Assembly (NCBI RefSeq): GCF_007860125.1
Contig: NZ_SJPW01000005.1
Location: 494,065 to 558,064, forward strand
Source: Rubripirellula tenax
GTDB lineage: Bacteria > Planctomycetota > Planctomycetia > Pirellulales > Pirellulaceae
Reading direction: 5' to 3'
DNA: 64,000 nt
In this document: piece by piece, positions 1-64,000 of the stretch
Layout of the letters: the number at the start of each line of letters is the position of its first letter
Numbering within the stretch: position 1 is the stretch's first letter
The notes under the pieces: model-generated
The model's database searches: none
The model's input: the letters and a program-made list of their open reading frames with translations, nothing else
What the model was told of the DNA's origin: nothing
Translations under genes and position numbers: made by a program

Positions 1-4
1 CAGC

Positions 5-1156
5 ATGTCGCCGGACAAGTTGGCCGAAGTCAGCGAAGCGATGCAAAAGTCGATCGACGACAACCGGATCGCGGGCGGTATCGTGATGATTGCCAAAGAC
101 GGCAAGGTGGTCATGCACCAGGCTTACGGCAAAATGGATATCGACGCCGATAAGCCCATGAAGCCAGACACCATCGTTCGCATCTACTCGATGACCAAGG
201 CGATCACGACGGCGGCGGCGATGATGCTTTACGAAGAAGGCAAACTTGACGTCAACGATCCCGTATCCAAGTACTTGCCTGAACTGGCCGAGGTGACGGT
301 GGCATCGGACAGTGAAGTTCGACCGGCTGAAAACACGATGACGATCGCGGACCTGATGCGTCACACGGCCGGGTACAGCTATGGCCGCGGCGGAAAGACG
401 GCGGTTGATAACGCATTTGAAAACCTTAACGCGCTCGATCGAGAAGCATCGCTGGCGACGATGCAAACGAAGCTCGACGATTTGCCGTTGGAATTTGAAC
501 CGGGCACGGACTGGCTCTACGGCATCTCGATCGATGTACTCGGCCGTGTGGTCGAGGTCGTTTCCGGCCAACCGCTCGACACTTTCTTTCAAACGCGATT
601 CTTTGATCCGCTGCAGATGGTGGACACCGGTTTCTATGTACCGCCGCAAAAGACGGATCGGTTTGCCGTGAACTACCAAAGCGATGGCAAGGGCAAGCTG
701 ACGTCGAAGGAGGAGGAAGAAGAGAACCAGTACTTGGAGAAGCCCGCTTTGCTATCCGGTGGTGGCGGGCTGGTATCAACCGCTGCGGACTACATGAAGT
801 TCTTGATAATGATCGAAGCTGGCGGCGAACTGAACGGTACACGACTGCTGAAACCCGAGACGGTCGCGATGATGACCACCAATCAATTGCCCAAAGATGT
901 CGGCTGGATCAAGTTCGGAAGCGAAGTGCGAACCGGCGTCGGATTCGGATTCGGTTTCAACGTCCGCGACGAAATGAGCGACTGGGATCCCGATGGACGC
1001 GTTGGCGAATACGGCTGGGGCGGCGCCGCCAGCACGCACTATTGGATCTCGCCTTCGGATCGATTGATCGTGATCACGATGGAACAAGTTATGCCCTACC
1101 AGTGGCTAACCGAACTCAAATTGAAAGGCCTGATCTACGACGCGATCGAAGACTAG
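5..1156 (+). CDS. Serine hydrolase of the beta-lactamase/EstB family, 5' end probably missing
   Basis: The protein belongs to the class C beta-lactamase-like serine hydrolases (PF00144 type), which includes esterases, DD-peptidases and beta-lactamases. The nucleophile motif S-x-x-K is visible as SMTK at residues 62-65. A candidate Tyr lies at residue 172 (WLYGIS), and a C-terminal WGGAAST segment sits where the KTG/HxG motif is expected. The visible ORF opens at an ATG only five bases into the window and shows no signal peptide. Family members in this group are usually exported, so the true start with its leader probably lies upstream of the window. The substrate cannot be read from the sequence; esterase or transpeptidase-like activity is as likely as beta-lactamase. 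It ends six bases from the 3' end of the convergent glycine-zipper gene. Confidence 0.85.
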   Translation: MSPDKLAEVSEAMQKSIDDNRIAGGIVMIAKDGKVVMHQAYGKMDIDADKPMKPDTIVRIYSMTKAITTAAAMMLYEEGKLDVNDPVSKYLPELAEVTVASDSEVRPAENTMTIADLMRHTAGYSYGRGGKTAVDNAFENLNALDREASLATMQTKLDDLPLEFEPGTDWLYGISIDVLGRVVEVVSGQPLDTFFQTRFFDPLQMVDTGFYVPPQKTDRFAVNYQSDGKGKLTSKEEEEENQYLEKPALLSGGGGLVSTAADYMKFLIMIEAGGELNGTRLLKPETVAMMTTNQLPKDVGWIKFGSEVRTGVGFGFGFNVRDEMSDWDPDGRVGEYGWGGAASTHYWISPSDRLIVITMEQVMPYQWLTELKLKGLIYDAIED

Positions 1157-1162
1157 CTTTGA

Positions 1163-1807
1163 TCAGAATCCGATTCGAATGCTGCTGCCGTGATGATAAT
1201 GGCGAGGCGGAGCGTGTCGATAGTAGTGATAGGATGGCGGCGGGTACGACGGGACGATGTAGCGTTCTTCGACGATGACCGGCGACGGGGCGACATAGAC
1301 GGGTTCCGGTGCACGAGCGATGCGCTGCGAACCGCTGGGGGCACGCTGCAACGCACTGATCACGTTCTCGCTAACGCCTTGTTGGTGGAGCGCGATGATA
1401 TCGGGCACTTGCAACGTGACTTGCGTGCCGCGTTGATTGATCTGGTTGATGATGACGCCTTCGCTCAACCCGCTGCGGCTCATCGAGATCACGTCTTGGA
1501 TCGAGACCGACGACTGGGTAGCGTAAGTCTGCTGTTGCTGTTGATAGTAGTATTGTTGCTGTTGCTGGGCCGCACGTTGTTTGTCGTTGGCGTTGCCAAG
1601 CAAACCACCGGTGACGGCGCCAATCACGCCGCCAATCGCCGCCCCCGCACCGGCTTCGCCGTTATGGTCGCCAATGATCGCACCGGCAACGGCACCGCCG
1701 AGTCCGCCGAGCGTGGCGCCACGTTGGGTACCGGCTTGAGCATGTGCCGTTTGGGGAAGCGTGACGGCGCACGCGATCGTGGCGAACAACAAAATGGTAC
1801 GGGACAT
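1163..1807 (-). CDS. Exported glycine-zipper protein with Gln/Tyr-rich segment
   Basis: I chose the ATG at 1807 because it begins a clear signal peptide (MSRTILLFATIACAVTLPQ, cleavage near AHA-QA) and has GGAG about ten bases upstream; the frame stays open further upstream without a leader. After the leader comes a Gly/Ala-rich glycine zipper (residues ~25-70, repeats such as GGLGGAVAGAIIG and GGVIGAVTGGLLG), as in outer-membrane lipoproteins of the SlyB/YMGG type. Then follows a low-complexity Gln/Tyr run (~75-95), a segment with repeated short helices (VISMSRSGLSEGVIINQI, then VIALHQQGVSENVISAL), and a Pro/Tyr/His-rich tail. The protein probably sits in or against a membrane. Its function is unknown. 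Confidence 0.75.
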   Translation of the reverse strand: MSRTILLFATIACAVTLPQTAHAQAGTQRGATLGGLGGAVAGAIIGDHNGEAGAGAAIGGVIGAVTGGLLGNANDKQRAAQQQQQYYYQQQQQTYATQSSVSIQDVISMSRSGLSEGVIINQINQRGTQVTLQVPDIIALHQQGVSENVISALQRAPSGSQRIARAPEPVYVAPSPVIVEERYIVPSYPPPSYHYYRHAPPRHYHHGSSIRIGF

Positions 1808-2028
1808 CAACAAATGCTCCATCGGTTGTCGATCCATTGGATCGAACAAGCCTGCGAAAGGTGTCTGGGGTAACCGTTGACAGCAGAACTGGCTGGAGAT
1901 CGGTGAGGCGATCGCGAGCCCGCTAAATCTGAACAGGATCGGTGTTTTCCGAGCCTTCTGGTAAGCCAAACTCGTCACGCGAAGCAATGCCATTTCTGGC
2001 GTGAAACCGACCCGACGCACAACGACGA

Positions 2029-2496
2029 CTATGGCGTCGTGATTTTCGGGCCCATGATGCTGGAAATCGCACGGATAAAATCTTGTGCATCGTCGAATTC
2101 GCGGTAGACGCTCGCAAAACGGATGTAGGCGACTTCGTCCAGTTTCGCCAAATGCCTCATCACGATATCACCGACTTGCGATGAAGTGACCTCGGAATCA
2201 AAGCTAGCGTAAATGTCTGCTTCGATATCCTGGACGACACGTTCGATCGTACTGCTACTGATTTTTCGCTTGGAACAGGCGCGTTCGATGCCCCGGCGAA
2301 TTTTTTCCCGATCCAGTGGTTCGCGGGTTTCGTCGCTTTTGACCAACCGGACGCTCAGTTTCTCAATCTTTTCCGTCGTCGCAAAACGACGCTGACAGGA
2401 ATTGCAGGTTCGTTTGCGCCGAACCATGTACCCGCCTTCAGCCGACCGGGTATCGAGCACGCGGTCATTGTCAACATGGCAGTAAGGACAACGCAT
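2029..2496 (-). CDS. nrdR: Transcriptional repressor NrdR of ribonucleotide reductase genes
   Basis: This 155-residue protein has the full NrdR layout. The N-terminal zinc ribbon has cysteine pairs CPYC (residues 3-6) and CNSC (~31-34). It is followed by an ATP-cone domain (residues ~45-140) that senses ATP/dATP. NrdR binds NrdR boxes upstream of ribonucleotide reductase operons and represses them. The length matches the family, and the start MRCPYC is the canonical N-terminus. No nrd genes lie in this window, so it acts in trans. The gene is monocistronic here. The next gene, 2734 onwards, is divergent. Confidence 0.95.
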   Translation of the reverse strand: MRCPYCHVDNDRVLDTRSAEGGYMVRRKRTCNSCQRRFATTEKIEKLSVRLVKSDETREPLDREKIRRGIERACSKRKISSSTIERVVQDIEADIYASFDSEVTSSQVGDIVMRHLAKLDEVAYIRFASVYREFDDAQDFIRAISSIMGPKITTP

Positions 2497-2733
2497 TTAG
2501 CACCTGAGGGGGTGGTCCCGATGGATTGCGTTTTCCGCAAACGATTCGACGTCCGGAAATGAAGCTAGAAAATGACGCAGGGACACCGGCGCGATATAGT
2601 ATCGGGATTCCGCGACACCTCGCAACCGTTCGCCACCACCCTCGATTGGACGAGCGTGCGTCTCGGGCGGGTTTCAACCTGCGGAATCTCGCACCCACGC
2701 AACCTGACTTCTACGACTGAGGAACCATCGGCG

Positions 2734-3345
2734 ATGTCGACAGACCCGAACCAACCCATTCCAGCCAACGTGGACCCATCCAAGGGATCCGTACCCGATG
2801 ACACCGCAACGGAACGATTTCAAAGAGAAGTCGCCGCGCGGAAGGCCGCCGAACTGGACCACGACGAAGAGGAAGAAACGCTTTGGGCCGGCGGCTACAA
2901 CCCCAAGGCCATGCTAGGGACGTGGATTCTGATGGCGATGATCAGCATCGCGCTGCTGATTTTGCCGTTCTTCGTTTCACCCTTATCGATGGGAATTGCC
3001 GTCGGATTGATCGCATTGATTTGGGTGGTGGGTTGTTTGCTCTACGCCTATCGCCGCTTGGGTTACCACTATGAATTGACGACCCAGCGGTTCATTCACC
3101 AAACGGGGATTCTTTCTCGCCAGACCGATCGCATCGAAGTGATCGACATCGATGATGTCAGTTTCAGCCAAGGCCCCGTCCAAAGAATGTTTGGCGTTGG
3201 CAATATCGAATTGACGGGCAGCGACCGCACGCACCCGACATTGTCTATGCTAGGTATCGGCAACGTGAAGGATGTGTCCGGACTGATCGATGACATTCGC
3301 CGGAAAGAACGTCGCCGAAGAAGTCTGCACATCGAATCCATTTAG
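2734..3345 (+). CDS. Bacterial PH-domain (bPH2/YdbS-like) membrane protein
   Basis: The frame is open from 2572, but the ATG at 2734 follows an AGGA-type site, so I take a 203-residue protein. The first ~50 residues are hydrophilic and acidic (DHDEEEET). Two adjacent transmembrane helices follow (residues ~60-105: ILMAMISIALLILPFFV, then GIAVGLIALIWVVGCLL). After them comes a bPH2 domain (PF03703 type, ~105-185) with the usual start, YELTTQRFIHQTGILSR. Such domains occur on small membrane proteins of unknown role. The GYF_2/zinc-ribbon gene begins 32 bp downstream on the same strand and may be cotranscribed. Confidence 0.8.
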   Translation: MSTDPNQPIPANVDPSKGSVPDDTATERFQREVAARKAAELDHDEEEETLWAGGYNPKAMLGTWILMAMISIALLILPFFVSPLSMGIAVGLIALIWVVGCLLYAYRRLGYHYELTTQRFIHQTGILSRQTDRIEVIDIDDVSFSQGPVQRMFGVGNIELTGSDRTHPTLSMLGIGNVKDVSGLIDDIRRKERRRRSLHIESI

Positions 3346-3377
3346 GAAAGTCATGGCATGCTGGTGAGGACGTTTCA

Positions 3378-3788
3378 TTGACTAATTGGTTTGTTCAAAA
3401 TCGCGACAAAAAAGAAGAGGACGTCGGCCCGCTGAGACCCAGCGAGTTGCTAGAGAGGGTCCGCAAAGGCGAAGTCACGCAAGAAACGATGGTTCGCAAA
3501 GACGACTCGCCATGGTTCCAGGCTTCGCAGGTCGGCGGACTGTTCGAAGCCGCGCGGCGTCCGACGATCGAATACTTCTGTCCTCAATGCGAGACCGAAG
3601 TCAGCGAACCGCCCGTGTTGTGTTCCAACTGCGGATTGGACGTCCACCAAGCGATCACCCGCATCACTGAAAACTCCATTGGCAATCAAGCCGATCGATC
3701 CTTCTCTAGCCAAGCGGGCAAGAGCGTCAAGAATTGGTTGCTTAAGAAACGCATCCGCAAAGACAACAAAAAAACCGACGAGTCTTAA
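3378..3788 (+). CDS. GYF_2-domain protein with zinc ribbon
   Basis: This is a 136-residue protein with a TTG start, chosen because GAGGA lies seven bases upstream and the GYF_2 domain (DUF4339) begins at once. Residues 3-60 carry the family pattern: WFVQ at the start, GPL, then the SPWFQASQV element. Residues ~68-85 hold a four-Cys zinc ribbon (CPQC, then CSNC). The tail is very basic (LLKKRIRKDNKK). GYF_2 domains bind peptides and are often appended to planctomycete membrane or kinase proteins; this one has no transmembrane segment. The partner is unknown. Its stop lies inside a terminator hairpin. Confidence 0.75.
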   Translation: MTNWFVQNRDKKEEDVGPLRPSELLERVRKGEVTQETMVRKDDSPWFQASQVGGLFEAARRPTIEYFCPQCETEVSEPPVLCSNCGLDVHQAITRITENSIGNQADRSFSSQAGKSVKNWLLKKRIRKDNKKTDES

Positions 3789-3799
3789 CTCGCCGGTTT
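3772..3799 (+). terminator. Rho-independent terminator overlapping the GYF_2 gene stop
   Basis: Arms 3772-3783 and 3788-3799 pair over 12 bp with one G-T-type mismatch around a CTTA loop. A-rich and T-rich flanks make it work in both directions, so it can also serve the convergent gene ending at 3870. Confidence 0.6.
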
Positions 3800-3869
3800 C
3801 ATTGTTTCGATTCATCACATCGATTTTGCTGCGTTTTCGCTTCGCTTGCCCAATCGCGAAGCTGAACAC

Positions 3870-5258
3870 TTAGTAGCGAAGCTCAGCACCGAGCGACAAT
3901 CCGGTGAACAGGATGTCGTTGTCCGCTTTGAGTCGTGGATTCGACGACGCCGATTGCAACGTCCCGATGCGGTCAGTGGCAGAAGCGACGCCCGACAGAT
4001 ACCAAAGCTCGGCACCGGCTCGTACTGACAGGATTTCGCCAACTTGATATCGGATGCCCGTACCGATTTCGAACAGACCGGCCAACTCGATCGAGTCCCT
4101 GCTGACTCGGCTATTGATCGGAGTCGCTGTGGGTGCAAAGACAGGAGCGGGGACAGAAACTGTCGCGTCGTTTCCAACCAACTGATAGTTCATATCGGCA
4201 AAGTTAGCATACGCTCCGGCACGCATCCGCAGATCGGAGAACGCAAAGCGGCTGATGGGATAGAGCAGGTCCATACCAACCTGCAAACCGAGCAGGCGGT
4301 TTTGGACATCGTTTCGGAGTGCGCGGCTGCTTGATACAGTCGTCGTTTCGGTTGCACCACCGCCTCGTGGGATACGCGTTTGGGTCGTTTCGAAGTTGCC
4401 CGACGCGTTGAACTCTTCGTCGTAGCTAAGGAAGCGACCTCCGAGCAAAAGCTTCGAGAATTCCCAGCCGTTCAACGTCTTGCTGGCGTCGACGCTGAAG
4501 TAATCCGTGTTCAAACGTTGTGCGCTGTTAAGGATGCGGGTCTCAGTCAAAATGTCGGTGAGCACTGCTGGCCCGGTCGTTCCGGATGGGATCAAGGTAG
4601 CAAGGCTAACGACACGACTTGTCGTCACGGGACTATTCTGCCGAACGGCGGTGTCCCAACTGAAGGGGCCCACCAAAGATGCTTCGTAACCGTGGACACA
4701 ATCCGTTACCGCACCGACGACGATCCGAGCACCGAACTCAAAATCGAAGTCTGACAGTCCGATCACGCCCGAGTGATTAAAACCGTTATCATCGCGGTCC
4801 ATGTACAGCACTTCGATCGAACCGTATCGATAGGGTGTGCATGGGGCACACGGATCGATGTTCTTCGGTCCGCACGACAGCATGCTGTTGCGACACGTTC
4901 CGCCGCAAGCGGTGCCGCACGAACCACAGTTGGACATCCCCATTTGAACGCCCATCGACGGACCGTAGGATCCGCCACATGACCCGCCGCACGATGTGCC
5001 ACAGGATGTACATGCGCCCGCATAGTTGACTTGTTGCACGGTCCCTGGTGCGGCCGAACCGACGTCAGCCGCCGTCCGGTAACCGGCGGTGTTGACGACG
5101 CGATAAGCATCGTTTCCGTGAGTGAACAATCCTTTCGCCACGCCCGAACCGGGCGACGCGTAGGACTGAGCGTGAACAGAAACGCTAGACACGATGCACA
5201 ACGCGATCGCGCTGCAAAGCACCGCTAAAACTCTCGGACTGGTCGAATGGGTCTTCAT
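3870..5258 (-). CDS. Exported Cys-rich outer-membrane beta-barrel candidate (BBP7-like)
   Basis: The 462-residue protein begins with a strong signal peptide (VLAVLCSAIALCIVSSVSVHAQ). Residues ~75-140 are unusually Cys/Gly-rich, with repeats such as CTSCGTSCGGSCGG and CGSCGTACGGTC, about 14 Cys in 65 residues. The remainder alternates polar and apolar residues, with short strands such as SIEVLYMDRDD, FDFEFGARIVVG and LSLGAELRY at the C-terminus, as in outer-membrane barrels. I compare it to the planctomycete BBP7-type porin family (PF07585); this is a resemblance judged by eye. The Cys-rich segment could be a disulfide-bonded or metal-binding periplasmic or surface domain. The upstream gene on the same strand starts at 7156, and the 86-bp gap leaves open whether they share a transcript. 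Confidence 0.6.
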   Translation of the reverse strand: MKTHSTSPRVLAVLCSAIALCIVSSVSVHAQSYASPGSGVAKGLFTHGNDAYRVVNTAGYRTAADVGSAAPGTVQQVNYAGACTSCGTSCGGSCGGSYGPSMGVQMGMSNCGSCGTACGGTCRNSMLSCGPKNIDPCAPCTPYRYGSIEVLYMDRDDNGFNHSGVIGLSDFDFEFGARIVVGAVTDCVHGYEASLVGPFSWDTAVRQNSPVTTSRVVSLATLIPSGTTGPAVLTDILTETRILNSAQRLNTDYFSVDASKTLNGWEFSKLLLGGRFLSYDEEFNASGNFETTQTRIPRGGGATETTTVSSSRALRNDVQNRLLGLQVGMDLLYPISRFAFSDLRMRAGAYANFADMNYQLVGNDATVSVPAPVFAPTATPINSRVSRDSIELAGLFEIGTGIRYQVGEILSVRAGAELWYLSGVASATDRIGTLQSASSNPRLKADNDILFTGLSLGAELRY

Positions 5259-5344
5259 GATCGAACCTCGTTAACTATCGGTGCGATGGACATCGCGTTG
5301 TGATGAATCGTTGGAAAGTGTGTTCGTAGAGCGGCGATGTGCCG

Positions 5345-7156
5345 TTAGCGAACGACTATTTCGTCTCGAACGGGAACCAAACAGGTCTTACGGACCATTC
5401 GAACAATCTTCTTTGCCGTGTCGTCGCTTTGGCATGCACCCGCGACGATCAACTCACCGCCGCGAGCATGCACGACGACGTCGACCTCTGGGAATGCCCG
5501 TCGAATGGATTGATTGAGCAACGCAGTTCGATCGGGTTCGTCACCCCCATTTGCGTTGACCTCTTGAACGTGAATGTCGAACATTCGCATCCGAGGTGCG
5601 CCGTTGCCGCCAGCTTTCTTCGCAGCCGCATCCGGTGTCGCCCAAATCACTAACTGAGTCACGCCGTTGCCGGTACCGATCAGCTTCAGTTGGTTGGGTC
5701 CCGACGCAAACGCTTGACAAACGTTCTTGTTCGCGACGTCGACGTGACGAATGTCGCCGCCGATGGTTAACGAACGAACTTGGGCGCGACTGAGGTAGAG
5801 TGGTACTGATGCCGCCTTGGCGGCGGTCAGCTCCGCAATCTGTTCAGGTGATGGCCCTTGCGATGCCACGGGTTCCGTCGTGAACGTTGCGATTGGTTCG
5901 ATCGTTGAACGAACCGAATCCGTTTTGGCGACTTCGGCGCGTCCGAACGAAACCGGTACCGACGTCACAGCCACCGGGGCTCGGTAGCGACGGTCATACA
6001 AAGTGGGTTCGGCGACGGGTGCCTGGACAGCCACGACCGGGGCGGAACGCTCCAGTTCAACGATTTGTTCTTCGTCTTCGAGCGAAAACTCGATCGCGGT
6101 CAACGAACCTTCGCTGGAATCGTCAATGATGATCGGTGCGACAACGCCAAGTTTCGAATCAAGCAAGACTTCGGAGTCTGTTGCAACATCCATCGGATGT
6201 TGCTCGACGATTTCTTCGTCGTCAGAACCGAAACCGTCCGTCATCGAGAACGTGACGGGTTCGGCGTCGACCTTGACTTCTGTTGATTCGACTTCCTCGC
6301 TTGCCACGACTGGCAACATCGCAACCGGTTCGGGAAGAACCACTGCGGTCGCCTGCGGTGTCGCTTCAGCAATCGATGGCTGTGCGACAGGCGTCGGTGG
6401 AACGACCTCGACGGGTGGCAACGATGGCACGGGAATCAAGTGTCGATGCGGTGTAACGGCAACCGGTTCAGCAACGATTGGCTGGGTGTTCGGTTCAAAG
6501 ACGGGCATGACCGGAGCCACAGGCCCGGAGACTTCCGAACGCGCCGCTTGATGAGTGGTGGTTTTGTCGACTGTGTTTTGCTCGACACTGATCGGCTCGA
6601 CAACCATGGGTGCCGACGCATTCATCGGCATCAATTTGATCGATGTTTGAGCGGGCAATGTTTGGGCGGGCGACGTTTGCACCGGCGCTGGACCGGACTC
6701 GACGGTCGCGTCCACCAAATCAAGATTTTGGTGGTGGGCGGATCCGATCATTGGATTGTTGTGCACCGCCCCCGTTGGCGTCTCGACGGTCATCGCTGGT
6801 CCATCGACACGGCGTGGTTGATTGCTGCCGATGGGCTGCAGTCCGATCGCCGTTCCAATCGGAAGCAATCGAACGTTGGCGTTCGACTTCCCGCCTTGGC
6901 CGGACGTCAAGTGCACCGAAGACGTTGCGACTTTCGACTTGTCGACCGCTTCCGTCGGCCCGCAGAACGGGTTGGCGTGAATGGACGTCGATGTGTCGGT
7001 GGCCGACGACTTCAGCGGCAATGGCGGTCTCGCGGGATCCGCGGCATCAGCCGAGGAAACGGCAGCTGTGACCGAAGCGGTCCACAGGAAGGCAACGAGA
7101 AACGCCCGACGTTTGCGTCGTGTCGTTTCCGCCAGTTTTTTTTGTGCATCACGCAT
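5345..7156 (-). CDS. Exported protein with isolated pilus/secretin N-terminal domain and BON-like end
   Basis: The 603-residue protein has an N-terminal signal anchor (FLVAFLWTASVTAAVSSADA) and then ~400 residues of low-complexity Pro/Val/Thr/Glu sequence, probably disordered. Residues ~450-545 match the domain found at the start of CpaC/RcpA secretins (pilus assembly N-domain, PF13629 type): VPLYLSRAQVRSLTIGGDI, then NVCQAFASGPNQLKLIGTGNG and TQLVIWA. The last ~70 residues (LNQSIRRAFPEVDVVVHARG, then LIVAGACQSDDTAKKIV) resemble a BON domain, as in CpaC. The secretin pore-forming domain is absent. No other pilus or type II secretion genes are nearby. It may be a periplasmic docking or stator protein. 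Confidence 0.7.
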   Translation of the reverse strand: MRDAQKKLAETTRRKRRAFLVAFLWTASVTAAVSSADAADPARPPLPLKSSATDTSTSIHANPFCGPTEAVDKSKVATSSVHLTSGQGGKSNANVRLLPIGTAIGLQPIGSNQPRRVDGPAMTVETPTGAVHNNPMIGSAHHQNLDLVDATVESGPAPVQTSPAQTLPAQTSIKLMPMNASAPMVVEPISVEQNTVDKTTTHQAARSEVSGPVAPVMPVFEPNTQPIVAEPVAVTPHRHLIPVPSLPPVEVVPPTPVAQPSIAEATPQATAVVLPEPVAMLPVVASEEVESTEVKVDAEPVTFSMTDGFGSDDEEIVEQHPMDVATDSEVLLDSKLGVVAPIIIDDSSEGSLTAIEFSLEDEEQIVELERSAPVVAVQAPVAEPTLYDRRYRAPVAVTSVPVSFGRAEVAKTDSVRSTIEPIATFTTEPVASQGPSPEQIAELTAAKAASVPLYLSRAQVRSLTIGGDIRHVDVANKNVCQAFASGPNQLKLIGTGNGVTQLVIWATPDAAAKKAGGNGAPRMRMFDIHVQEVNANGGDEPDRTALLNQSIRRAFPEVDVVVHARGGELIVAGACQSDDTAKKIVRMVRKTCLVPVRDEIVVR

Positions 7157-7359
7157 GCCGCGTCCTTGCGTCCGAGCGATCTAGGTCGATGGGCCCCCCT
7201 CGGCACATCCACCGACGTCGTCACTCCAGCGAGCTAGAACGTCGGATGCATGAAGTATCGGATTCCGATTGACGCGACATTAACGATTCTGCTCGATCCA
7301 TCACGTCTAGCGGTCGTGACTGTTCGTCCGATCGTTCGCTTTGATCGCAAAATGCCGGC

Positions 7360-8238
7360 TTAACAGGATGATCCCGCATGGCCACGTTGCCGAACGGCTT
7401 CGAAAGCGATCACGGCCGCGGATACCGAAATATTCAAGCTGTCGACCTTGCCGGCCATCGGAATCCGGACTCCGGGAACAGAAATGTGGTCGCCGGTGAG
7501 TTTCCCGTCCACATATTGCGGAATGGTTTTCCAACGTTCACCCAGCCCGTGTGCCTCGCTGCCAAGGACGACCGCCACCGATCCGGCCCAGGAAACCGAC
7601 CAAAACGGGGTCGACGACTCGACGCGTGCTCCCATCACCGAAAAACCGCCGTGGGCCAGATACTTCGCAATACTTTCCGATGTTCCCGTCGCCGTCGGCA
7701 CGCGAAAAATCGCCCCAAGGCTATTTCGAATCGCGTTGGGGTTGAACGGATCCTGGCAATCAGAAAGCAAAATCGCATCAACGCCGGCTGCATCGGCACA
7801 GCGAAACACGGCGCCGACGTTGCCCGGCTTCTCGATTTGATCCAAGACCAAAACGAATGCCGATTTGGGAAGTTTCAGTCGATCGAGACCGCGATCGGGT
7901 CGTTCAAATTCGGCCACAACACCGCGCGGCGACTGCCCGAAGCTGATCTTTTCCATGATCGCATCTGAAACGAAGACTTTCTTCGAGACCGCATTGGCAC
8001 GATCGACCACTCGCGATTGAGCTTCTTCGTCCGTGCCGGACAGATCGTCCGCCCCTTCTTCGCGAACGTAAACGCCACATAACGTCAGCCCAGACTCCAT
8101 CGCCTGCGAAGTTTCACGCCAGCCGTCGACGATGATCCGGTCCGATTTTCGACGATAACGGTTCTCTCGCAGGCGGATCAGGTGACGCACCGTCGGGTTG
8201 GCCGTACTTCGCAAGACCACCGGCCCGGACTCAGTCAT
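7360..8238 (-). CDS. SpoU/TrmH-family RNA 2'-O-methyltransferase
   Basis: This is an RNA ribose methyltransferase of the SPOUT class. The ATG at 8238 is preferred (MTESGPVVLRS) because the preceding in-frame stretch is Cys-rich and unlike the family; this gives 292 residues. An N-terminal substrate-binding domain (residues ~5-95, SpoU_sub_bind type) precedes the knotted catalytic domain. The SPOUT motifs are clear: motif 1 LDQIEKPGNVGAVFRCADA with the N/R pair, motif 2 VLGSEAHGLG, and motif 3 IPMAGKVDSLNISVSAAV. The target RNA is not predictable; relatives modify 23S rRNA or tRNA. It is divergent from the acyltransferase starting at 8330. Confidence 0.9.
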   Translation of the reverse strand: MTESGPVVLRSTANPTVRHLIRLRENRYRRKSDRIIVDGWRETSQAMESGLTLCGVYVREEGADDLSGTDEEAQSRVVDRANAVSKKVFVSDAIMEKISFGQSPRGVVAEFERPDRGLDRLKLPKSAFVLVLDQIEKPGNVGAVFRCADAAGVDAILLSDCQDPFNPNAIRNSLGAIFRVPTATGTSESIAKYLAHGGFSVMGARVESSTPFWSVSWAGSVAVVLGSEAHGLGERWKTIPQYVDGKLTGDHISVPGVRIPMAGKVDSLNISVSAAVIAFEAVRQRGHAGSSC

Positions 8239-8329
8239 GGTTTTCTCTGTTATCTTGTCCGGTGAATTACTGCAGCAAAGGCCACCCATGGCTGATGAAT
8301 CCTAAACCGTCCAACCTGATCAAAACAGC

Positions 8330-9472
8330 ATGAGTGTTTCGGTGCGTGTCCAACCAGTCGCTTCACGGCGCGACCGCAAGGCTTTCCTGCAATTCGAACG
8401 CGATCTCTACCGAGACGACCCGAACTGGGTGCCGCCGCTGTGGCACGAGCAAAAAAAGCTACTCGGGTTCTCGAAACACCCGTTTTATGACGAAGCCGAA
8501 GGTCAAGCGTTTTTGGCGTGGCGGGGCGGCGAGGTTGTCGGGCGAGTTCTGGCCGTCGTCAACCATGCTCACAACAAGCGGTACAACGAAAACCGCGGCT
8601 TCTTCGGTTTCTTTCAGTGCATCGACGATGTGGACGTGGCGAAGTCGTTGATGGACACGGCGATGGCTTGGCTGGCCGAAAAAGGAATGACCGACGTTCG
8701 CGGGCCGGTGAACCCAAGTTTGAATTACGAGTGCGGGCTGTTGGTCGACGGATTTGATTCGCCGCCGACATTCATGATCACCTACAACCACGCCTATTAC
8801 GGAAAATTGCTGGAATCAGTCGGGTTCACCAAGGTCCAAGACCTGTACAGCTATGACGCCCACATGGATCAATTGGAAGACCTGGATCCAAAACTGTTGT
8901 TCGTCATCAACGAAGCGACGCGGCGGTTCAAAGTCACGTGTCGCCCGATCGACCGGTCGAAGTTTGCCGCCGATGTTCGATCGTTTTTGGAAATCTACAA
9001 TCTGTCGCTGCAACAGACGTGGGGCTACGTCCCCATGAGCGAGGCGGAAATCCGCGTTCAAAGCGGCGGGCTGAAACATCTGATCGTGCCCGAACTGACC
9101 AGCATCGCCGAAATCGATGGGCAAGCCGTGGGTGCCGGTTTCGGATTGTTGGACTACAACCAAGTGATCAAAGAAATCGACGGGCGACTGCTGCCGTTTG
9201 GCTGGCTGAAGCTGATCACAGGTAAGAAAAAGATCGATCGACTGAGGCTGATCAGCACCAATGTGTTGCCCGAATACCAGAAATGGGGGCTCGGTTTGGT
9301 CACTTTGGCCCGGATTCTGCCCGATGCGATCAAGTTCGGCATCGTGATCGGCGAATTTTCTTGGGTGCTGGAGTCGAACTCGCTGTCGAGGGGAACGATT
9401 GAACGGGGTGGTGCAAAACGAACGAAAGTTCACCGGTTATACGACCGTAAAATCGGCTCTGACGACGATTGA
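8330..9472 (+). CDS. GNAT-fold acyltransferase, YghO-like
   Basis: The 380-residue protein resembles the YghO-type GNAT-fold family, whose members are poorly characterised. The N-terminus has the family signature: FLQFERDLYRDDPNWVPPL, then HPFYDEAEGQAFLAW, followed by GRVLAVVNHAHN and GFFGFFQ. The middle has RGPVNPSLNYECGLL. The second half carries the acyl-CoA-fold-like element ISTNVLPEYQKWGLGLVTL. Relatives are predicted N-acyltransferases, some linked to lipid or sphingolipid metabolism. The ketosynthase-fold gene follows 101 bp downstream on the same strand. A shared role in acyl-chain chemistry is possible but is inference. Confidence 0.75.
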   Translation: MSVSVRVQPVASRRDRKAFLQFERDLYRDDPNWVPPLWHEQKKLLGFSKHPFYDEAEGQAFLAWRGGEVVGRVLAVVNHAHNKRYNENRGFFGFFQCIDDVDVAKSLMDTAMAWLAEKGMTDVRGPVNPSLNYECGLLVDGFDSPPTFMITYNHAYYGKLLESVGFTKVQDLYSYDAHMDQLEDLDPKLLFVINEATRRFKVTCRPIDRSKFAADVRSFLEIYNLSLQQTWGYVPMSEAEIRVQSGGLKHLIVPELTSIAEIDGQAVGAGFGLLDYNQVIKEIDGRLLPFGWLKLITGKKKIDRLRLISTNVLPEYQKWGLGLVTLARILPDAIKFGIVIGEFSWVLESNSLSRGTIERGGAKRTKVHRLYDRKIGSDDD

Positions 9473-9573
9473 ACGGAGTAATCCCTGGTCATGGCGGTTG
9501 CCGGCAACCATAATCCAAGCCACACGCGTCTTTTTCTGCCGCCCGATCATTTAGCCGACGATTTGATTTCCCC

Positions 9574-10968
9574 ATGCCCAAAAGCACTGTTGTCATCACC
9601 GGGCTTGGCGTGGTTTCGTCCATTGGAGTCGGCGGCGACGCGTACTTTGACGCTTTGATGAACCAAAAATCGGGCATCACATCGCTGGCCGACCGAACCG
9701 ACGAGGGTGCCAAACCACCCGCCGACTGGAACTTTGACGCCCCCACCGGCGAAATGGCACAGCATGCCGGTCTTTGGATCGGAGCCCCGATCACCGATTT
9801 CGACGCCAAACAGTACGTCCGCCCGCGAAAAGCACTGAAGGTGATGTGTCGCGAGATCCAAACGTGCTTTGCGGCTTCGCAAATGGCGATCGAGGACGCG
9901 GGATTGGCGGCATTCTTTCCGGCCGGCGAAACCGAGTCGCTGCTTGCCGGCGATTCCGAACCGATTCAACCGGCCGAGATCGGCACCGTCTTTGGCAGCG
10001 AGATGTTCTACGGCCCTGCGTCCGAAATGGAGGACGCGATGCGATTGTGTATGGACGAGGCCGGGAACTTTGACAGCTCGAAGTTCGGCGCCGCGGCAAT
10101 GAAACAAGTGCTGCCGCTTTGGATGCTGAAGTATCTGCCCAACATGCCGGCATGCCATGTCGGGATTTCGCTGGGTGCCCACGGACCGAACAACACGCTG
10201 GTGCTCGGCGACGTTTCTGGACCGGCTGCGATGATCGAAGCGGAAGGATGTTTGCGTCGGTCGATCGCCCGATTCATGATCGCCGGCGGCGTCGGAACTC
10301 GTATCAATACAACGCGAATGAACTACCGCGGCGACCTACCCATCGCCGAAGTAGCCGACCCGATCGGATTGAGTTCGCGGCCCTACGATGGTGCCTCACG
10401 CGGCGTGGTCGGCGGCGAGGCAGCGACTTCGTTTGTGCTCGAACATGCCGAGTCAGCCTCGCGGCGCGGCGCGGCGGTGATCGCCCGGGTCGTCTCGCAC
10501 GCTTCACGATTCATCGCGTCGGACGGAATGCAGCTTGCCATGCGAACGTCGTCCAACGACCAAGCGACCGCGCGAGGATCGGCGGCAGCCATCGCGTCAG
10601 CGATCCGCGGCGCGCTCGAATCGGCCGAACTTGCCCCATCGGACATCGCCCTGCTGGTCGGTCACGGAAGCGGCGATCCGGTCATGGACGCTGCCGAACA
10701 ACAGGCCATCGAATCGACGCTTCCCGGCGTCGCAGTCATCGCTCCGGCGGCTTCTGTTGGGCACACCGGTGCGGCTAGCGGCACAGTCGGCATCGCCACC
10801 GGCGCGCTGGTAATCAAAAACCGAACGATTCCGCCGACGATCGGATTGACCGATGCGAAAACACGAGTCGCCGTCGTTCGCGAAGCCCAGCCTTTGGCCG
10901 GCGACTATGTTTTGTGCCTTTCGCACACGTCCGAAGGCAGCGCGATCGCGGTCATTTTGGGCACTTAG
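9574..10968 (+). CDS. FabF-like ketosynthase-fold protein lacking the catalytic Cys (chain-length-factor-like)
   Basis: The 464-residue protein has the thiolase/ketosynthase fold: VVITGLGVVSSIG at the N-terminus, GPN before the nucleophile loop, FMIAGGVG, the first His motif GHGSGDP (FabF HGTST position), and the second His in SVGHTGAASG (FabF SMTGHLLGAAG position). The nucleophile position, C-T-S-G in FabF, reads D-V-S-G, with Asp213 encoded by GAC at 10210-10212. The FabF Lys before the second His is also replaced (Ala-Ala-Ser). Both His residues remain. This pattern suggests a non-condensing partner such as a chain-length factor, or a decarboxylase. No acyl-carrier protein or active ketosynthase is adjacent. 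The frame is intact and codon use looks normal, so it is not a decaying gene. Confidence 0.8.
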   Translation: MPKSTVVITGLGVVSSIGVGGDAYFDALMNQKSGITSLADRTDEGAKPPADWNFDAPTGEMAQHAGLWIGAPITDFDAKQYVRPRKALKVMCREIQTCFAASQMAIEDAGLAAFFPAGETESLLAGDSEPIQPAEIGTVFGSEMFYGPASEMEDAMRLCMDEAGNFDSSKFGAAAMKQVLPLWMLKYLPNMPACHVGISLGAHGPNNTLVLGDVSGPAAMIEAEGCLRRSIARFMIAGGVGTRINTTRMNYRGDLPIAEVADPIGLSSRPYDGASRGVVGGEAATSFVLEHAESASRRGAAVIARVVSHASRFIASDGMQLAMRTSSNDQATARGSAAAIASAIRGALESAELAPSDIALLVGHGSGDPVMDAAEQQAIESTLPGVAVIAPAASVGHTGAASGTVGIATGALVIKNRTIPPTIGLTDAKTRVAVVREAQPLAGDYVLCLSHTSEGSAIAVILGT

Positions 10969-10970
10969 GA

Positions 10971-11063
10971 TCGAGCGGGAAATAAATGTACGATGGGCAT
11001 TCTTGCCCGTCGCGAACATCTCGGGCAAAAGCGCCCGAGTTACGACAGTTATTTTCCGCTCAA
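10971..11063. repeat. Palindromic MITE/REP-like element
   Basis: The outer arms 10973-10985 and 11049-11061 are inverted repeats of 13 bp with one mismatch (GAGCGGGAAATAA type). Inside lie two GGGCA/TGCCC-type hairpins, the halves around 10994-11010 and 11030-11046. The element begins three bases after the ketosynthase-fold gene's stop and can fold as a long hairpin, so it may act as a terminator as well as being a dispersed repeat. Confidence 0.55.
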
Positions 11064-11221
11064 TCCTTAGCGGCTGCGATTATCCGCAACGAAACTCCTC
11101 GACCGTTTCAATGGCCCGTTGTTAACGATTGACAATCAGGGGTTCAGGGAACCACACTGGAAAGGACTCAGAATCGACCGACGAGATTCGTGAAACCTAC
11201 GAAGACAGAAAGCCAGCGTTC

Positions 11222-13990
11222 ATGCGATTGCCCATTCAAATCTCGCTGTTGATATCGATGGCTTGCAGTCCGCTTGCATTCGCCGACACCCATGCGTCGA
11301 CCAGTGATGCCGCTGCGGACAAGCACTTCACGTTGAAGGTCTTGCCGCTGCTGAAGGAAAAGTGCCTAGGGTGTCACGGAACCGATCCCGACGACATCAA
11401 GGGGGATTACGACATGCGTGATCGGGAATCGGTCATGCGGGGTGGCGAGTCCGGCGATGCGGCGATCGTGCCCGGCGAACCCGACGACAGCCCGCTGTAT
11501 CAAGCCGTGATATGGGACGGTTTGGAAATGCCGCCCAAGATCAACGATCGCCTGGATGAAACACAGACGGAGATCATTCGCCAATGGATCGTCGCGGGCT
11601 CCCCCTGGCCCAACGAAGACACGCAAACCGCAATCATGCTGGACGAACGACAAGTCGTCGTCAATGACGAAGGCACGTTGATCACGACGAGCGGCGGATT
11701 GGCGGACCAGTGGACCTACCGTCGCTACGCACCCAGCGACGTGTGGGCTTTCTTGCCAGTCCGAAAATCGTTCGACCACGACTCGGTCGATGGCTTCGTT
11801 GATGAACGAATTCGCGATGCCGGGGCGACACCCGCCGGCCAAGCCGAACCACGACAACTGATTCGCCGCGCGACTTTAGATTTAACGGGACTGCTGCCGT
11901 CACCATCGGAATTGGATGAGTTTTTAGCGGCTTGGAACATCGACGCTGATCACGCGTGGAGCGAATTGGTCGACCGACTTTTGGCCAGTCCGCACTACGG
12001 CGAACGTTGGGCACAACATTGGTTGGACGTCGTTCGCTATGCCGACACCGGTGGCTTTTCCAATGATTACGAACGGTCGAACGCTTGGCGTTTTCGTGAC
12101 TACGTCGTTCGCGCGTTCAACGACGACAAACCGTACAACGAATTTGTGATCGAACAGATTGCTGGCGACGAATATCGTCCCGATGATCCCGAAGCCATCG
12201 TCGCGACCGGCTTTCTTCGCATGGGTCCCTGGGACACTGCGATGGTCCCGCAAGACGAGGCTCGACAAATTTTTCGCGACGACGTTGTTCACAGCATCGG
12301 CAATGCGTTCCTTTCGATGCCGATGCGTTGCTGCAAATGCCACGATCATAAATTTGATCCGATACCGACTCGCGACTACTACCGCATGTACGCGGCAGTC
12401 TCGGCCAGCCAACCGGCCGAAATGCCTGCTGAATTCTTAGACGTCGAAAACAAGAATGGTTTCGAAGACGGGCTTTCCTTGGTGGAACAGCTTTACGCTT
12501 TTGCCGATGGCGAACGACAAACGATCTACGACAAACAAGAAACCGCCGCGAAGCACTGGTACGAAGAACACAACCTCCCCTACAAAGACGACAAAGCCCG
12601 CAAGGATGATCCAGAAGATCAAAAACCACCACGACATGTCGGCTTAGATGAAACCGAGAAAGGACAACTCAAGGTTCGAGAGCAAGATACGTGGATTTGG
12701 AAGCGTCGCCACGAACGTTACAAACCGATGGCACAAAGCGTCTACAACGGCCCCGATGCTTGGCAAGACGCAAAGAAGCTTCGTATGCCTGAAAAGATGA
12801 AGGCAGATTGGCGTCCCGAAACATTCATTCACACCGGTGGCTCGCTTGCGGCAAAAGGCGAAGCGGTCACACCAGGCGTGTTGAGCGGGTGCGGGGTGCC
12901 CGTCGAAGGTGCCCCCAGCGATGATCCCTACGCATTGACCACCGACGTCAACCATCGCCGTCTCGGATTAGCAAAGTGGATCGTTGATGAACGCAACCCG
13001 CTAACCGCCCGTTCGTTCGTCAATCGATTATGGCAACATCACTTTGGCCGAGGGTTGGTCGCGACACCGAACAGCTTCGGTGTCAAAGGCGGCAAGCCGA
13101 CGCATCCGGAACTGCTGGATTGGTTGGCAACCCAGTTCGTTCACGGCGGTTGGAAATCAAAACCGATCCACCGCATGATCATGATGTCCGATGCTTACAA
13201 GCGATCGACGTGGCATCCGAATCGGGATGAATTGGCGACATCCGACCCCGAGAACGAATGGCTGACCCATTTCGTGCCGCGCCGTTTGACGGCCGAGGAA
13301 CTGAGGGATTGCATGTTGACCGCGACGGGTGAACTGAATCGCGAGTTCGGCGGTGTGCCGATCATGCCCGAAATCAATCTTGAAGTCGCATTGCAACCGC
13401 GGATGATTCAGTTTTCGATTGCGCCGGCCTATCAACCGTCGCCGAAGCCCGAGCAACGCAACCGTCGCACGATCTATGCCTATCGCGTTCGCGGGCAAGC
13501 CGATCCCTTCATGGAAGTGATGAACCTGCCCAACCCGAACGACTCGTGCGATTTCCGCGACGACGCCGCCGTATCGCCTCAAGCATTCACGATGATGAAC
13601 AGTGACCTGATGTCCGATCGAGCGATCGCGATGGCGAAACGATTGGAAAGCGAAGCCCAAGATACAGCGTCCCAAATTGAGCTCGTGTTCGAACGGGTTC
13701 TAGGTCGCAAACCGAGCGACGAGCAACGCGATCGTTTGGTTACCTACATCAACGATATGGCGGCGTACCATGCGGTCCATGAACCCGAACCGATCACGTA
13801 TCCGACGAAGATCATCCGATCGCTGGTCGAAGAATTTTCGGGGCAATCGTTTGAGTTTGAAGAACGATTGCCGAATTTCGAAAACTATACGCCGGATGAC
13901 AAACCGTCGACCGTTCCGGCGACGACTCGCGCGATCGCCGACGCGTGTTTGCTGCTGTTCAATTCAAACGAGTTCGTTTACGTCTACTAG
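11222..13990 (+). CDS. Exported PSCyt1/DUF1549/DUF1553 cytochrome-like protein
   Basis: I place the start at the ATG at 11222, which opens a signal peptide (LPIQISLLISMACSPLAFA); the frame is open from a TTG at 11129. The 922-residue product has the three-part planctomycete architecture. A PSCyt1 domain (~35-115) carries the haem motif CLGCH and ends with WIVAGSPWP. DUF1549 (~180-400) carries LIRRATLDLTGLLPS and RWAQHWLDVVRYADT, with a second CxxCH, CCKCH, in the CHDHKFDP element. DUF1553 (~575-855) carries RSFVNRLWQHHFGRGLV. Such proteins are abundant in planctomycetes and predicted to be periplasmic c-type cytochromes; their reaction is unknown. The DUF1501 partner starts 11 bp downstream, so the two form an operon. 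Confidence 0.9.
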   Translation: MRLPIQISLLISMACSPLAFADTHASTSDAAADKHFTLKVLPLLKEKCLGCHGTDPDDIKGDYDMRDRESVMRGGESGDAAIVPGEPDDSPLYQAVIWDGLEMPPKINDRLDETQTEIIRQWIVAGSPWPNEDTQTAIMLDERQVVVNDEGTLITTSGGLADQWTYRRYAPSDVWAFLPVRKSFDHDSVDGFVDERIRDAGATPAGQAEPRQLIRRATLDLTGLLPSPSELDEFLAAWNIDADHAWSELVDRLLASPHYGERWAQHWLDVVRYADTGGFSNDYERSNAWRFRDYVVRAFNDDKPYNEFVIEQIAGDEYRPDDPEAIVATGFLRMGPWDTAMVPQDEARQIFRDDVVHSIGNAFLSMPMRCCKCHDHKFDPIPTRDYYRMYAAVSASQPAEMPAEFLDVENKNGFEDGLSLVEQLYAFADGERQTIYDKQETAAKHWYEEHNLPYKDDKARKDDPEDQKPPRHVGLDETEKGQLKVREQDTWIWKRRHERYKPMAQSVYNGPDAWQDAKKLRMPEKMKADWRPETFIHTGGSLAAKGEAVTPGVLSGCGVPVEGAPSDDPYALTTDVNHRRLGLAKWIVDERNPLTARSFVNRLWQHHFGRGLVATPNSFGVKGGKPTHPELLDWLATQFVHGGWKSKPIHRMIMMSDAYKRSTWHPNRDELATSDPENEWLTHFVPRRLTAEELRDCMLTATGELNREFGGVPIMPEINLEVALQPRMIQFSIAPAYQPSPKPEQRNRRTIYAYRVRGQADPFMEVMNLPNPNDSCDFRDDAAVSPQAFTMMNSDLMSDRAIAMAKRLESEAQDTASQIELVFERVLGRKPSDEQRDRLVTYINDMAAYHAVHEPEPITYPTKIIRSLVEEFSGQSFEFEERLPNFENYTPDDKPSTVPATTRAIADACLLLFNSNEFVYVY

Positions 13991-14001
13991 TAAGTCCAAC
14001 C

Positions 14002-15405
14002 ATGAATCAACGACCGCGACGTGACTTCCTTTACGGACTCGGATCTTCGCTCGGTGCATTGGCGCTGACCGACATGCTTGCGCGAGATGGGATCGCAGCT
14101 GTCGCCGCGAATGCGGGGCCGTTGTCACCAAAACCACCGATGCATCCGGCCAAAGCGAAGGCCGTCATCATGCTATTCATGGAGGGTGGTCCCAGCCAAA
14201 CCGACACGTTTGACCCAAAACCGGAACTCGACCGCCTGCACCTATCCGAATCGAAACGCACCGAAGGCCTGGCCAACGGGAAACGGTTCTACGTCGGCAG
14301 CCCCTTCAAGACTCGCAAGGTCGGCAAGTCGGGAATCGATATGTGCGACCAGTTTGTACACATGGCCGATCCGGAAGTCGCCGACGAGCTGTGCGTTTAT
14401 CGAGGTTGCCAAGCGGAATCGCTGAACCACCCCGAAGCCTTGCTGCACATCAACACGGGCAGCCGATTGGGTGGCGATCCCGCGCTGGGCTCGTGGATGA
14501 CATACGGCCTGGGTTCACAAAACCAAAACCTGCCCGGCTATGTCGTCATGACCGAACTGGCACTGCCGCAAGCCGGATCGACCAACTGGTCCAACGGTTT
14601 CTTGCCGGCCTATTTCCAAGGCACGCGACTGCGTACCGAGGGCTCGCCGATTTTGGATCTGAAACCGGCCGGCCACATCACGCCCGACCACCAACGCCGC
14701 GCGCTCGACGAACTGGCACGATTGAATTCGGCGCACTTGGCGGCACATCCCGAGCACGCCGAACTGGCATCGCGAATGGAAAGCTACGAGTTGGCGTTTC
14801 GCATGCAGGCCGAGGTCCCCGACATCGTCGACCTGAGTACCGAGTCGCAAGAGACCCTGCAGATGTACGGCATGGACAAACCGCAAACGTCGACGTTCGC
14901 CAGGCAGTGCTTGATGGCTCGCCGATTGGTAGAACAGGGCGTGCGGTTCGTTCAAATTTTCTCGGGCGGCTGGGACAGTCACGACTATCTCGAGCGTGGC
15001 CACTCCGCCCGCATCGCTAGTGTCGACCAACCGATCGCGGCGCTGATCAAAGACTTAAAACAACGCGGCATGTTGGACGAAACGTTGGTCGTTTGGACGG
15101 GCGAGTTCGGCCGGACGCCAGACAACAACTATCGCGGCGGTGTCACGTCGCTGGGGCGTGACCACAACGTCGATGCAATGACGATGTGGTTGGCCGGCGG
15201 AGGAACCAAACGGGGCGCGATCGTCGGCGCGACCGACGAGATCGGCGCGAAAGCCGTCGAGTGCGTGCATCCGATCCGCGACCTGCACGTCACGCTGCTG
15301 CACTTGATGGGACTCGACGATAATCGGCTGACGTACTTTCACGGCGGCCGGTACAAGCAACTGTCGCAATTCGGGGGCGAGCTGATCAACGAATTGATCG
15401 CATAG
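14002..15405 (+). CDS. DUF1501 protein with Tat-type leader (sulfatase-like fold)
   Basis: The product is 467 residues from the ATG at 14002, 11 bp after the cytochrome gene. The N-terminus has a twin-arginine-type leader (RRDFLYGLGSSLGALALTD). The DUF1501 core is plain: VIMLFMEGGPSQTDTFDPK, then LPAYFQGT, FSGGWDSHD, the LVVWTGEFGRTP motif, and GRDHN before a Gly-rich MWLAGGG. DUF1501 proteins are thought to share the alkaline-phosphatase/sulfatase fold; the substrate is not known. The recurring pairing with PSCyt1/DUF1549/DUF1553 suggests a joint periplasmic oxidation or hydrolysis step, which remains inference. A paralogous pair lies at 36020-40356. Confidence 0.9.
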   Translation: MNQRPRRDFLYGLGSSLGALALTDMLARDGIAAVAANAGPLSPKPPMHPAKAKAVIMLFMEGGPSQTDTFDPKPELDRLHLSESKRTEGLANGKRFYVGSPFKTRKVGKSGIDMCDQFVHMADPEVADELCVYRGCQAESLNHPEALLHINTGSRLGGDPALGSWMTYGLGSQNQNLPGYVVMTELALPQAGSTNWSNGFLPAYFQGTRLRTEGSPILDLKPAGHITPDHQRRALDELARLNSAHLAAHPEHAELASRMESYELAFRMQAEVPDIVDLSTESQETLQMYGMDKPQTSTFARQCLMARRLVEQGVRFVQIFSGGWDSHDYLERGHSARIASVDQPIAALIKDLKQRGMLDETLVVWTGEFGRTPDNNYRGGVTSLGRDHNVDAMTMWLAGGGTKRGAIVGATDEIGAKAVECVHPIRDLHVTLLHLMGLDDNRLTYFHGGRYKQLSQFGGELINELIA

Positions 15406-15485
15406 CGTATCGCGGTGGCAAGTCGTGGCCTACGATGGCGGTGAATTGTTCAGTCACATCCTTTGCCGAATCGTAAGCTGTCCCG

Positions 15486-16769
15486 ATGAGTTGGAACCTA
15501 TCTGAATTTGGCCAGCGACTTGGTCGTGGCAGCGGCATCGGCAACCTGATGGACGACCTCGGTCACGCCTTGGCCGCCGGCGGTGACCGCGTCTGCATGC
15601 TGGGCGGCGGACAGCCCGCCCACATTCCGCAAATTGACGCAGTCTGGCGACGACGGATCGAAGAAATCAGCGCCGTTCCGGGACAACTCGAACACGCGTT
15701 GGGCAACTACGAACCGCCGGCCGGAAACATGGCGTTCCGGACCGCGCTCGCCAAACTCTTTCAACGCCAATTCGGGTGGTCGATCGGGCCAGAGAACGTC
15801 GCCGTGACGCCCGGCGGCCAGACCGCCTTCTTCTTGCTGTTCAACACAATGGCGGGACGCTTTCCCGATGGGACGACAAAGAAAATTCTGCTGCCGATCA
15901 TTCCCGAATACATCGGCTATGCCAATCAATCCGTCGCCGAAGAAATGTTCGTTGCCGTACGTCCGAAGATCGAACGAATCGGCCAGCATCGATTCAAGTA
16001 CCGCGTCGATTTTGAATCGCTAGAAATCACCGATGATATCGCCGCCATCTGCGTTTCGCGCCCGACCAACCCCAGCGGCAATGTTTTGACGGACGCCGAG
16101 ATCGCCCAGTTAGCAGAACTCGCATCCCAGAACGGTATCCCGCTGATCGTCGATGGAGCCTACGGTGCACCGTTCCCCGGTGCGATCTTTACCGAGACGA
16201 CTCCGGTTTGGAATGACAACATCGTCTTAACACTCAGCCTCTCGAAAGTCGGCTTGCCAGGAACTCGCACAGGCATCGTGATCGGAAACGAAGACTTGAT
16301 TCGGTCCGTCGCCTCAATGACATCGATCGTCGGATTGGCCAACACGAACATGGGCCAAGCGATCGTGACGCCATTGATCGAATCGGGTGAACTGTTGCAA
16401 CTGTCCGACGAAGTCATCAAGCCGTTCTATCAACAAAAATCGATCGAAGCCTTACGGATCGCTGAAGAAGTCTTCGATGATTCGCTGCCCTATCGCATCC
16501 ATCAAAGCGAAGGCGCATTTTTTCTGTGGCTATGGTTCGAAGATTTGCCGATCACTTCGGCGGAATTGTACGAGCGTCTGAAAGCACGAGACGTTTTGGT
16601 GGTTCCCGGCCACCACTTCTTCTTTGGCGACGTGATCGAAGGCGTCTCCACCCCGTGGAAACATCACGAAGAGTGCATCCGAATGACGTTTACGATGCCC
16701 GAGCCCAAGGTGCGACAGGGACTCTCGATCATCGCAGATGAAGTCCGCCGGGCCCACCAGCAGGGGTGA
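15486..16769 (+). CDS. avtA: Valine-pyruvate aminotransferase
   Basis: This PLP enzyme of fold type I transfers the amino group between valine and pyruvate, giving 2-oxoisovalerate and alanine. The 427-residue sequence parallels E. coli AvtA along its length as I remember it: GIGNLMDDL, LGGGQPAHIP, ALGNYEPPAGN, PEYIGYAN, ICVSRPTNPSGNV, and the PLP-lysine motif SLSKVGLPG with Lys254. The C-terminal AFFLWLWFEDLPIT and VLVVPGHHFFFG are also diagnostic. The gene stands alone between the DUF1501 gene and the isomerase-like gene. The start ATG at 15486 gives the N-terminus expected for the family. Confidence 0.92.
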   Translation: MSWNLSEFGQRLGRGSGIGNLMDDLGHALAAGGDRVCMLGGGQPAHIPQIDAVWRRRIEEISAVPGQLEHALGNYEPPAGNMAFRTALAKLFQRQFGWSIGPENVAVTPGGQTAFFLLFNTMAGRFPDGTTKKILLPIIPEYIGYANQSVAEEMFVAVRPKIERIGQHRFKYRVDFESLEITDDIAAICVSRPTNPSGNVLTDAEIAQLAELASQNGIPLIVDGAYGAPFPGAIFTETTPVWNDNIVLTLSLSKVGLPGTRTGIVIGNEDLIRSVASMTSIVGLANTNMGQAIVTPLIESGELLQLSDEVIKPFYQQKSIEALRIAEEVFDDSLPYRIHQSEGAFFLWLWFEDLPITSAELYERLKARDVLVVPGHHFFFGDVIEGVSTPWKHHEECIRMTFTMPEPKVRQGLSIIADEVRRAHQQG

Positions 16770-16819
16770 CCGGCGTCAGAACCCTGCCTTTGACGGAGTC
16801 ATTTTTTCATGGCCAATCT

Positions 16820-16849
16820 TTGAAGCTCTTTCGCCGAGTCGGTTATAAT
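16820..16849 (+). promoter_or_regulatory. Sigma-70-type promoter for the gene at 16894
   Basis: A perfect -10 hexamer TATAAT (16844-16849) lies 18 bp after TTGAAG (16820-16825), which matches the -35 consensus at four of six positions. Transcription would start about 38 bp before the ATG at 16894. Confidence 0.6.
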
Positions 16850-16893
16850 CAGCGTCCGGTTCAATAATATTCAAGATTCCCATTGAGACTCCC

Positions 16894-17799
16894 ATGTCGA
16901 TCGACAAAAACTCCAATCGAAACCAAGCGTCGGGTGAAGTCAGCCGTCGCGGACTGATGATGGCTGCCGTTGCCGGCGCCGCGGCAAGCACGGTTGCGTC
17001 TAGCGTTTCTGCATCTGCCGAAGAAGCGAAAGCGGTTGATGCCAAGACAGGCCGACTGAACCAATCGGTTTGCAAATGGTGCTTCCCGAAAATGTCGCTC
17101 GAGGAACTCGCGGTCGAAGCCGCCGCCATGGGGATGGTGGGAATCGACCTGCTTGATCCGCCCGACTTCCCAACGCTTAAGAAGCACGGTTTGGTTTGCA
17201 CGATGGTCCAGTCGCATCCGCTTGGCAACGGTTTGTGCGACAGCCAATTTCATGACATGTGCATTGAAAAGATCAACGCCGCTGTGGAAGCAACGTCGGC
17301 CGAGGGATGGAAGAACGTCATCGTCTTCAGCGGCAATGCACGCGGAATCGACCGCGAAACTGGAATGAAGAATTGTGTCGACGCGCTCGCCAAGGTCATC
17401 CCGGCCGCCGAAAAAGCAGGCGTCACGTTGCAGATGGAATTGCTCAACAGCAAGGTCAATCACCCCGACTACATGTGCGACAACTCGAAATGGGGAATCG
17501 AATTGGTCAAGCGAGTCGGCAGCGACAACTTCAAATTGCTGTACGACATCTATCACATGCAAATCATGGAAGGCGACATCATACGAACGATCCAAGAAAA
17601 TCATCAATACTTTGGCCACTACCACACCGCCGGAAATCCCGGTCGCCACGAGCTAGACGATTCACAAGAACTGCTCTATCCGCCGATCGCAAAAGCGATC
17701 GCGGAAACGGGATTCGACGGCTATTTCGCGCACGAATTCCTGCCCGTTCGTGACCCGATCGCTGGTCTTCGCGATGCCGTTTCACAGTGCATCGTCTAG
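16894..17799 (+). CDS. Tat-exported hydroxypyruvate isomerase-like TIM-barrel protein
   Basis: The 301-residue protein opens with a twin-arginine leader (SRRGLMMAAVAGAAASTVASS). The rest is a xylose-isomerase-like TIM barrel of the Hyi type. Features include the N-terminal QSVCKWCFPKMSLEEL, VIVFSGNARG, a metal or catalytic Glu in LQMELLNSKVNH, Asp/His in LLYDIYHMQIMEGD, HYHTAGNPGRHELDD, and a final Glu in YFAHEFLP. Hydroxypyruvate isomerase interconverts hydroxypyruvate and tartronate semialdehyde, but in planctomycetes many exported members of this superfamily act on unknown sugars, so the exact reaction is open. A good sigma-70-type promoter lies just upstream. Confidence 0.82.
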   Translation: MSIDKNSNRNQASGEVSRRGLMMAAVAGAAASTVASSVSASAEEAKAVDAKTGRLNQSVCKWCFPKMSLEELAVEAAAMGMVGIDLLDPPDFPTLKKHGLVCTMVQSHPLGNGLCDSQFHDMCIEKINAAVEATSAEGWKNVIVFSGNARGIDRETGMKNCVDALAKVIPAAEKAGVTLQMELLNSKVNHPDYMCDNSKWGIELVKRVGSDNFKLLYDIYHMQIMEGDIIRTIQENHQYFGHYHTAGNPGRHELDDSQELLYPPIAKAIAETGFDGYFAHEFLPVRDPIAGLRDAVSQCIV

Positions 17800-18124
17800 C
17801 GAACAATGCTTCGTTTAGCAATCGTGACTGAGTGACATACTCGCCTTTCTCACTCGCCTTTCTCACTCGCGGGGGGGGCTTCCACCGAGCATGTGCGGCG
17901 GATGCCCCCCGGCAGGTTTCTTTCATCGTTCACCGGTTCAACGTGTTGCACTTTTGCGATACTTGTGGTTGAATCGGAGTCAGACTGATGAGTTTCTGCA
18001 GCCTGTCCTTGGTTCCAATCGCTGGCGACATCCTTTCTTTGGGTGTTTTGATCGGGCGATTCAAACAAACCTTGGGAATCACCAACTGCCCCGCCCTACC
18101 CTGCCTCGATAAAAGATTGACTCC
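17800..18124. other. Intergenic region with a short tandem repeat and G-tract
   Basis: No convincing gene is present in these 325 bases. At 17839-17870 a 13-bp unit (ACTCGCCTTTCTC) occurs twice plus a six-base partial copy, followed directly by eight G residues. The remainder probably carries the promoter of the AP2-like gene, but no clear -35/-10 pair was recognised. Confidence 0.5.
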
Positions 18125-18559
18125 ATGAGTGCCAACCGCAATATCACTCGCATTGAACATGTTTCCACTGGTGGTTATATGATCCGCATCATGCGGAAAG
18201 GAAAAATGCATCAAAAGTACTACTCGGATACCGAGTGTGGTGGAAAGCGAAAGGCCCTCACCGCCGCCCGCACCGAACGGGACAAGATGGAAAGCAAATT
18301 GAAGGGATTCACGGCAAAACAGATCGCCAAGAAAGAACGTGCAAACAATACGTCGGGTGTTGTCGGCGTTCGCTACGTGGAAGAAACGGATCTGCGATGG
18401 GAATCGCAACCCGTCTACGGATATTGGGTTGCTCAGTGGAGCCCATCCAAGGGCGTTCGCAAAACGGCAAGATTCTCGGTCGAGAAGTACGGCGACGACG
18501 AAGCGTTTCGTCTGGCCGTCAAAGCTCGAAACAAGGGCGTCAATTCGATGGAATCTTGA
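18125..18559 (+). CDS. Small AP2/ERF-like DNA-binding protein
   Basis: This 144-residue basic protein has an N-terminal part (residues 1-65) with a beta-rich stretch (GGYMIRIMRKGKMHQKYYSD) and a Lys-rich helix. The C-terminal part (~75-140) resembles an AP2 domain: SGVVGVRY, then YWVAQWS, ARFSVEKYGDDEAFRLAVKAR. The pattern G-V-x-x-x-W-x-A-x-(F/W)-(S/E)-A-A-A is known from plant ERF factors and from phage and bacterial homing endonucleases. Here no HNH nuclease is attached. It may be a stand-alone DNA-binding protein or the relic of a mobile endonuclease or integrase. Its 3' end lies nine bases from the end of the convergent helicase gene. Confidence 0.6.
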   Translation: MSANRNITRIEHVSTGGYMIRIMRKGKMHQKYYSDTECGGKRKALTAARTERDKMESKLKGFTAKQIAKKERANNTSGVVGVRYVEETDLRWESQPVYGYWVAQWSPSKGVRKTARFSVEKYGDDEAFRLAVKARNKGVNSMES

Positions 18560-18568
18560 TTCGTCAAA

Positions 18569-21163
18569 TCAAGATTCACGGAAACGAATGCTAACGGTCT
18601 CGACGGAGACCTGTGCATCATGGTGGTCATCACTAATCCGTTCGCCACGGTTCATCCAAGTCGGTGTTCCGGATTCGTAAAGCACCGTTTGCCCCGTCGT
18701 CGGATCCTGATCGCTCTCGAGTGCGTGAAAGATCAACGACGACGATGTTCGGTTTTCAAACGCTGCCTTCGATGCGGGTTGGATCACCATCCTTAACGAC
18801 TGCCTTGCTCGCGTCATCGCGACGTACAACAGGCACATCGCTTCGGTCATCGCCCCTTCGGCTTGCATCCCGAAGGCACGTTGCCAATTCAATGGCAAAT
18901 AGTGCCACGACTTACTGCCCAAATATCGCGATAGCCCGCGAGGTGCATCGCCGGGATTTTCAATGTCCGGCACGCATCCGCTGCGAGTTCGCGTCAATGC
19001 GCCGTCTAGTTCCGGCAGGATGACCGCATCAAACTCCAAACCCTTGGACTGGTGAACCGTCATCACGCGGACGGCAGCTGACTGAGGACGCTCGACACGC
19101 TTCTCTCGCACCAATCGAACGAAGTCTCGCAACCGCGCCGCGGGATTCGTTTCGTATCCGAGCGCAAGTGCGGTGAGCTGTTTTAGTCGCAACGTTTCGC
19201 GACCATCGCACAGCGGCGCCAACTTCCCAGACAGAAACTCGACCGTTTCGGCGATGCCGCGATCCTCGCACATCGACCGAACAAATTCAGGACCAAAACC
19301 TGGAATCTCGACCAGCGGCGTTTGCGAAAGATGGAAAGCCCACCGACCGTCACCCGGATGGTCTGCCATCATGATGGCGGACAACACAGTTTCAACGGCG
19401 GCTGAATCGGTCAACGGATTTCCACCCTCTTGACTGACTTCGACCTTCATCCGTTCCAGCATGAAGATCAATTGTGCCACACCGCGATTGGTACGCGTCA
19501 AGATTCCGATCGATCGCCGCGGGTCAGCCGCGTGGATTTCGGCCGCGATTCGCGCCGCATCTTCGAAACATGCCAATTGGCGAGCGGCCGAGTCGCCGCC
19601 TTCGACGATTCGACATGTTTCCAACCGCACGTGCCCCGGCAGATCTGATTTAGCGGTCGAATGAACCGGAAATCGCCGAGCAAAATTGCGCACCGCGGTC
19701 GCTTCGTACATCGACTTATCGGTCGGGTCGTTTGAATCGGCCGCATCACAAACAGGATGGCGAATCAAGTTCCGGAACGTCTGATTGACCGCTTCGACGA
19801 CGACCGGACTGCTGCGGAAACTTTTGTTTTGCTCTTCTTCGGTGATACCGGGAACTTCGTCCGCCACGGCTTCGAATATTTCTGCGACGCCACCTCGCCA
19901 ACCATAGATGGCTTGCTTGGTGTCTCCGACACAGAAGAACGACTTCGGCACCGCGCGCTCGGAATCCCCCTGACCGGTACCCACCGTTGCGCACCGCATC
20001 GCGAAAGGACGCAAGACATTCCATTGCACCGGCGACGTATCTTGAAACTCATCGAGCAACAGGTGATCGACCGCACCGTCCATCCGAACGGCAAGCGACT
20101 GCGGGTCCAGCCGCGAAAACTCGGCCGCCAAACGGATCGCAACGTCTTCGAAACCCACCGCCCGAGCGGATTGTTTTAATTGGTTGATATGAAAGTCGTA
20201 AGCACCGATCACCGTCCCAGTCGCTTCGTTTTGCGAGTTCAACAGCGACAACACTTTGGTTTTCGCCGCGGCATAGACAACATCAAAAGCTTCGTCAACG
20301 CCGTCGGGAAAGGGTGCGCGATAGTACAACACCTCGCCACCGCTACGCCGCGCCGCGCCGATGTTGGCGACCAGGGTGTCGTCCATCAACGAATCGAAAT
20401 CTCGCAGTTCAAGCTTCTCGGCGAAGGACTCCAATTTTGTGAGCAGCCGTTTTTGCTTTGGCATCGCCATTCGCATGATCCCGGCCGCGCGGGTGATGTC
20501 GGCGGACTCGGGTTGCGTAGGTACCTTGAGCTGTTTCCAAACTTCATCGATGCACAGTCGTTGAATTCCGTAGGCCGCGTCCACGACCTGCAACAGTTCT
20601 CGCGAGATCGATCGTTTGATATCCCCCTTGCCCAACATCGCAAGCAGCGCGGTCATCTCGCCGCGATCCAACGTCGCAATGACGGAGTCGACGGCTCGCT
20701 CGCGCAACCACGACTCTTCAATTTCATCCGTCAACCGCCAAGCCGGTGGCAACCCAAGCTCGAACGGAAACGATCTCGCGAGCTGCGAGAACAGACTGTC
20801 GAGCGTACAGATTCGCAATCGATGGATATTGCGAAGCAGCGTGTCGATCAACTGCAAGCAGACACTGCGAGGCAGCGTGGGAATGCCGACCTGATTCCGA
20901 AGACTCTCGAGCGCTTCGGGATCGTCTTCGTCCGCGGCCTGGGCCAGCGACAACAGCACGCGTTCCAAGATCTCGCCCGCGGCCTTGCGAGTGAACGTGG
21001 TCGCCAAAATGGTTTCCGGTGACGCGCCCTGCAACAGGATCCGCAACAGCCTTGCCGTCAAACGGTACGTCTTGCCGGTCCCTGCCGAAGCGCGAACCAA
21101 CGTGGGAAGCAACGACCCGTCGCCTGTGGAACCACTCGACGATGGATTCGGTTTAACGTTCAT
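18569..21163 (-). CDS. UvrD/RecB-type helicase subunit of an AddAB-like complex
   Basis: The product is 864 residues from the ATG at 21163, which overlaps the upstream gene's stop in an ATGA arrangement and so implies coupled translation. Superfamily 1A helicase motifs are all present: Walker A ASAGTGKTYRLT, TTFTRKAA, Walker B LLLDEFQDTSPVQW, GDTKQAIYGWRGG, SFRSSP, MTVHQSKGLEFD and LYVAMTRARQ. AddA proteins are normally ~1200 residues with a C-terminal RecB nuclease; this one stops soon after the last helicase motif and shows no nuclease motif. With the neighbouring nuclease it should act in double-strand-break end resection. The symbol addA is withheld because of the missing domain. Confidence 0.85.
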   Translation of the reverse strand: MNVKPNPSSSGSTGDGSLLPTLVRASAGTGKTYRLTARLLRILLQGASPETILATTFTRKAAGEILERVLLSLAQAADEDDPEALESLRNQVGIPTLPRSVCLQLIDTLLRNIHRLRICTLDSLFSQLARSFPFELGLPPAWRLTDEIEESWLRERAVDSVIATLDRGEMTALLAMLGKGDIKRSISRELLQVVDAAYGIQRLCIDEVWKQLKVPTQPESADITRAAGIMRMAMPKQKRLLTKLESFAEKLELRDFDSLMDDTLVANIGAARRSGGEVLYYRAPFPDGVDEAFDVVYAAAKTKVLSLLNSQNEATGTVIGAYDFHINQLKQSARAVGFEDVAIRLAAEFSRLDPQSLAVRMDGAVDHLLLDEFQDTSPVQWNVLRPFAMRCATVGTGQGDSERAVPKSFFCVGDTKQAIYGWRGGVAEIFEAVADEVPGITEEEQNKSFRSSPVVVEAVNQTFRNLIRHPVCDAADSNDPTDKSMYEATAVRNFARRFPVHSTAKSDLPGHVRLETCRIVEGGDSAARQLACFEDAARIAAEIHAADPRRSIGILTRTNRGVAQLIFMLERMKVEVSQEGGNPLTDSAAVETVLSAIMMADHPGDGRWAFHLSQTPLVEIPGFGPEFVRSMCEDRGIAETVEFLSGKLAPLCDGRETLRLKQLTALALGYETNPAARLRDFVRLVREKRVERPQSAAVRVMTVHQSKGLEFDAVILPELDGALTRTRSGCVPDIENPGDAPRGLSRYLGSKSWHYLPLNWQRAFGMQAEGAMTEAMCLLYVAMTRARQSLRMVIQPASKAAFENRTSSSLIFHALESDQDPTTGQTVLYESGTPTWMNRGERISDDHHDAQVSVETVSIRFRES

Positions 21164-24123
21164 GAATGTGCCCCCTCGGTATCCCACGCATCGCCTTGGT
21201 CGAGCATCCGACTGGCCACGCCGGTTTGCAGAATCATTGCATAGTCATCGAATTCGACACGTTCGTCGGTCGGTTCGAATCGACGTTCCCAAATGCCGCG
21301 GATGCAATCGTGAATGATCTGTTCCGCTTGCAGCATCTGTGGTTCGGTGAACTCAGCCACGTTGATCTTTGTCTCTTCATCTTTTTCGCTGATGTTGAAA
21401 TACCCCAACGCGACTTCGGGCGGCGGTGCCTTGATACCCAGGAACGGGATCATCATCCGGTACAAAGGCAATTGCATATCGATCCAGCGGTGACCGTCGT
21501 CCGTTTTTGCGAGGTGTTTCTTTTCGGGTTTGTGTCCGTGCGTTTTGTAATCCAGAATCGCCCATCGATCGGTTTCCACGTGATGATCAATACGATCGAA
21601 ACGACCTCGCAGTCCCATGCGTTTCCCGTCAACATCGACACCAGCGCCGTCGCTCTCGCTAACGGCCGCTTCGGATGCGTGAATCGTCCAACCACCGGCA
21701 ATGCGTTCGGCTTGAACAACGGCGACTGCCTTGAGTCGACGTTCGGCTTGGGCGATTTGAATAGCGACGGCTGTCGACGCGTCACTTCCGTATACGTCCG
21801 CAGCATACTGGTGCAGGTATTCCAGCAAGTACTTCTCGATCTTGGACGCTTGCCCTTCGTTGCGATCGCTCGATTCACCAAATCGCTCAAGCGCACCGTG
21901 GACCAAGTCCCCAAACTGATTGGCCGCCAATTCGCCGCTGAGGTCATCCAGCGGCTTGAGCTTCAATACGTGGCGAAGATAGAAGCGATACGGACACGCA
22001 AGGTAGTCGCGAAACGCGGTCACACTCATTGCCCTGACAATGTCGTCATCGCCGGACAAGTCCAGTGTGGGAATCGGCAATTGAGATCCCTCGATCGCCA
22101 CACCGTTTTGCCTCGGCGGCTGGTCCCATTGGTGATGCACGACAATTTTTTCGCGGCGTTGCCCCAACAACACACGCAATCTTCGCGCGGCATCGACGGT
22201 GGGTGTCGCCGCCAACAAGCGGCTAGGCGGAGTCGGCGATCCGTCGGCGCGTGACTTGCCGACAATGAATCGAATATCCGACCGCGTCGACAACATCAAA
22301 TGCATCGCATAGACATCGCGAGCGTACCGTCGATCGTTGTCAGCCATCCGAAGCTGGGTGCGAAGCGTCCCGGGCAAAAAGGGATCCGCCGTTGTCGAAC
22401 CGGGAACAAATGGATGATTCAGCCCCACCACGACCATGGCCGGCGCATCGTCCAATGCGAGGTCTAGCCAGCCAGAAATCTGAACTTCATTGGATTGCGG
22501 TTCCGCGACAATTCGCGAGTCTCCCAATCGTGTGGCCAGCATTTCGATCGCCGCGGCGCCACCAAGTTCTAGATCAAGTCCATCATTGAGTTCCGCAAAC
22601 CGGCCCATCATCTTGAGCGCCGACTCCAACGCCATCGATGTCCGAACACCAACATCTGACATCGTGGTTGTGTCGGCGGAAGCATCAACAGGGGCGTAGA
22701 GTTCACCCAACCACTCTGCCGCGGCGCGGCTCCAATGAGCGATGGTCGGCTGGACTTTGTCTGACTTCGTGATCGCATCATCTGAAAATGGAGTCAACCA
22801 TTCCTGGACGATACTGGAAGCTCCGATGGCCAGCGGATAGGCCTTGATCGCCTGCTCCGTTAACGGCTTGTCGATGCGGATCGGAAAGTGGCCCGCCAGC
22901 AAGTGGTCCAATTGCGTTAGCCACTGGCTCGAGTCGTCTAAATTCAACCGCCGCGTGATCATGCGACCGACATCGGCATGACGCACCAGCGCCGCCAACG
23001 ACTGCCACGACCGGCGCTGCAAATGGGTGGCCGTTAAGTGAAGGAGTCGCCCGACTGCGGTTTGGGAAACGGTCCATCCCAAATGTCGAAACGTATCGAC
23101 CTTGCATCCGCGAAGCGAGATTTCGACCGGCCCGACTTGCGATTCATCGGTGACGCCCACCGTGACTTGGTCGGCCCGGTATTGGCCGGCAAAGTCCGCA
23201 AGCGTCTCGGCGACCGCCGTGGCCTGATCGGCGACGTCTCCACCGGCGATCAAATGGTGGTCTTGAATCGGCAAGTGATGCTCGACCCATCGTGATGTCT
23301 GGACGCAACCGAACTCGTCGAAGCGATCGGACATCGATGGGGGCGCCGCAACCATCGATAAGACGTCCGAGTCCAGATTCTTCAGCATCAAAATCAACGC
23401 GTCGCTCAAATCGCTGGTCCCGACCAACACGACCATCTTTTTTGTGCGGCAACGCTCGGATGTGATGGCGAGTCGGCGCTGGACATGCGGGTCGGATAGC
23501 CCCACTTGTTCCAGGGAAGCGAGGTAACCTTTGAATACGAAGTCGAGCAATTTCCAGCGTCGTTTTTCGGACTCGGTTTCGGCAACGTCGAAGACGTGTT
23601 GAAACGTCAACTCGCTGGCAGCCAATTCTGTATGAAGTCGTCTTAGCATCGCGGCCAGATCCAACCATGGGGCGATCGGTTCGGACGGGGGTACCACAGG
23701 AATCAATGGCTCAAGTTCTTCTGCGGGAAGCTGCCGAAGCACATTGGCCCATGCCAGTGTTTGCTCGAACTCAAGTGCCAACGGAGTCGTGGGCACGTAA
23801 AGTCGCTCGGCCAGGGAACCGATCGTCGTGATATCGGGTCGACGATATTCCAGCCCCAGCCCAGTCGCATACTCAAGCAATAACGAATGCAACCGATGCG
23901 TGCCACGAGCCGAGGGCAAAACACAAAGCAGTTCGGACAGGTCCAAAGATTGGCCCGAACGAAAACGGTCACCCAAAATCGTGACGGCTTTCGGAAGGAG
24001 CGGCCCCTCCCATCCGGCGAATACTGTTTCACACGAAGTTGAAAAAAGTTTCACGATCGTTTGCTTTGCTGGCGGAAGCGGGGTGGCGGAGCTGGCGCCC
24101 AATATCGGGCCAGGTTTTGACAC
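21160..24123 (-). CDS. AddB-like PD-(D/E)XK nuclease subunit
   Basis: This 987-residue protein starts at a GTG (24123); an internal GTG at VKLFSTS (~residue 24) is an alternative. The N-terminal half resembles the inactive helicase-like part of AddB (LCVLPSARGTHRLHSLLLEY) and lacks a Walker A motif. The C-terminal ~270 residues form a RecB-family nuclease: CPYRFYLRHVL at the domain entrance, LVHGALERFG, the catalytic GRFDRIDH and AILDYKTH (D...DxK), and QLPLYRMM (QxxxY). The three-Cys C-terminal cluster that binds Fe-S in typical AddB is not apparent. It overlaps the helicase gene by four bases, so the two subunits are made in equal order from one transcript. Confidence 0.82.
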   Translation of the reverse strand: MSKPGPILGASSATPLPPAKQTIVKLFSTSCETVFAGWEGPLLPKAVTILGDRFRSGQSLDLSELLCVLPSARGTHRLHSLLLEYATGLGLEYRRPDITTIGSLAERLYVPTTPLALEFEQTLAWANVLRQLPAEELEPLIPVVPPSEPIAPWLDLAAMLRRLHTELAASELTFQHVFDVAETESEKRRWKLLDFVFKGYLASLEQVGLSDPHVQRRLAITSERCRTKKMVVLVGTSDLSDALILMLKNLDSDVLSMVAAPPSMSDRFDEFGCVQTSRWVEHHLPIQDHHLIAGGDVADQATAVAETLADFAGQYRADQVTVGVTDESQVGPVEISLRGCKVDTFRHLGWTVSQTAVGRLLHLTATHLQRRSWQSLAALVRHADVGRMITRRLNLDDSSQWLTQLDHLLAGHFPIRIDKPLTEQAIKAYPLAIGASSIVQEWLTPFSDDAITKSDKVQPTIAHWSRAAAEWLGELYAPVDASADTTTMSDVGVRTSMALESALKMMGRFAELNDGLDLELGGAAAIEMLATRLGDSRIVAEPQSNEVQISGWLDLALDDAPAMVVVGLNHPFVPGSTTADPFLPGTLRTQLRMADNDRRYARDVYAMHLMLSTRSDIRFIVGKSRADGSPTPPSRLLAATPTVDAARRLRVLLGQRREKIVVHHQWDQPPRQNGVAIEGSQLPIPTLDLSGDDDIVRAMSVTAFRDYLACPYRFYLRHVLKLKPLDDLSGELAANQFGDLVHGALERFGESSDRNEGQASKIEKYLLEYLHQYAADVYGSDASTAVAIQIAQAERRLKAVAVVQAERIAGGWTIHASEAAVSESDGAGVDVDGKRMGLRGRFDRIDHHVETDRWAILDYKTHGHKPEKKHLAKTDDGHRWIDMQLPLYRMMIPFLGIKAPPPEVALGYFNISEKDEETKINVAEFTEPQMLQAEQIIHDCIRGIWERRFEPTDERVEFDDYAMILQTGVASRMLDQGDAWDTEGAHS

Positions 24124-24366
24124 GTTTGGTCAAACGAGTCGACATTGTGCCAAAAAAAGTTTGCCAGCTTTGCGCTGGACTCAAAAGTTTCGGTTTTACC
24201 GTGAATTACAGCGTGAACGAAGGTGTGGTCCCACCGCAGACTGGGCACGCCGACGTGGCCGATCAGGAAAACTTTGCGGGTCGTATTGAATGTTCAGGCC
24301 TGGATAGCCGATACAAACGACTGCGAATTCCCACAGACATAGCCGTGCGCATGGAGGCGCACAGAC

Positions 24367-25242
24367 ATGATTCTTTGGACAATCAAATTATTGACCACGC
24401 TACGACGAGCGATCGCCGGGCGACGTTATCCCCACCAACTCGCTTGGGCGGTGGCTTTCGGATTATTGCTGGGCATCATCCCTCACGGCAATCTACTAGC
24501 CCTTGTGCTATTGGTGGTCGTGTTGTCGTTGAAGCTGAACCATGCCGCGGCGGGATTGACCGCGATCGGTGTGTCGTTCTTAGCATCCCGGCTGGATACG
24601 ATTTCCCACCAGGTCGGCGACTATGTGCTGACGAATCCCAAGTGGGCAGCCACCATTGCCGACGCTTGGGCTTTGCCGCTTGTACCGTGGACGAACCTGA
24701 ACAACACCATCGTGATGGGCAGCTTCCTGATCGGCGTTGTGGCGTTGGTGCCAGTATTCATGATCACCTATCCGATCTTTCGCGCGTTTCGCATCGTCGA
24801 CCCCGTCGATGAATTAGCACCGACACAGGATCCAACGCCGCCCGATGTGCGTCATCAGCCGTCGACACCGGTTGCGATCGTTGACCAGAGCCACGCGAAG
24901 GTACCCTCGCCACACTCGGGATCGCGACGACACACGCATCCGTCGGCAAGCACCACGGATCGGATCGACCGAATCGAATTCCATGAAATCGACGGCGACG
25001 CTTCGCCAGCGTTCGAACACGACGCCGAAGAGACTCCGGTGCAAGCTATTGCCGTCGAGACCCGCATCGACGTCATCCGATTGAAAGAAGGCGCCGTGAT
25101 ACCTGCTCCGCACAGCGATGTTGCACCCAAGACAGCAACGGTTGCGTCGCCGACCAACATCGACGAGAAGCAACCTATGGACGAAGCACTCAATTATCTG
25201 CTTCGTCAATTGCGTGACTCACAGACAAGGAAATCGGCATGA
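24367..25242 (+). CDS. TIGR03546-family inner-membrane protein (DUF2062-like)
   Basis: The 291-residue protein has hydrophobic segments in residues ~25-150 (WAVAFGLLLGIIPHGNLLA, VLLVVVLSLKL, GSFLIGVVALVPVFMI) in the order known for TIGR03546, a family related to DUF2062. The remaining ~140 residues are hydrophilic and probably cytoplasmic, with little conservation expected. TIGR03546 and TIGR03545 are named as a linked pair and neither has an assigned function. The last four bases overlap the start of the TIGR03545 gene (ATGA at 25239), which indicates coupled translation. Confidence 0.8.
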   Translation: MILWTIKLLTTLRRAIAGRRYPHQLAWAVAFGLLLGIIPHGNLLALVLLVVVLSLKLNHAAAGLTAIGVSFLASRLDTISHQVGDYVLTNPKWAATIADAWALPLVPWTNLNNTIVMGSFLIGVVALVPVFMITYPIFRAFRIVDPVDELAPTQDPTPPDVRHQPSTPVAIVDQSHAKVPSPHSGSRRHTHPSASTTDRIDRIEFHEIDGDASPAFEHDAEETPVQAIAVETRIDVIRLKEGAVIPAPHSDVAPKTATVASPTNIDEKQPMDEALNYLLRQLRDSQTRKSA

Positions 25243-26993
25243 TTCGGTGGAGCTTCGTACTTACCCGACTGATCGTCGTCGGCGCGATTGTGTTCCTGCT
25301 TGGCTGGGGACTGGGGCCGTTGGCCAACTACGCGACCGTTCGCGGTATCGAAAGTGTTACCGGTGCCAAGGTCGACATCGACAAGACGCACGTCGGACTT
25401 TTCCCACCGCGCGTTCAGTATGTCGACGTTCGGATCGCTGACCCGCGTAACGACAAAGACATGCGAGATGCGATTCGCGCCGACTCGATCGACTTGGTGA
25501 TCGATGGCAATGCGCTGCTGCATCGCCGTTGGGTCGCCAGCAGTGGTGTCATCACCGGTTTGCAGGTCGGTTCGCAACGAGAAACCTCGGGACGCCTTGA
25601 ACCCACGGAAGCCCCCAGCGCCAGCGATCGAGGTTCATCGATGCTGGGTCAGCTATTGGGCACCCAGGTCGACAAGCTTGGCGATGAAGCCGAATCGTTG
25701 GTCACGGACCTCGAAACACTTCGTCGCAGCAAAGAAATCCGGGCACGATGGGAAAGCGAATATGCCGCGATGGTCGTTCGTGCCCGCGAGCTCGAAACCA
25801 ATCTTCGCTCGATTCGCGATCGTGCCCGAGGCATCGACAATCCGTTGCGAGACTGGGTCGAACTGGAACGAACATTGTCCGAAGCACGCGACGCGAAGAA
25901 CGATCTGTTGATCGTTCGTCAAGCGATCGATTCGTTGCCCGATCAACTGCAACGTGACCTGGCATCATTAGAAGAAGCCAAGCAAATCGATATCGCGCGA
26001 GTCGACAAGTATGTGCCCGGCGATTTGACCAACGCACAAGAGTTCGGCATCGACATCATCACCGATGCCGTTCGCGATCAAGTGATGCAAGTCAAATCGT
26101 ATTTGGATGGTGGCCGAACGCTGGCCAACTACACCGTCGTCGCACCCGAAAGCGATCGCGTGCGTGGTGTCGACCACTATCTGGATCGCGTTCGCCAACC
26201 CGAACTGATGATCCGACATTGTGAAGTCAGCGGACTGATGCGGGCCGGTGGCGACGTCTATTCCATGACCGGTATGGTCGACAACATGACACCAACGCCG
26301 CAGTGGTTGGCAGAACCGACGCGGGCACGCCTGCGATTGGAAGGCCCCGAGGTTCTGCGCGTCGAATACGTTCGCGATCGACGCGGATCCGCGAATGTCG
26401 ACCTGCTGACGCTGCATTGGCCCGAAATGGACGCCAAGCCGATGCGACTGGGCAACCCGGCCGAAGCAGGTCTTGCGATCAACGGCGGTAAACGCGAATT
26501 GTGGGTTCAGGTTCGCACCGAAGGCACCGCGATCGAAGGCCGTTTGGTCAGCAAGCAAACAGGTGTCCAGATGGACCTGAACGTCGATCCGAAATTCAAT
26601 GACACTGCGGGCGTCGTCTCGATGCGAGACTCGTTGGCGGCCGTGGACCGAATCGAAATCGACGCCAACTTTGCGGGAACGTGGAAAGACCTGAACCTGA
26701 AACTGAACACGAACCTTGGTCAGGTGATGCGGCGGGCGACTCAAGACGCCGTCGACGGCCAGCTTCGCGACACCAAAGAAAAGATGACGGCGAAGATTGA
26801 GAAAGTCCACTCGGACCAGACAATCGCGCTGCGTCAGTGGCTGGGTTCCCAAGCGACAGAAGCCCGTTCGCTGTTAGCCAGTGCCGACAATTCGATCCAG
26901 GAAATGAGCGAAAAGATGCTCAGCAAAGGCGACCAAGCCGAAGCCCTGCTGGGCAGCCGCTTGCGAAGTGCGATCGAAAGCAAACTCCGCTAA
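25239..26993 (+). CDS. TIGR03545-family AsmA-like protein
   Basis: The 584-residue protein has one N-terminal transmembrane helix (LIVVGAIVFLLGWGLGPLA), then a region like the start of AsmA/TamB proteins (SVTGAKVDIDKTHVGLFPP). A long helical middle (~150-290, many Arg/Glu heptads) is probably a coiled coil. The C-terminal half is beta-rich, with a final helical segment. It is probably a periplasmic protein anchored in the inner membrane. AsmA-like proteins act in lipid or envelope homeostasis, so an envelope role is a reasonable inference. It overlaps its TIGR03546 partner by four bases. Confidence 0.8.
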   Translation: MIRWSFVLTRLIVVGAIVFLLGWGLGPLANYATVRGIESVTGAKVDIDKTHVGLFPPRVQYVDVRIADPRNDKDMRDAIRADSIDLVIDGNALLHRRWVASSGVITGLQVGSQRETSGRLEPTEAPSASDRGSSMLGQLLGTQVDKLGDEAESLVTDLETLRRSKEIRARWESEYAAMVVRARELETNLRSIRDRARGIDNPLRDWVELERTLSEARDAKNDLLIVRQAIDSLPDQLQRDLASLEEAKQIDIARVDKYVPGDLTNAQEFGIDIITDAVRDQVMQVKSYLDGGRTLANYTVVAPESDRVRGVDHYLDRVRQPELMIRHCEVSGLMRAGGDVYSMTGMVDNMTPTPQWLAEPTRARLRLEGPEVLRVEYVRDRRGSANVDLLTLHWPEMDAKPMRLGNPAEAGLAINGGKRELWVQVRTEGTAIEGRLVSKQTGVQMDLNVDPKFNDTAGVVSMRDSLAAVDRIEIDANFAGTWKDLNLKLNTNLGQVMRRATQDAVDGQLRDTKEKMTAKIEKVHSDQTIALRQWLGSQATEARSLLASADNSIQEMSEKMLSKGDQAEALLGSRLRSAIESKLR

Positions 26994-27170
26994 AAGCCGG
27001 CCAGTCCCGGGCGGCGAACTCGCCCCACTGTCCTTCCGCAACACCAACGTCTACAAAGAATTTCCAAGCGGGTGACCCATCGTGGGTGTCGTCCGTATAC
27101 TAGGGACGTCGTTCTAGTAACATTCTTTGAAGTTGGTTTTGTGCCTGCGGGCCTTTGCGGAGTCGGTGAT

Positions 27171-28028
27171 ATGAAGTGGCGTGGACGTCGTCAAAGCGAA
27201 AATGTAGTCGACCGTCGCGGTGTCAGTGGACGCACGGTGGTTGGCGGCGGGATCGGAATCTTGATTCTTGCCATGATTGTCGGTCTGCTCGGCGGTGATC
27301 CCCGGCAAGTCATGCAGCAGGCCAACCAAGGTCGCCAACAAGCACCGGCCGAAGGTGGCAAGCCTGCGGAGTTGTCGAAGTTAGATATCGAACGAGGCGA
27401 GTTTGTCTCGACCGTTCTGGCCGACACCGAAGACGTATGGACGAAACTGTTCGCCCAAAGCGGCTTGAAGTACGAGACACCGAAGCTGGAACTGTTCACC
27501 AAAGCGACCAGCAGCGCCTGCGGCAATGCTTCATCGGCCGCTGGACCGTTCTACTGTCCGGCCGACCGCAAAGTCTATTTGGACACCGCGTTCTTTGATC
27601 AACTTGCTCGCCAACTGAACGCCCCCGGTGACTTCGCGCAAGCCTACGTTGTCGCGCACGAAGTGGGTCACCACGTTCAAAACCTGCTTGGCAAAACGTC
27701 CGAGCTGGATCAAGCGCGTCGTCGCCTGCCCGAAGTCGAGTACAACAAGCTCTCTGTGCGATTGGAATTGCAGGCGGACTTTTACGCCGGCGTGATGTTC
27801 CACCATGCTCAACGAGAAAAACAGATTCTTGAGGAAGGCGACATCGAAGAGGGCTTGCGTGCCGCGGCCGCCATCGGTGACGACACGTTGCAGAAACGAA
27901 GCCAAGGCGCCGCTCACCAAGAAACCTTCACCCACGGAAGCAGTGAGCAACGCGTCCGTTGGTTCATGAAGGGTTTGCAAACCGGCGACCCCGAACAAGG
28001 CGACACGTTCGCAGCCGGCCAACTGTAA
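27171..28028 (+). CDS. YpfJ-type neutral zinc metallopeptidase
   Basis: The ATG at 27171 begins the family N-terminus (MKWRGRRQSENVVDRRG), giving 285 residues; the frame is open further upstream without similarity. One transmembrane helix (GIGILILAMIVGLL) is followed by the peptidase domain (PF04228 type). The zinc site is complete: HEVGHH with the catalytic Glu, and LELQADFYAG with the third ligand. FYCPADRKVYLD upstream and GSSEQRVRWFMKG at the end are also typical. The active domain should face the periplasm. The natural substrate of this family is unknown. An acyltransferase gene follows 41 bp downstream on the same strand. Confidence 0.9.
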   Translation: MKWRGRRQSENVVDRRGVSGRTVVGGGIGILILAMIVGLLGGDPRQVMQQANQGRQQAPAEGGKPAELSKLDIERGEFVSTVLADTEDVWTKLFAQSGLKYETPKLELFTKATSSACGNASSAAGPFYCPADRKVYLDTAFFDQLARQLNAPGDFAQAYVVAHEVGHHVQNLLGKTSELDQARRRLPEVEYNKLSVRLELQADFYAGVMFHHAQREKQILEEGDIEEGLRAAAAIGDDTLQKRSQGAAHQETFTHGSSEQRVRWFMKGLQTGDPEQGDTFAAGQL

Positions 28029-28069
28029 CGTGATCGAGTGATGGGACAATCTGCGCGGCGACGCCATCG

Positions 28070-29179
28070 ATGACCTCGCCGCCACCCCTGTTGAAACAGC
28101 AACGATACCCTGCGGGCGGCGGTCGCGACCTTGGCTTGGATGTGGTTCGCTTCGTTGCCATCGTGTTGGTGATGGGGCGCCATGCCGCGATTTCATCTGA
28201 GTCCGCAGCCTGGCTGCAGACGTGGTCACGCGGCGGATGGGTTGGCGTCGACCTGTTCTTCGTGTTGAGCGGGTTTCTGGTTTCCGGCTTGCTGTTCGCC
28301 GAGTACCAGAAACACCAACGCGTTCGGCCGATCCGATTCTTGATTCGCCGTGGATTCAAAATCTATCCGGCGTTTTGGGCCTTCATGGCCCTGACGCTGA
28401 CGATGCGTTGGTGGGCTGGCGAACCCGCTGCGTTGACTTCGGTGGTCGTCGAATTGGCATTCGTTCAAAACTATTTCGCGGGCATCTGGATTCACACGTG
28501 GTCGCTTGCCGTTGAAGAGCATTTCTATTTCATGTTGGCGCTGTTGATGGGCGCACTTTCCGCATCGGGAAGACTGAACAAGCGTGGGGCAATTCCGATA
28601 GTTTTCGCCGTGTTGGCGATCGGCTGTTTGGCCCTACGTTTGCAACACGCCAGCACGCACTTGACCTTTTCGGCAAGCGAATCCATCTTTCGAAGTCACC
28701 TAAGAATGGACTCGTTGTTTTATGGCGTCCTGATCTCGTATAGCGTTTGGTTTGGTGGTCTGAAGTCAGGAATTGACCGGATTCCAAAGTGGCTGATGAC
28801 CGCCATCGGCTGTGCGTTACTGTCGCCTGCGTTCGTATGGCCGGTCGATCAACATCCTTGGATTGGAACGTACGGGCTAACGCTTTTCTACCTCGGCAGC
28901 GGCTGCATTGTGATAGCTGCGTTGGGAATGAAGCTGCCTTCGTCGGCGATACCGCGTTCCGCACTCGCCTTCGCGGCTCGCGCCGGCGCAGCGAGCTATT
29001 CGATCTATCTTTGGCACGTCCCCGTCAACCTGATCGCAATCCACTTGTTCGTTGAAACTCAGTCGCTGCCGATCGCGTATTGGTCAACTTACCTGATCGG
29101 ATCCGTCGGGGTCGGTTGGGTGATGCACGGCCTGATCGAAAGACCGGCGATTGCGCTGCGCAATCGATGTGCCGCTTGA
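28070..29179 (+). CDS. Acyltransferase-3 (OafA/YrhL-type) membrane protein
   Basis: The 369-residue polytopic protein has about ten hydrophobic segments. Family motifs are clear: LDVVRFVAIVLVMGRHAA with the catalytic-type R...H, WVGVDLFFVLSGFLVSG, FLIRRGFKIYPAFW, and TWSLAVEEHFYF. Such enzymes move acetyl or other acyl groups onto surface glycans or antibiotics from cytoplasmic acyl-CoA. The acceptor cannot be inferred; no glycan gene cluster is next to it. The final segments end with GWVMHGLIERPAI, normal for the family, so the gene looks complete. Confidence 0.85.
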   Translation: MTSPPPLLKQQRYPAGGGRDLGLDVVRFVAIVLVMGRHAAISSESAAWLQTWSRGGWVGVDLFFVLSGFLVSGLLFAEYQKHQRVRPIRFLIRRGFKIYPAFWAFMALTLTMRWWAGEPAALTSVVVELAFVQNYFAGIWIHTWSLAVEEHFYFMLALLMGALSASGRLNKRGAIPIVFAVLAIGCLALRLQHASTHLTFSASESIFRSHLRMDSLFYGVLISYSVWFGGLKSGIDRIPKWLMTAIGCALLSPAFVWPVDQHPWIGTYGLTLFYLGSGCIVIAALGMKLPSSAIPRSALAFAARAGAASYSIYLWHVPVNLIAIHLFVETQSLPIAYWSTYLIGSVGVGWVMHGLIERPAIALRNRCAA

Positions 29180-29243
29180 TTCGATCGACGATTCCGCGGG
29201 ACGATTCCGCGATTTGGACACCCTCCGCATATCCCAATCTCGC

Positions 29244-30308
29244 TCAACCGGGCATCGTGACGGCGAAACAGACTTCGCACTTGTTGCGGGCCAGTTGGCG
29301 GATTTCAACGTTCGTCGGATTCCACGATTCGACCTTGGCCTTCCAACGATCGATCGAAGCCGCCGCGTCGTAGTCACCCAGTTTCAATGTGATCAGCAAG
29401 CCACGGAAATCACTCTGTCGATTCGTCACGATGTTGCCGACGGTGACCAGCGTTTGATCCGGCTTGACGTTCGAGTCGACAAGCATCCATTTCGCGCCGC
29501 GAAATTCGCGTCTTGGCAAGTCACCGCCGCGCGCTTGGATGTGACGAAACCGGGGATGCTCCTCGATTCGCGGATCCATCTCGGCCGGATCGACACCGAT
29601 GACGCGCAGACCAAGTTCCAACAATCGGCCACATGCCCCGCCCGGCGCGCTGCCGATCTCGACGGCCAAGTCGCCGGGTTGAATGTCAAAACCAGACCAA
29701 GTGATCGCTTCGGCTGCTTTGTAATAAGCCCGTGAAACGGGTTCTTCGGCAGGATCGATCGGTTGCACTCCGCCCGGCCAACGCGTCGGCCAAACGGTCG
29801 CGGTGTGAATGCCAAAAAACCAATGTGACGGCTCGACCAGCACCACGTCCAACACCGATTCACCGGGCTGGGCAATTCGATTGGGGGCATCACATCGCAC
29901 CCATTTGTCGCCAATCGCCTCGTAAATTTCTTCGCCCACGGCACGCGAGACCTCGTCAATCCCGGGTTCGAAACCGAAGCGGCCGATCGCGGCTCGGTCT
30001 TTCGCCCAAACGTGCAACTGGTCCAACGGTCGGGCCGCCAAACCGGATGACTTCAGCGATTCGACCAATTTGTCGAGTTGAGCTTTTCCCGATTCGTTTC
30101 GCGATTGGCCGATGGACCGCGCCGCGGTGCGGATGAAGATGCCGTTTGGCAATTCCTTCTTTTCATCGTGTTTGGCGGTCACGAATCCAGGCCGTGAAAA
30201 AGCCAGACGCCAACCCTCCGGTGCAATCGCTTGTTTCACCGCCGATTCAGCTCCGTGCGCGCACGTCAGCATGACAAAGGTGGGCGTGTCGTCGGACGGA
30301 TCAGTCAT
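29244..30308 (-). CDS. RlmM-like 2'-O-ribose RNA methyltransferase
   Basis: The ATG at 30308 gives 354 residues, close to the 366 of E. coli RlmM. The N-terminal ~150 residues resemble the THUMP-type RNA-binding part. The C-terminal part is an FtsJ/RrmJ-type SAM-dependent domain: the SAM loop AVEIGSAPGGACG, the acidic VIGVDPAEMD, WMLVDSNV with the motif Asp, LLITLKLGDY with the Lys, and a final Glu in RNKCEVCF. That K-D-K-E set supports an active ribose methylase. RlmM modifies C2498 of 23S rRNA, but the position modified here is not certain. It overlaps the upstream amidohydrolase gene by eight bases. Confidence 0.8.
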   Translation of the reverse strand: MTDPSDDTPTFVMLTCAHGAESAVKQAIAPEGWRLAFSRPGFVTAKHDEKKELPNGIFIRTAARSIGQSRNESGKAQLDKLVESLKSSGLAARPLDQLHVWAKDRAAIGRFGFEPGIDEVSRAVGEEIYEAIGDKWVRCDAPNRIAQPGESVLDVVLVEPSHWFFGIHTATVWPTRWPGGVQPIDPAEEPVSRAYYKAAEAITWSGFDIQPGDLAVEIGSAPGGACGRLLELGLRVIGVDPAEMDPRIEEHPRFRHIQARGGDLPRREFRGAKWMLVDSNVKPDQTLVTVGNIVTNRQSDFRGLLITLKLGDYDAAASIDRWKAKVESWNPTNVEIRQLARNKCEVCFAVTMPG

Positions 30309-31608
30309 GGATGGTCGGGTTGCCGGAGGGGATAATGGTGGTATCAAATTTCTCGATTCGTTCGCGTATCCCGGGGATCAGCCGCACGGCATTCTGGTAG
30401 TAAATTTTTGCCAGCACGTCGTCGGGCAATCCGACCCCGTCGATTTGCCACATGCCTTGCGGCGGAGGCACTTTTTCGCTGTAGTCGAACGACTCGTCAA
30501 AGGTTTCGAAGAACTGCCAATAGAGCCGTAAGCGCTGCTGGGGCCAAGGTCCGTCGGTTCCAAACATCACGCGATCGGCATATCGAACCAGAAATTCGCG
30601 GGCCGTTCGTGGCTGTCGCCCCAGTTCGGAAATCCGCGACGCCGGTTCGACGTACAGATTCGGATAGCGATCGAGCCACTTTCCGACCGCCGCCAAGTCT
30701 TCGGAGTTGTTGGCAATGTGGGCACCGATGAAGTTGGTGCCCGGGTGTCTTTCGATGACGCGATTTCGAGCCTCGAGCAGGTGTTCTCGCGAAGGAAATT
30801 CGTCGCCGTGGAAACTCCAATCGGGATGCCGACTGAGTTCCTCCCAGCGCTCGTTCGTCTCGTCGATCGGATCGAAAAACGCAGCCGGATCCGCCGTGTG
30901 CATCAGGACGGGGATGCCCAGCTTTCCACATGCCTCCCAAATCGGATCCCAACGACGATCATCAATCTGGATCAACGTGCCGTCGGGGTTGCGATAGCCG
31001 AGTCCGAACTTTTTGAAGACTTTCAAACCGCTTGCTCCGCCATCCACCGCTTCCGCCAACTGATCGGCTGTTCGCTGTGCGAAGCCTTGGCGATGACAGG
31101 CCCAAGTCGGTGGATCGTTCGGATCGCCGGCGCCCTGCCAATCCACGTTGGCAAAGATCACGAACCGGTCGCGGTACTTTTTCCATAAGAAGTTGCGATG
31201 GTCTTCGAATTTGCCGTCCAACTTTCCGTCCAACGACGCGCATACGGCGATCCTTTGACGATCCATGACGGCGACGAAGTCATCGAGAGCTTGTTCGCTT
31301 TGACGCAGCTTGTAAGAAAAGTGCGTATGGACATCGACGACGGTCCATTTCGCCGACGCGACCGGATGGTGCGGCGATCGAAGTTGATTTTTGGGCCGAA
31401 AGTTGCGGACTGACAAATCGCGTCCGTCGCGGCCATCCAACATCGCCGCGTCGGCATTTGCTTCAAGCGATGCATCGATTGCTGTGGTTTGTCCGTAGGA
31501 AGTGCCGAACACGAGTACGCCGGCCACCAGAAATCCGACCCAAGCGGCGAGTTTGAATCGGAAGTTGTCCGGTACAATAGAATGGCCGAGCTGGATGGTT
31601 GAAATCAT
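30301..31608 (-). CDS. Exported amidohydrolase (PF04909 type)
   Basis: I take the ATG at 31608, which precedes a signal segment (LAAWVGFLVAGVLVFGTSYGQ) and gives 435 residues. Metal-site elements of the amidohydrolase-2 family are present: VDVHTHFSY (H-x-H), VLMHTADPA, FIGAHIANN, and MFGTDGPW with the final Asp. The substrate is unknown; relatives act as decarboxylases, lactonases or amidohydrolases. The leader suggests a periplasmic location, which is unusual for decarboxylases. It forms an operon with the RlmM-like gene, although their functions look unrelated. It is divergent from the sensor kinase at 31679. Confidence 0.75.
   Translation of the reverse strand: MISTIQLGHSIVPDNFRFKLAAWVGFLVAGVLVFGTSYGQTTAIDASLEANADAAMLDGRDGRDLSVRNFRPKNQLRSPHHPVASAKWTVVDVHTHFSYKLRQSEQALDDFVAVMDRQRIAVCASLDGKLDGKFEDHRNFLWKKYRDRFVIFANVDWQGAGDPNDPPTWACHRQGFAQRTADQLAEAVDGGASGLKVFKKFGLGYRNPDGTLIQIDDRRWDPIWEACGKLGIPVLMHTADPAAFFDPIDETNERWEELSRHPDWSFHGDEFPSREHLLEARNRVIERHPGTNFIGAHIANNSEDLAAVGKWLDRYPNLYVEPASRISELGRQPRTAREFLVRYADRVMFGTDGPWPQQRLRLYWQFFETFDESFDYSEKVPPPQGMWQIDGVGLPDDVLAKIYYQNAVRLIPGIRERIEKFDTTIIPSGNPTIHD
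31573..31578 (+). promoter_or_regulatory. Possible -10 element upstream of the sensor kinase
   Basis: TACAAT preceded by GG lies about 100 bp before the kinase ATG at 31679. No -35 hexamer at correct spacing was found (TTGAAT at 31553 is 14 bp away), so this is weak. Confidence 0.25.
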
Positions 31609-31678
31609 CACGCAAGATGGAACGGGGTTAGATGTTGGTGGAGCCTCGGTCAAGCCGGTGCGACATGACGGACGCGAC

Positions 31679-33931
31679 ATGAATTACGACCAAACCGAAA
31701 ATCAATCCGATGATGGCCAATCGACCAGCAAAAAGCTGTCGATGCGTGCCACGACGCCACCGTCCGAAGTGCCAGGATACCGGCTGACCCGCTTTCTGGG
31801 TTCCGGTGCGTTCGGCCAAGTCTGGGTGGGTGTGGATTTGAACACCGGGCGAAACGTCGCCGTCAAATTCTACCTCCATCGCGGCGGCGTGAATTGGTCC
31901 CTGCTCAGCCGCGAAGTCAAGAACTTGGTGACCTTGTCGGCCGATCGTCACGTCGTCCAGGTTTTGGAAGTCGGCTGGGACGCCGATCCGCCGTATTACG
32001 TGATGGAATTGGTCGGCGGCGGATCGTTGGAAGACCTGCTGGAAGTCAGACCGCGGTTGCCGGTCGCCGAAGCCGTGGCGATGTTTCGAAAAATTTGCGT
32101 CGGGCTGAACCATTGCCACAGCAAGGGGGTGCTGCACTGTGACATCAAGCCGGCCAACATCTTGATCGGCGACGATGCCGAACCGAGGTTGGCGGATTTT
32201 GGCCAAAGCCGATTGTCGCACGAGCAAACGCCGGCGTTGGGAACGCTGTTCTACATGGCGCCCGAACAAGCCGATTTGAACTCGACACCCGATGCCAGTT
32301 GGGACGTGTACGCCGTCGGCGCGATTTTGTATCGGATGCTGATCGGTTCGCCGCCCTACCGCAGCGACGAGATCGTGGAACAGATCGATACGGCCGGTTC
32401 ACTGCCCAAGCGGCTCGAACGGTACCGCACCGCGATCGCCAGCGGCAAGGTTCCCGATCGGCACTTGCAACATCGTGGCGTTGACCGACCGCTCGCGCGA
32501 ATCATTTCGCGATGCTTGGCGGTCGACCCCAAGGCTCGCTATGCCAACATTCAACAGATTCTGGACGACGTCAATCGGCGTGACCATTCACAATCACGGC
32601 GGCCGTTGATGCTGCTGGGCATCTTGGGTCCGCTGTTGATTTTGTTGGCAACCTCGTTCTTTGGGTACCGAAGCATCAAGCGAGCCAGCACCAGCACGAT
32701 GAAGGCGCTTCGAACCGAAGCGTTTGGCAGCAACCAGTTGGCCGCCAGCTTTGCCGCCCGAACACTGGAAAGCGAAATCGGTCGGTACTATCAACTGGCC
32801 CAAGAAGAAGCGTCGCGGCGGATTCTGGTCGAGCAACTGCAAGCGACCCTTTCGGAAACCTCGGTCCGCGATTCGCTCGACCAGATCGCGGCAATGCGAA
32901 TCCCCATTCAGACTCACGGCGACGGCCCCGCACGGCAGGCGTTGCTGAAGAACGGAGCAAGAAAACAGCTCGATCAAATTTTGGCCGAGCGGTTGGCCCG
33001 ATACACCGGCGAGAATGCCGAGAACCGGCGACTGCGATTGGCAACCATGTTCATCACCGATTCGGTCGGAACGATTTTGGGTATCGCGTATGACGAAGAT
33101 GTCGACGAAGAAGAAAACAGTGCGGGACGAAACTTTTGCTACCGAACCTATTTTCACGGCGGCCGTGTCGATCTTTCGAAGTCGGACGTCGCGATTGGGG
33201 AAGTCCTACCGCTTGAGTCGACGAATTTGTCCGCAGCGTTCCCCAGTACGGCGACGCGTTTTTGGAAAGTTGCGGTAAGCACACCGATCTTCTTGACCGA
33301 CGACCATTCCAAACCGGATGCGATTTTTGTCGCGACAATCAACTTGGGCGATTTCGAGTTGCTGCAGAGTAAACAAGGCGCCAACCAGGTCGCCGTGTTG
33401 ATCGAAGCCCGCGAGGGAACCTCGCGCGGCACGATCTTGCAACATCCGCTGATGGATGCACGACAAACCGAAGGACGAAAGGGCGAAGACAAGAGCTACC
33501 AAATGACGGCTCCGTTGATGGACCGCTTGCTTGGTGGCGGCGACGTCGACTACTTGGATCCGTTGGCGTCGGCGGATGATGGAAAGGCGTATGGCGGCCC
33601 CTGGATCGCAGCCATTCAACCCGTCGCACTGCCCCGCCAAGAACGAGAAGACGAAAAAGAAAGACAGGGCCCGGCACCGAATGACCGCAAGACCGCGGAC
33701 CTGTTGGTGTTGGTCCAGTATCGCCTGGAAAAAGTCATGGCGCCAGTCGATCAAATGCGATCGGCGTTGCTGGTCGAGGGTGCTGCTGCGCTGGCGTCGA
33801 TCTTGGCGGTGACGTTCACACTTTGGTTCTTCGTTCGCCGCGTCGGCCAAGCTGGCGATATGGTGTCCGATGCGACGCCCGAAAAACCGACAATCCCGCG
33901 AGGGTCATCCGAGACGATGTCCGTCCGTTGA
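31679..33931 (+). CDS. Membrane Ser/Thr kinase with Cache-like periplasmic sensor
   Basis: This 750-residue Hanks-type kinase uses the ATG at 31679; the frame stays open upstream. Kinase motifs in residues ~35-300 are: Gly loop [18 protein letters not shown] Lys, catalytic [11 protein letters not shown] (Cys replaces the usual Arg in HRD), LADFGQSR, and MAPEQADL. A transmembrane helix (~311-333, [19 protein letters not shown]) leads to a ~360-residue outer domain. Part of that domain ([31 protein letters not shown]) looks like a dCache ligand sensor. A second transmembrane helix follows at ~697-720 ([17 protein letters not shown]), with a short cytoplasmic tail. It should couple a periplasmic signal to phosphorylation. 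Its 3' end overlaps the convergent dehydratase by 27 bp. Confidence 0.85.
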
Positions 33932-35854
33932 TAGCCGCTTCACGATCTCGTCGACATCGTACACGCAGCCTCCCCAGGTGCCGCCGCCGGCCTGTTGCAG
34001 CGCAGCCCACAACCGTGTGTCTTCGGGCATGTCGGGTTCGACCTGCAAATCGGGGTGTGGTGTGCGGTTGGCAAGCAATTCTTCGGCCGTCATGGATTCA
34101 TCTTCGCTGACCAAGTTGACGTGACCGGTCAGTTCATTGCGATCGATCACGATGTCGATCAAGTCGCCGTCGCGTACTTTCGCGATTGGACCGCCGGCAA
34201 GCGCTTCGGGGCCGACGTGCCCGATGCAAGCGCCGGTCGAAACGCCCGAGAATCGAGCGTCGGTGACCAATGCGACTTGCTTGCCAAACGACAGGTACTT
34301 TAGTGCCGACGTGATCTGATACGTTTCTTCCATGCCGCATCCGATCGGACCACGCCCGATCAAGACGATCACGTCACCGGCTTGAATGGGTGGCTCGGAC
34401 TGACCTTTGATTGCGGCAATCGCATCACGCTCAGAAACGAACACACGGGCGCGACCTCGGTTGCGATAAACGCCGTCCGCATCGATGACCGACGGGTCAA
34501 TCGAAGTTGCTTTGATCACCGACCCTTCGGGACACAGGTTGCCCGACGGAAAACACACGGTGCTGGTCAAACCGCGAGACTTCGCGACCGCCGGCGTCAT
34601 GATGACTTCATCGGGATCGATACCGTCGGCGTCACGCAGTCGATCGCGACACACTTCCCGTCGCTCGCAGGTTTCCCATTGATCTAGAATTTCTTCCCAC
34701 GTCATGCCGGTGACCGTGCGCGCGTTGGTCTTCAGCAATCCCAAGCGACGCAGATGCAACGCGACTTCGGGAACTCCACCGGCCAAGAACAACCGCACCG
34801 TCGGATGCCCGACCGGACCGTTGGGCAAGCAATCAACGAAACGAGGAACCATGCGATTGATCTCGCGAAACGCCGCAGCATCGGGACGCTTCAGCCCCGC
34901 CGCGTGCGCGATGGCGGGAATATGCAGCAGCAAGTTGGTGCTGCCGCCGACGGCCGCATGAATCAACATCGCGTTGAACAACGCATCGTCGGTCAAGATG
35001 TCGGCCATCGTGTCACCACGTTCGAACATGGTCCGCGAAGCATCGGCCGAATCGCGAGCCAACTGTGTCCAAATCGGTTGCCCGCTGGGCGCCAGTGCCG
35101 CATGAGGTACCGTCATGCCCAACGCTTCGGCCACGACTTGGCTTGTCGCCGCCGTGCCAAGAAACTGACACCCGCCACCGGGCGTGCCGCACGCGCGACA
35201 TCCCTCCAGCGATGCTTCTTCCAGACTCATTTCACCACGTGTGTATCGAGCGCCGATCGTTTGCACTTTGCCCGCGTCTTCACCGACCGATGGCGGCAAC
35301 GTGACTCCGCCGGGCACCAAGACGTTGGCTAGATGACCGGTCCCGGCGAGCGCCATCATCATCGCCGGCAATCCTTTGTCGCACGTCGCCACGCCGATCA
35401 CCCCTTTCCGTTGGGGCAACGATCGGATCAGACGCCGCATCACCATCGCGGCATCGTTTCGATAGGGCAATGAATCGAACATGCCCTTGGTGCCTTGAGT
35501 GCGACCGTCACAGGGATCGCTGACAAATGCAGCGAAGGGCACTCCGTCGTGTTTGCAAAGCTGTTCGGCGGCGGCTTGCACCAACAGCCCCACTTCCCAG
35601 TGGCCGGTGTGATAGCCCAGTGCGACCGGCGTTCCGTCCGGTGCTCGGACACCTCCTTGGGTGCTAAGGATCAAGTACTGGTCGCCCAAAACGCGACGGG
35701 GATCGAATCCCATCCCGACGCTTTGCGTCAGCCCGAAGATGTCACCGCTTGTCCAGGTTCGCAAAATCTCATCGGACAACGGCAGCGAACCGCTGGGGCC
35801 TTCGGCGTGAGTTCGAATGGTGGCCGGATCGAGTGCTTGAAAGTATTGGTTCAT
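33905..35854 (-). CDS. YjhG/YagF-type D-xylonate dehydratase (IlvD/Edd family)
   Basis: The ATG at 35854 gives 649 residues, near the 655 of E. coli YjhG. The sequence follows YjhG, as I remember it, over its full length: [91 protein letters not shown], and [20 protein letters not shown]. The three cysteines that hold the Fe-S cluster in this family are in place. It should dehydrate D-xylonate (or a related aldonate) to the 2-keto-3-deoxy acid. No other pentose genes are close, so the substrate is inferred from family similarity alone. Confidence 0.88.
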
Positions 35855-35972
35855 AGCCGCCAATCGTATCTGAAATGAATCTGCGCCCAAAGTCGTCGAT
35901 TCTGCGAAGCAAATGACGCAAACGCGAAACCATCGATCGCAAACCTACAAGATCCGACACGGTTTCGGCGGG

Positions 35973-35978
35973 TACAAT
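35973..35978 (+). promoter_or_regulatory. Possible -10 element of the second cytochrome operon
   Basis: TACAAT preceded by GG lies 41 bp before the ATG at 36020, a plausible distance for a -10. No matching -35 hexamer was recognised. Confidence 0.3.
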
Positions 35979-36019
35979 GGAGGTTCACCACAAGATCTCC
36001 ATTCTCGAATCTGACACCG

Positions 36020-38898
36020 ATGCGAATCGACCGCCCCGTTAGCTGCTTTCTTCTGCTGTGTCTGTTGATCGGGATGTCGTCCGTCCAAGCCCAATCGACG
36101 GCGGCCGATCCGATCGATTTTAATCGCGACGTGCGGCCGATTTTGATGTCGCATTGCACATCGTGTCACGGCGGCGTGAAGCAAGCCGGGGATGTCTCGT
36201 TTGTTTACGCCGACCGCGTGCTGCCACCCGATGGATGGATCGTCGAACCGGGCGATCCGGATGCTTCGGTCTTGATCGAGCGAATCAAGACCGATGATCC
36301 CGACACGCGGATGCCGCCGCCGGACGAGCACCCCGAACCGCTGTCCGCCGACGAGATCGCGACCCTGGAACAATGGATTTCCCAAGGCGCCGCGTGGGGC
36401 GATCTGTGGTCAATGGCGCCGCTTGCCAACAACACACAGCGTTTCGACACAACGTCCGACTGGCCACGACAATCGCTCGACCGATTGGTTTTAGAAACGT
36501 TGCGCGAACAAGGTTTGCAAACATCGGCCGACGCGTCGCCCTCGCAGTGGCTGCGCCGTGCGTCATTGGACCTGATCGGATTGCCGCCGACGATCGAACA
36601 GCTCGATTCGTTCGCAACTGATTGTGCGGCTGCCGATTCGGACGCGTCTGTTGAACGACGGTACGCCGCCGAAGTCGATCGGTTGTTGGCCAGCCAGAAT
36701 TTCGGACAACGGTGGGCTTCGATGTGGATGGACTTGGCTCGCTATGCCGACTCGCGAGGCTTCGAAAAAGACCCCCATCGCGACATGTGGCCCTATCGCG
36801 ATTGGTTGATCAAGGCGTTCAACGACGACATGCCGTACGACGAGTTCACGATCAAACAGTTGGCCGGCGATCTGTTGCCCGACCCGACCGCCGATGACTT
36901 GATCGCGACCGCGTTTCACCGCAACACGCAAACCAACACCGAAGGCGGCACCGACGACGAAGAATTTCGCGTCGCCGCTATCATTGATCGCGTCAACACG
37001 ACCTGGACCGTTTGGCAAGCGACCACGTTCGGCTGTGTCCAATGCCACTCACATCCGTACGACGCGTTTGAGCATGACGAATACTATCGCTGCATGGCGT
37101 TGTTTGACAATTCGCTAGACACAGACTTGGACGACGACTATCCGACGTTAAAGATTCCGTCGGAACGGTCACTGATCGAAGCGGCAATCGCTGATCAACG
37201 GCAGCTTGAAATCATTCGCCATCAGCGAAACGACCTAGGCCGATCGTTCGCCGAATCCGTCGCCTGGGACGCGATGGCGCCGACCGATGTATCGTCGACC
37301 GACGGTGAACTAGAAGTCGACGGCAACCACGTTCGAACTGCATCGGGAACCTTTCCCGTCGGTGTCGAGTACACGGTCGATTTTTCGGTCGATACGGACG
37401 ACCCGATCACGGCGTTTCGGATCGAGATTCTGCCGACCGCGAATGATCCGACGACCGGTCCCGAAAAGGGCGCAGTCCTGACGCAACTGAAGGCCGAATG
37501 GATTGCCGACGACGATACACAAACTCCGATCAAGTTTTCGGACGCATTCGTCGATGCCATCACCGGGCCATCCGATCCTCGCGACGCGTTGAAAGGCAAC
37601 GGCAATGGCGTGGGCGAGTTTCCCAAGCTGACGTCCGCTCGATGGGCAGTCTTCGTGTTGAAGGAACCGGCCTCGCGACCCGACGGTGCATCGCTTCGAT
37701 TGACGATGGCCCAGAAAGCGTCGACATCGGGCAACAACGCAACGCCGATCCGCAACTTCACGTGGTCGCTTTGCACCGACGCCCAATGGGCCGAGCGAAT
37801 GGCAACTGACGAGTGGACGTCGATCGACGATGCACTGAAGCAATCGCAAGCCAAGGTCAACGCGATCGAAGGCAGTTCGCTTCCCGTTATGGTCGCGCGA
37901 CCGGACATGGCTCGCCGGACGACTCGCACCTTCACTCGCGGCAATTGGATGGACCGCGGCGATGAGGTCGAACCGGGTATACCCCATGTGTTCGACAAAC
38001 CCGGCGCCGAAGCCACGATCGACAACCGCTTGGCGTTTGCCCAGTGGTTGGTTTCCGACGCGAACCCGATATCCGCGCGTGTCTGGGCCAATCGGATCTG
38101 GTCCCAATTGTTTGGCCGAGGCTTGGTCGAAACCGAAGAAGACTTCGGATCCAGCGGACTGCCGCCGTCGGACTCAAGACTGTTAGACCATTTGGCGATG
38201 CGATTGCGATCGGATCACGACTGGCATCTGAAGCCATTTTTACGAGACTTGGTTCTGTCGTCGACGTATCGCCAAACCAACCAAGTATCCACCGACAAAC
38301 ACGCCAAAGACCCGACAAACCGCTATCACGGCCGAGGGCCACGAACCCGTTTGTCTGCCGAAATGGTTCGCGACCAAGCGTTATTGGTTTCGGGTTTGAT
38401 CAACGATCAAGTCGGCGGACCGTCGGTGATGCCGCCACAACCCGATGGAGTGTGGCAAACGATCTACAGCGGCGCGACCTGGGAAACGGCGACCGGCGAC
38501 CAGCGGTACCGCCGGGCACTCTATACGTATTGGCGGCGGACCAGCCCGTACCCGAGCTTCCTGACCTTTGACTCGCCGACTCGCGATTTGTGCTCGCCGC
38601 GACGGATCGACACGAACACTCCGCTGCAAGCCTTGGTCACGTTGAACGATCCGGTTTATCAAGAGTGCTCACACGCGCTGGCTGACCGCGTGACGGACGA
38701 TTGCCAAGGATCCGTCGAACACGCGATCCAGCGGATGTACTTAGCCGCGACTAGCCAGATGCCAACGGATTTGGAATCGGGCGAATTGATGTCGCTTTAC
38801 GAAGACCTCGTTCATTCATCCACGAATCCGTCCGACACATCGTCCGCGATGTCGATCGTCGCCAATACCATTTTGAATCTCGACAAGGCGCTGACCAA

Positions 38899-38902
<4 letters not shown>
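36020..38902 (+). CDS. Exported PSCyt1/DUF1549/DUF1553 cytochrome-like protein (second copy)
   Basis: The 960-residue protein starts with a signal peptide (PVSCFLLLCLLIGMSSVQAQ). PSCyt1 (residues ~32-125) contains the haem motif CTSCH and the RMPPPDEHPEPLS segment. DUF1549 (~150-360) contains LRRASLDLIGLPPT and a second haem motif CVQCH. A beta-rich insert occupies ~430-590. DUF1553 (~665-930) contains SARVWANRIWSQLFGRGLVE. The insert makes it different from the copy at 11222, so the two are not recent duplicates. The stop overlaps the DUF1501 start by four bases (ATGA), giving strict translational coupling. Confidence 0.9.
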
Positions 38903-40356
<1,454 letters not shown>

Positions 40357-40378
40357 AAGCCGACGTTCATCGCGAGCA

Positions 40379-40855
40379 TCAATTGGACATCGAAACTGTG
40401 CCGACGAGGGCCATCACCAAGGCCAGACCGTAGAACGCCAACACGAAGCCGGCGATGATGCCGATCGTTCGCCAGAATCGGACTTGGGCTCGCATCAGTT
40501 CGGCCATCTGGTCGACATCGGGTTCGACCGAACACTGGCGAGCGATTGTGGCCGCTTTCCAAAGCATCAATGCAGGAAGTCCGTACAGCAAAAGACTTCC
40601 GCCGCCCAGGCAAAGCATTCCGCCGACTGCATCGCCGATCCCGCCACTTAACAACGGAATCAACATCATCAGCATCGTTAGCCCGACGGCCAATCCCAAC
40701 ATGATGGCGAAAAACATTTGCCATCGGCCCAATTCGCGAATCGTTTTGTTGATGGCGGGATCGGCGATTCGACCGGCGCCGACATCACTTGCCGGAACGT
40801 AGGGATTGAAACCGGGGGTTCCGTCGGCTTTGGGTGGGTCGGTCGGCGAATTCAT
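40379..40855 (-). CDS. Small membrane protein, unknown
   Basis: The 158-residue protein has a ~45-residue hydrophilic N-terminus and three predicted membrane segments: FFAIMLGLAVGLTMLMMLIPLL, a Gly/Leu-rich stretch (GGMLCLGGGSLLLYGLPALML), and IGIIAGFVLAFYGLALVMAL. I recognise no family with confidence; the layout resembles DUF5362-type proteins. It ends 22 bp from the convergent DUF1501 gene. Codon use is like that of its neighbours, which supports a real gene. Confidence 0.6.
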   Translation of the reverse strand: MNSPTDPPKADGTPGFNPYVPASDVGAGRIADPAINKTIRELGRWQMFFAIMLGLAVGLTMLMMLIPLLSGGIGDAVGGMLCLGGGSLLLYGLPALMLWKAATIARQCSVEPDVDQMAELMRAQVRFWRTIGIIAGFVLAFYGLALVMALVGTVSMSN

Positions 40856-41064
40856 CCGTGGTACCTAACAGGTGGCGTGAACGTGCGTGTTCATCGTAAC
40901 CGATGCATCCGACGGTCGGGGGTCGGGGGCCGGTTGTGCGGGCTTGGGAAGATGTGACGGACCGACGGGCGACCGCTCGCTGGGGCCTGCTTACCTGTCG
41001 ATAAAAGGGTACGCGGCGGCATGTCCGCCCACAGCCTGGACCCGACTGCAAAGGATTGCCGATC

Positions 41065-41922
41065 GTGACAAACGTATCGCCCCAACGTTTCCCAACGATT
41101 CATGTTGCCAGTACGAACAACGGCCAGTCGGGAAACTCGACGGCGATCCTTGGAATTTGGCGACTCGGTTCGTTGTTGCATCGCAGCCCGACCGCAGAAT
41201 TGAATCTGACTCAACCGGCCGATTCGGTCGGCAGCCCTCGTTGGGACTACGTCATCAAACGAGCGATCGGCGAAGACGTGGAAAGCCGGCGACAGATCAA
41301 CCAATTTGTTGCCGCTGCGTCCACGATCGTTCACCCCAACTTGGTCGCCGTCTTGGATGCGTCGAATTCATCAACCACTCCCTACGTGGTGATGCCGCGT
41401 CTGGACGGCGTCACGATGCAGGCCCACCTGGACGCCACCGACCGCAAGCCTTTGCCGGTCGCTTTGTGGCTGGTGCGTCAAGTCGCTCAAGCGCTGGACG
41501 CGTTGCACAGCGCCGGCTGGATTCACGGTGATGTGAAACCCGAAAACACGATCGTCGGATCCCGAGGACACGTGACGCTGGTCGATCTCGGGTTTGCGTG
41601 CCGGATTCACACCGTTGCGGGAAGTCACTTTCGCGGAACACCAGCCTATTCGGCGCCCGAAACGATGTCCGGAAACCATGCCGCACTGCCGTCGGCCGAC
41701 GTGTTTTCGCTCGGTCGCATTCTGTGGAAGTGGTTGACGCACACACATCCGACGAACCGTTCGACGTTGGAACCGATTGCCGACTTGGTCGAATCAATGG
41801 TCTCCGACGACATGAACCAGCGCCCTACGGCTGGTCGCGTTGCGAAACAGTTGTTGAAACTGGAAATCGAAACGTTGGGCCAACACATCGGTCCCGCGGA
41901 CGGCATTCGCCGCGCCGCGTAA
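41065..41922 (+). CDS. Degenerate Ser/Thr kinase-like protein
   Basis: The GTG at 41065 is preferred over the TTG at 41056 because AAGGA lies nine bases upstream of it; this gives 285 residues. The kinase fold is recognisable: VIKRA with the Lys, IVHPNLVAVLDA, WIHGDVKPENTIVG at the catalytic loop (HGD instead of HRD), LVDLGFACR (DLG instead of DFG), GTPAYSAPETM and SADVFSLGRILWKWL. The glycine-rich loop is not evident. The catalytic Asp and metal-site Asp are kept, so weak activity or a pseudokinase role are both possible. There is no transmembrane segment. It is convergent with gpmI, 17 bp away. Confidence 0.75.
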   Translation: MTNVSPQRFPTIHVASTNNGQSGNSTAILGIWRLGSLLHRSPTAELNLTQPADSVGSPRWDYVIKRAIGEDVESRRQINQFVAAASTIVHPNLVAVLDASNSSTTPYVVMPRLDGVTMQAHLDATDRKPLPVALWLVRQVAQALDALHSAGWIHGDVKPENTIVGSRGHVTLVDLGFACRIHTVAGSHFRGTPAYSAPETMSGNHAALPSADVFSLGRILWKWLTHTHPTNRSTLEPIADLVESMVSDDMNQRPTAGRVAKQLLKLEIETLGQHIGPADGIRRAA

Positions 41923-41939
41923 ACGTTGCCGACGATCGG

Positions 41940-43541
41940 TTACAGATCGACCAACGACTCGCCCGTCATTTCATCGGGCTTGGGCAATCCCATCAGTGCC
42001 AGCACCGTTGGCGCGATGTCGGCAAGCCGTCCACCGCTGCGAAGTTTCTTTCCGTCCAAGCCTGGTTCGACGACGATCAACGGAACTTCAAATGTCGTGT
42101 GGGCTGTATGAGGCCCGCCCGTTTCCGGATCGATCATCTGTTCACAGTTACCGTGGTCGGCCGTGACAACGAGCGATCCGCCCTTGGCCAACGTCGCGTC
42201 GACGACCTTGCCCACGCACGCATCGACTTTCTCTACGGCTTTGACCGCAGCCGCCAGTACGCCGGTGTGTCCGACCATGTCGCCGTTGGCAAAGTTGACG
42301 ACGATCAAATCAGCTTCACCTTTTTCGATTTCCGCCAACACCTTCGACGCGACTTCATCGGCCGACATTTCTGGTTTTTGATCGTAGGTCGAAACGTCAC
42401 GCGGCGACGGAGCCATCCCGCGTTCCTCTTCGACAAACGGCTCGTCGCGATAGTCGTTGAAGAAGAACGTGACGTGCGGATACTTTTCGGTTTCCGCGCA
42501 TCGGAATTGATGCAGTCCCAACGAGCTGATGTACTCGCCCAAGATGTGTGGCATCTTCGCCGGCTTCTCGAAAATGACTTCGACGGGCAATCCGGTTTCG
42601 TAGCCGGCCATGGTGGCGAAGTACAAGTTGTCGATCTTCTTGCCACGGTCAAAGCCGCCGCCCTCGATCCCTGACCAAGCCGCGTCGTCGTAAACGAACG
42701 CCTTGGTCAATTCGCGAGGCCGGTCGCCGCGATAGTTCATGAAGATGACCGCATCACCCGGCTTGATCTTCGACGGACCACTCGCACTGGTGATCGACGT
42801 TGGTTCGACAAACTCGTCGCCCGTCACCGATGGCGTCGTCGGATTGTCGTAGTAGTTTGCAATTGCGGCCGATGCCGTTGGGGCCGTTCGTTCGGATCCC
42901 TTCGTTAACAAGTCGTACGCTTTCTGAACGCGGTCCCAACGAAAGTCGCGGTCCATCGCAAAGAATCGGCCAATCACCGTGGCGACGTGGCCGGCGCCGA
43001 TTTCTTCGCACTTCTTTTCCAGGTCGCCGACGAACTTCACGCCGCTGGTCGGTGAAGTATCGCGGCCATCGGTGATCGCGTGGATCGCCAAACCGTCGCG
43101 ACCGAGGCCCGCGTCCTTGGCAACTTGAATGAAGGCGTACGCGTGTTGGATGTCGCTGTGAACACGACCGTCCGACATCAAACCGATCAAATGCAACGTG
43201 CCGCCGTTGGCCTTGGCATGCTGGACGGCACCTTGGACGACGGCGTTGGTGAAGAACGCGCCGCTGCGGATGGCGCGCGTGATCCGCATCACTTCCTGGT
43301 CGACGATTCGTCCGGCGCCGATGTTTTGGTGACCGACTTCGCTGTTCCCCATCACGCCCTCGGGCAGGCCGACGTCTTCGCCGGACGTCTTGACCAAAGT
43401 GTTGGGATACTCGTTCATTAATCGGTCGCTGACCGGCGTGGTGGCCTGTACGATCGCGTTGGAGGCGTCGGCATCGCGGTTGGGGTTCTCGCCCCAACCA
43501 TCACGAACGATCAGAACAACGGGTTTTCGACGAACTTGCAC
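41940..43541 (-). CDS. gpmI: 2,3-bisphosphoglycerate-independent phosphoglycerate mutase
   Basis: The enzyme interconverts 3- and 2-phosphoglycerate in glycolysis using two Mn ions and a phosphoserine. I place the start at the GTG at 43541, with GGAG eight bases upstream. It gives the N-terminus MQVRRKPVVLIVRDGWGEN and 533 residues; the frame is open upstream to 43670 with unrelated residues. Motifs: GNSEVGHQNIGAGR with the nucleophilic Ser, HLIGLMSDGRVHSD, AITDGRDTSPTSG, FMNYRGDRPREL, VNFANGDMVGHTG and VTADHGNCEQM. All metal-ligand motifs are in place. Downstream a kinase-like gene converges; upstream is a structured repeat and a divergent isomerase-like gene. Confidence 0.95.
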   Translation of the reverse strand: MQVRRKPVVLIVRDGWGENPNRDADASNAIVQATTPVSDRLMNEYPNTLVKTSGEDVGLPEGVMGNSEVGHQNIGAGRIVDQEVMRITRAIRSGAFFTNAVVQGAVQHAKANGGTLHLIGLMSDGRVHSDIQHAYAFIQVAKDAGLGRDGLAIHAITDGRDTSPTSGVKFVGDLEKKCEEIGAGHVATVIGRFFAMDRDFRWDRVQKAYDLLTKGSERTAPTASAAIANYYDNPTTPSVTGDEFVEPTSITSASGPSKIKPGDAVIFMNYRGDRPRELTKAFVYDDAAWSGIEGGGFDRGKKIDNLYFATMAGYETGLPVEVIFEKPAKMPHILGEYISSLGLHQFRCAETEKYPHVTFFFNDYRDEPFVEEERGMAPSPRDVSTYDQKPEMSADEVASKVLAEIEKGEADLIVVNFANGDMVGHTGVLAAAVKAVEKVDACVGKVVDATLAKGGSLVVTADHGNCEQMIDPETGGPHTAHTTFEVPLIVVEPGLDGKKLRSGGRLADIAPTVLALMGLPKPDEMTGESLVDL

Positions 43542-43612
43542 GGGTAGTCTCCACAAAGTTGCCTCGGCAGGGAAACGCCGAAGGATGGGTATTTTCGCTG
43601 TAAGGGTTGGTG

Positions 43613-43694
43613 CGAAAAAAAGTGTCCGCCCCCTTTCGTGCGAAGCACCCGAAGGGCCGGTTCCCGGCAAAAGGGGTCGGACACTTATTTTTCG
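43613..43694. repeat. Large inverted repeat with two internal hairpins
   Basis: The outer arms 43613-43636 and 43669-43694 pair around an AAGTGTCCG(C/A)CCCCTTT core with few mismatches. The loop holds two smaller hairpins: GTGC-GAA-GCAC and GCCGG-TTC-CCGGC. The whole can fold into a cruciform with a cloverleaf outline. It sits between the divergent gpmI and isomerase-like genes, so it is unlikely to be a simple terminator. It has the features of a REP-type dispersed element. Confidence 0.6.
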
Positions 43695-43811
43695 ATCATG
43701 CGTAAACTATCCGACATTCGTCGACTTCGGAACTCCCGCTTCGTCACAGCACTGGGATGGATTAGGCTTGCGATCCACACCTCGCTCGTATCTCGCTTGA
43801 AATCCGCCTCG

Positions 43812-45050
43812 ATGAGCCTCCTTCGTTTCGACGCCGCCGGATGCATCAGCGACGAATGGGGGATCCAACCGGCCCAGACCAATGCCTTGGCCGCGACGTT
43901 GCTGGGCATGCGAAACGAATGGACCCAGCATCCGTCGGCCCCCTTTTTTCGCTGGCCCGAGAACCAATTTTCGGCGTACCTGGCCGATCGAACAGATTCC
44001 GAATTGGGACGCGTGTTCAAAGTCGCCAACGGACTGCATGACCACATCGACGCCGTCGTGGTAATCGGCACCGGCGACGTGACGCTGGGCGTGAAAGCGA
44101 TGCGGGACGCATGCAGTGACCCGTACCACAACGAACTGTCCCGAGCAGCGCGAGGCAGCAAGCCTCGCATGTATTTCGCCGGCGATCGTTTCGACAACGA
44201 CGCGACCGCGTCGCTGATCCATCGTATCACCGAAGGCGGATACGGCGACTCGCCAGCCGAAAAGCGATGGGCGATCGTCGTCATCGACCCGGTTGGGCAA
44301 ACGCCCGAAACGGCCGTCGCACTACGACAATTCGTTTCGGTGCTGGAAAGATCGTTGGGCGGCGAAGCGGACGCGTGGTTGCCCCGTTTGTTGATCCCGA
44401 TCACATCCGCCAACAGCCGGTTAGATCGCCTGGCCGCCGAAATCGGTTGCCAGCAGGTGTTCTCGGTGCCGCCGGAACTAGGCAATTTGTCGGATGACCT
44501 TTTTCGCGTACTGTCGCCGGTTGGGCTGTTGCCCGCCGCGATGCTGGGGCTCGACTGCGTCAAGCTGCTCGAGGGTGCCGCCGCGATCAACGATCACTTC
44601 ATCGCGACCGATTATGCTGATAACTTGGTGTTGAAACAGGTTGCGGTGGAACACGTGATTTCCAAGCACCGCGGCCACCCCACAGCCGAGACGAACGTAT
44701 GGGTCGACGCTTTGAAAACCGCCGCACGATGGCGCGACCGATTGAACCAAGCGACCACCCCAAGCCACGGTAAACTGATCAACCACATCACCGTCGATCA
44801 AGATCGCCAGGATCGCTTGGTCGTCGGCAAGAGTCGTCGCGACCAAGACCATCTGAATGCGATCGGCGATCAAACGCTGACCACGTTGAACCGTAATGCG
44901 ATTCAAGCGGCAAATGACCAACCCAAGGACGGGCGACACCCAACCACGCAAACGATTTTCCCAACCGTCGACACATTCGTGTTGGGGCAATGGTTTCAAA
45001 TGTCGATGATCGCCCGGGCACTCAGACACGAACTCTCTCTAAAAACTTAA
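43812..45050 (+). CDS. Divergent glucose-6-phosphate isomerase-like (SIS-fold) protein
   Basis: The frame is open from 43638, but upstream codons come from the repeat, so I take the ATG at 43812 (MSLLRFDAAG), giving 412 residues. The protein resembles phosphoglucose isomerase: VVVIGTGDVTLGVKAMRDA stands at the GIGGSxLG position, RMYFAGDRFDNDATASLI follows the first SIS domain, and PTVDTFVLGQWFQMSMIAR resembles the C-terminal helix. Key differences from active enzymes are the loss of the Ser in GIGGS and no recognisable QGT or final INPFDQPGVE segment. It may be a divergent isomerase or a catalytically dead sugar-phosphate-binding protein. It lies 23 bp upstream of trpA and is probably cotranscribed. 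Confidence 0.6.
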   Translation: MSLLRFDAAGCISDEWGIQPAQTNALAATLLGMRNEWTQHPSAPFFRWPENQFSAYLADRTDSELGRVFKVANGLHDHIDAVVVIGTGDVTLGVKAMRDACSDPYHNELSRAARGSKPRMYFAGDRFDNDATASLIHRITEGGYGDSPAEKRWAIVVIDPVGQTPETAVALRQFVSVLERSLGGEADAWLPRLLIPITSANSRLDRLAAEIGCQQVFSVPPELGNLSDDLFRVLSPVGLLPAAMLGLDCVKLLEGAAAINDHFIATDYADNLVLKQVAVEHVISKHRGHPTAETNVWVDALKTAARWRDRLNQATTPSHGKLINHITVDQDRQDRLVVGKSRRDQDHLNAIGDQTLTTLNRNAIQAANDQPKDGRHPTTQTIFPTVDTFVLGQWFQMSMIARALRHELSLKT

Positions 45051-45073
45051 TCCCCAAACCTTTTTTTGCCTCT

Positions 45074-45871
45074 ATGTCCGCAGTCGACCAACTCTTTGCC
45101 GATCTACGCAAACAGGGCCGTAAGGCGCTGATGCCTTTCATCACCGCCGGCGATCCCAACATCGAAACGACTGCCGCGATCCTGCGAGCCGTCGGACCGG
45201 CCGGCGCGGATCTTTGCGAAGTCGGTGTACCGTACAGCGATCCGATAGCCGACGGGCCGGTGATCCAAGCCTCGTATCAACGGGCCTTGGATAAGAAGTT
45301 CAAACTCGGCCAAGTGTTCGAGATGGGAAGGCAGATCACCGGCGACATCCAAACGCCGCTGGTGACGATGGTCAGCTACGCGATCATCTACCGCGTCGGA
45401 TTGGCCAAGTACATCGAACAAGCCAAAGCGGCGGGCTTTGCCGGCGCGATCGTACCGGACTTGTTAGTCGAAGAAGCCAGTGAGTTGTCGGCGATCTGCA
45501 AGGCAGCCGACTTCAGCCTGATTCAACTGGTGACGCCGACGACGCCGCGAGCACGCCAGGTCGCCATCGCCAACTCGTCGTCGGGTTTTCTGTATTACGT
45601 TTCCGTCACGGGCATCACCGGCGAACGGACGGCGCTGCCGGACGACCTGGTCGACAACGTCGGTTGGCTGCGAGAGCAAACGGATCTACCAATTTGCATC
45701 GGGTTCGGAATCAGCGGCCCCGAAACGGCGGCGAAGCTGGCGCCCGTCGCCGACGGATTGATCGTCGGATCGGCGATCGTCAAACGAATGGCATCGGCGC
45801 CGGACCAAGCAACCGCGGTCGCGTCGGTGTCGGACTTTGTGAAAGAACTGCGCGCAGCGATCGACAATTAG
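45074..45871 (+). CDS. trpA: Tryptophan synthase alpha subunit
   Basis: The alpha subunit cleaves indole-3-glycerol phosphate to indole, which passes to TrpB. The ATG at 45074 gives 265 residues, normal for the family. The catalytic Glu and Asp are in DLCEVGVPYSDPIADGPVIQ. Other signature segments: KALMPFITAGDPN, MVSYAIIYRVGLAKY, GAIVPDLLVEEA, YYVSVTGITGER, and CIGFGISGPETA. No trpB or other trp gene is adjacent; it follows the isomerase-like gene closely. The stop TAG is the first triplet of a MITE-like element's terminal repeat. Confidence 0.95.
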   Translation: MSAVDQLFADLRKQGRKALMPFITAGDPNIETTAAILRAVGPAGADLCEVGVPYSDPIADGPVIQASYQRALDKKFKLGQVFEMGRQITGDIQTPLVTMVSYAIIYRVGLAKYIEQAKAAGFAGAIVPDLLVEEASELSAICKAADFSLIQLVTPTTPRARQVAIANSSSGFLYYVSVTGITGERTALPDDLVDNVGWLREQTDLPICIGFGISGPETAAKLAPVADGLIVGSAIVKRMASAPDQATAVASVSDFVKELRAAIDN

Positions 45872-45997
45872 TGCTCTGTCAAAAATAAAACGTGGGGTAG
45901 GCATCCTGCCTGCCAATACGCAGATATTGGAAATCGCAGGCTGGAAGCCTACGCCACGAAAGCGCCAACCCTAAAATTGAATGTTGACAGAGCACTA
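45869..45997. mobile_element. MITE-like element with perfect 14-bp terminal inverted repeats
   Basis: TAGTGCTCTGTCAA at 45869-45882 is the exact reverse complement of 45984-45997. The 129-bp element codes for nothing. Its inner part is a second imperfect inverted repeat (CGTGG-GTAGGC type, ~45891-45912 against ~45938-45958). Both ends read TA, so a TA target duplication is possible. The left end forms the trpA stop codon. Confidence 0.7.
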
Positions 45998-46058
45998 GCC
46001 AATCGCATGTTTTCCAAACGGCCCCTCGTCTCTGTCACCCGCAAACGATTCGGCAATC

Positions 46059-46811
46059 ATGAAACCATTCATCTCAATACTCGTACTGTTACTTGCGAGT
46101 CCGCTAACCGCCCAAGATTTTGCGAAGGGTCCCTATGCAAATCTGATTCAAGGGAAGTTCGTGCATGCGGAAGAACCGCTGGCCAAAAACGGACTTCCTC
46201 TTTGGATTTACGGCGACAAGAAACTCGCCACCGGCCGAAAGCTCTACCCATTGGTCGTCGTGCTGCACGGCCGACGCAACAACGTAAAGCCGGGTGAGGA
46301 GTTCACTCCTCAGGCGATCGCCAAACCATGGGCGAAGACAGAAAACCAACGCCGGAACCCGTGCTTCGTGGTCCAGCCCTACTATCCGCCGAAGGGCGGC
46401 TGGGAAAAAATTCCTGAACAACTCGACGCCACCGTTGCTCACCTGATGCAGCATCTTCCGATCGACCCACATCGAGTTTACTTGATGGGTTTTTCGAACG
46501 GGGCCCAGGGCACCTTTCAAACGCTCGCTCGCGACCCCAGTCGTTACGCCGCCGCCATCACCGTGTCGGGCCCGGTCGATCCCAAGAGCGTGGTCGGAAA
46601 AATCAAAGCTCCGATCCGAGCCTGGGTTGGTGAAAACGATCACGACCTGAACAAGAACAAGCGATGCATTGCCCTGGCCAACGCATTGAAGGACAGCGGT
46701 GTCGACATCGAACTGGTCGTCGTGAAAGGCGCCGGCCATGCCTGCCACGGCGTTCCCACCGGTGACCCTAAAGTTCATCAATGGTTGTTTTCACAACAGC
46801 GACCACGCTAA
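46059..46811 (+). CDS. Exported alpha/beta-hydrolase esterase (PHB-depolymerase/LpqC-like)
   Basis: The 250-residue protein has a signal peptide (PFISILVLLLASPLTAQ). The alpha/beta-hydrolase core shows LYPLVVVLHGR at the oxyanion strand, the nucleophile elbow YLMGFSNGAQGT (G-x-S-x-G with Ser), a candidate acid Asp in WVGENDHDL, and the His near the end (GAGHACHG). This fits the Esterase_phd/LpqC-type secreted esterases; the polymer or ester attacked is unknown. A 102-bp internal part of this gene recurs at the end of the window. The region between holds an accessory island, so this gene probably marks its left border. Confidence 0.82.
   Translation: MKPFISILVLLLASPLTAQDFAKGPYANLIQGKFVHAEEPLAKNGLPLWIYGDKKLATGRKLYPLVVVLHGRRNNVKPGEEFTPQAIAKPWAKTENQRRNPCFVVQPYYPPKGGWEKIPEQLDATVAHLMQHLPIDPHRVYLMGFSNGAQGTFQTLARDPSRYAAAITVSGPVDPKSVVGKIKAPIRAWVGENDHDLNKNKRCIALANALKDSGVDIELVVVKGAGHACHGVPTGDPKVHQWLFSQQRPR
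46537..46638 (+). repeat. Left copy of a direct repeat (within the esterase gene)
   Basis: These 102 bases match 63899-64000 in the same orientation with no gaps and one mismatch (A at 46607, T at 63969). The right copy is cut by the window end, so the real repeat may be longer. Confidence 0.95.
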
Positions 46812-46954
46812 AGATTCGGTCTGTCGTGCAAGGACGATGGACACAAATCCGTGCAAAACATTTGCGTAGATTCGTGGCAAGAATCTGGCTAAATCGACAA
46901 ACCGTTGAAGACTTCCGCTACACGTAAAACCGTCAGTTGTTGTTCATACGATGC

Positions 46955-48118
46955 TTAACTGCCGTCGCCGCGCAGGAGCAAGTACGCTTTACTCGGATGA
47001 GCCCTGAAAACGACCTTCTCCATGTAGTCATCGTTCCAGCCAGCGTTGAGCCGCTTGTTTTTGACTCCGCACTTGGCCGTCTTTTCTTGCTTGAGCAGAC
47101 TTAGAGCTGTCCGTCTGAGCGTACTGAAGTTCTCGTCCCGATGCCCTTTGCGAATGCGACACTGGTCGTCGCCGAACGCCACATCCAACTGCCAATGGCA
47201 ACTTTTTTCGATGCCCCAATGATCTCTCACCGCACCGGCGAACAATTCCCCGTCTACCACTTTGTTGAGGATGTAGTAACGGACCGCGATCTCGTCGCCT
47301 TTACGACGCTGTGTGTTATTGATCGACATGCCGATCGCACAAAGATCCTTCCAACGACCTGCGTCAGGAAGGTCGTCGGGAACTTCACACAAGTAGTAGC
47401 TGCGCTCGTCGATACGTCCGTGACCGGTTTCCTTCGTGTGATGCTCGGATACCTTGATTCTTGTAAAGTCATCTTCAAGGTGATCCAGAAAGAATGCCTT
47501 GATTCCCTCATACAGCGTCGGTTGATTTCCTTTTACCGCCAAGCAATAGTCCGCAACTTCGTCAACGATCTTTGCAGCGATCTCGGTTTGGCATCCCATC
47601 GCGTCGATCGTCACCAAACCCCGGGAAACGTCGATCATTTCGAGCAGCTTGGGGATCGCTGTGATTTCGTTGCTCTTCGCGTCGACGACTGTTTGACCAA
47701 GGCTGATGTGATTGTCCGTCGCCCACGCACTGACCATGTGAATGGCTGCCTTGCCGGTGGCCGCGTCATAGCTTCGACGAAGCGTCTTGCCGTCAATCGC
47801 AATGACTTGGCCGTCGGCAACGTTATGCAACTGAGTGATCCACTGAAGCAACATCGGTTCAAACTCTTCAGGCTTGATCGCGTTGAGAATCGCGTTGAAA
47901 CGATCGTGCGAAGGAACCCCTTGGGTCATATCAAGGAACTTTGCAAACCACTCCTTCTTTGTGTTGGCAAACTTTGCAATCGCAACAAAATCATCCGTGC
48001 CCGCGATGACCGCACAGATGGTCATGAATACGACATTAACCAATGGATAAACGGGTTCGCCCGGACGCGGGTCCGAGACGGCCTTGAGCTGTTCAACCAA
48101 CGAAGCGGAGCGTTCCAT
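46955..48118 (-). CDS. ISAs1-family transposase
   Basis: This DDE transposase uses the ATG at 48118 (MERSASLVEQLKAVSDPR), giving 387 residues, full length for the family. Typical segments: VYPLVNVVFMTICAVIAG, GVPSHDRFNAILN, VIAIDGKTLRRSYD with the first Asp, LVTIDAMGCQTEIA with the second, YCLAVKGNQPTL, and DHWGIEKSCHWQLDVAFGDD with the region of the Glu. The frame is intact, so the element may be active. I could not find matching terminal inverted repeats or a target duplication on both sides. It lies 143 bp downstream of the esterase gene, at the left edge of the island. Confidence 0.9.
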   Translation of the reverse strand: MERSASLVEQLKAVSDPRPGEPVYPLVNVVFMTICAVIAGTDDFVAIAKFANTKKEWFAKFLDMTQGVPSHDRFNAILNAIKPEEFEPMLLQWITQLHNVADGQVIAIDGKTLRRSYDAATGKAAIHMVSAWATDNHISLGQTVVDAKSNEITAIPKLLEMIDVSRGLVTIDAMGCQTEIAAKIVDEVADYCLAVKGNQPTLYEGIKAFFLDHLEDDFTRIKVSEHHTKETGHGRIDERSYYLCEVPDDLPDAGRWKDLCAIGMSINNTQRRKGDEIAVRYYILNKVVDGELFAGAVRDHWGIEKSCHWQLDVAFGDDQCRIRKGHRDENFSTLRRTALSLLKQEKTAKCGVKNKRLNAGWNDDYMEKVVFRAHPSKAYLLLRGDGS

Positions 48119-48315
48119 CGAGTGAATCCGAAGCGAGTCGATTCGCCCGGCCGCTACAGACCAGCCACCCAATCACGAACCCTTGCTCAGCTTCGCAGAT
48201 TACCCAGTGTGGCGCAATCGCCCTGCCACAGATCCTGCGGAAGAGCCCTCTTTATCAAGAGCTTGCTTCTTCGGTTAAGTGACCGAATAGTGTTTCCGGG
48301 GGGAGGAAGACTATC

Positions 48316-49581
48316 TTACGTTGCAGCGATGTCGACAAATTGAGAGAGGATGATACGGGAATCATCGTCAATCCATACGAAATCGCGGAACTGTTGCATC
48401 CTTGTTTTCAGCTTCGACGCGTCCATTTGCGACAAATCCATCCCTAGTCTCAGCTTCGCAGTTGCGATTGCAAGCAGGTAAATCAGGGCCCAAGTCTCAC
48501 GCGGAAAACAATGATGCTCCGACAGTTGTTCGCTCTTTCGTTTGCCGCTTCGCTTTGCGATCTTGCGAGCTCGATCGAGGGACTCCAGTGACTCACTTTT
48601 CGACAGGATCCAATCGTTGAGAATCATGTTGCCATCGGCCTGAATTGGCTCGCCAAATATGATGCGAACCTCTGTCGAAAGCATGCCATTCCAAGCTTCC
48701 TGGAGGTCGGCGACCGTTTTGAATAGATGGTCCGCGGGAATTCCAGCGAGCTCAAATGACGCTGATGCGCACGATGCCTCGACCATTCCGATGGATTCCT
48801 CAAACTCGATTCGCAGTCCGCCCTTCGCCGCCAATCCAAATAGCATTTCGCGTGCTTCATTCTCTACGTCGGCGAGGCTCTTTTGGCTTGTGCCCGAAGG
48901 TAGGTACTGCTGTATCGCAGTTACAAAGTGTCGTTGGATCATTCGCTTCACGGTGACCCATGCGTTTCCAACTGCTTTCGGACTATCAATCTGAAGCTTG
49001 CTGGCAAGTTCCGAGTACGAGGGTGGGGCGACTCCTTGCATACCCGGCCGAAGTATTAGTTCAACGAATACGTTCCATTTGTCGGTGTGTCCGTTGGCAA
49101 GGCACTCAGTGCGTACTTGCTTGAGTACTTGGTCGAGTAAGTGATTCGACCAAACCGCGTCAAATTCGATTTGGTCCGACTCTGCGTCTTCCGGTTCCCA
49201 GCCTTCCAGTTGTTCAAACGCAACATTGGCCCGCTCCTGTTTTGCTGCTGCCGAACGGTAACGATTGATAAAGTGGAAGCTAAGCGATTTCGAAAGATAA
49301 CGCCGAAACGACGAATCCTCCTTCGACTCACGCACCAACAAATACTTGGAAATCAGATTTTGTTCAGGTGCAGGTTGAATCACCTTGGTGAGCCAAAAGT
49401 CCTGGACGATCTCGCGCGCGTCATCCTCTGATTGTTTTTTGGTTAGGATCAGGAATCGAGCGAGCGGTTCTGTATACGCCTCGCAGAATCGCTCTAGGTA
49501 TTCCTTGCGGGTGCCGTCATCCTGGCCAGCGACGCCAAAAAGCACGGACATCATGGTTGATTCTGTATTGCTCAGAAACAT
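48316..49581 (-). CDS. ECF-sigma-like regulator with long C-terminal extension
   Basis: The 421-residue product (an alternative start is the ATG at 49554) begins with ~190 residues like an ECF sigma factor. The region-2-like part is EDDAREIVQDFWLTKVI and FRRYLSKSLSFHFINRYRS. A region-4-like helix-turn-helix is PSYSELASKLQIDSPKAVGN followed by WVTVKRMIQRH. Ordinary ECF factors end near 190 residues; here ~220 more follow, with no recognised domain. Planctomycetes are known for ECF groups encoded beside Ser/Thr kinases, and a kinase gene stands 2.3 kb away, divergent from this operon. The gene lies 18 bp after the Calx-beta/FG-GAP gene on the same strand, so the two are likely cotranscribed. 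Confidence 0.65.
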   Translation of the reverse strand: MFLSNTESTMMSVLFGVAGQDDGTRKEYLERFCEAYTEPLARFLILTKKQSEDDAREIVQDFWLTKVIQPAPEQNLISKYLLVRESKEDSSFRRYLSKSLSFHFINRYRSAAAKQERANVAFEQLEGWEPEDAESDQIEFDAVWSNHLLDQVLKQVRTECLANGHTDKWNVFVELILRPGMQGVAPPSYSELASKLQIDSPKAVGNAWVTVKRMIQRHFVTAIQQYLPSGTSQKSLADVENEAREMLFGLAAKGGLRIEFEESIGMVEASCASASFELAGIPADHLFKTVADLQEAWNGMLSTEVRIIFGEPIQADGNMILNDWILSKSESLESLDRARKIAKRSGKRKSEQLSEHHCFPRETWALIYLLAIATAKLRLGMDLSQMDASKLKTRMQQFRDFVWIDDDSRIILSQFVDIAAT

Positions 49582-49599
49582 GGACCTACCCCATCAAAC

Positions 49600-51594
49600 T
49601 TAAAGCGAAAGAAATTCATCGGATTCCCAACCGTAACGGATTCGGCGTTCTTCGTCATGATCCTGCCCATCCGTCAGATCGAACAGCAGATCGACGACTT
49701 CAGCTTTCAGAACCCTTGCTACGCCAAAGTCGTCGTCACCGTCACCGTCCCAATCGCCGACCAACGCACGGTCTGTCGACAAACCGAATATCGAACTCTG
49801 TTCCGCGGACTCGCCGTCACCGGCGATGTCCATGTACCATCGCAGAAATCCGTTTTCGTTTCTCGCGACGCCGAAGTCGGTTCGTCCATTGCCGTCGAAG
49901 TCGCCTGGTACGATCTGATCGCCAATGTTTCCGAACCGCTTGACATCTTCGGCAGCGAACCCAGCACGATCATAGTCGACATACCAGTCCAGGCCGCCCG
50001 TCCAATGATTCTCGCGAACCACCGCGACATCCGTTTCTCCGTCCCCATTGAAGTCGCCTGCGACCGCTTTGTCGCCTAGCAGCCCAAAATGTCGCGTCGC
50101 GTCGAGAGTTCCGTTGGCCGAGTAGTCAAAGTACCAGTCGAGCATGCCGCTTGCATGGTTGTTGCGGACCACAGCAAGGTCAGTGGATCCGTCACCGTTG
50201 AAGTCGCCGGTCAGCGGCGTATCCCCTGCCAATCCAAAGGATACAGTTCGCTCGGCGGAGCCCCCGTCACCTCCGTCGATAAACCACGTGCCGTTTCGGA
50301 ATACGGCTGCATGGGCATCCACCAGCGGTGAATCATCGTTGAGAAGCGTAACACCCATATGCGGATTGGGAACGTGAACCCAGTCAGGTGCCGTCAGGCT
50401 GACGTGAAAGTACTCGTCCGATTCCACGAGGTTGTCACCGACGATGGGAATATCGAGTGTTACCTCGGTTTGACCAGCGGGAATGATCACTCGACCTGCC
50501 TTCAATTGAAAGTCTTCGCCTTCGACCGCTGCCCCCCAAGCACCTCCGGTTTTCGGGGCATATTGGATTTCAACGCCGTAGTTGGTTGGGTTGGAGAGCC
50601 GGAACGTAGCGCGGGCAGTACGAGCACCTCCATTTCCCTCGGCCTCGCGAACGTGTTCGAACGTTAGTTGGGTTGGAATCGGTGGCGGCGCATCGTCATC
50701 GTCAACGATCGTCACGTTCGTATAATTTCGAGCCGCTACTCTGGCATTTTGGATCGGTGTCACGAGAACTTGAAAAGTCTCTCGACTCGAGTCGTTGTAA
50801 TTCGTGTCGCCATAAACTTTGACCTCGACACGTTGAGTATGCGTTTCGCCAGGTTGCCAGACGAGCAATTTATCGACCGCCTCGTAATCCACGCCAGCGG
50901 TGGGATTCCGTGCCAAGCTTCGCGTTTGAACTCGAACGACAGTTCGTTCGCTGGACGGTGACGTGGGTTTGTAGTCAAAGCTAAGTGTTTGATACCCAAC
51001 GTCACCTTCGTTGACGATGACGTTATTGGTTAAAGAATCCACGGTAGTAAACGGCTTTGCGTCGTCGTTAATTATCGAGACTCGATTGCTGCCCCACGGC
51101 GAGCTAAAAGTGGATTCGTTTAGACGAGCCCTTACGGTTAGGTACTCGTGCCCTTCGTACTTTCCGTCGCCAAAGACTTTAATGGGAACGTCGATGTGGC
51201 TGCGACCGGCTGGAATGGTGAATTCACGCGAATAGCCTTCAAAGTCGTTGTCTGAACGCTTGGCTGTTCCATCAGAAACCGTGACCAGCACTCGGACCGG
51301 TTGGCTGAGGGATCCGCTGCGACTGACCGTGACGCTCGTCGTGGCTGTTTGACCCAACGCCCCCTCAGTCACTGTACCTGGTCCGACGGTGATTGAGATG
51401 GGCCGGCCAATATACGCCGACGAGGCGGAGGCCGTTTTGGCAATTGCATTCGAGGCGGAGCCTGCCACCACGGAAGACTCGACCGACGCGTGACTCGTCA
51501 TCGCATCGTCGATCGCGGCAGCCATCATTTGTCGCTTCTCCAAGGATTCAATCGCCGAGAATCGTGGTCGCCTTCGTTTTGGGTATCGTGTCAT
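49600..51594 (-). CDS. Calx-beta/FG-GAP repeat surface protein
   Basis: The 664-residue protein lacks a classical leader. It begins with a basic stretch and the motif ESLEKRQMMAA, like the planctomycete N-terminal LExR-x-(L/M)-x-A export/anchor motif. Three Calx-beta-type domains follow at about 60-175, 185-300 and 310-425, each ending with a D-D/D-D-x acidic loop. Next come four FG-GAP/VCBS-type repeats (~455-640) with calcium-loop-like sequences such as GDFNGDGSTDLAVVR, GDFNGDGETDVAVVR, GDFDGNGRTDFGVAR and GDWDGDGDDDFGVAR. It should be exported, calcium-binding and adhesin-like. It is the first gene of an operon with the sigma-like gene and is divergent from the kinase at 51904. Confidence 0.82.
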   Translation of the reverse strand: MTRYPKRRRPRFSAIESLEKRQMMAAAIDDAMTSHASVESSVVAGSASNAIAKTASASSAYIGRPISITVGPGTVTEGALGQTATTSVTVSRSGSLSQPVRVLVTVSDGTAKRSDNDFEGYSREFTIPAGRSHIDVPIKVFGDGKYEGHEYLTVRARLNESTFSSPWGSNRVSIINDDAKPFTTVDSLTNNVIVNEGDVGYQTLSFDYKPTSPSSERTVVRVQTRSLARNPTAGVDYEAVDKLLVWQPGETHTQRVEVKVYGDTNYNDSSRETFQVLVTPIQNARVAARNYTNVTIVDDDDAPPPIPTQLTFEHVREAEGNGGARTARATFRLSNPTNYGVEIQYAPKTGGAWGAAVEGEDFQLKAGRVIIPAGQTEVTLDIPIVGDNLVESDEYFHVSLTAPDWVHVPNPHMGVTLLNDDSPLVDAHAAVFRNGTWFIDGGDGGSAERTVSFGLAGDTPLTGDFNGDGSTDLAVVRNNHASGMLDWYFDYSANGTLDATRHFGLLGDKAVAGDFNGDGETDVAVVRENHWTGGLDWYVDYDRAGFAAEDVKRFGNIGDQIVPGDFDGNGRTDFGVARNENGFLRWYMDIAGDGESAEQSSIFGLSTDRALVGDWDGDGDDDFGVARVLKAEVVDLLFDLTDGQDHDEERRIRYGWESDEFLSL

Positions 51595-51903
51595 CAGGTT
51601 CTTCTTTTAGTTGGTAGGGAACGACTTTACCCTGAGGACACTCCGAGCTCTCGATCGCTGCGCGACTTCGCGAAAATAATCTTCTAGCTCTCGACAGATT
51701 CGCCTGCTGGGAAGCGAGACGACCAATACGCTAGAGCTTGTCAGGCAAAGCGGGCCCGGAAAATCCACGGCCTCCTGCCACCGCTCTGCGGCGCATGCCC
51801 ATTTTCGGTACAATTTCAGTAGGTAGTCTGGGCTATTTGCTCTCAAAAACCACCATCAGCTTGATCGAATAGTCACACACTGATCCGCCATGAAAGCACT
51901 GGA
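51595..51903. other. Divergent intergenic region between surface-protein operon and kinase
   Basis: These 309 bases should carry the promoters of both the Calx-beta/FG-GAP operon and the kinase gene. A GG-preceded TACAAT at 51809-51814 is a possible -10 for the kinase, 90 bp before its ATG, without a clear -35. A 79-codon reverse frame at 51607-51846 has no recognisable features and I do not call it a gene. Confidence 0.4.
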
Positions 51904-54483
51904 ATGAAGGAGTTGCCGGAAAACGAACTTCACTTTGTCGCGAAAGAAGATGACTCAGAGTCCAGCCGGAAGACATCCGCATTCATCGCGAACGATTTTT
52001 TCAGTGAAGAAGACAATCTTGGAGGTCGAGCGGGAACCGATGAATCTCCTCCGGCGGCTCCCGAAATTGCCGGGCAAGTGATTGGTGGCTACCGAATCGT
52101 CCGCGAAATCGGCCGAGGCGGCATGGGAGTGGTTTATCTAGCAAACCACATCGGGCTTGATCGTGATGTCGCACTGAAGGTGATTTCCCGCGGGCAGTTC
52201 GCAAATGACCTGGACCGAAAGCGTTTTGCGGCAGAGGGAAGAGCCGTCGCTCGGCTCGACCATCCACTAATCGCCTCGGTGTATGAGGTTGGCGAGGACA
52301 ATGGGCACCAGTTCATGGCGATGCAATTCATTGCGGGCCATTCGCTCAACGAGTGCGTCGCGACTCGTTCATTTTCTCCAACTGAAGCCGCTCGGATCGC
52401 CCGCGACATCGCGACGGCCATGGCTTACGCTCATGGCAAAGGAGTCATCCATCGCGACCTGAAGCCGTCAAATGTCATGCTCGACGACAATGGCAGTGTC
52501 CACGTCCTCGATTTCGGCTTGGCCAAAGCGATCGGACATGATGAAACGATGACACGATCCGGCCAAATCATGGGCACGCCAGCATTCATGTCACCTGAGC
52601 AAGCTGGAGGTATGTCAAAGGCCGTTGGCCCTGAAGCGGATATTTACGCCATTGGTGCAACGCTTTACCAGTTACTGACGGGCCAACCACCGTTTCGGGG
52701 CGATAGCGTTTTGAAAACATTGGAGATGGTTCGACTGCAACCGGCCCCATCGCTACGTTCATCGAATCGAAATATTCCTACCGACCTCAGTATTGTCTGT
52801 GGCGTTTGCCTGCAAAAATCTCCAGATGATAGGTACCGATCAGCGGGTGATTTGGCAGAAGACCTGGATCGCTTTTTGAATCATAGGCCAATCCTGGCGA
52901 AGCCAACCCCTCTTCGAATCCGGTTGATGCGATGGTGCCAGCGGAACCCGCTACCGACAATATTTATGGCATCTGTGACTGGCTTGCTGGCGTTGGTTTC
53001 GAACCTGTATTTCGAGGCGACGGCAAACGCGGAACGAGCACGACTGAGCCACCGCAAGCAGGTGCAAACGATCAACGAACTGTTTGTGGAAATCGGTTCG
53101 TCTGATCTTCGCAACGTCCCTAATTCTCACACTGTGCGACGCGAACTGCTCCAAAAAGCAAACGCTTTTTATACAGAGGCAAGTAACCGCGATGAAGTCT
53201 ACGGAGATCTGGATGAACTAATGATCCAGGCTAAGACTCAAATGGCTAGCCTACTCGGTGAACTTGCGAAATCGGAAACCGAACGAGATGCTGCAATTCG
53301 TGATCTTGAAGCATCAGCGACGCGTCTTCGGGACATTGTCACAAACCCGAAATCTGTTTCGACAAGCTCTGTGCATGAGACCATTGAAACGTATGCGATT
53401 ACGCCAGAAGCTAAAAAGGCTTGGGCGAATATGAGCGGAACGATCAACGACGATCTGTTAATTGAGACAGCTCGCCTATCTTCTTTGACAGACAATCTCA
53501 CGATTCAAATAGGTCTTTGGCGAAGCAATCCATCAAAACAGGTTGAACTCGCTAGACAAGCTGTAAAAATTCGTGAGCAGCTTGTAAAAAGAGTGCCGGG
53601 CAGTGAGTGGTTCTTGAGACGCCACGCAGGGGCGCTCCACAACTTGGCAACTGCAACCAGAGCGTTAGCCATGCGTGGCAATTCACTTGAACTGCTCATT
53701 GAATCGCTTGAGACAATAAAGAAATCGCAAGCAATTCGAGAGACGTTGATGGAAATCGACGATAAAGAGAAGCTGAGACTTGAACTGGCAAAAGGTTACT
53801 ATGAAACAGCGGCCATCGAATCAGAGATTGCTCTGCATGACCCAGGCGAATCCGTCGACATAGCGGGTGCGATCAAATCGTATCAACATGCGGCGGAAAT
53901 CTTCAAATCGCTTTCAAAGTCTCAAAACCTGTCGCTCGAAGCCGACTTCCAGGCCGCCATCACACTTCGTGAAATGACCCTATGTCGCCAAAACGCATCT
54001 CTCGAAGCTGCGTTACCCTTGGGTACAGTTGAGCGAGCGTCATGCCGCTTTGACATTATTGGGGCTTGCGAGATTCTAAACCGACTTCGAGCACAGAATC
54101 CTGCGATAACGCGGTACGCGCATGAATATTTCTACTCACGGGCAATTTACTTCTCGCTTGTCGAGAAGGACTTCATGCAGACGAAGACGGGAGAAGGTGT
54201 TGAGCCACGTTGGTCGCTCGAGAGCCAGAAGATCGACGCTGAATTGCGACAGTCGTTCGCACTCTACCGAGACAGCTCGCCAAATGAGACCGATTGGCTC
54301 TTGCAATTCGCACGCGAGGCAATTTTGTACGCCTACAAAGCGAATGACTTCGCGCGAGCAATCGAATGGAGCCGACGCCACAAGATTGAAATGGACCGTT
54401 ATGGACAGCAGATCAGTGACGAGGCCAGAGAAGACTTCGAAATGCTTCACGATGCTTTGGAGCAACAATTGGGCGGCGTTTAA
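51904..54483 (+). CDS. Membrane Ser/Thr kinase with long helical extracytoplasmic domain
   Basis: The 859-residue protein begins with ~60 acidic residues and then a Hanks kinase domain (~62-330): REIGRGGMGVVYLA, VALKVISRGQ, VIHRDLKPSNVML (complete HRD and K/N), VLDFGLAKA, GTPAFMSPEQ and ADIYAIGATLYQLLTG. All catalytic residues are present. One transmembrane helix follows (~350-370, TIFMASVTGLLALVSNLYF). The remaining ~490 residues are rich in helical, TPR-like sequence (ALHNLATATRALAMRGNS), probably periplasmic. Its neighbours are a sigma-like regulator and outer-envelope proteins, which suggests a signalling role over this cluster. The 3' end overlaps the convergent barrel gene at a TTAA. 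Confidence 0.9.
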   Translation: MKELPENELHFVAKEDDSESSRKTSAFIANDFFSEEDNLGGRAGTDESPPAAPEIAGQVIGGYRIVREIGRGGMGVVYLANHIGLDRDVALKVISRGQFANDLDRKRFAAEGRAVARLDHPLIASVYEVGEDNGHQFMAMQFIAGHSLNECVATRSFSPTEAARIARDIATAMAYAHGKGVIHRDLKPSNVMLDDNGSVHVLDFGLAKAIGHDETMTRSGQIMGTPAFMSPEQAGGMSKAVGPEADIYAIGATLYQLLTGQPPFRGDSVLKTLEMVRLQPAPSLRSSNRNIPTDLSIVCGVCLQKSPDDRYRSAGDLAEDLDRFLNHRPILAKPTPLRIRLMRWCQRNPLPTIFMASVTGLLALVSNLYFEATANAERARLSHRKQVQTINELFVEIGSSDLRNVPNSHTVRRELLQKANAFYTEASNRDEVYGDLDELMIQAKTQMASLLGELAKSETERDAAIRDLEASATRLRDIVTNPKSVSTSSVHETIETYAITPEAKKAWANMSGTINDDLLIETARLSSLTDNLTIQIGLWRSNPSKQVELARQAVKIREQLVKRVPGSEWFLRRHAGALHNLATATRALAMRGNSLELLIESLETIKKSQAIRETLMEIDDKEKLRLELAKGYYETAAIESEIALHDPGESVDIAGAIKSYQHAAEIFKSLSKSQNLSLEADFQAAITLREMTLCRQNASLEAALPLGTVERASCRFDIIGACEILNRLRAQNPAITRYAHEYFYSRAIYFSLVEKDFMQTKTGEGVEPRWSLESQKIDAELRQSFALYRDSSPNETDWLLQFAREAILYAYKANDFARAIEWSRRHKIEMDRYGQQISDEAREDFEMLHDALEQQLGGV

Positions 54484-55772
54484 AAAACTCGATTGAACTG
54501 GACGCTTAATTCGCTATCAAACACACGATCATCGCCTCCGCGAAGTGGTTGGACATAGCCGAAACGCAACGATGAGAGTCCGAAAGCAAGATGTGAACCA
54601 ACGGTAAAATTCAGATGGTCGCTACGGTTCGAAAGATTTGAAACGCTTACGTTCTGAATAAAAAACGAATCTGCAACCGAGTCAGAATCTTGAAGAGTGG
54701 TCGTGTAGTGGAGTTCACTTACAATCGCCACACCGTCCAAAAGTGTGCTGCCCGGTGTCGTCCAAACCCAACGACCTGCACCAGCAGAAAGTATCAGCAG
54801 GGTTTGGTCATTAATCTTGCCGTCGGCTGAACGAGCAACTTGATCTCGTCGAAAAGTGTTTCCATTGAGGGCGACATCAAGCGAGCTGAAAACATTTACA
54901 AACCATTGGTCAAACCGTTCTTCATACGCCAGGAATGGCTGCACAAAAAATGCGTCGTTGCTGACTCGATACTGAAGACCGTTTCCTTGAAACGCAAAGT
55001 CGCTTCCGGTAGGGATATCGAGACCAATACCGCCACTCAGGGCAAAATCTTCGTTGCTCAAAAACAGAAACTTCAGCTTCCCATTAAGGTTTCCGATCCG
55101 GCCTCCTTCCGAACCAAAGTTGGGAGTGTCGAGTGCAAGCTGATTGGCAAACGGCATACGGATATCAATGGATGCCAAACCGTCGGCGAACGTTTTCTCA
55201 AAACTAAGGGTGTACTGATGCAAATCAATCGTCTTGGTATCCGGCAAAACGCGAAATCGACTGGCATCCGCAGTCAATGCGTCGAAGTAGACCTGATAGG
55301 TGAAGATGATTCGATCCTGTGGCAACGCTCGATTGTTCGCCGCCACCTTCAGTCGCCTTGCACCCGCCCCCAGCGACAAATCGGATGTTGCAATCAGGCC
55401 ATCGTTTACCACGACAGTCAGCGGTGCAGACGGGCTGTCCGAAAACATCTGGGGCTGGAGGCGACGTCGAGCATTGATGCTCGAAAAACGGGAGATCAAG
55501 TCTTGAGTCGGAGAGAATCGTGAGCTTGTGAGCGACCTACTTCGGGACGAGCTACCGAGCTGTCGTAATGCCCCATCACTCAGGAAGTTTGGCGTTGGGA
55601 TCTCCAAAACATCACCTCCTTGATTCAACGATTCAAACGGAGGCAGCGGATCGCCAAACGCGGGGATTTGCCCATCCACAGAGAGCGTACTGTCATTGAA
55701 AAGCTCAGTTTGCGCAGACAATCTGTCGCTCAAAGTGAAGACAGCAAAAAGCAAACAAATCCGCAAAAACAT
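54480..55772 (-). CDS. Outer-membrane beta-barrel candidate
   Basis: The ATG at 55772 gives a signal peptide (FLRICLLFAVFTLSDRLSAQ) and 430 residues. The first ~110 mature residues are Ser/Pro-rich. The rest shows repeated amphipathic strands (LHQYTLSFEKTF, LASIDIRMPF, FALSGGIGLDIPTG, HLNFTVGSHLAFGLSSLRFGY) and ends in SVQFNRVF with a terminal Phe, the usual outer-membrane assembly signal. I know no named family. The stop codon overlaps the kinase stop on the other strand; the next gene on the same strand, a Sel1-type lipoprotein, lies ~300 bp upstream. Joint expression is possible. Confidence 0.65.
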   Translation of the reverse strand: MFLRICLLFAVFTLSDRLSAQTELFNDSTLSVDGQIPAFGDPLPPFESLNQGGDVLEIPTPNFLSDGALRQLGSSSRSRSLTSSRFSPTQDLISRFSSINARRRLQPQMFSDSPSAPLTVVVNDGLIATSDLSLGAGARRLKVAANNRALPQDRIIFTYQVYFDALTADASRFRVLPDTKTIDLHQYTLSFEKTFADGLASIDIRMPFANQLALDTPNFGSEGGRIGNLNGKLKFLFLSNEDFALSGGIGLDIPTGSDFAFQGNGLQYRVSNDAFFVQPFLAYEERFDQWFVNVFSSLDVALNGNTFRRDQVARSADGKINDQTLLILSAGAGRWVWTTPGSTLLDGVAIVSELHYTTTLQDSDSVADSFFIQNVSVSNLSNRSDHLNFTVGSHLAFGLSSLRFGYVQPLRGGDDRVFDSELSVQFNRVF

Positions 55773-56078
55773 CGTGTTTTGCAATCTCCAACGGAACACA
55801 TGACCCACGCAAACGCTGCAACAGAGCCGCTTAGCCTAACCTCAACCGAGGGTGATAAACCGTGAACCGAGCCTGAAGCAAGATCAAGTTCAGAAAACGC
55901 GTCTTTTTCGTTGCTAAGCCCCAGTCCACTTCTGCCAAAGTTGGTCGCGTAACGTCCCCCACAGGCAGTTCAATCCGGGCAATGCGATCAAGCGGAGAGA
56001 CTCTCGATCGCCGCTTTGCGCGATGACTGAAACTGAACATCAACCAAATTTGTTGAACGGAAGCCAGAAACCTACTTG
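55773..56078. other. Intergenic region, nothing recognised
   Basis: These 306 bases between the barrel gene and the Sel1-type gene show no credible coding frame, no long inverted repeat and no clear promoter hexamers. The sequence probably includes the leader of the barrel gene. Confidence 0.4.
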
Positions 56079-57041
56079 TCAATCTGAATCCCCGAGCAAT
56101 TCGTCTAAGATGCCCATTGTTGCAACGATCAGTGTAATCTTTCGATCACGATCTGGTTTGCTTCGCATCAGATCAGCGAACAGCGCGTCGTATTCTCTTT
56201 CCTGACGCGACAGAATTGAGTTCTCGTAAGGTCGATAAATGCCGTTGTCACTCTGGTAAAACTCCGTTTCGGGATCAATCGACTTGCGAAGCTGCTCAAA
56301 CGTTGCTTGGTGTTGCTGTATTTTTTTAATTGGATAGTCCCTGAGCTCGATTGCATCCTGAACCAATGCAGTCCTGGTTTGTGCGAGATCAAATCCCAGC
56401 TTATGTGCTTTCTCAAGCAGTTCCCGGGCCTTGATTGCATCCATCTCGGTGCCAACTCCCAATGCGTAGCACAAACCAAGCGACACTTGTGCCTGCGCAA
56501 GTCCTTGTCCTGCTGAAGCATCGAAAAGCCGAAAGGCGACCGCATCATTCGCAGGAACGTAAATTCCTTGGCGATAAAACTTTGCAAGCAGGTATTGTGC
56601 CTGCGATAAGTTTTGGTCGGCAGCAGCCTGACAATAGAGTAGTGATTTTTGTCCATCTGTGTTGGTTCCCTGCCCGTGATGGAACATCATCGCGACGGCA
56701 AACTGCGATTCGGCATGTCCTTTCTCGGCAGCGAATAGGAAATGGTGAAATGCTTCATCAAAATTTGAGACACTCAGGCTCTGCTTGCCCCGCAGATATG
56801 CTGATTGAACATCGACTTCGGGCGCAGACCAGTCGGACACAATCAGTTCATGAGATCCGCTGTCATGTGGCTCGGATTCTCTCATCATTGCGTCGCTTTT
56901 CGCAGCAAGATGCTCACCCAGACGCTCGCCCTTTGGATCGCTTATTACTAACTGGTGAGCTTGGCTATCAACCATCGGCCGAGGGCAACCTGCGACCAGC
57001 AATAGTCCGACCGCAAATATTTGGAAATAATTTGTGCGCAT
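56079..57041 (-). CDS. Sel1-repeat lipoprotein
   Basis: The 320-residue protein starts with a lipoprotein signal (FAVGLLLVAGC, lipobox Cys19). After ~60 hydrophilic residues come Sel1-type helical repeats at ~80-215: AFHHFLFAAEKGHAESQFAV with MMFHHGQGTN, then SLLYCQAAADQNLSQAQYLL, FRLFDASAGQGLAQAQVSLG and ARELLEKAHKLGFDLAQTRT. The tail is hydrophilic. Sel1 repeats form scaffolds for protein partners, often in envelope signalling. It is likely anchored to a membrane leaflet. It shares its strand with the barrel gene downstream and the unknown exported gene upstream (36 bp away), suggesting an operon. Confidence 0.8.
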   Translation of the reverse strand: MRTNYFQIFAVGLLLVAGCPRPMVDSQAHQLVISDPKGERLGEHLAAKSDAMMRESEPHDSGSHELIVSDWSAPEVDVQSAYLRGKQSLSVSNFDEAFHHFLFAAEKGHAESQFAVAMMFHHGQGTNTDGQKSLLYCQAAADQNLSQAQYLLAKFYRQGIYVPANDAVAFRLFDASAGQGLAQAQVSLGLCYALGVGTEMDAIKARELLEKAHKLGFDLAQTRTALVQDAIELRDYPIKKIQQHQATFEQLRKSIDPETEFYQSDNGIYRPYENSILSRQEREYDALFADLMRSKPDRDRKITLIVATMGILDELLGDSD

Positions 57042-57077
57042 TGAGAGCTATTCGATGACTAAGAGTTTGTGCTTGAA

Positions 57078-58022
57078 CTAGCGACTCTTCAATTGCTCTT
57101 CTAGGTGTATGCAAAAATGCAGGGCGTTAAAGGACATTTCAAGGATCTCATCCATTACTTCCAAGTGGCATCCGTCTTGCTTCGCTTCAGCGACCCGTTT
57201 CTTTAACAGTTCGAATTCGACAAAGTGTTTCTGTTTTGCCAGTTTGATGACTCGCCTTGCGGTTTGTGGAACACGGCACAACGCAATTGCAAGCTGGCCC
57301 CGCAGATTCTTGCTGCCAATGAGTCCAGGATGCTCCCATTTTTCTGCCGCGTACAACAAGGAAAAGTGATTCTTTGGGAAAAGACGCAAGCCGAGCTCGA
57401 TAGCCAAAAAGCCATCAAATGATTTCGCTTGGATGCATAGCAATCCAAACAGAAGAAGGCTGTCTGGATCCTGGTTGTCAATTCGCAGGCAGTGTTGAAC
57501 GGAAACGAGAACTAGAGCGTAAATGCTGGTCGTGCGATCGGAGTCTGCACGGACCTCCTCCTCGGGCCTTCCAGGCTTTCCTTCGACAATAAACACGTCG
57601 TTGTAGGACAAGTACTGTTGAGCGACAGAAAGGTACGCGGTTCCGGCCATCGCGACGACATAACACGTCGTAAAATCTTTCTCATTACCATCAAGGGCCG
57701 AGCGAATATTTTTCTCAAATTCCTTCCCCTCCTTAAGCAATTGTTGCGTTTGCCTTTGGTTTGAGAACCCGCCGTTCTTCTTGAAACGCATTTTGCATTG
57801 TTCAAAACGAATCAGAGATTCCAACGTGTTGGTCACCGAGGCGGAATCGAGCATCTCTAGCGTACGCGACGCAGTTTCGAAGTCACAACTACCGATACTG
57901 TCGAACACCTTGTGGACCACTCGCATGTCATGATCGCGTTCTCTCGGATCTTCTGCATAAGCAGGATGTAGCATTAGTTCGAGAAGAAAGAACAGGATTG
58001 AAAGAAAAGTTGTTCTAGTCAT
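57078..58022 (-). CDS. Exported protein of unknown function
   Basis: The ATG at 58022 (MTRTTFLSILFFLLEL) begins a signal peptide ending near AYA-ED and gives 314 residues; the ATG at 58034 is the alternative. I recognise no family. The mature part is mostly helical. It has TPR-like character (FETASRTLEMLDSASVTNTL, AMAGTAYLSVAQQYL) and six to eight Cys residues spread over its length. It sits 36 bp upstream of the Sel1-type gene on the same strand, so both helical-repeat proteins may be made together. Reading is less GC-rich than in the core genes. Confidence 0.6.
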   Translation of the reverse strand: MTRTTFLSILFFLLELMLHPAYAEDPRERDHDMRVVHKVFDSIGSCDFETASRTLEMLDSASVTNTLESLIRFEQCKMRFKKNGGFSNQRQTQQLLKEGKEFEKNIRSALDGNEKDFTTCYVVAMAGTAYLSVAQQYLSYNDVFIVEGKPGRPEEEVRADSDRTTSIYALVLVSVQHCLRIDNQDPDSLLLFGLLCIQAKSFDGFLAIELGLRLFPKNHFSLLYAAEKWEHPGLIGSKNLRGQLAIALCRVPQTARRVIKLAKQKHFVEFELLKKRVAEAKQDGCHLEVMDEILEMSFNALHFCIHLEEQLKSR

Positions 58023-58119
58023 TTGAGTTCGCAATATTGAATTGAGTTCGGAAATTTAATACGTCAAGTCGAATCGAATGGTCTTGGTTTCGAGCGGTGT
58101 ACGCTTGTTAAAAATAGAA

Positions 58120-58326
58120 TCAGACTGTCCGCAGGTACGCTGATGAGACGATTCCAGCAAACAGGTCGCTGTTCCGTCCAAGCTGAATGGTGGCGACACC
58201 GGTCTTCTCGAAATAGTCCAAGCGGATTTCTTTAGATTCCGATACGGTCGGCGTAAACGCTCTACTGAGCAATTGCCTCTGCGGTTGCAAACGAAATGCG
58301 CCCGCTTCGCCCCTCGTCGCTGACAT
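58120..58326 (-). pseudogene. Orphan PA14-domain fragment
   Basis: A 68-codon frame ends in a near-copy of part of the PA14 domain of the large protein at 58370: QPQRQ, a TFTP-like turn, then IRLDYFEKTGVATIQLG and an SSAYL end, against IRLEYFEKTGAATVQLG and STEYL in the intact copy. Only the second half of a PA14 domain is present and no leader precedes it. It looks like the remnant of a duplicated, mostly deleted gene, although a small expressed protein cannot be ruled out. Confidence 0.6.
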
Positions 58327-58369
58327 GGATTGTTTTCAAACAGCGTGGTTGACTAGCGTTGGCATCTTT

Positions 58370-61300
58370 TCATTCAAGCATGTGCGTTGAATAGTTAAGT
58401 TCGACATCGACCATATGCATTTGAAGCGCTCTTTCGGTCGCGTTGCCAGTCATCCAACCGACTTGGTCGTTCAACAAGAAAGCATCATCACCGCGGTGCA
58501 AGTGGTGATCTTGTGTGATCAGCTTCGCTTCTTGCAATGCTTGGCCGCAGTCGTCGATGACCAAGCCATAGACGCCTTGAAACGTTTCCGTCGAGCCAGC
58601 AACTTCCCATTGTTCCCACAAGACGATGTTCTTGTCCTCACCGACACGCACCATTTTCGGACGCTCCGCATGAAGACCAGATTCGGAAGAATACGCGGTT
58701 AACCATCGAAGTCTGTTCTCGTGAACTTCGCCATTTGATGTCACGGTCAGTCGATCCGGAAGGCTTGGATCAATGCTGCCGTCTTCTTTGCTGAAGCGAG
58801 TGATGGCCAAGTTGCGTGGCCCGCTGATCAATTCCGCTTGATCAGAGAGCGGTTCGGTCGTGCTCGTGTTTTCCGTTGAGAATATGGCCATGTGGCCGTA
58901 ACTTGAGTCGGCCACCGCTACGATGTCACCAAGCCTAGTCCTTGTATTATTTTCTCCCAGATCTCCCTTGATATCAAAGAGCGGCAAAGATTTGCTTTGA
59001 GTGTTTCCTGATTGCGTTTCGTAATCGCTCCCGACGACAATGGAGCGTGGATAGGCGTCGCCAAGGTGCGTTTCAAGCATTCCCTCGCCATCGTGAAGCA
59101 AACGTTGGTCGAATGAGTGACTAGCCCAGATCGTACTGACTCGCGTGACTTCACCATTGTCTGCATCAAGTCGTGTTGACCTTGCCATCTGATGTCGCAC
59201 TCCAGCAATATTCCAATCGGGATCTGTGTTCGAGCTGTGTACAATCGCTACTTCGCCACCTCCCACGGCAAGCCGTGAGCTACCCGCGACCATCGGATTC
59301 ACTATCATCAGAGCATTTTCGTCTGCTTCTTTCCGAGCAGTATCTAAATCAGTATTGAATAGAACGTCTCCCTTATCGTCCAGCTTGACGACCCGCACCA
59401 CATCGGTCCGGTAGGTCTCCAACGCTGGAAAGGTTGCATTGACACGGGAGTTTTCGTCTACACCAGTCGCATAGTAGCGGTTGCCCTCTTCGTCGGTGTC
59501 CAAGCCCATGATTCGATCCAGCATCGGCAGGTCATTTCGGATTTGGTCAATCGCATACCCATCGGGTGTGGGCACAACGCGGAACAAAACTGCATCCCAC
59601 TCTGTTTCCGGATCGTAGTCTCGTGCAAGAACGTCAAGCGAATCACCGTTGGATGAGACAATAATCTCAGGGGTCTTTCCGTAGTTGCCTGCCCAGCTTG
59701 CAGGCCCCGTTAGGTCCTGTTCATTTGCGTCGAATGGGATGAGGACGTTTGAAACCGAAAGATGTTTTAGCCCGTTGACATCTTCGGGGATGGAGGGATT
59801 TTGCGAGGATGGCGTTTGTCGGTCATCTAACGGCTTCAGGTATTCCGTCGAAATGACACCGTCAAACAAACTATTGGCCCATCCGAGCTGCACTGTTGCT
59901 GCACCGGTTTTCTCGAAGTACTCAAGACGGATTGATCTGGGGCCAGTGGCGGATGGCGTGAAGGTTCCAGTGACCGTTTGTCGTTGCGGTTGCCATGAAT
60001 CAATTACAAGCTCGTCGCCGATCCAGAGGCGCACTCCGTCGTCGGCAAACAGATTGAATGTGTACTGCTCGAGTGTGGGGAAGAAGATGTCGCCTTCCCA
60101 TCTGGCGTTGAAGTAGTCGGCTGAGACAATGTCGACTGGCTTGCCGAGCCCCCACTCGTGATCGACGGTTGCTTCGAATCGCTGCTCAATGATTTGCGGG
60201 GCTACCTCGCCTGGAAAACCAGGCATGTAGCTTGCGAGCAATCCACCACCGCCGAACTGTTCTCGGCCAGCCAGATCGAAGTCCTCAAACCGACGTGAGT
60301 AGTTCACCGTGTCCCATTTGTACTGGTTGACGAAGCGATCATGGAGATCTTCGCCCGCAGCGATGCTTGCGGAGTCGACAAGGTTGCTAATGGCTGAGTC
60401 AACGTCGGTCATGTCGGGTCGCTGGGCGACTTCTTGCCAAAAACGCTTCAAAAACTCCAGTTCGCCGTAGTCGCGTGCTAGATCAAGCATGATTTCGGCG
60501 AAGTAATCCATCGTTCCCACGTTGCCGCCGGCGGTCGATGGATCGTTGTAAAGCGAACCTTCAAAATCCAAAAACACGCTGTCGAAAGTCGCTTCGGGAT
60601 TTGCTTTGTAGTTCGTCAGCCAGCGGTCCATGGAAGCTCGGAATTCCGGCGTGCCAGCGCCGTCTTGTGGCCCGCTGAATGGGATATCTGCAAACTCACT
60701 GATGGCCCGTTCCATCAATATCGGAAAGCCGTTGACCATAAAGTCACCCGATCCACGAGTGGATCGGTCTTGACGCAGTTCGTTGAACTCAAGCTTGGAT
60801 TGGTAGAACCAAAAGTTACGTCCCATCTCGTAGAAGAAGATGTGGTCTGGTTTGCCCGTTTCCGCGGACTCAATGACGGCGTTGTCAAAGAAGTCGGTGT
60901 CGATTTCGATACCACGAGCACCGAGATAACCGCACCCCGCGCCACAGGTTTGATCGACTTGAGCGATGATGGTCTTCCCAATTGAAAGCCCATTGTCGAC
61001 AGGATCACGTCCAGTGGTTTCGCGGTAAATTTCGTAGCCGCGATCAATTTGGCGAATCAATCTGTTGATGTCATTCTGGGCGAGGTCAGGGGACTTCGCC
61101 AGTAAAATAACGTGCTCACCTTCGTAGGCGTAGAGAGATGATTGTTCGCCTTGGAATGATGTATATTCAACCAGATCCGGTGCTTCGGCGGGCGGATTGA
61201 GCTGGCTGTGCAGAAAGTTGATTACCTGTAAGGCATCAAGCGCGGAGATGTGACCGTCTCGTGAGACATCCGCTAGCCAATCGAATTCTGCTTCGATGGG

Positions 61301-62479
61301 GCCTGCATCTGTCGAATTCTGGTTGATAGCGTTGATTACATGCAACGCGTCGACTGCGGAAACCCAACCATCGTTGTTGACATCGTACCGCTGTTCATTT
61401 GCGGAGTCCTGTCGGTCCTGCGAAATAAACTGAACCGATTCGGTGTTCGCAATCGCTCCGATGGTTGCTGCCAATGATCGCTCGACGACCAAACTGTCAT
61501 CATCCCCGCCGAGATCAATCACCACGCGGTCAACATCGCTGAAGGTAAGTTCACGATCGCCATCTTGAATCGTGAGTGAAGACGAGTCACCCGCAAGTGA
61601 GATATCGTCTTTTCTTTCTGTACCAGTGATCACGAGTTCGGAAATGGTTCTTCCTGCTTCGATTCGCTCACGTCTTGCGGCTTCAACTTGGCTGACTGGG
61701 ACGATTGGTGGTTGTTCGGAATCACCTGAGTTCGAATTAGCGATCACACGAATGTCATCGAGCTGCCTTCTCATCGGCGTTGCGGGGTCAACGCCTCGCA
61801 TGGTAATCGGACCTCCGACCCAAAAACTCTCAGGACGATCAGCAATTGAATCAGCCCATGTCATTCCTTCGCGTCGGATCTCTTCGTATCCATTCACCCA
61901 CACTACGAGCGAACCATCGGACTGCCCCGGAGTGTTGAATGTGACGTTGTAACGAATGTCGATCCATTCTTCTGGCGAAAGCATGAACTCAAAGCGGTCA
62001 GTCGTGCCGTTCTTCTCCGCGTAAAACACTAGCTGGTAGTAGCTGCTCCCGTCCGCGTTTCGGTAAGCATGTAGCTCGTTTTGAAAATTGTGTAGCGTGG
62101 GTGCTCCCACCGGCGCGATGAGCCTAGATAGTTTGACACCGACAAAGTCATGCGCCGACGACGAGTCTCTTGGGATATCATCGGGGAACCTGACTCGGAA
62201 AGAAAGTTCGACCGAGTCAACTGCACCGAAGGTACTGCCTAGCAGCGTGCCAGTCTCATTCCGATCGAAAGTCGATTGGTATGCGAACTCACCAGGGGAA
62301 ACCTCCGCGATCCCGTGCGAAACGGCGTTGGAATAAACCGGATTGAATCCATCCAGCGATTGATCCTGGAAATCCTCCGAAATCAGGACATCGCCCGCGA
62401 ACAGCTCGCGAGAGCAAAGCTTCTCTAGCAAGAGTCGTTTTGGTTTGGGTTTTCTCGTTTTCGGCTTACGGGTCAACAT
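58370..62479 (-). CDS. Giant surface protein with dockerin, zincin-like and PA14 domains
   Basis: The ATG at 62479 begins a very basic leader followed by LLLEKLCSRELFAGD, a form of the planctomycete LExR-type export motif; total 1369 residues. Regions: ~30-260, concanavalin/lyase-like beta domain; ~365-430, a dockerin type I pair (DVNNDGWVSAVDALHVINAI, then DVSRDGHISALDALQVINFL); ~440-760, a zincin-like part in which the expected HExxH reads YEMGR (~residue 553), so it is probably not a working protease; ~770-880, a PA14 domain (FNLFADDGVRLWIGDEL, IRLEYFEKTGAATVQLGW); ~920-1369, a beta-rich, possibly propeller-like region. PA14 domains bind glycans. It looks like an extracellular glycan-binding or degrading protein. 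No partner cohesin is visible in the window. Confidence 0.75.
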   Translation of the reverse strand: MLTRKPKTRKPKPKRLLLEKLCSRELFAGDVLISEDFQDQSLDGFNPVYSNAVSHGIAEVSPGEFAYQSTFDRNETGTLLGSTFGAVDSVELSFRVRFPDDIPRDSSSAHDFVGVKLSRLIAPVGAPTLHNFQNELHAYRNADGSSYYQLVFYAEKNGTTDRFEFMLSPEEWIDIRYNVTFNTPGQSDGSLVVWVNGYEEIRREGMTWADSIADRPESFWVGGPITMRGVDPATPMRRQLDDIRVIANSNSGDSEQPPIVPVSQVEAARRERIEAGRTISELVITGTERKDDISLAGDSSSLTIQDGDRELTFSDVDRVVIDLGGDDDSLVVERSLAATIGAIANTESVQFISQDRQDSANEQRYDVNNDGWVSAVDALHVINAINQNSTDAGPIEAEFDWLADVSRDGHISALDALQVINFLHSQLNPPAEAPDLVEYTSFQGEQSSLYAYEGEHVILLAKSPDLAQNDINRLIRQIDRGYEIYRETTGRDPVDNGLSIGKTIIAQVDQTCGAGCGYLGARGIEIDTDFFDNAVIESAETGKPDHIFFYEMGRNFWFYQSKLEFNELRQDRSTRGSGDFMVNGFPILMERAISEFADIPFSGPQDGAGTPEFRASMDRWLTNYKANPEATFDSVFLDFEGSLYNDPSTAGGNVGTMDYFAEIMLDLARDYGELEFLKRFWQEVAQRPDMTDVDSAISNLVDSASIAAGEDLHDRFVNQYKWDTVNYSRRFEDFDLAGREQFGGGGLLASYMPGFPGEVAPQIIEQRFEATVDHEWGLGKPVDIVSADYFNARWEGDIFFPTLEQYTFNLFADDGVRLWIGDELVIDSWQPQRQTVTGTFTPSATGPRSIRLEYFEKTGAATVQLGWANSLFDGVISTEYLKPLDDRQTPSSQNPSIPEDVNGLKHLSVSNVLIPFDANEQDLTGPASWAGNYGKTPEIIVSSNGDSLDVLARDYDPETEWDAVLFRVVPTPDGYAIDQIRNDLPMLDRIMGLDTDEEGNRYYATGVDENSRVNATFPALETYRTDVVRVVKLDDKGDVLFNTDLDTARKEADENALMIVNPMVAGSSRLAVGGGEVAIVHSSNTDPDWNIAGVRHQMARSTRLDADNGEVTRVSTIWASHSFDQRLLHDGEGMLETHLGDAYPRSIVVGSDYETQSGNTQSKSLPLFDIKGDLGENNTRTRLGDIVAVADSSYGHMAIFSTENTSTTEPLSDQAELISGPRNLAITRFSKEDGSIDPSLPDRLTVTSNGEVHENRLRWLTAYSSESGLHAERPKMVRVGEDKNIVLWEQWEVAGSTETFQGVYGLVIDDCGQALQEAKLITQDHHLHRGDDAFLLNDQVGWMTGNATERALQMHMVDVELNYSTHMLE

Positions 62480-62767
62480 GGCTGTCCTCGGTGATTTCGG
62501 GCGGATACACCGTGGGGACACGGTTACCGAATGACCGCTGCGCGACAATCCTGAAATTGTTCCTGAGATTTCTCCTCGTTCGTTCGTTTGATAGCAGTTT
62601 GTGGCTATCTCTACCGGTTTTCCAGACCGTCAAAAAATCCGTGGATTTCATTAATTCGCCGCGCAGTGACACCCCACTTAGGTTGTTCCAATCCTGAATC
62701 AGCCAGATTTCGATCGCATGGGGCGCATTCCGAAATCGGCGTCACGCAAATGCTGTAAACTGCCGGT

Positions 62768-63898
62768 TCAAGTTGCTGTGTTATGAGCGTCTTCAGTTTT
62801 GCAGCTCATCAATTGTGGGGTCCAGCGGTAGTCATCGGTGGCCGTCCTTCGTCGGAAGTCGCTTAGGTTTCTCATCGCTTGGCCCCATTGATCTGGTATG
62901 ACTTGGCAGCGAACCTACAACATCGATTCGGCATACTCAGCCTTCCAAAACATTGCGTTGCTTTTCAATCGCAAATTGATCACTCGGCGGATACTACTTT
63001 CAATCGCACCACTGCCGCAGGGTAAACCTTTCGCTCGGAATGAGACGTAACTCAGACGTCCCGTTTCTCCATGACGCCTCAGGTACGCGAGCTCAGTCTC
63101 AAGCTCGGCGATTGGTTTCTCCTCACACTGAAGTCCCGAGAGTTCTTCAACGACTTGACGCCATTGCGAAGTAGCGTTCGGTGCTGACGATACAACGGGT
63201 TGCGTTCGTCTTTGGATAACCCCTGTGCCGCCAACGCCTGGGAGATATGGTGCACCCCGTGGCAACAGTCGAGCACCTCAGTCGTCGGCAGTTCGTCAAG
63301 CCCGGCCAGACGCGAGATCGCCTCGATCCGATCCCAGATCCAAGGAGCCCCGCCGGCAACAAACGTCACGCTTTCCGCTTTGGCCGCACCGAGACGATGA
63401 AGGTGCATGGCAATCATTTCTGCGATCGCGTCGGGACCGAGAAGCGTTAGGTCGATCGTCGCTTTGGTCTGCTTGACCATTTTTCCGGCGTCGTCATGAA
63501 TAAAGTTGGTGACTAGCTTCGGTTCACGCCAGTCCGTCGGATACGTGCGTTTGGCTTTCTTGCGAGAGCGTCCTGGTGCGTCGTCTATTAAGAGCCCGTC
63601 TTCGTTGACCCGCTCGGCCATCGTGGTTTTCACCGCCATTTGACCGCGTATTTTCATTCTTCCTCCATCGATCTGCACTGAAACTCGCTTTCCCACCAGC
63701 TCATCGCCAGCGGGAAGCTTTCCTTCTCGCATCAACTCAATCCAGTGCTTTCGCATCGCCAGTAAACCTTCACCACACTGGTATGCCACGCGTTTGACCG
63801 CCTTGGCGTCAAGTTCAACGCCTTCACGCTGGAGTTCTTTGTGCGCGAAGTCGATCGAAGGACAGAGAGCAACTTTCCTAGCGACTCGGCTCTGTAAT
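62768..63898 (-). pseudogene. Broken DDE transposase (ISKra4-like)
   Basis: The coding remnant reads from 63898, where it lacks its N-terminus (first readable residues GLQSRVARKVA), through VSVQIDGGRMKIRG, DWREPKLVTNF, TEVLDCCHGVHHIS. A frameshift near 63160 then moves it to the frame with RQVVEELSG and LPCGSGAIESSIRRV. A TAG at 62915-62917 interrupts it, yet the same frame goes on with CQVIPDQWGQAMRNLSDF to a TGA at 62768-62770. The family call rests on the GSGAIESS and WREPK segments and is moderate. At 63898/63899 it abuts the second esterase copy. Between this remnant and 62479, about 290 bases hold no gene. Confidence 0.75.
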
Positions 63899-64000
63899 CC
63901 AGTCGTTACGCCGCCGCCATCACCGTGTCGGGCCCGGTCGATCCCAAGAGCGTGGTCGGAAAAATCAATGCTCCGATCCGAGCCTGGGTTGGTGAAAACG
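63899..64000 (+). repeat. Right copy of the direct repeat: internal part of a second esterase gene
   Basis: Ungapped match to 46537-46638 with one change that turns Lys into Asn (KINAPIRAW). The reading frame stays open to the window end (SVVGKINAPIRAWVGEN). The 5' part of this copy, including leader and active-site Ser, is absent, because the transposase remnant lies directly upstream. It is probably a 5'-truncated esterase duplicate. Confidence 0.9.

Follow-up and report, generated by a model that had tools for sequence, protein, structure and literature searches.

The closest described case that we have found is the H47 genomic island of Escherichia coli. This is reported as a 13 kb island with extensive imperfect flanking direct repeats and no recombinase of its own, recombination being supplied by the host (PMC5426353). 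Its excision and integration were both detected by PCR and are described as RecA-independent (PMC5426353). Planctomycetes are reported to carry expanded sets of Ser/Thr kinases and ECF sigma factors (PMC8567305). In literature searches on islands and transposases, no paper was found by title that concerns planctomycete islands of the integrase-less kind. The locus presented here is one that we read, with roughly even confidence, as a horizontally gained island downstream of the esterase gene behind trpA, most likely entered by a single homologous (Campbell-type) crossover.

The window, that is, the whole 64-kb stretch of DNA that was analysed, corresponds to positions 494065-558064 of contig C5 (725 kb) in a genome of 8.0 Mb assembled in 42 contigs. 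The original prediction was that a direct repeat of an esterase gene brackets an accessory island. A repeat search of the window recovers the 102-base match on which this was based (46537-46638 and 63899-64000), in the same orientation, with 99% identity and a spacing of 17,362. When followed into the rest of C5, the match reaches position 64347, 347 bp beyond 64000. The full direct repeat is 449 bp long (46537-46985 and 63899-64347), with 9 mismatches, no gaps and 98% identity, and similarity stops abruptly to the left of 46537/63899 and to the right of 46985/64347. The chance of such a pair in 24 kb is approximately 1e-232 by a simple binomial estimate. The bracketing repeat is thus real but it is not a repeat of the whole gene: only the 3' third of the gene and the spacer behind it are duplicated. 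The features of the region are as follows, on the strand given after the coordinates.

46059..46811, plus: alpha/beta-hydrolase (dienelactone hydrolase/esterase family), intact, 250 aa (Pfam DLH, E=1.5e-11)
46537..46985, plus: left repeat copy, esterase 3' end and 174-bp spacer (repeat comparison)
46986..63898, no strand: unique island segment, 16,913 bp, absent from the relative G011 at the same locus
47004..48225, minus: ISAs1-family insertion sequence, terminal inverted repeat on the tnp 3' side missing (NCBIfam transpos_ISAs1, E=6.4e-116)
48316..49581, minus: divergent sigma-70/ECF-like protein, 421 aa (weak TIGR02937 match, E=0.03, below cut-off; homolog in G126, of another genus)
49600..51594, minus: Calx-beta/FG-GAP surface protein (Pfam; planctomycete extracellular motif below cut-off)
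51904..54483, plus: serine/threonine protein kinase, 859 aa (Pfam Pkinase, E=4.9e-49)
54480..55808, minus: uncharacterised 442-aa protein, N-terminus exported-looking by eye (no Pfam or NCBIfam family at cut-off)
56079..57041, minus: Sel1-repeat protein, N-terminus lipobox-like by eye (Pfam Sel1, E=7.6e-19)
57078..58034, minus: uncharacterised 318-aa protein (no match in Pfam, NCBIfam or PHROGs)
58370..62548, minus: large dockerin/PA14 surface protein, 1392 aa (Pfam; residues 1-753 conserved in G126)
62915..63898, minus: ISKra4-family transposase remnant spread over two ORFs (NCBIfam transpos_ISKra4, E=1.6e-6 and 1.4e-12, both below the curated cut-off)
63899..64000 in the window and on to 64347 in C5, plus: right repeat copy, 5'-truncated esterase fragment, frame open

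The repeat consists of the final 275 bp of the esterase gene followed by the 174-bp downstream spacer. On the left the gene is whole and its 3' 275 bp form the coding part of the repeat; on the right the first 478 bp of the gene are missing and the reading frame is still open. The esterase is present at 86% identity or more in 2 of 60 genomes (its own and G011, where residues 18-250 are 88% identical), and the next best match is at 37%. An Rfam search of 45800-64000 at gathering thresholds was empty, and a structured RNA in 46812-46990 was rejected, since folding of the DNA is no better than that of shuffled sequences (z -0.24). The spacer does contain, at 46889-46921 and 64251-64283, the core of an intergenic element that is dispersed and sharply bounded on its right side (CTAAATCGACAAACCGTTGA[A/C]GACTTCCGCTAC), and that also occurs on C2, C4, C5 and C8 of the same genome, in 10 places in G002 and in 12 in G034. 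Between trpA and the esterase, at 45869-45997, lies a MITE-like element of approximately 126 bp with inverted ends (TAGTGCTCTGTCAA...), which begins with the three bases of the trpA stop codon. It is absent from G011 and gave 17 genome matches (its own included), 4 of them covering at least 126 of 138 query bases.

The block is not part of the gene order in the close relatives. The flanking genes were compared by tblastn (gpmI, CdsA, RF172 and so on are working labels; RF172 and RF143, the only named flank genes scanned, have no Pfam match at cut-off). G011 is collinear with our genome over gpmI - P470 - trpA - esterase - RF172 - RF143 - acyltransferase - CdsA - phosphatase - CDP-alcohol transferase, and in the DNA alignment the 18 kb from 46805 to 65213 correspond to approximately 0.2 kb (607030 to 607231) in G011. 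An island-free allele therefore exists. G002 has the same gene chain without the esterase, the trpA match being separated from that of RF172 by approximately 310 bp. The interval is thus missing from the collinear site in both relatives rather than syntenic and conserved, which would have counted against an island, and the accessory island of the original prediction is supported, with an empty site and with repeat identity that continues past the window end. This also bears on the notion that the right fragment was misjoined during assembly. Although the assembly is a draft in 42 contigs, there are 9 differences between the copies, these are located well within a contig of 725 kb and both flanks are collinear with G011, which makes an artefact extremely improbable.

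To survey the locus more widely, we counted genomes with trpA and CdsA on one contig in the arrangement found here and a CdsA match of at least 55%. Eight of 60 genomes qualify; in the other 52 a gene was unmatched, the genes lay on separate contigs, only a distant CdsA paralog was present or the arrangement was different (G018). The distance between the trpA and CdsA matches is 2.2 kb in G002, 2.9 kb in G011, 3.6 kb in G020, 7.5 kb in G001, G004, G005 and G010, and 21.1 kb in our genome. Judged by these distances, the slot behind trpA varies within the genus. Reading of the ORFs by eye indicates that the slot in G005 (L182:3551-9097) looks like a ferredoxin/molybdopterin-oxidoreductase module, of which G020 has a shortened version. 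The right copy is followed by P187 (187 aa, 64374-64937, between the repeat and RF172), which has no match in the 8 loci compared, G011 and G002 included, so that this copy is not in direct contact with sequence common to the relatives. The 0.8 kb to the right of the repeat, P187 included, is unmatched in the same loci and the foreign footprint may therefore extend to approximately 65.15 kb.

The block was also described as more AT-rich, and this is correct. The GC content of 46986-63898 is 0.52, compared with 0.59 in 40001-45871 and 0.58 in 65213-70051, and 29 windows of 17 kb in 1-45871 range from 0.566 to 0.586. GC3 is 0.48-0.58 in the seven non-transposase island genes against 0.67-0.75 in nine flanking genes (0.63 in the esterase and 0.64 in the ISAs1 gene). 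The contrast is moderate, as low GC also occurs outside the island: the mean is 0.554 for the block at 70052-95220, and past 92 kb individual kilobases are at approximately 0.52 and below. This second block (L010:9117 to L011:14285), which lies beyond the window and where G011 has approximately 3.8 kb, includes by eye two notable ORFs, one of 2308 aa resembling a polyketide synthase and one resembling an acyl-AMP ligase.

Absence from the same site in close relatives, deviant base composition and flanking direct repeats are the marks of a genomic island, and all three are found here. Those of an integrase-type island or ICE are not. No integrase, relaxase, structural phage or conjugation family was found in Pfam, NCBIfam or PHROGs among the scanned proteins (small unannotated ORFs lay outside the scan, the NCBIfam scan did not include the esterase, Calx-beta and PA14 proteins, and the PHROGs scan did not include the esterase, ISAs1 and PA14 proteins), and there is no tRNA, a common though not universal target, in the window. 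Islands commonly integrate in the 3' ends of genes and restore a copy of the gene. The arrangement at the esterase could in principle have resulted from a tyrosine recombinase specific for the esterase 3' end, the integrase having since been lost. The missing integrase families and the length of the repeat, which at 449 bp far exceeds the usual, much shorter att core, make this quite unlikely. A prophage was rejected, as only two of nine proteins have PHROGs matches (the kinase to four families, two of kinases and two without known function, and the Sel1 protein to one without known function). A defence island was also rejected: the kinase domain accounts for matches of the kinase to 35 PADLOC models, whereas seven other proteins (six from the island and P187) match none.

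The transposase and broken transposase noted between the copies in the original prediction belong to the ISAs1 and ISKra4 families, respectively, but the first is also part of a truncated IS. Its ORF (46955-48172) runs approximately 16 codons into the flanking DNA, and only one good terminal inverted repeat is left in the element, with its end at 48225, while the opposite one is missing. The missing repeat is present in all five of the other copies examined (C6 and C2 of the same genome, L100, L101 and L103). IS ends were defined from ISAs1 relatives in 77 loci, three of which were inspected for their ends. A copy with 97% identity is located at C6:626385-627606, and the nearest named relatives of the IS are in Rubripirellula obstinata and Rhodopirellula sallentina. 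These relatives, together with genes of planctomycete type, are the basis for placing the host among the planctomycetes. In the ISKra4 gene the N-terminal part (approximately 110 residues, estimated from model positions) is missing; the gene is cut at the junction with the right copy and has no other copy in the genome at the DNA level. The left repeat copy ends 18 bp before the truncated ISAs1 end. With an IS element interrupted at each end of the island, these ends may owe their form to deletions that came later.

An IS remnant just inside each repeat copy raises the question of whether the ISs moved the block as a composite or compound transposon. A composite transposon was rejected, because the ISs are of different families and both are truncated. 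In addition, transposition generates target duplications of a few bases and not of 449 bp of a host gene. We therefore consider gain mediated by the ISs highly unlikely. Neither IS explains the duplication of the host gene, and a simple scrap carried by an IS was also rejected, because the repeat is located beyond the ends of the ISs and continues well past the window end.

A full gene on the left and a 5'-truncated copy on the right are what is expected of a single crossover with a 3' fragment, and a block that a close relative lacks looks like a gained island. The reading that we prefer, entry by a single homologous crossover, is based on the repeat, the truncated right copy, the island-free allele, the composition shift and the occurrence of part of the cassette elsewhere. 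The donor would have been a circular DNA already carrying the esterase 3' end and spacer beside the broken IS elements. If the esterase 3' end of the chromosome recombined once with that of the circle, the left-hand esterase would remain intact, the right-hand one would lack its 5' part, and the segment common to both would form a direct repeat. Against this reading, no match for such a circle was obtained in the plasmid collection (near mode), and P187 next to the right copy, the cut IS elements at both island ends, the ambiguous 2% divergence of the copies and the low GC outside the island also weigh against it. We infer horizontal gain rather than loss in the relatives, together with the crossover and the capacity for excision described below.

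The outer ends also resemble illegitimate breakpoints, with the ISKra4 gene cut and the repeat stopping just short of the truncated ISAs1 end. This would fit a chromosomal tandem duplication starting inside the esterase, with the island already downstream, if most of the second copy was then deleted to leave the right 449 bp as a stub. We regard this as a possible but doubtful alternative. It requires two unrelated rearrangements where one step suffices for a single crossover, and no further duplicated island sequence is found within 40001-95936.

The very high identity of the copies had been taken to imply a recent duplication. This is not borne out: there are 9 differences in 449 bp and, in the 275-bp coding part, the copies differ from each other at 6 sites and each differs from G011 at 43-44. 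The event therefore took place after the lineages of this genome and G011 had split, although not very recently. Five of the six coding differences are at third codon positions (Fisher p 0.017), but three of the six alter the amino acid; with G011 as reference, two are right-derived, one is left-derived and three are undecided. The 2% divergence can reflect drift after duplication or two parental alleles, and codon positions are no more than suggestive in telling the two apart.

The longest identical run between the copies is 174 bp. Since a run of this length suffices for homologous recombination in bacteria generally, it is plausible from the sequence that recombination between the copies could lead to loss or circularisation of 17,362 bp. 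Under the single-crossover reading this would be the reverse crossover, in which the island is deleted and a circle released, leaving the esterase intact.

Relatives of the island genes occur elsewhere in the family. The sigma-like gene has matches at E of 1e-8 or below in 13 of 149 family genomes (our own included), the other 12 all being outside the genus. The best match, at 54%, is in G126, where a homolog of the dockerin protein (67% over its first 753 residues) is encoded approximately 8.5 kb from the gene. The two genes are in the same direction and three kinase ORFs lie between them on the opposite strand. This part of the cassette thus has the order and relative orientation of the island at a different locus in a different genus. 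The remaining island genes and the window flank genes were not found in the 37-kb G126 stretch at E 1e-3. G130 is a poorer fit, its sigma-like gene (35%) having only a dockerin-sized match nearby, with the kinase unmatched. The 442-aa protein has homologs in 21 other genomes of 60 searched and lies near a kinase in five of six stretches fetched, four of the six having been chosen because both hits shared a contig. The full gene set was found neither in the G126 and G130 stretches nor in these six. As judged from these matches, part of what the island carries is a planctomycete cassette of patchy distribution (dockerin surface protein, kinase and sigma-like gene).

A broader proposal is that a recombinase-free island moves between planctomycete strains by host homologous recombination, the accessory esterase 3' end serving as a homology-based attachment site with the gene left whole each time, and the locus behind trpA holding cargo that differs between species. 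We consider this rather unlikely at present. In itself the island is of an ordinary kind; its empty site is clean and its comparative anatomy good. Its value is that occupied and empty states can be compared cleanly for an island in which an integrase was not found, that the system is suited to asking whether long repeats at the flanks are enough for an island to leave and to return, and that parts of a surface-protein/kinase/sigma cassette are seen to occupy different loci in different genera.

As in the H47 island as described (PMC5426353), the island is small, it is flanked by imperfect direct repeats and no recombinase was found in it. It differs from H47 in that a microcin is encoded there (PMC5426353) and surface and signalling proteins here, and in that excision was detected there by PCR and is here a prediction from sequence. 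Compared with the ECF sigma factors reported for planctomycetes (PMC8567305), the island sigma-like protein fits the ECF model weakly. The island carries the same gene classes as the planctomycete kinase and ECF expansions (PMC8567305), and a partial cassette is found in the same order in G126.
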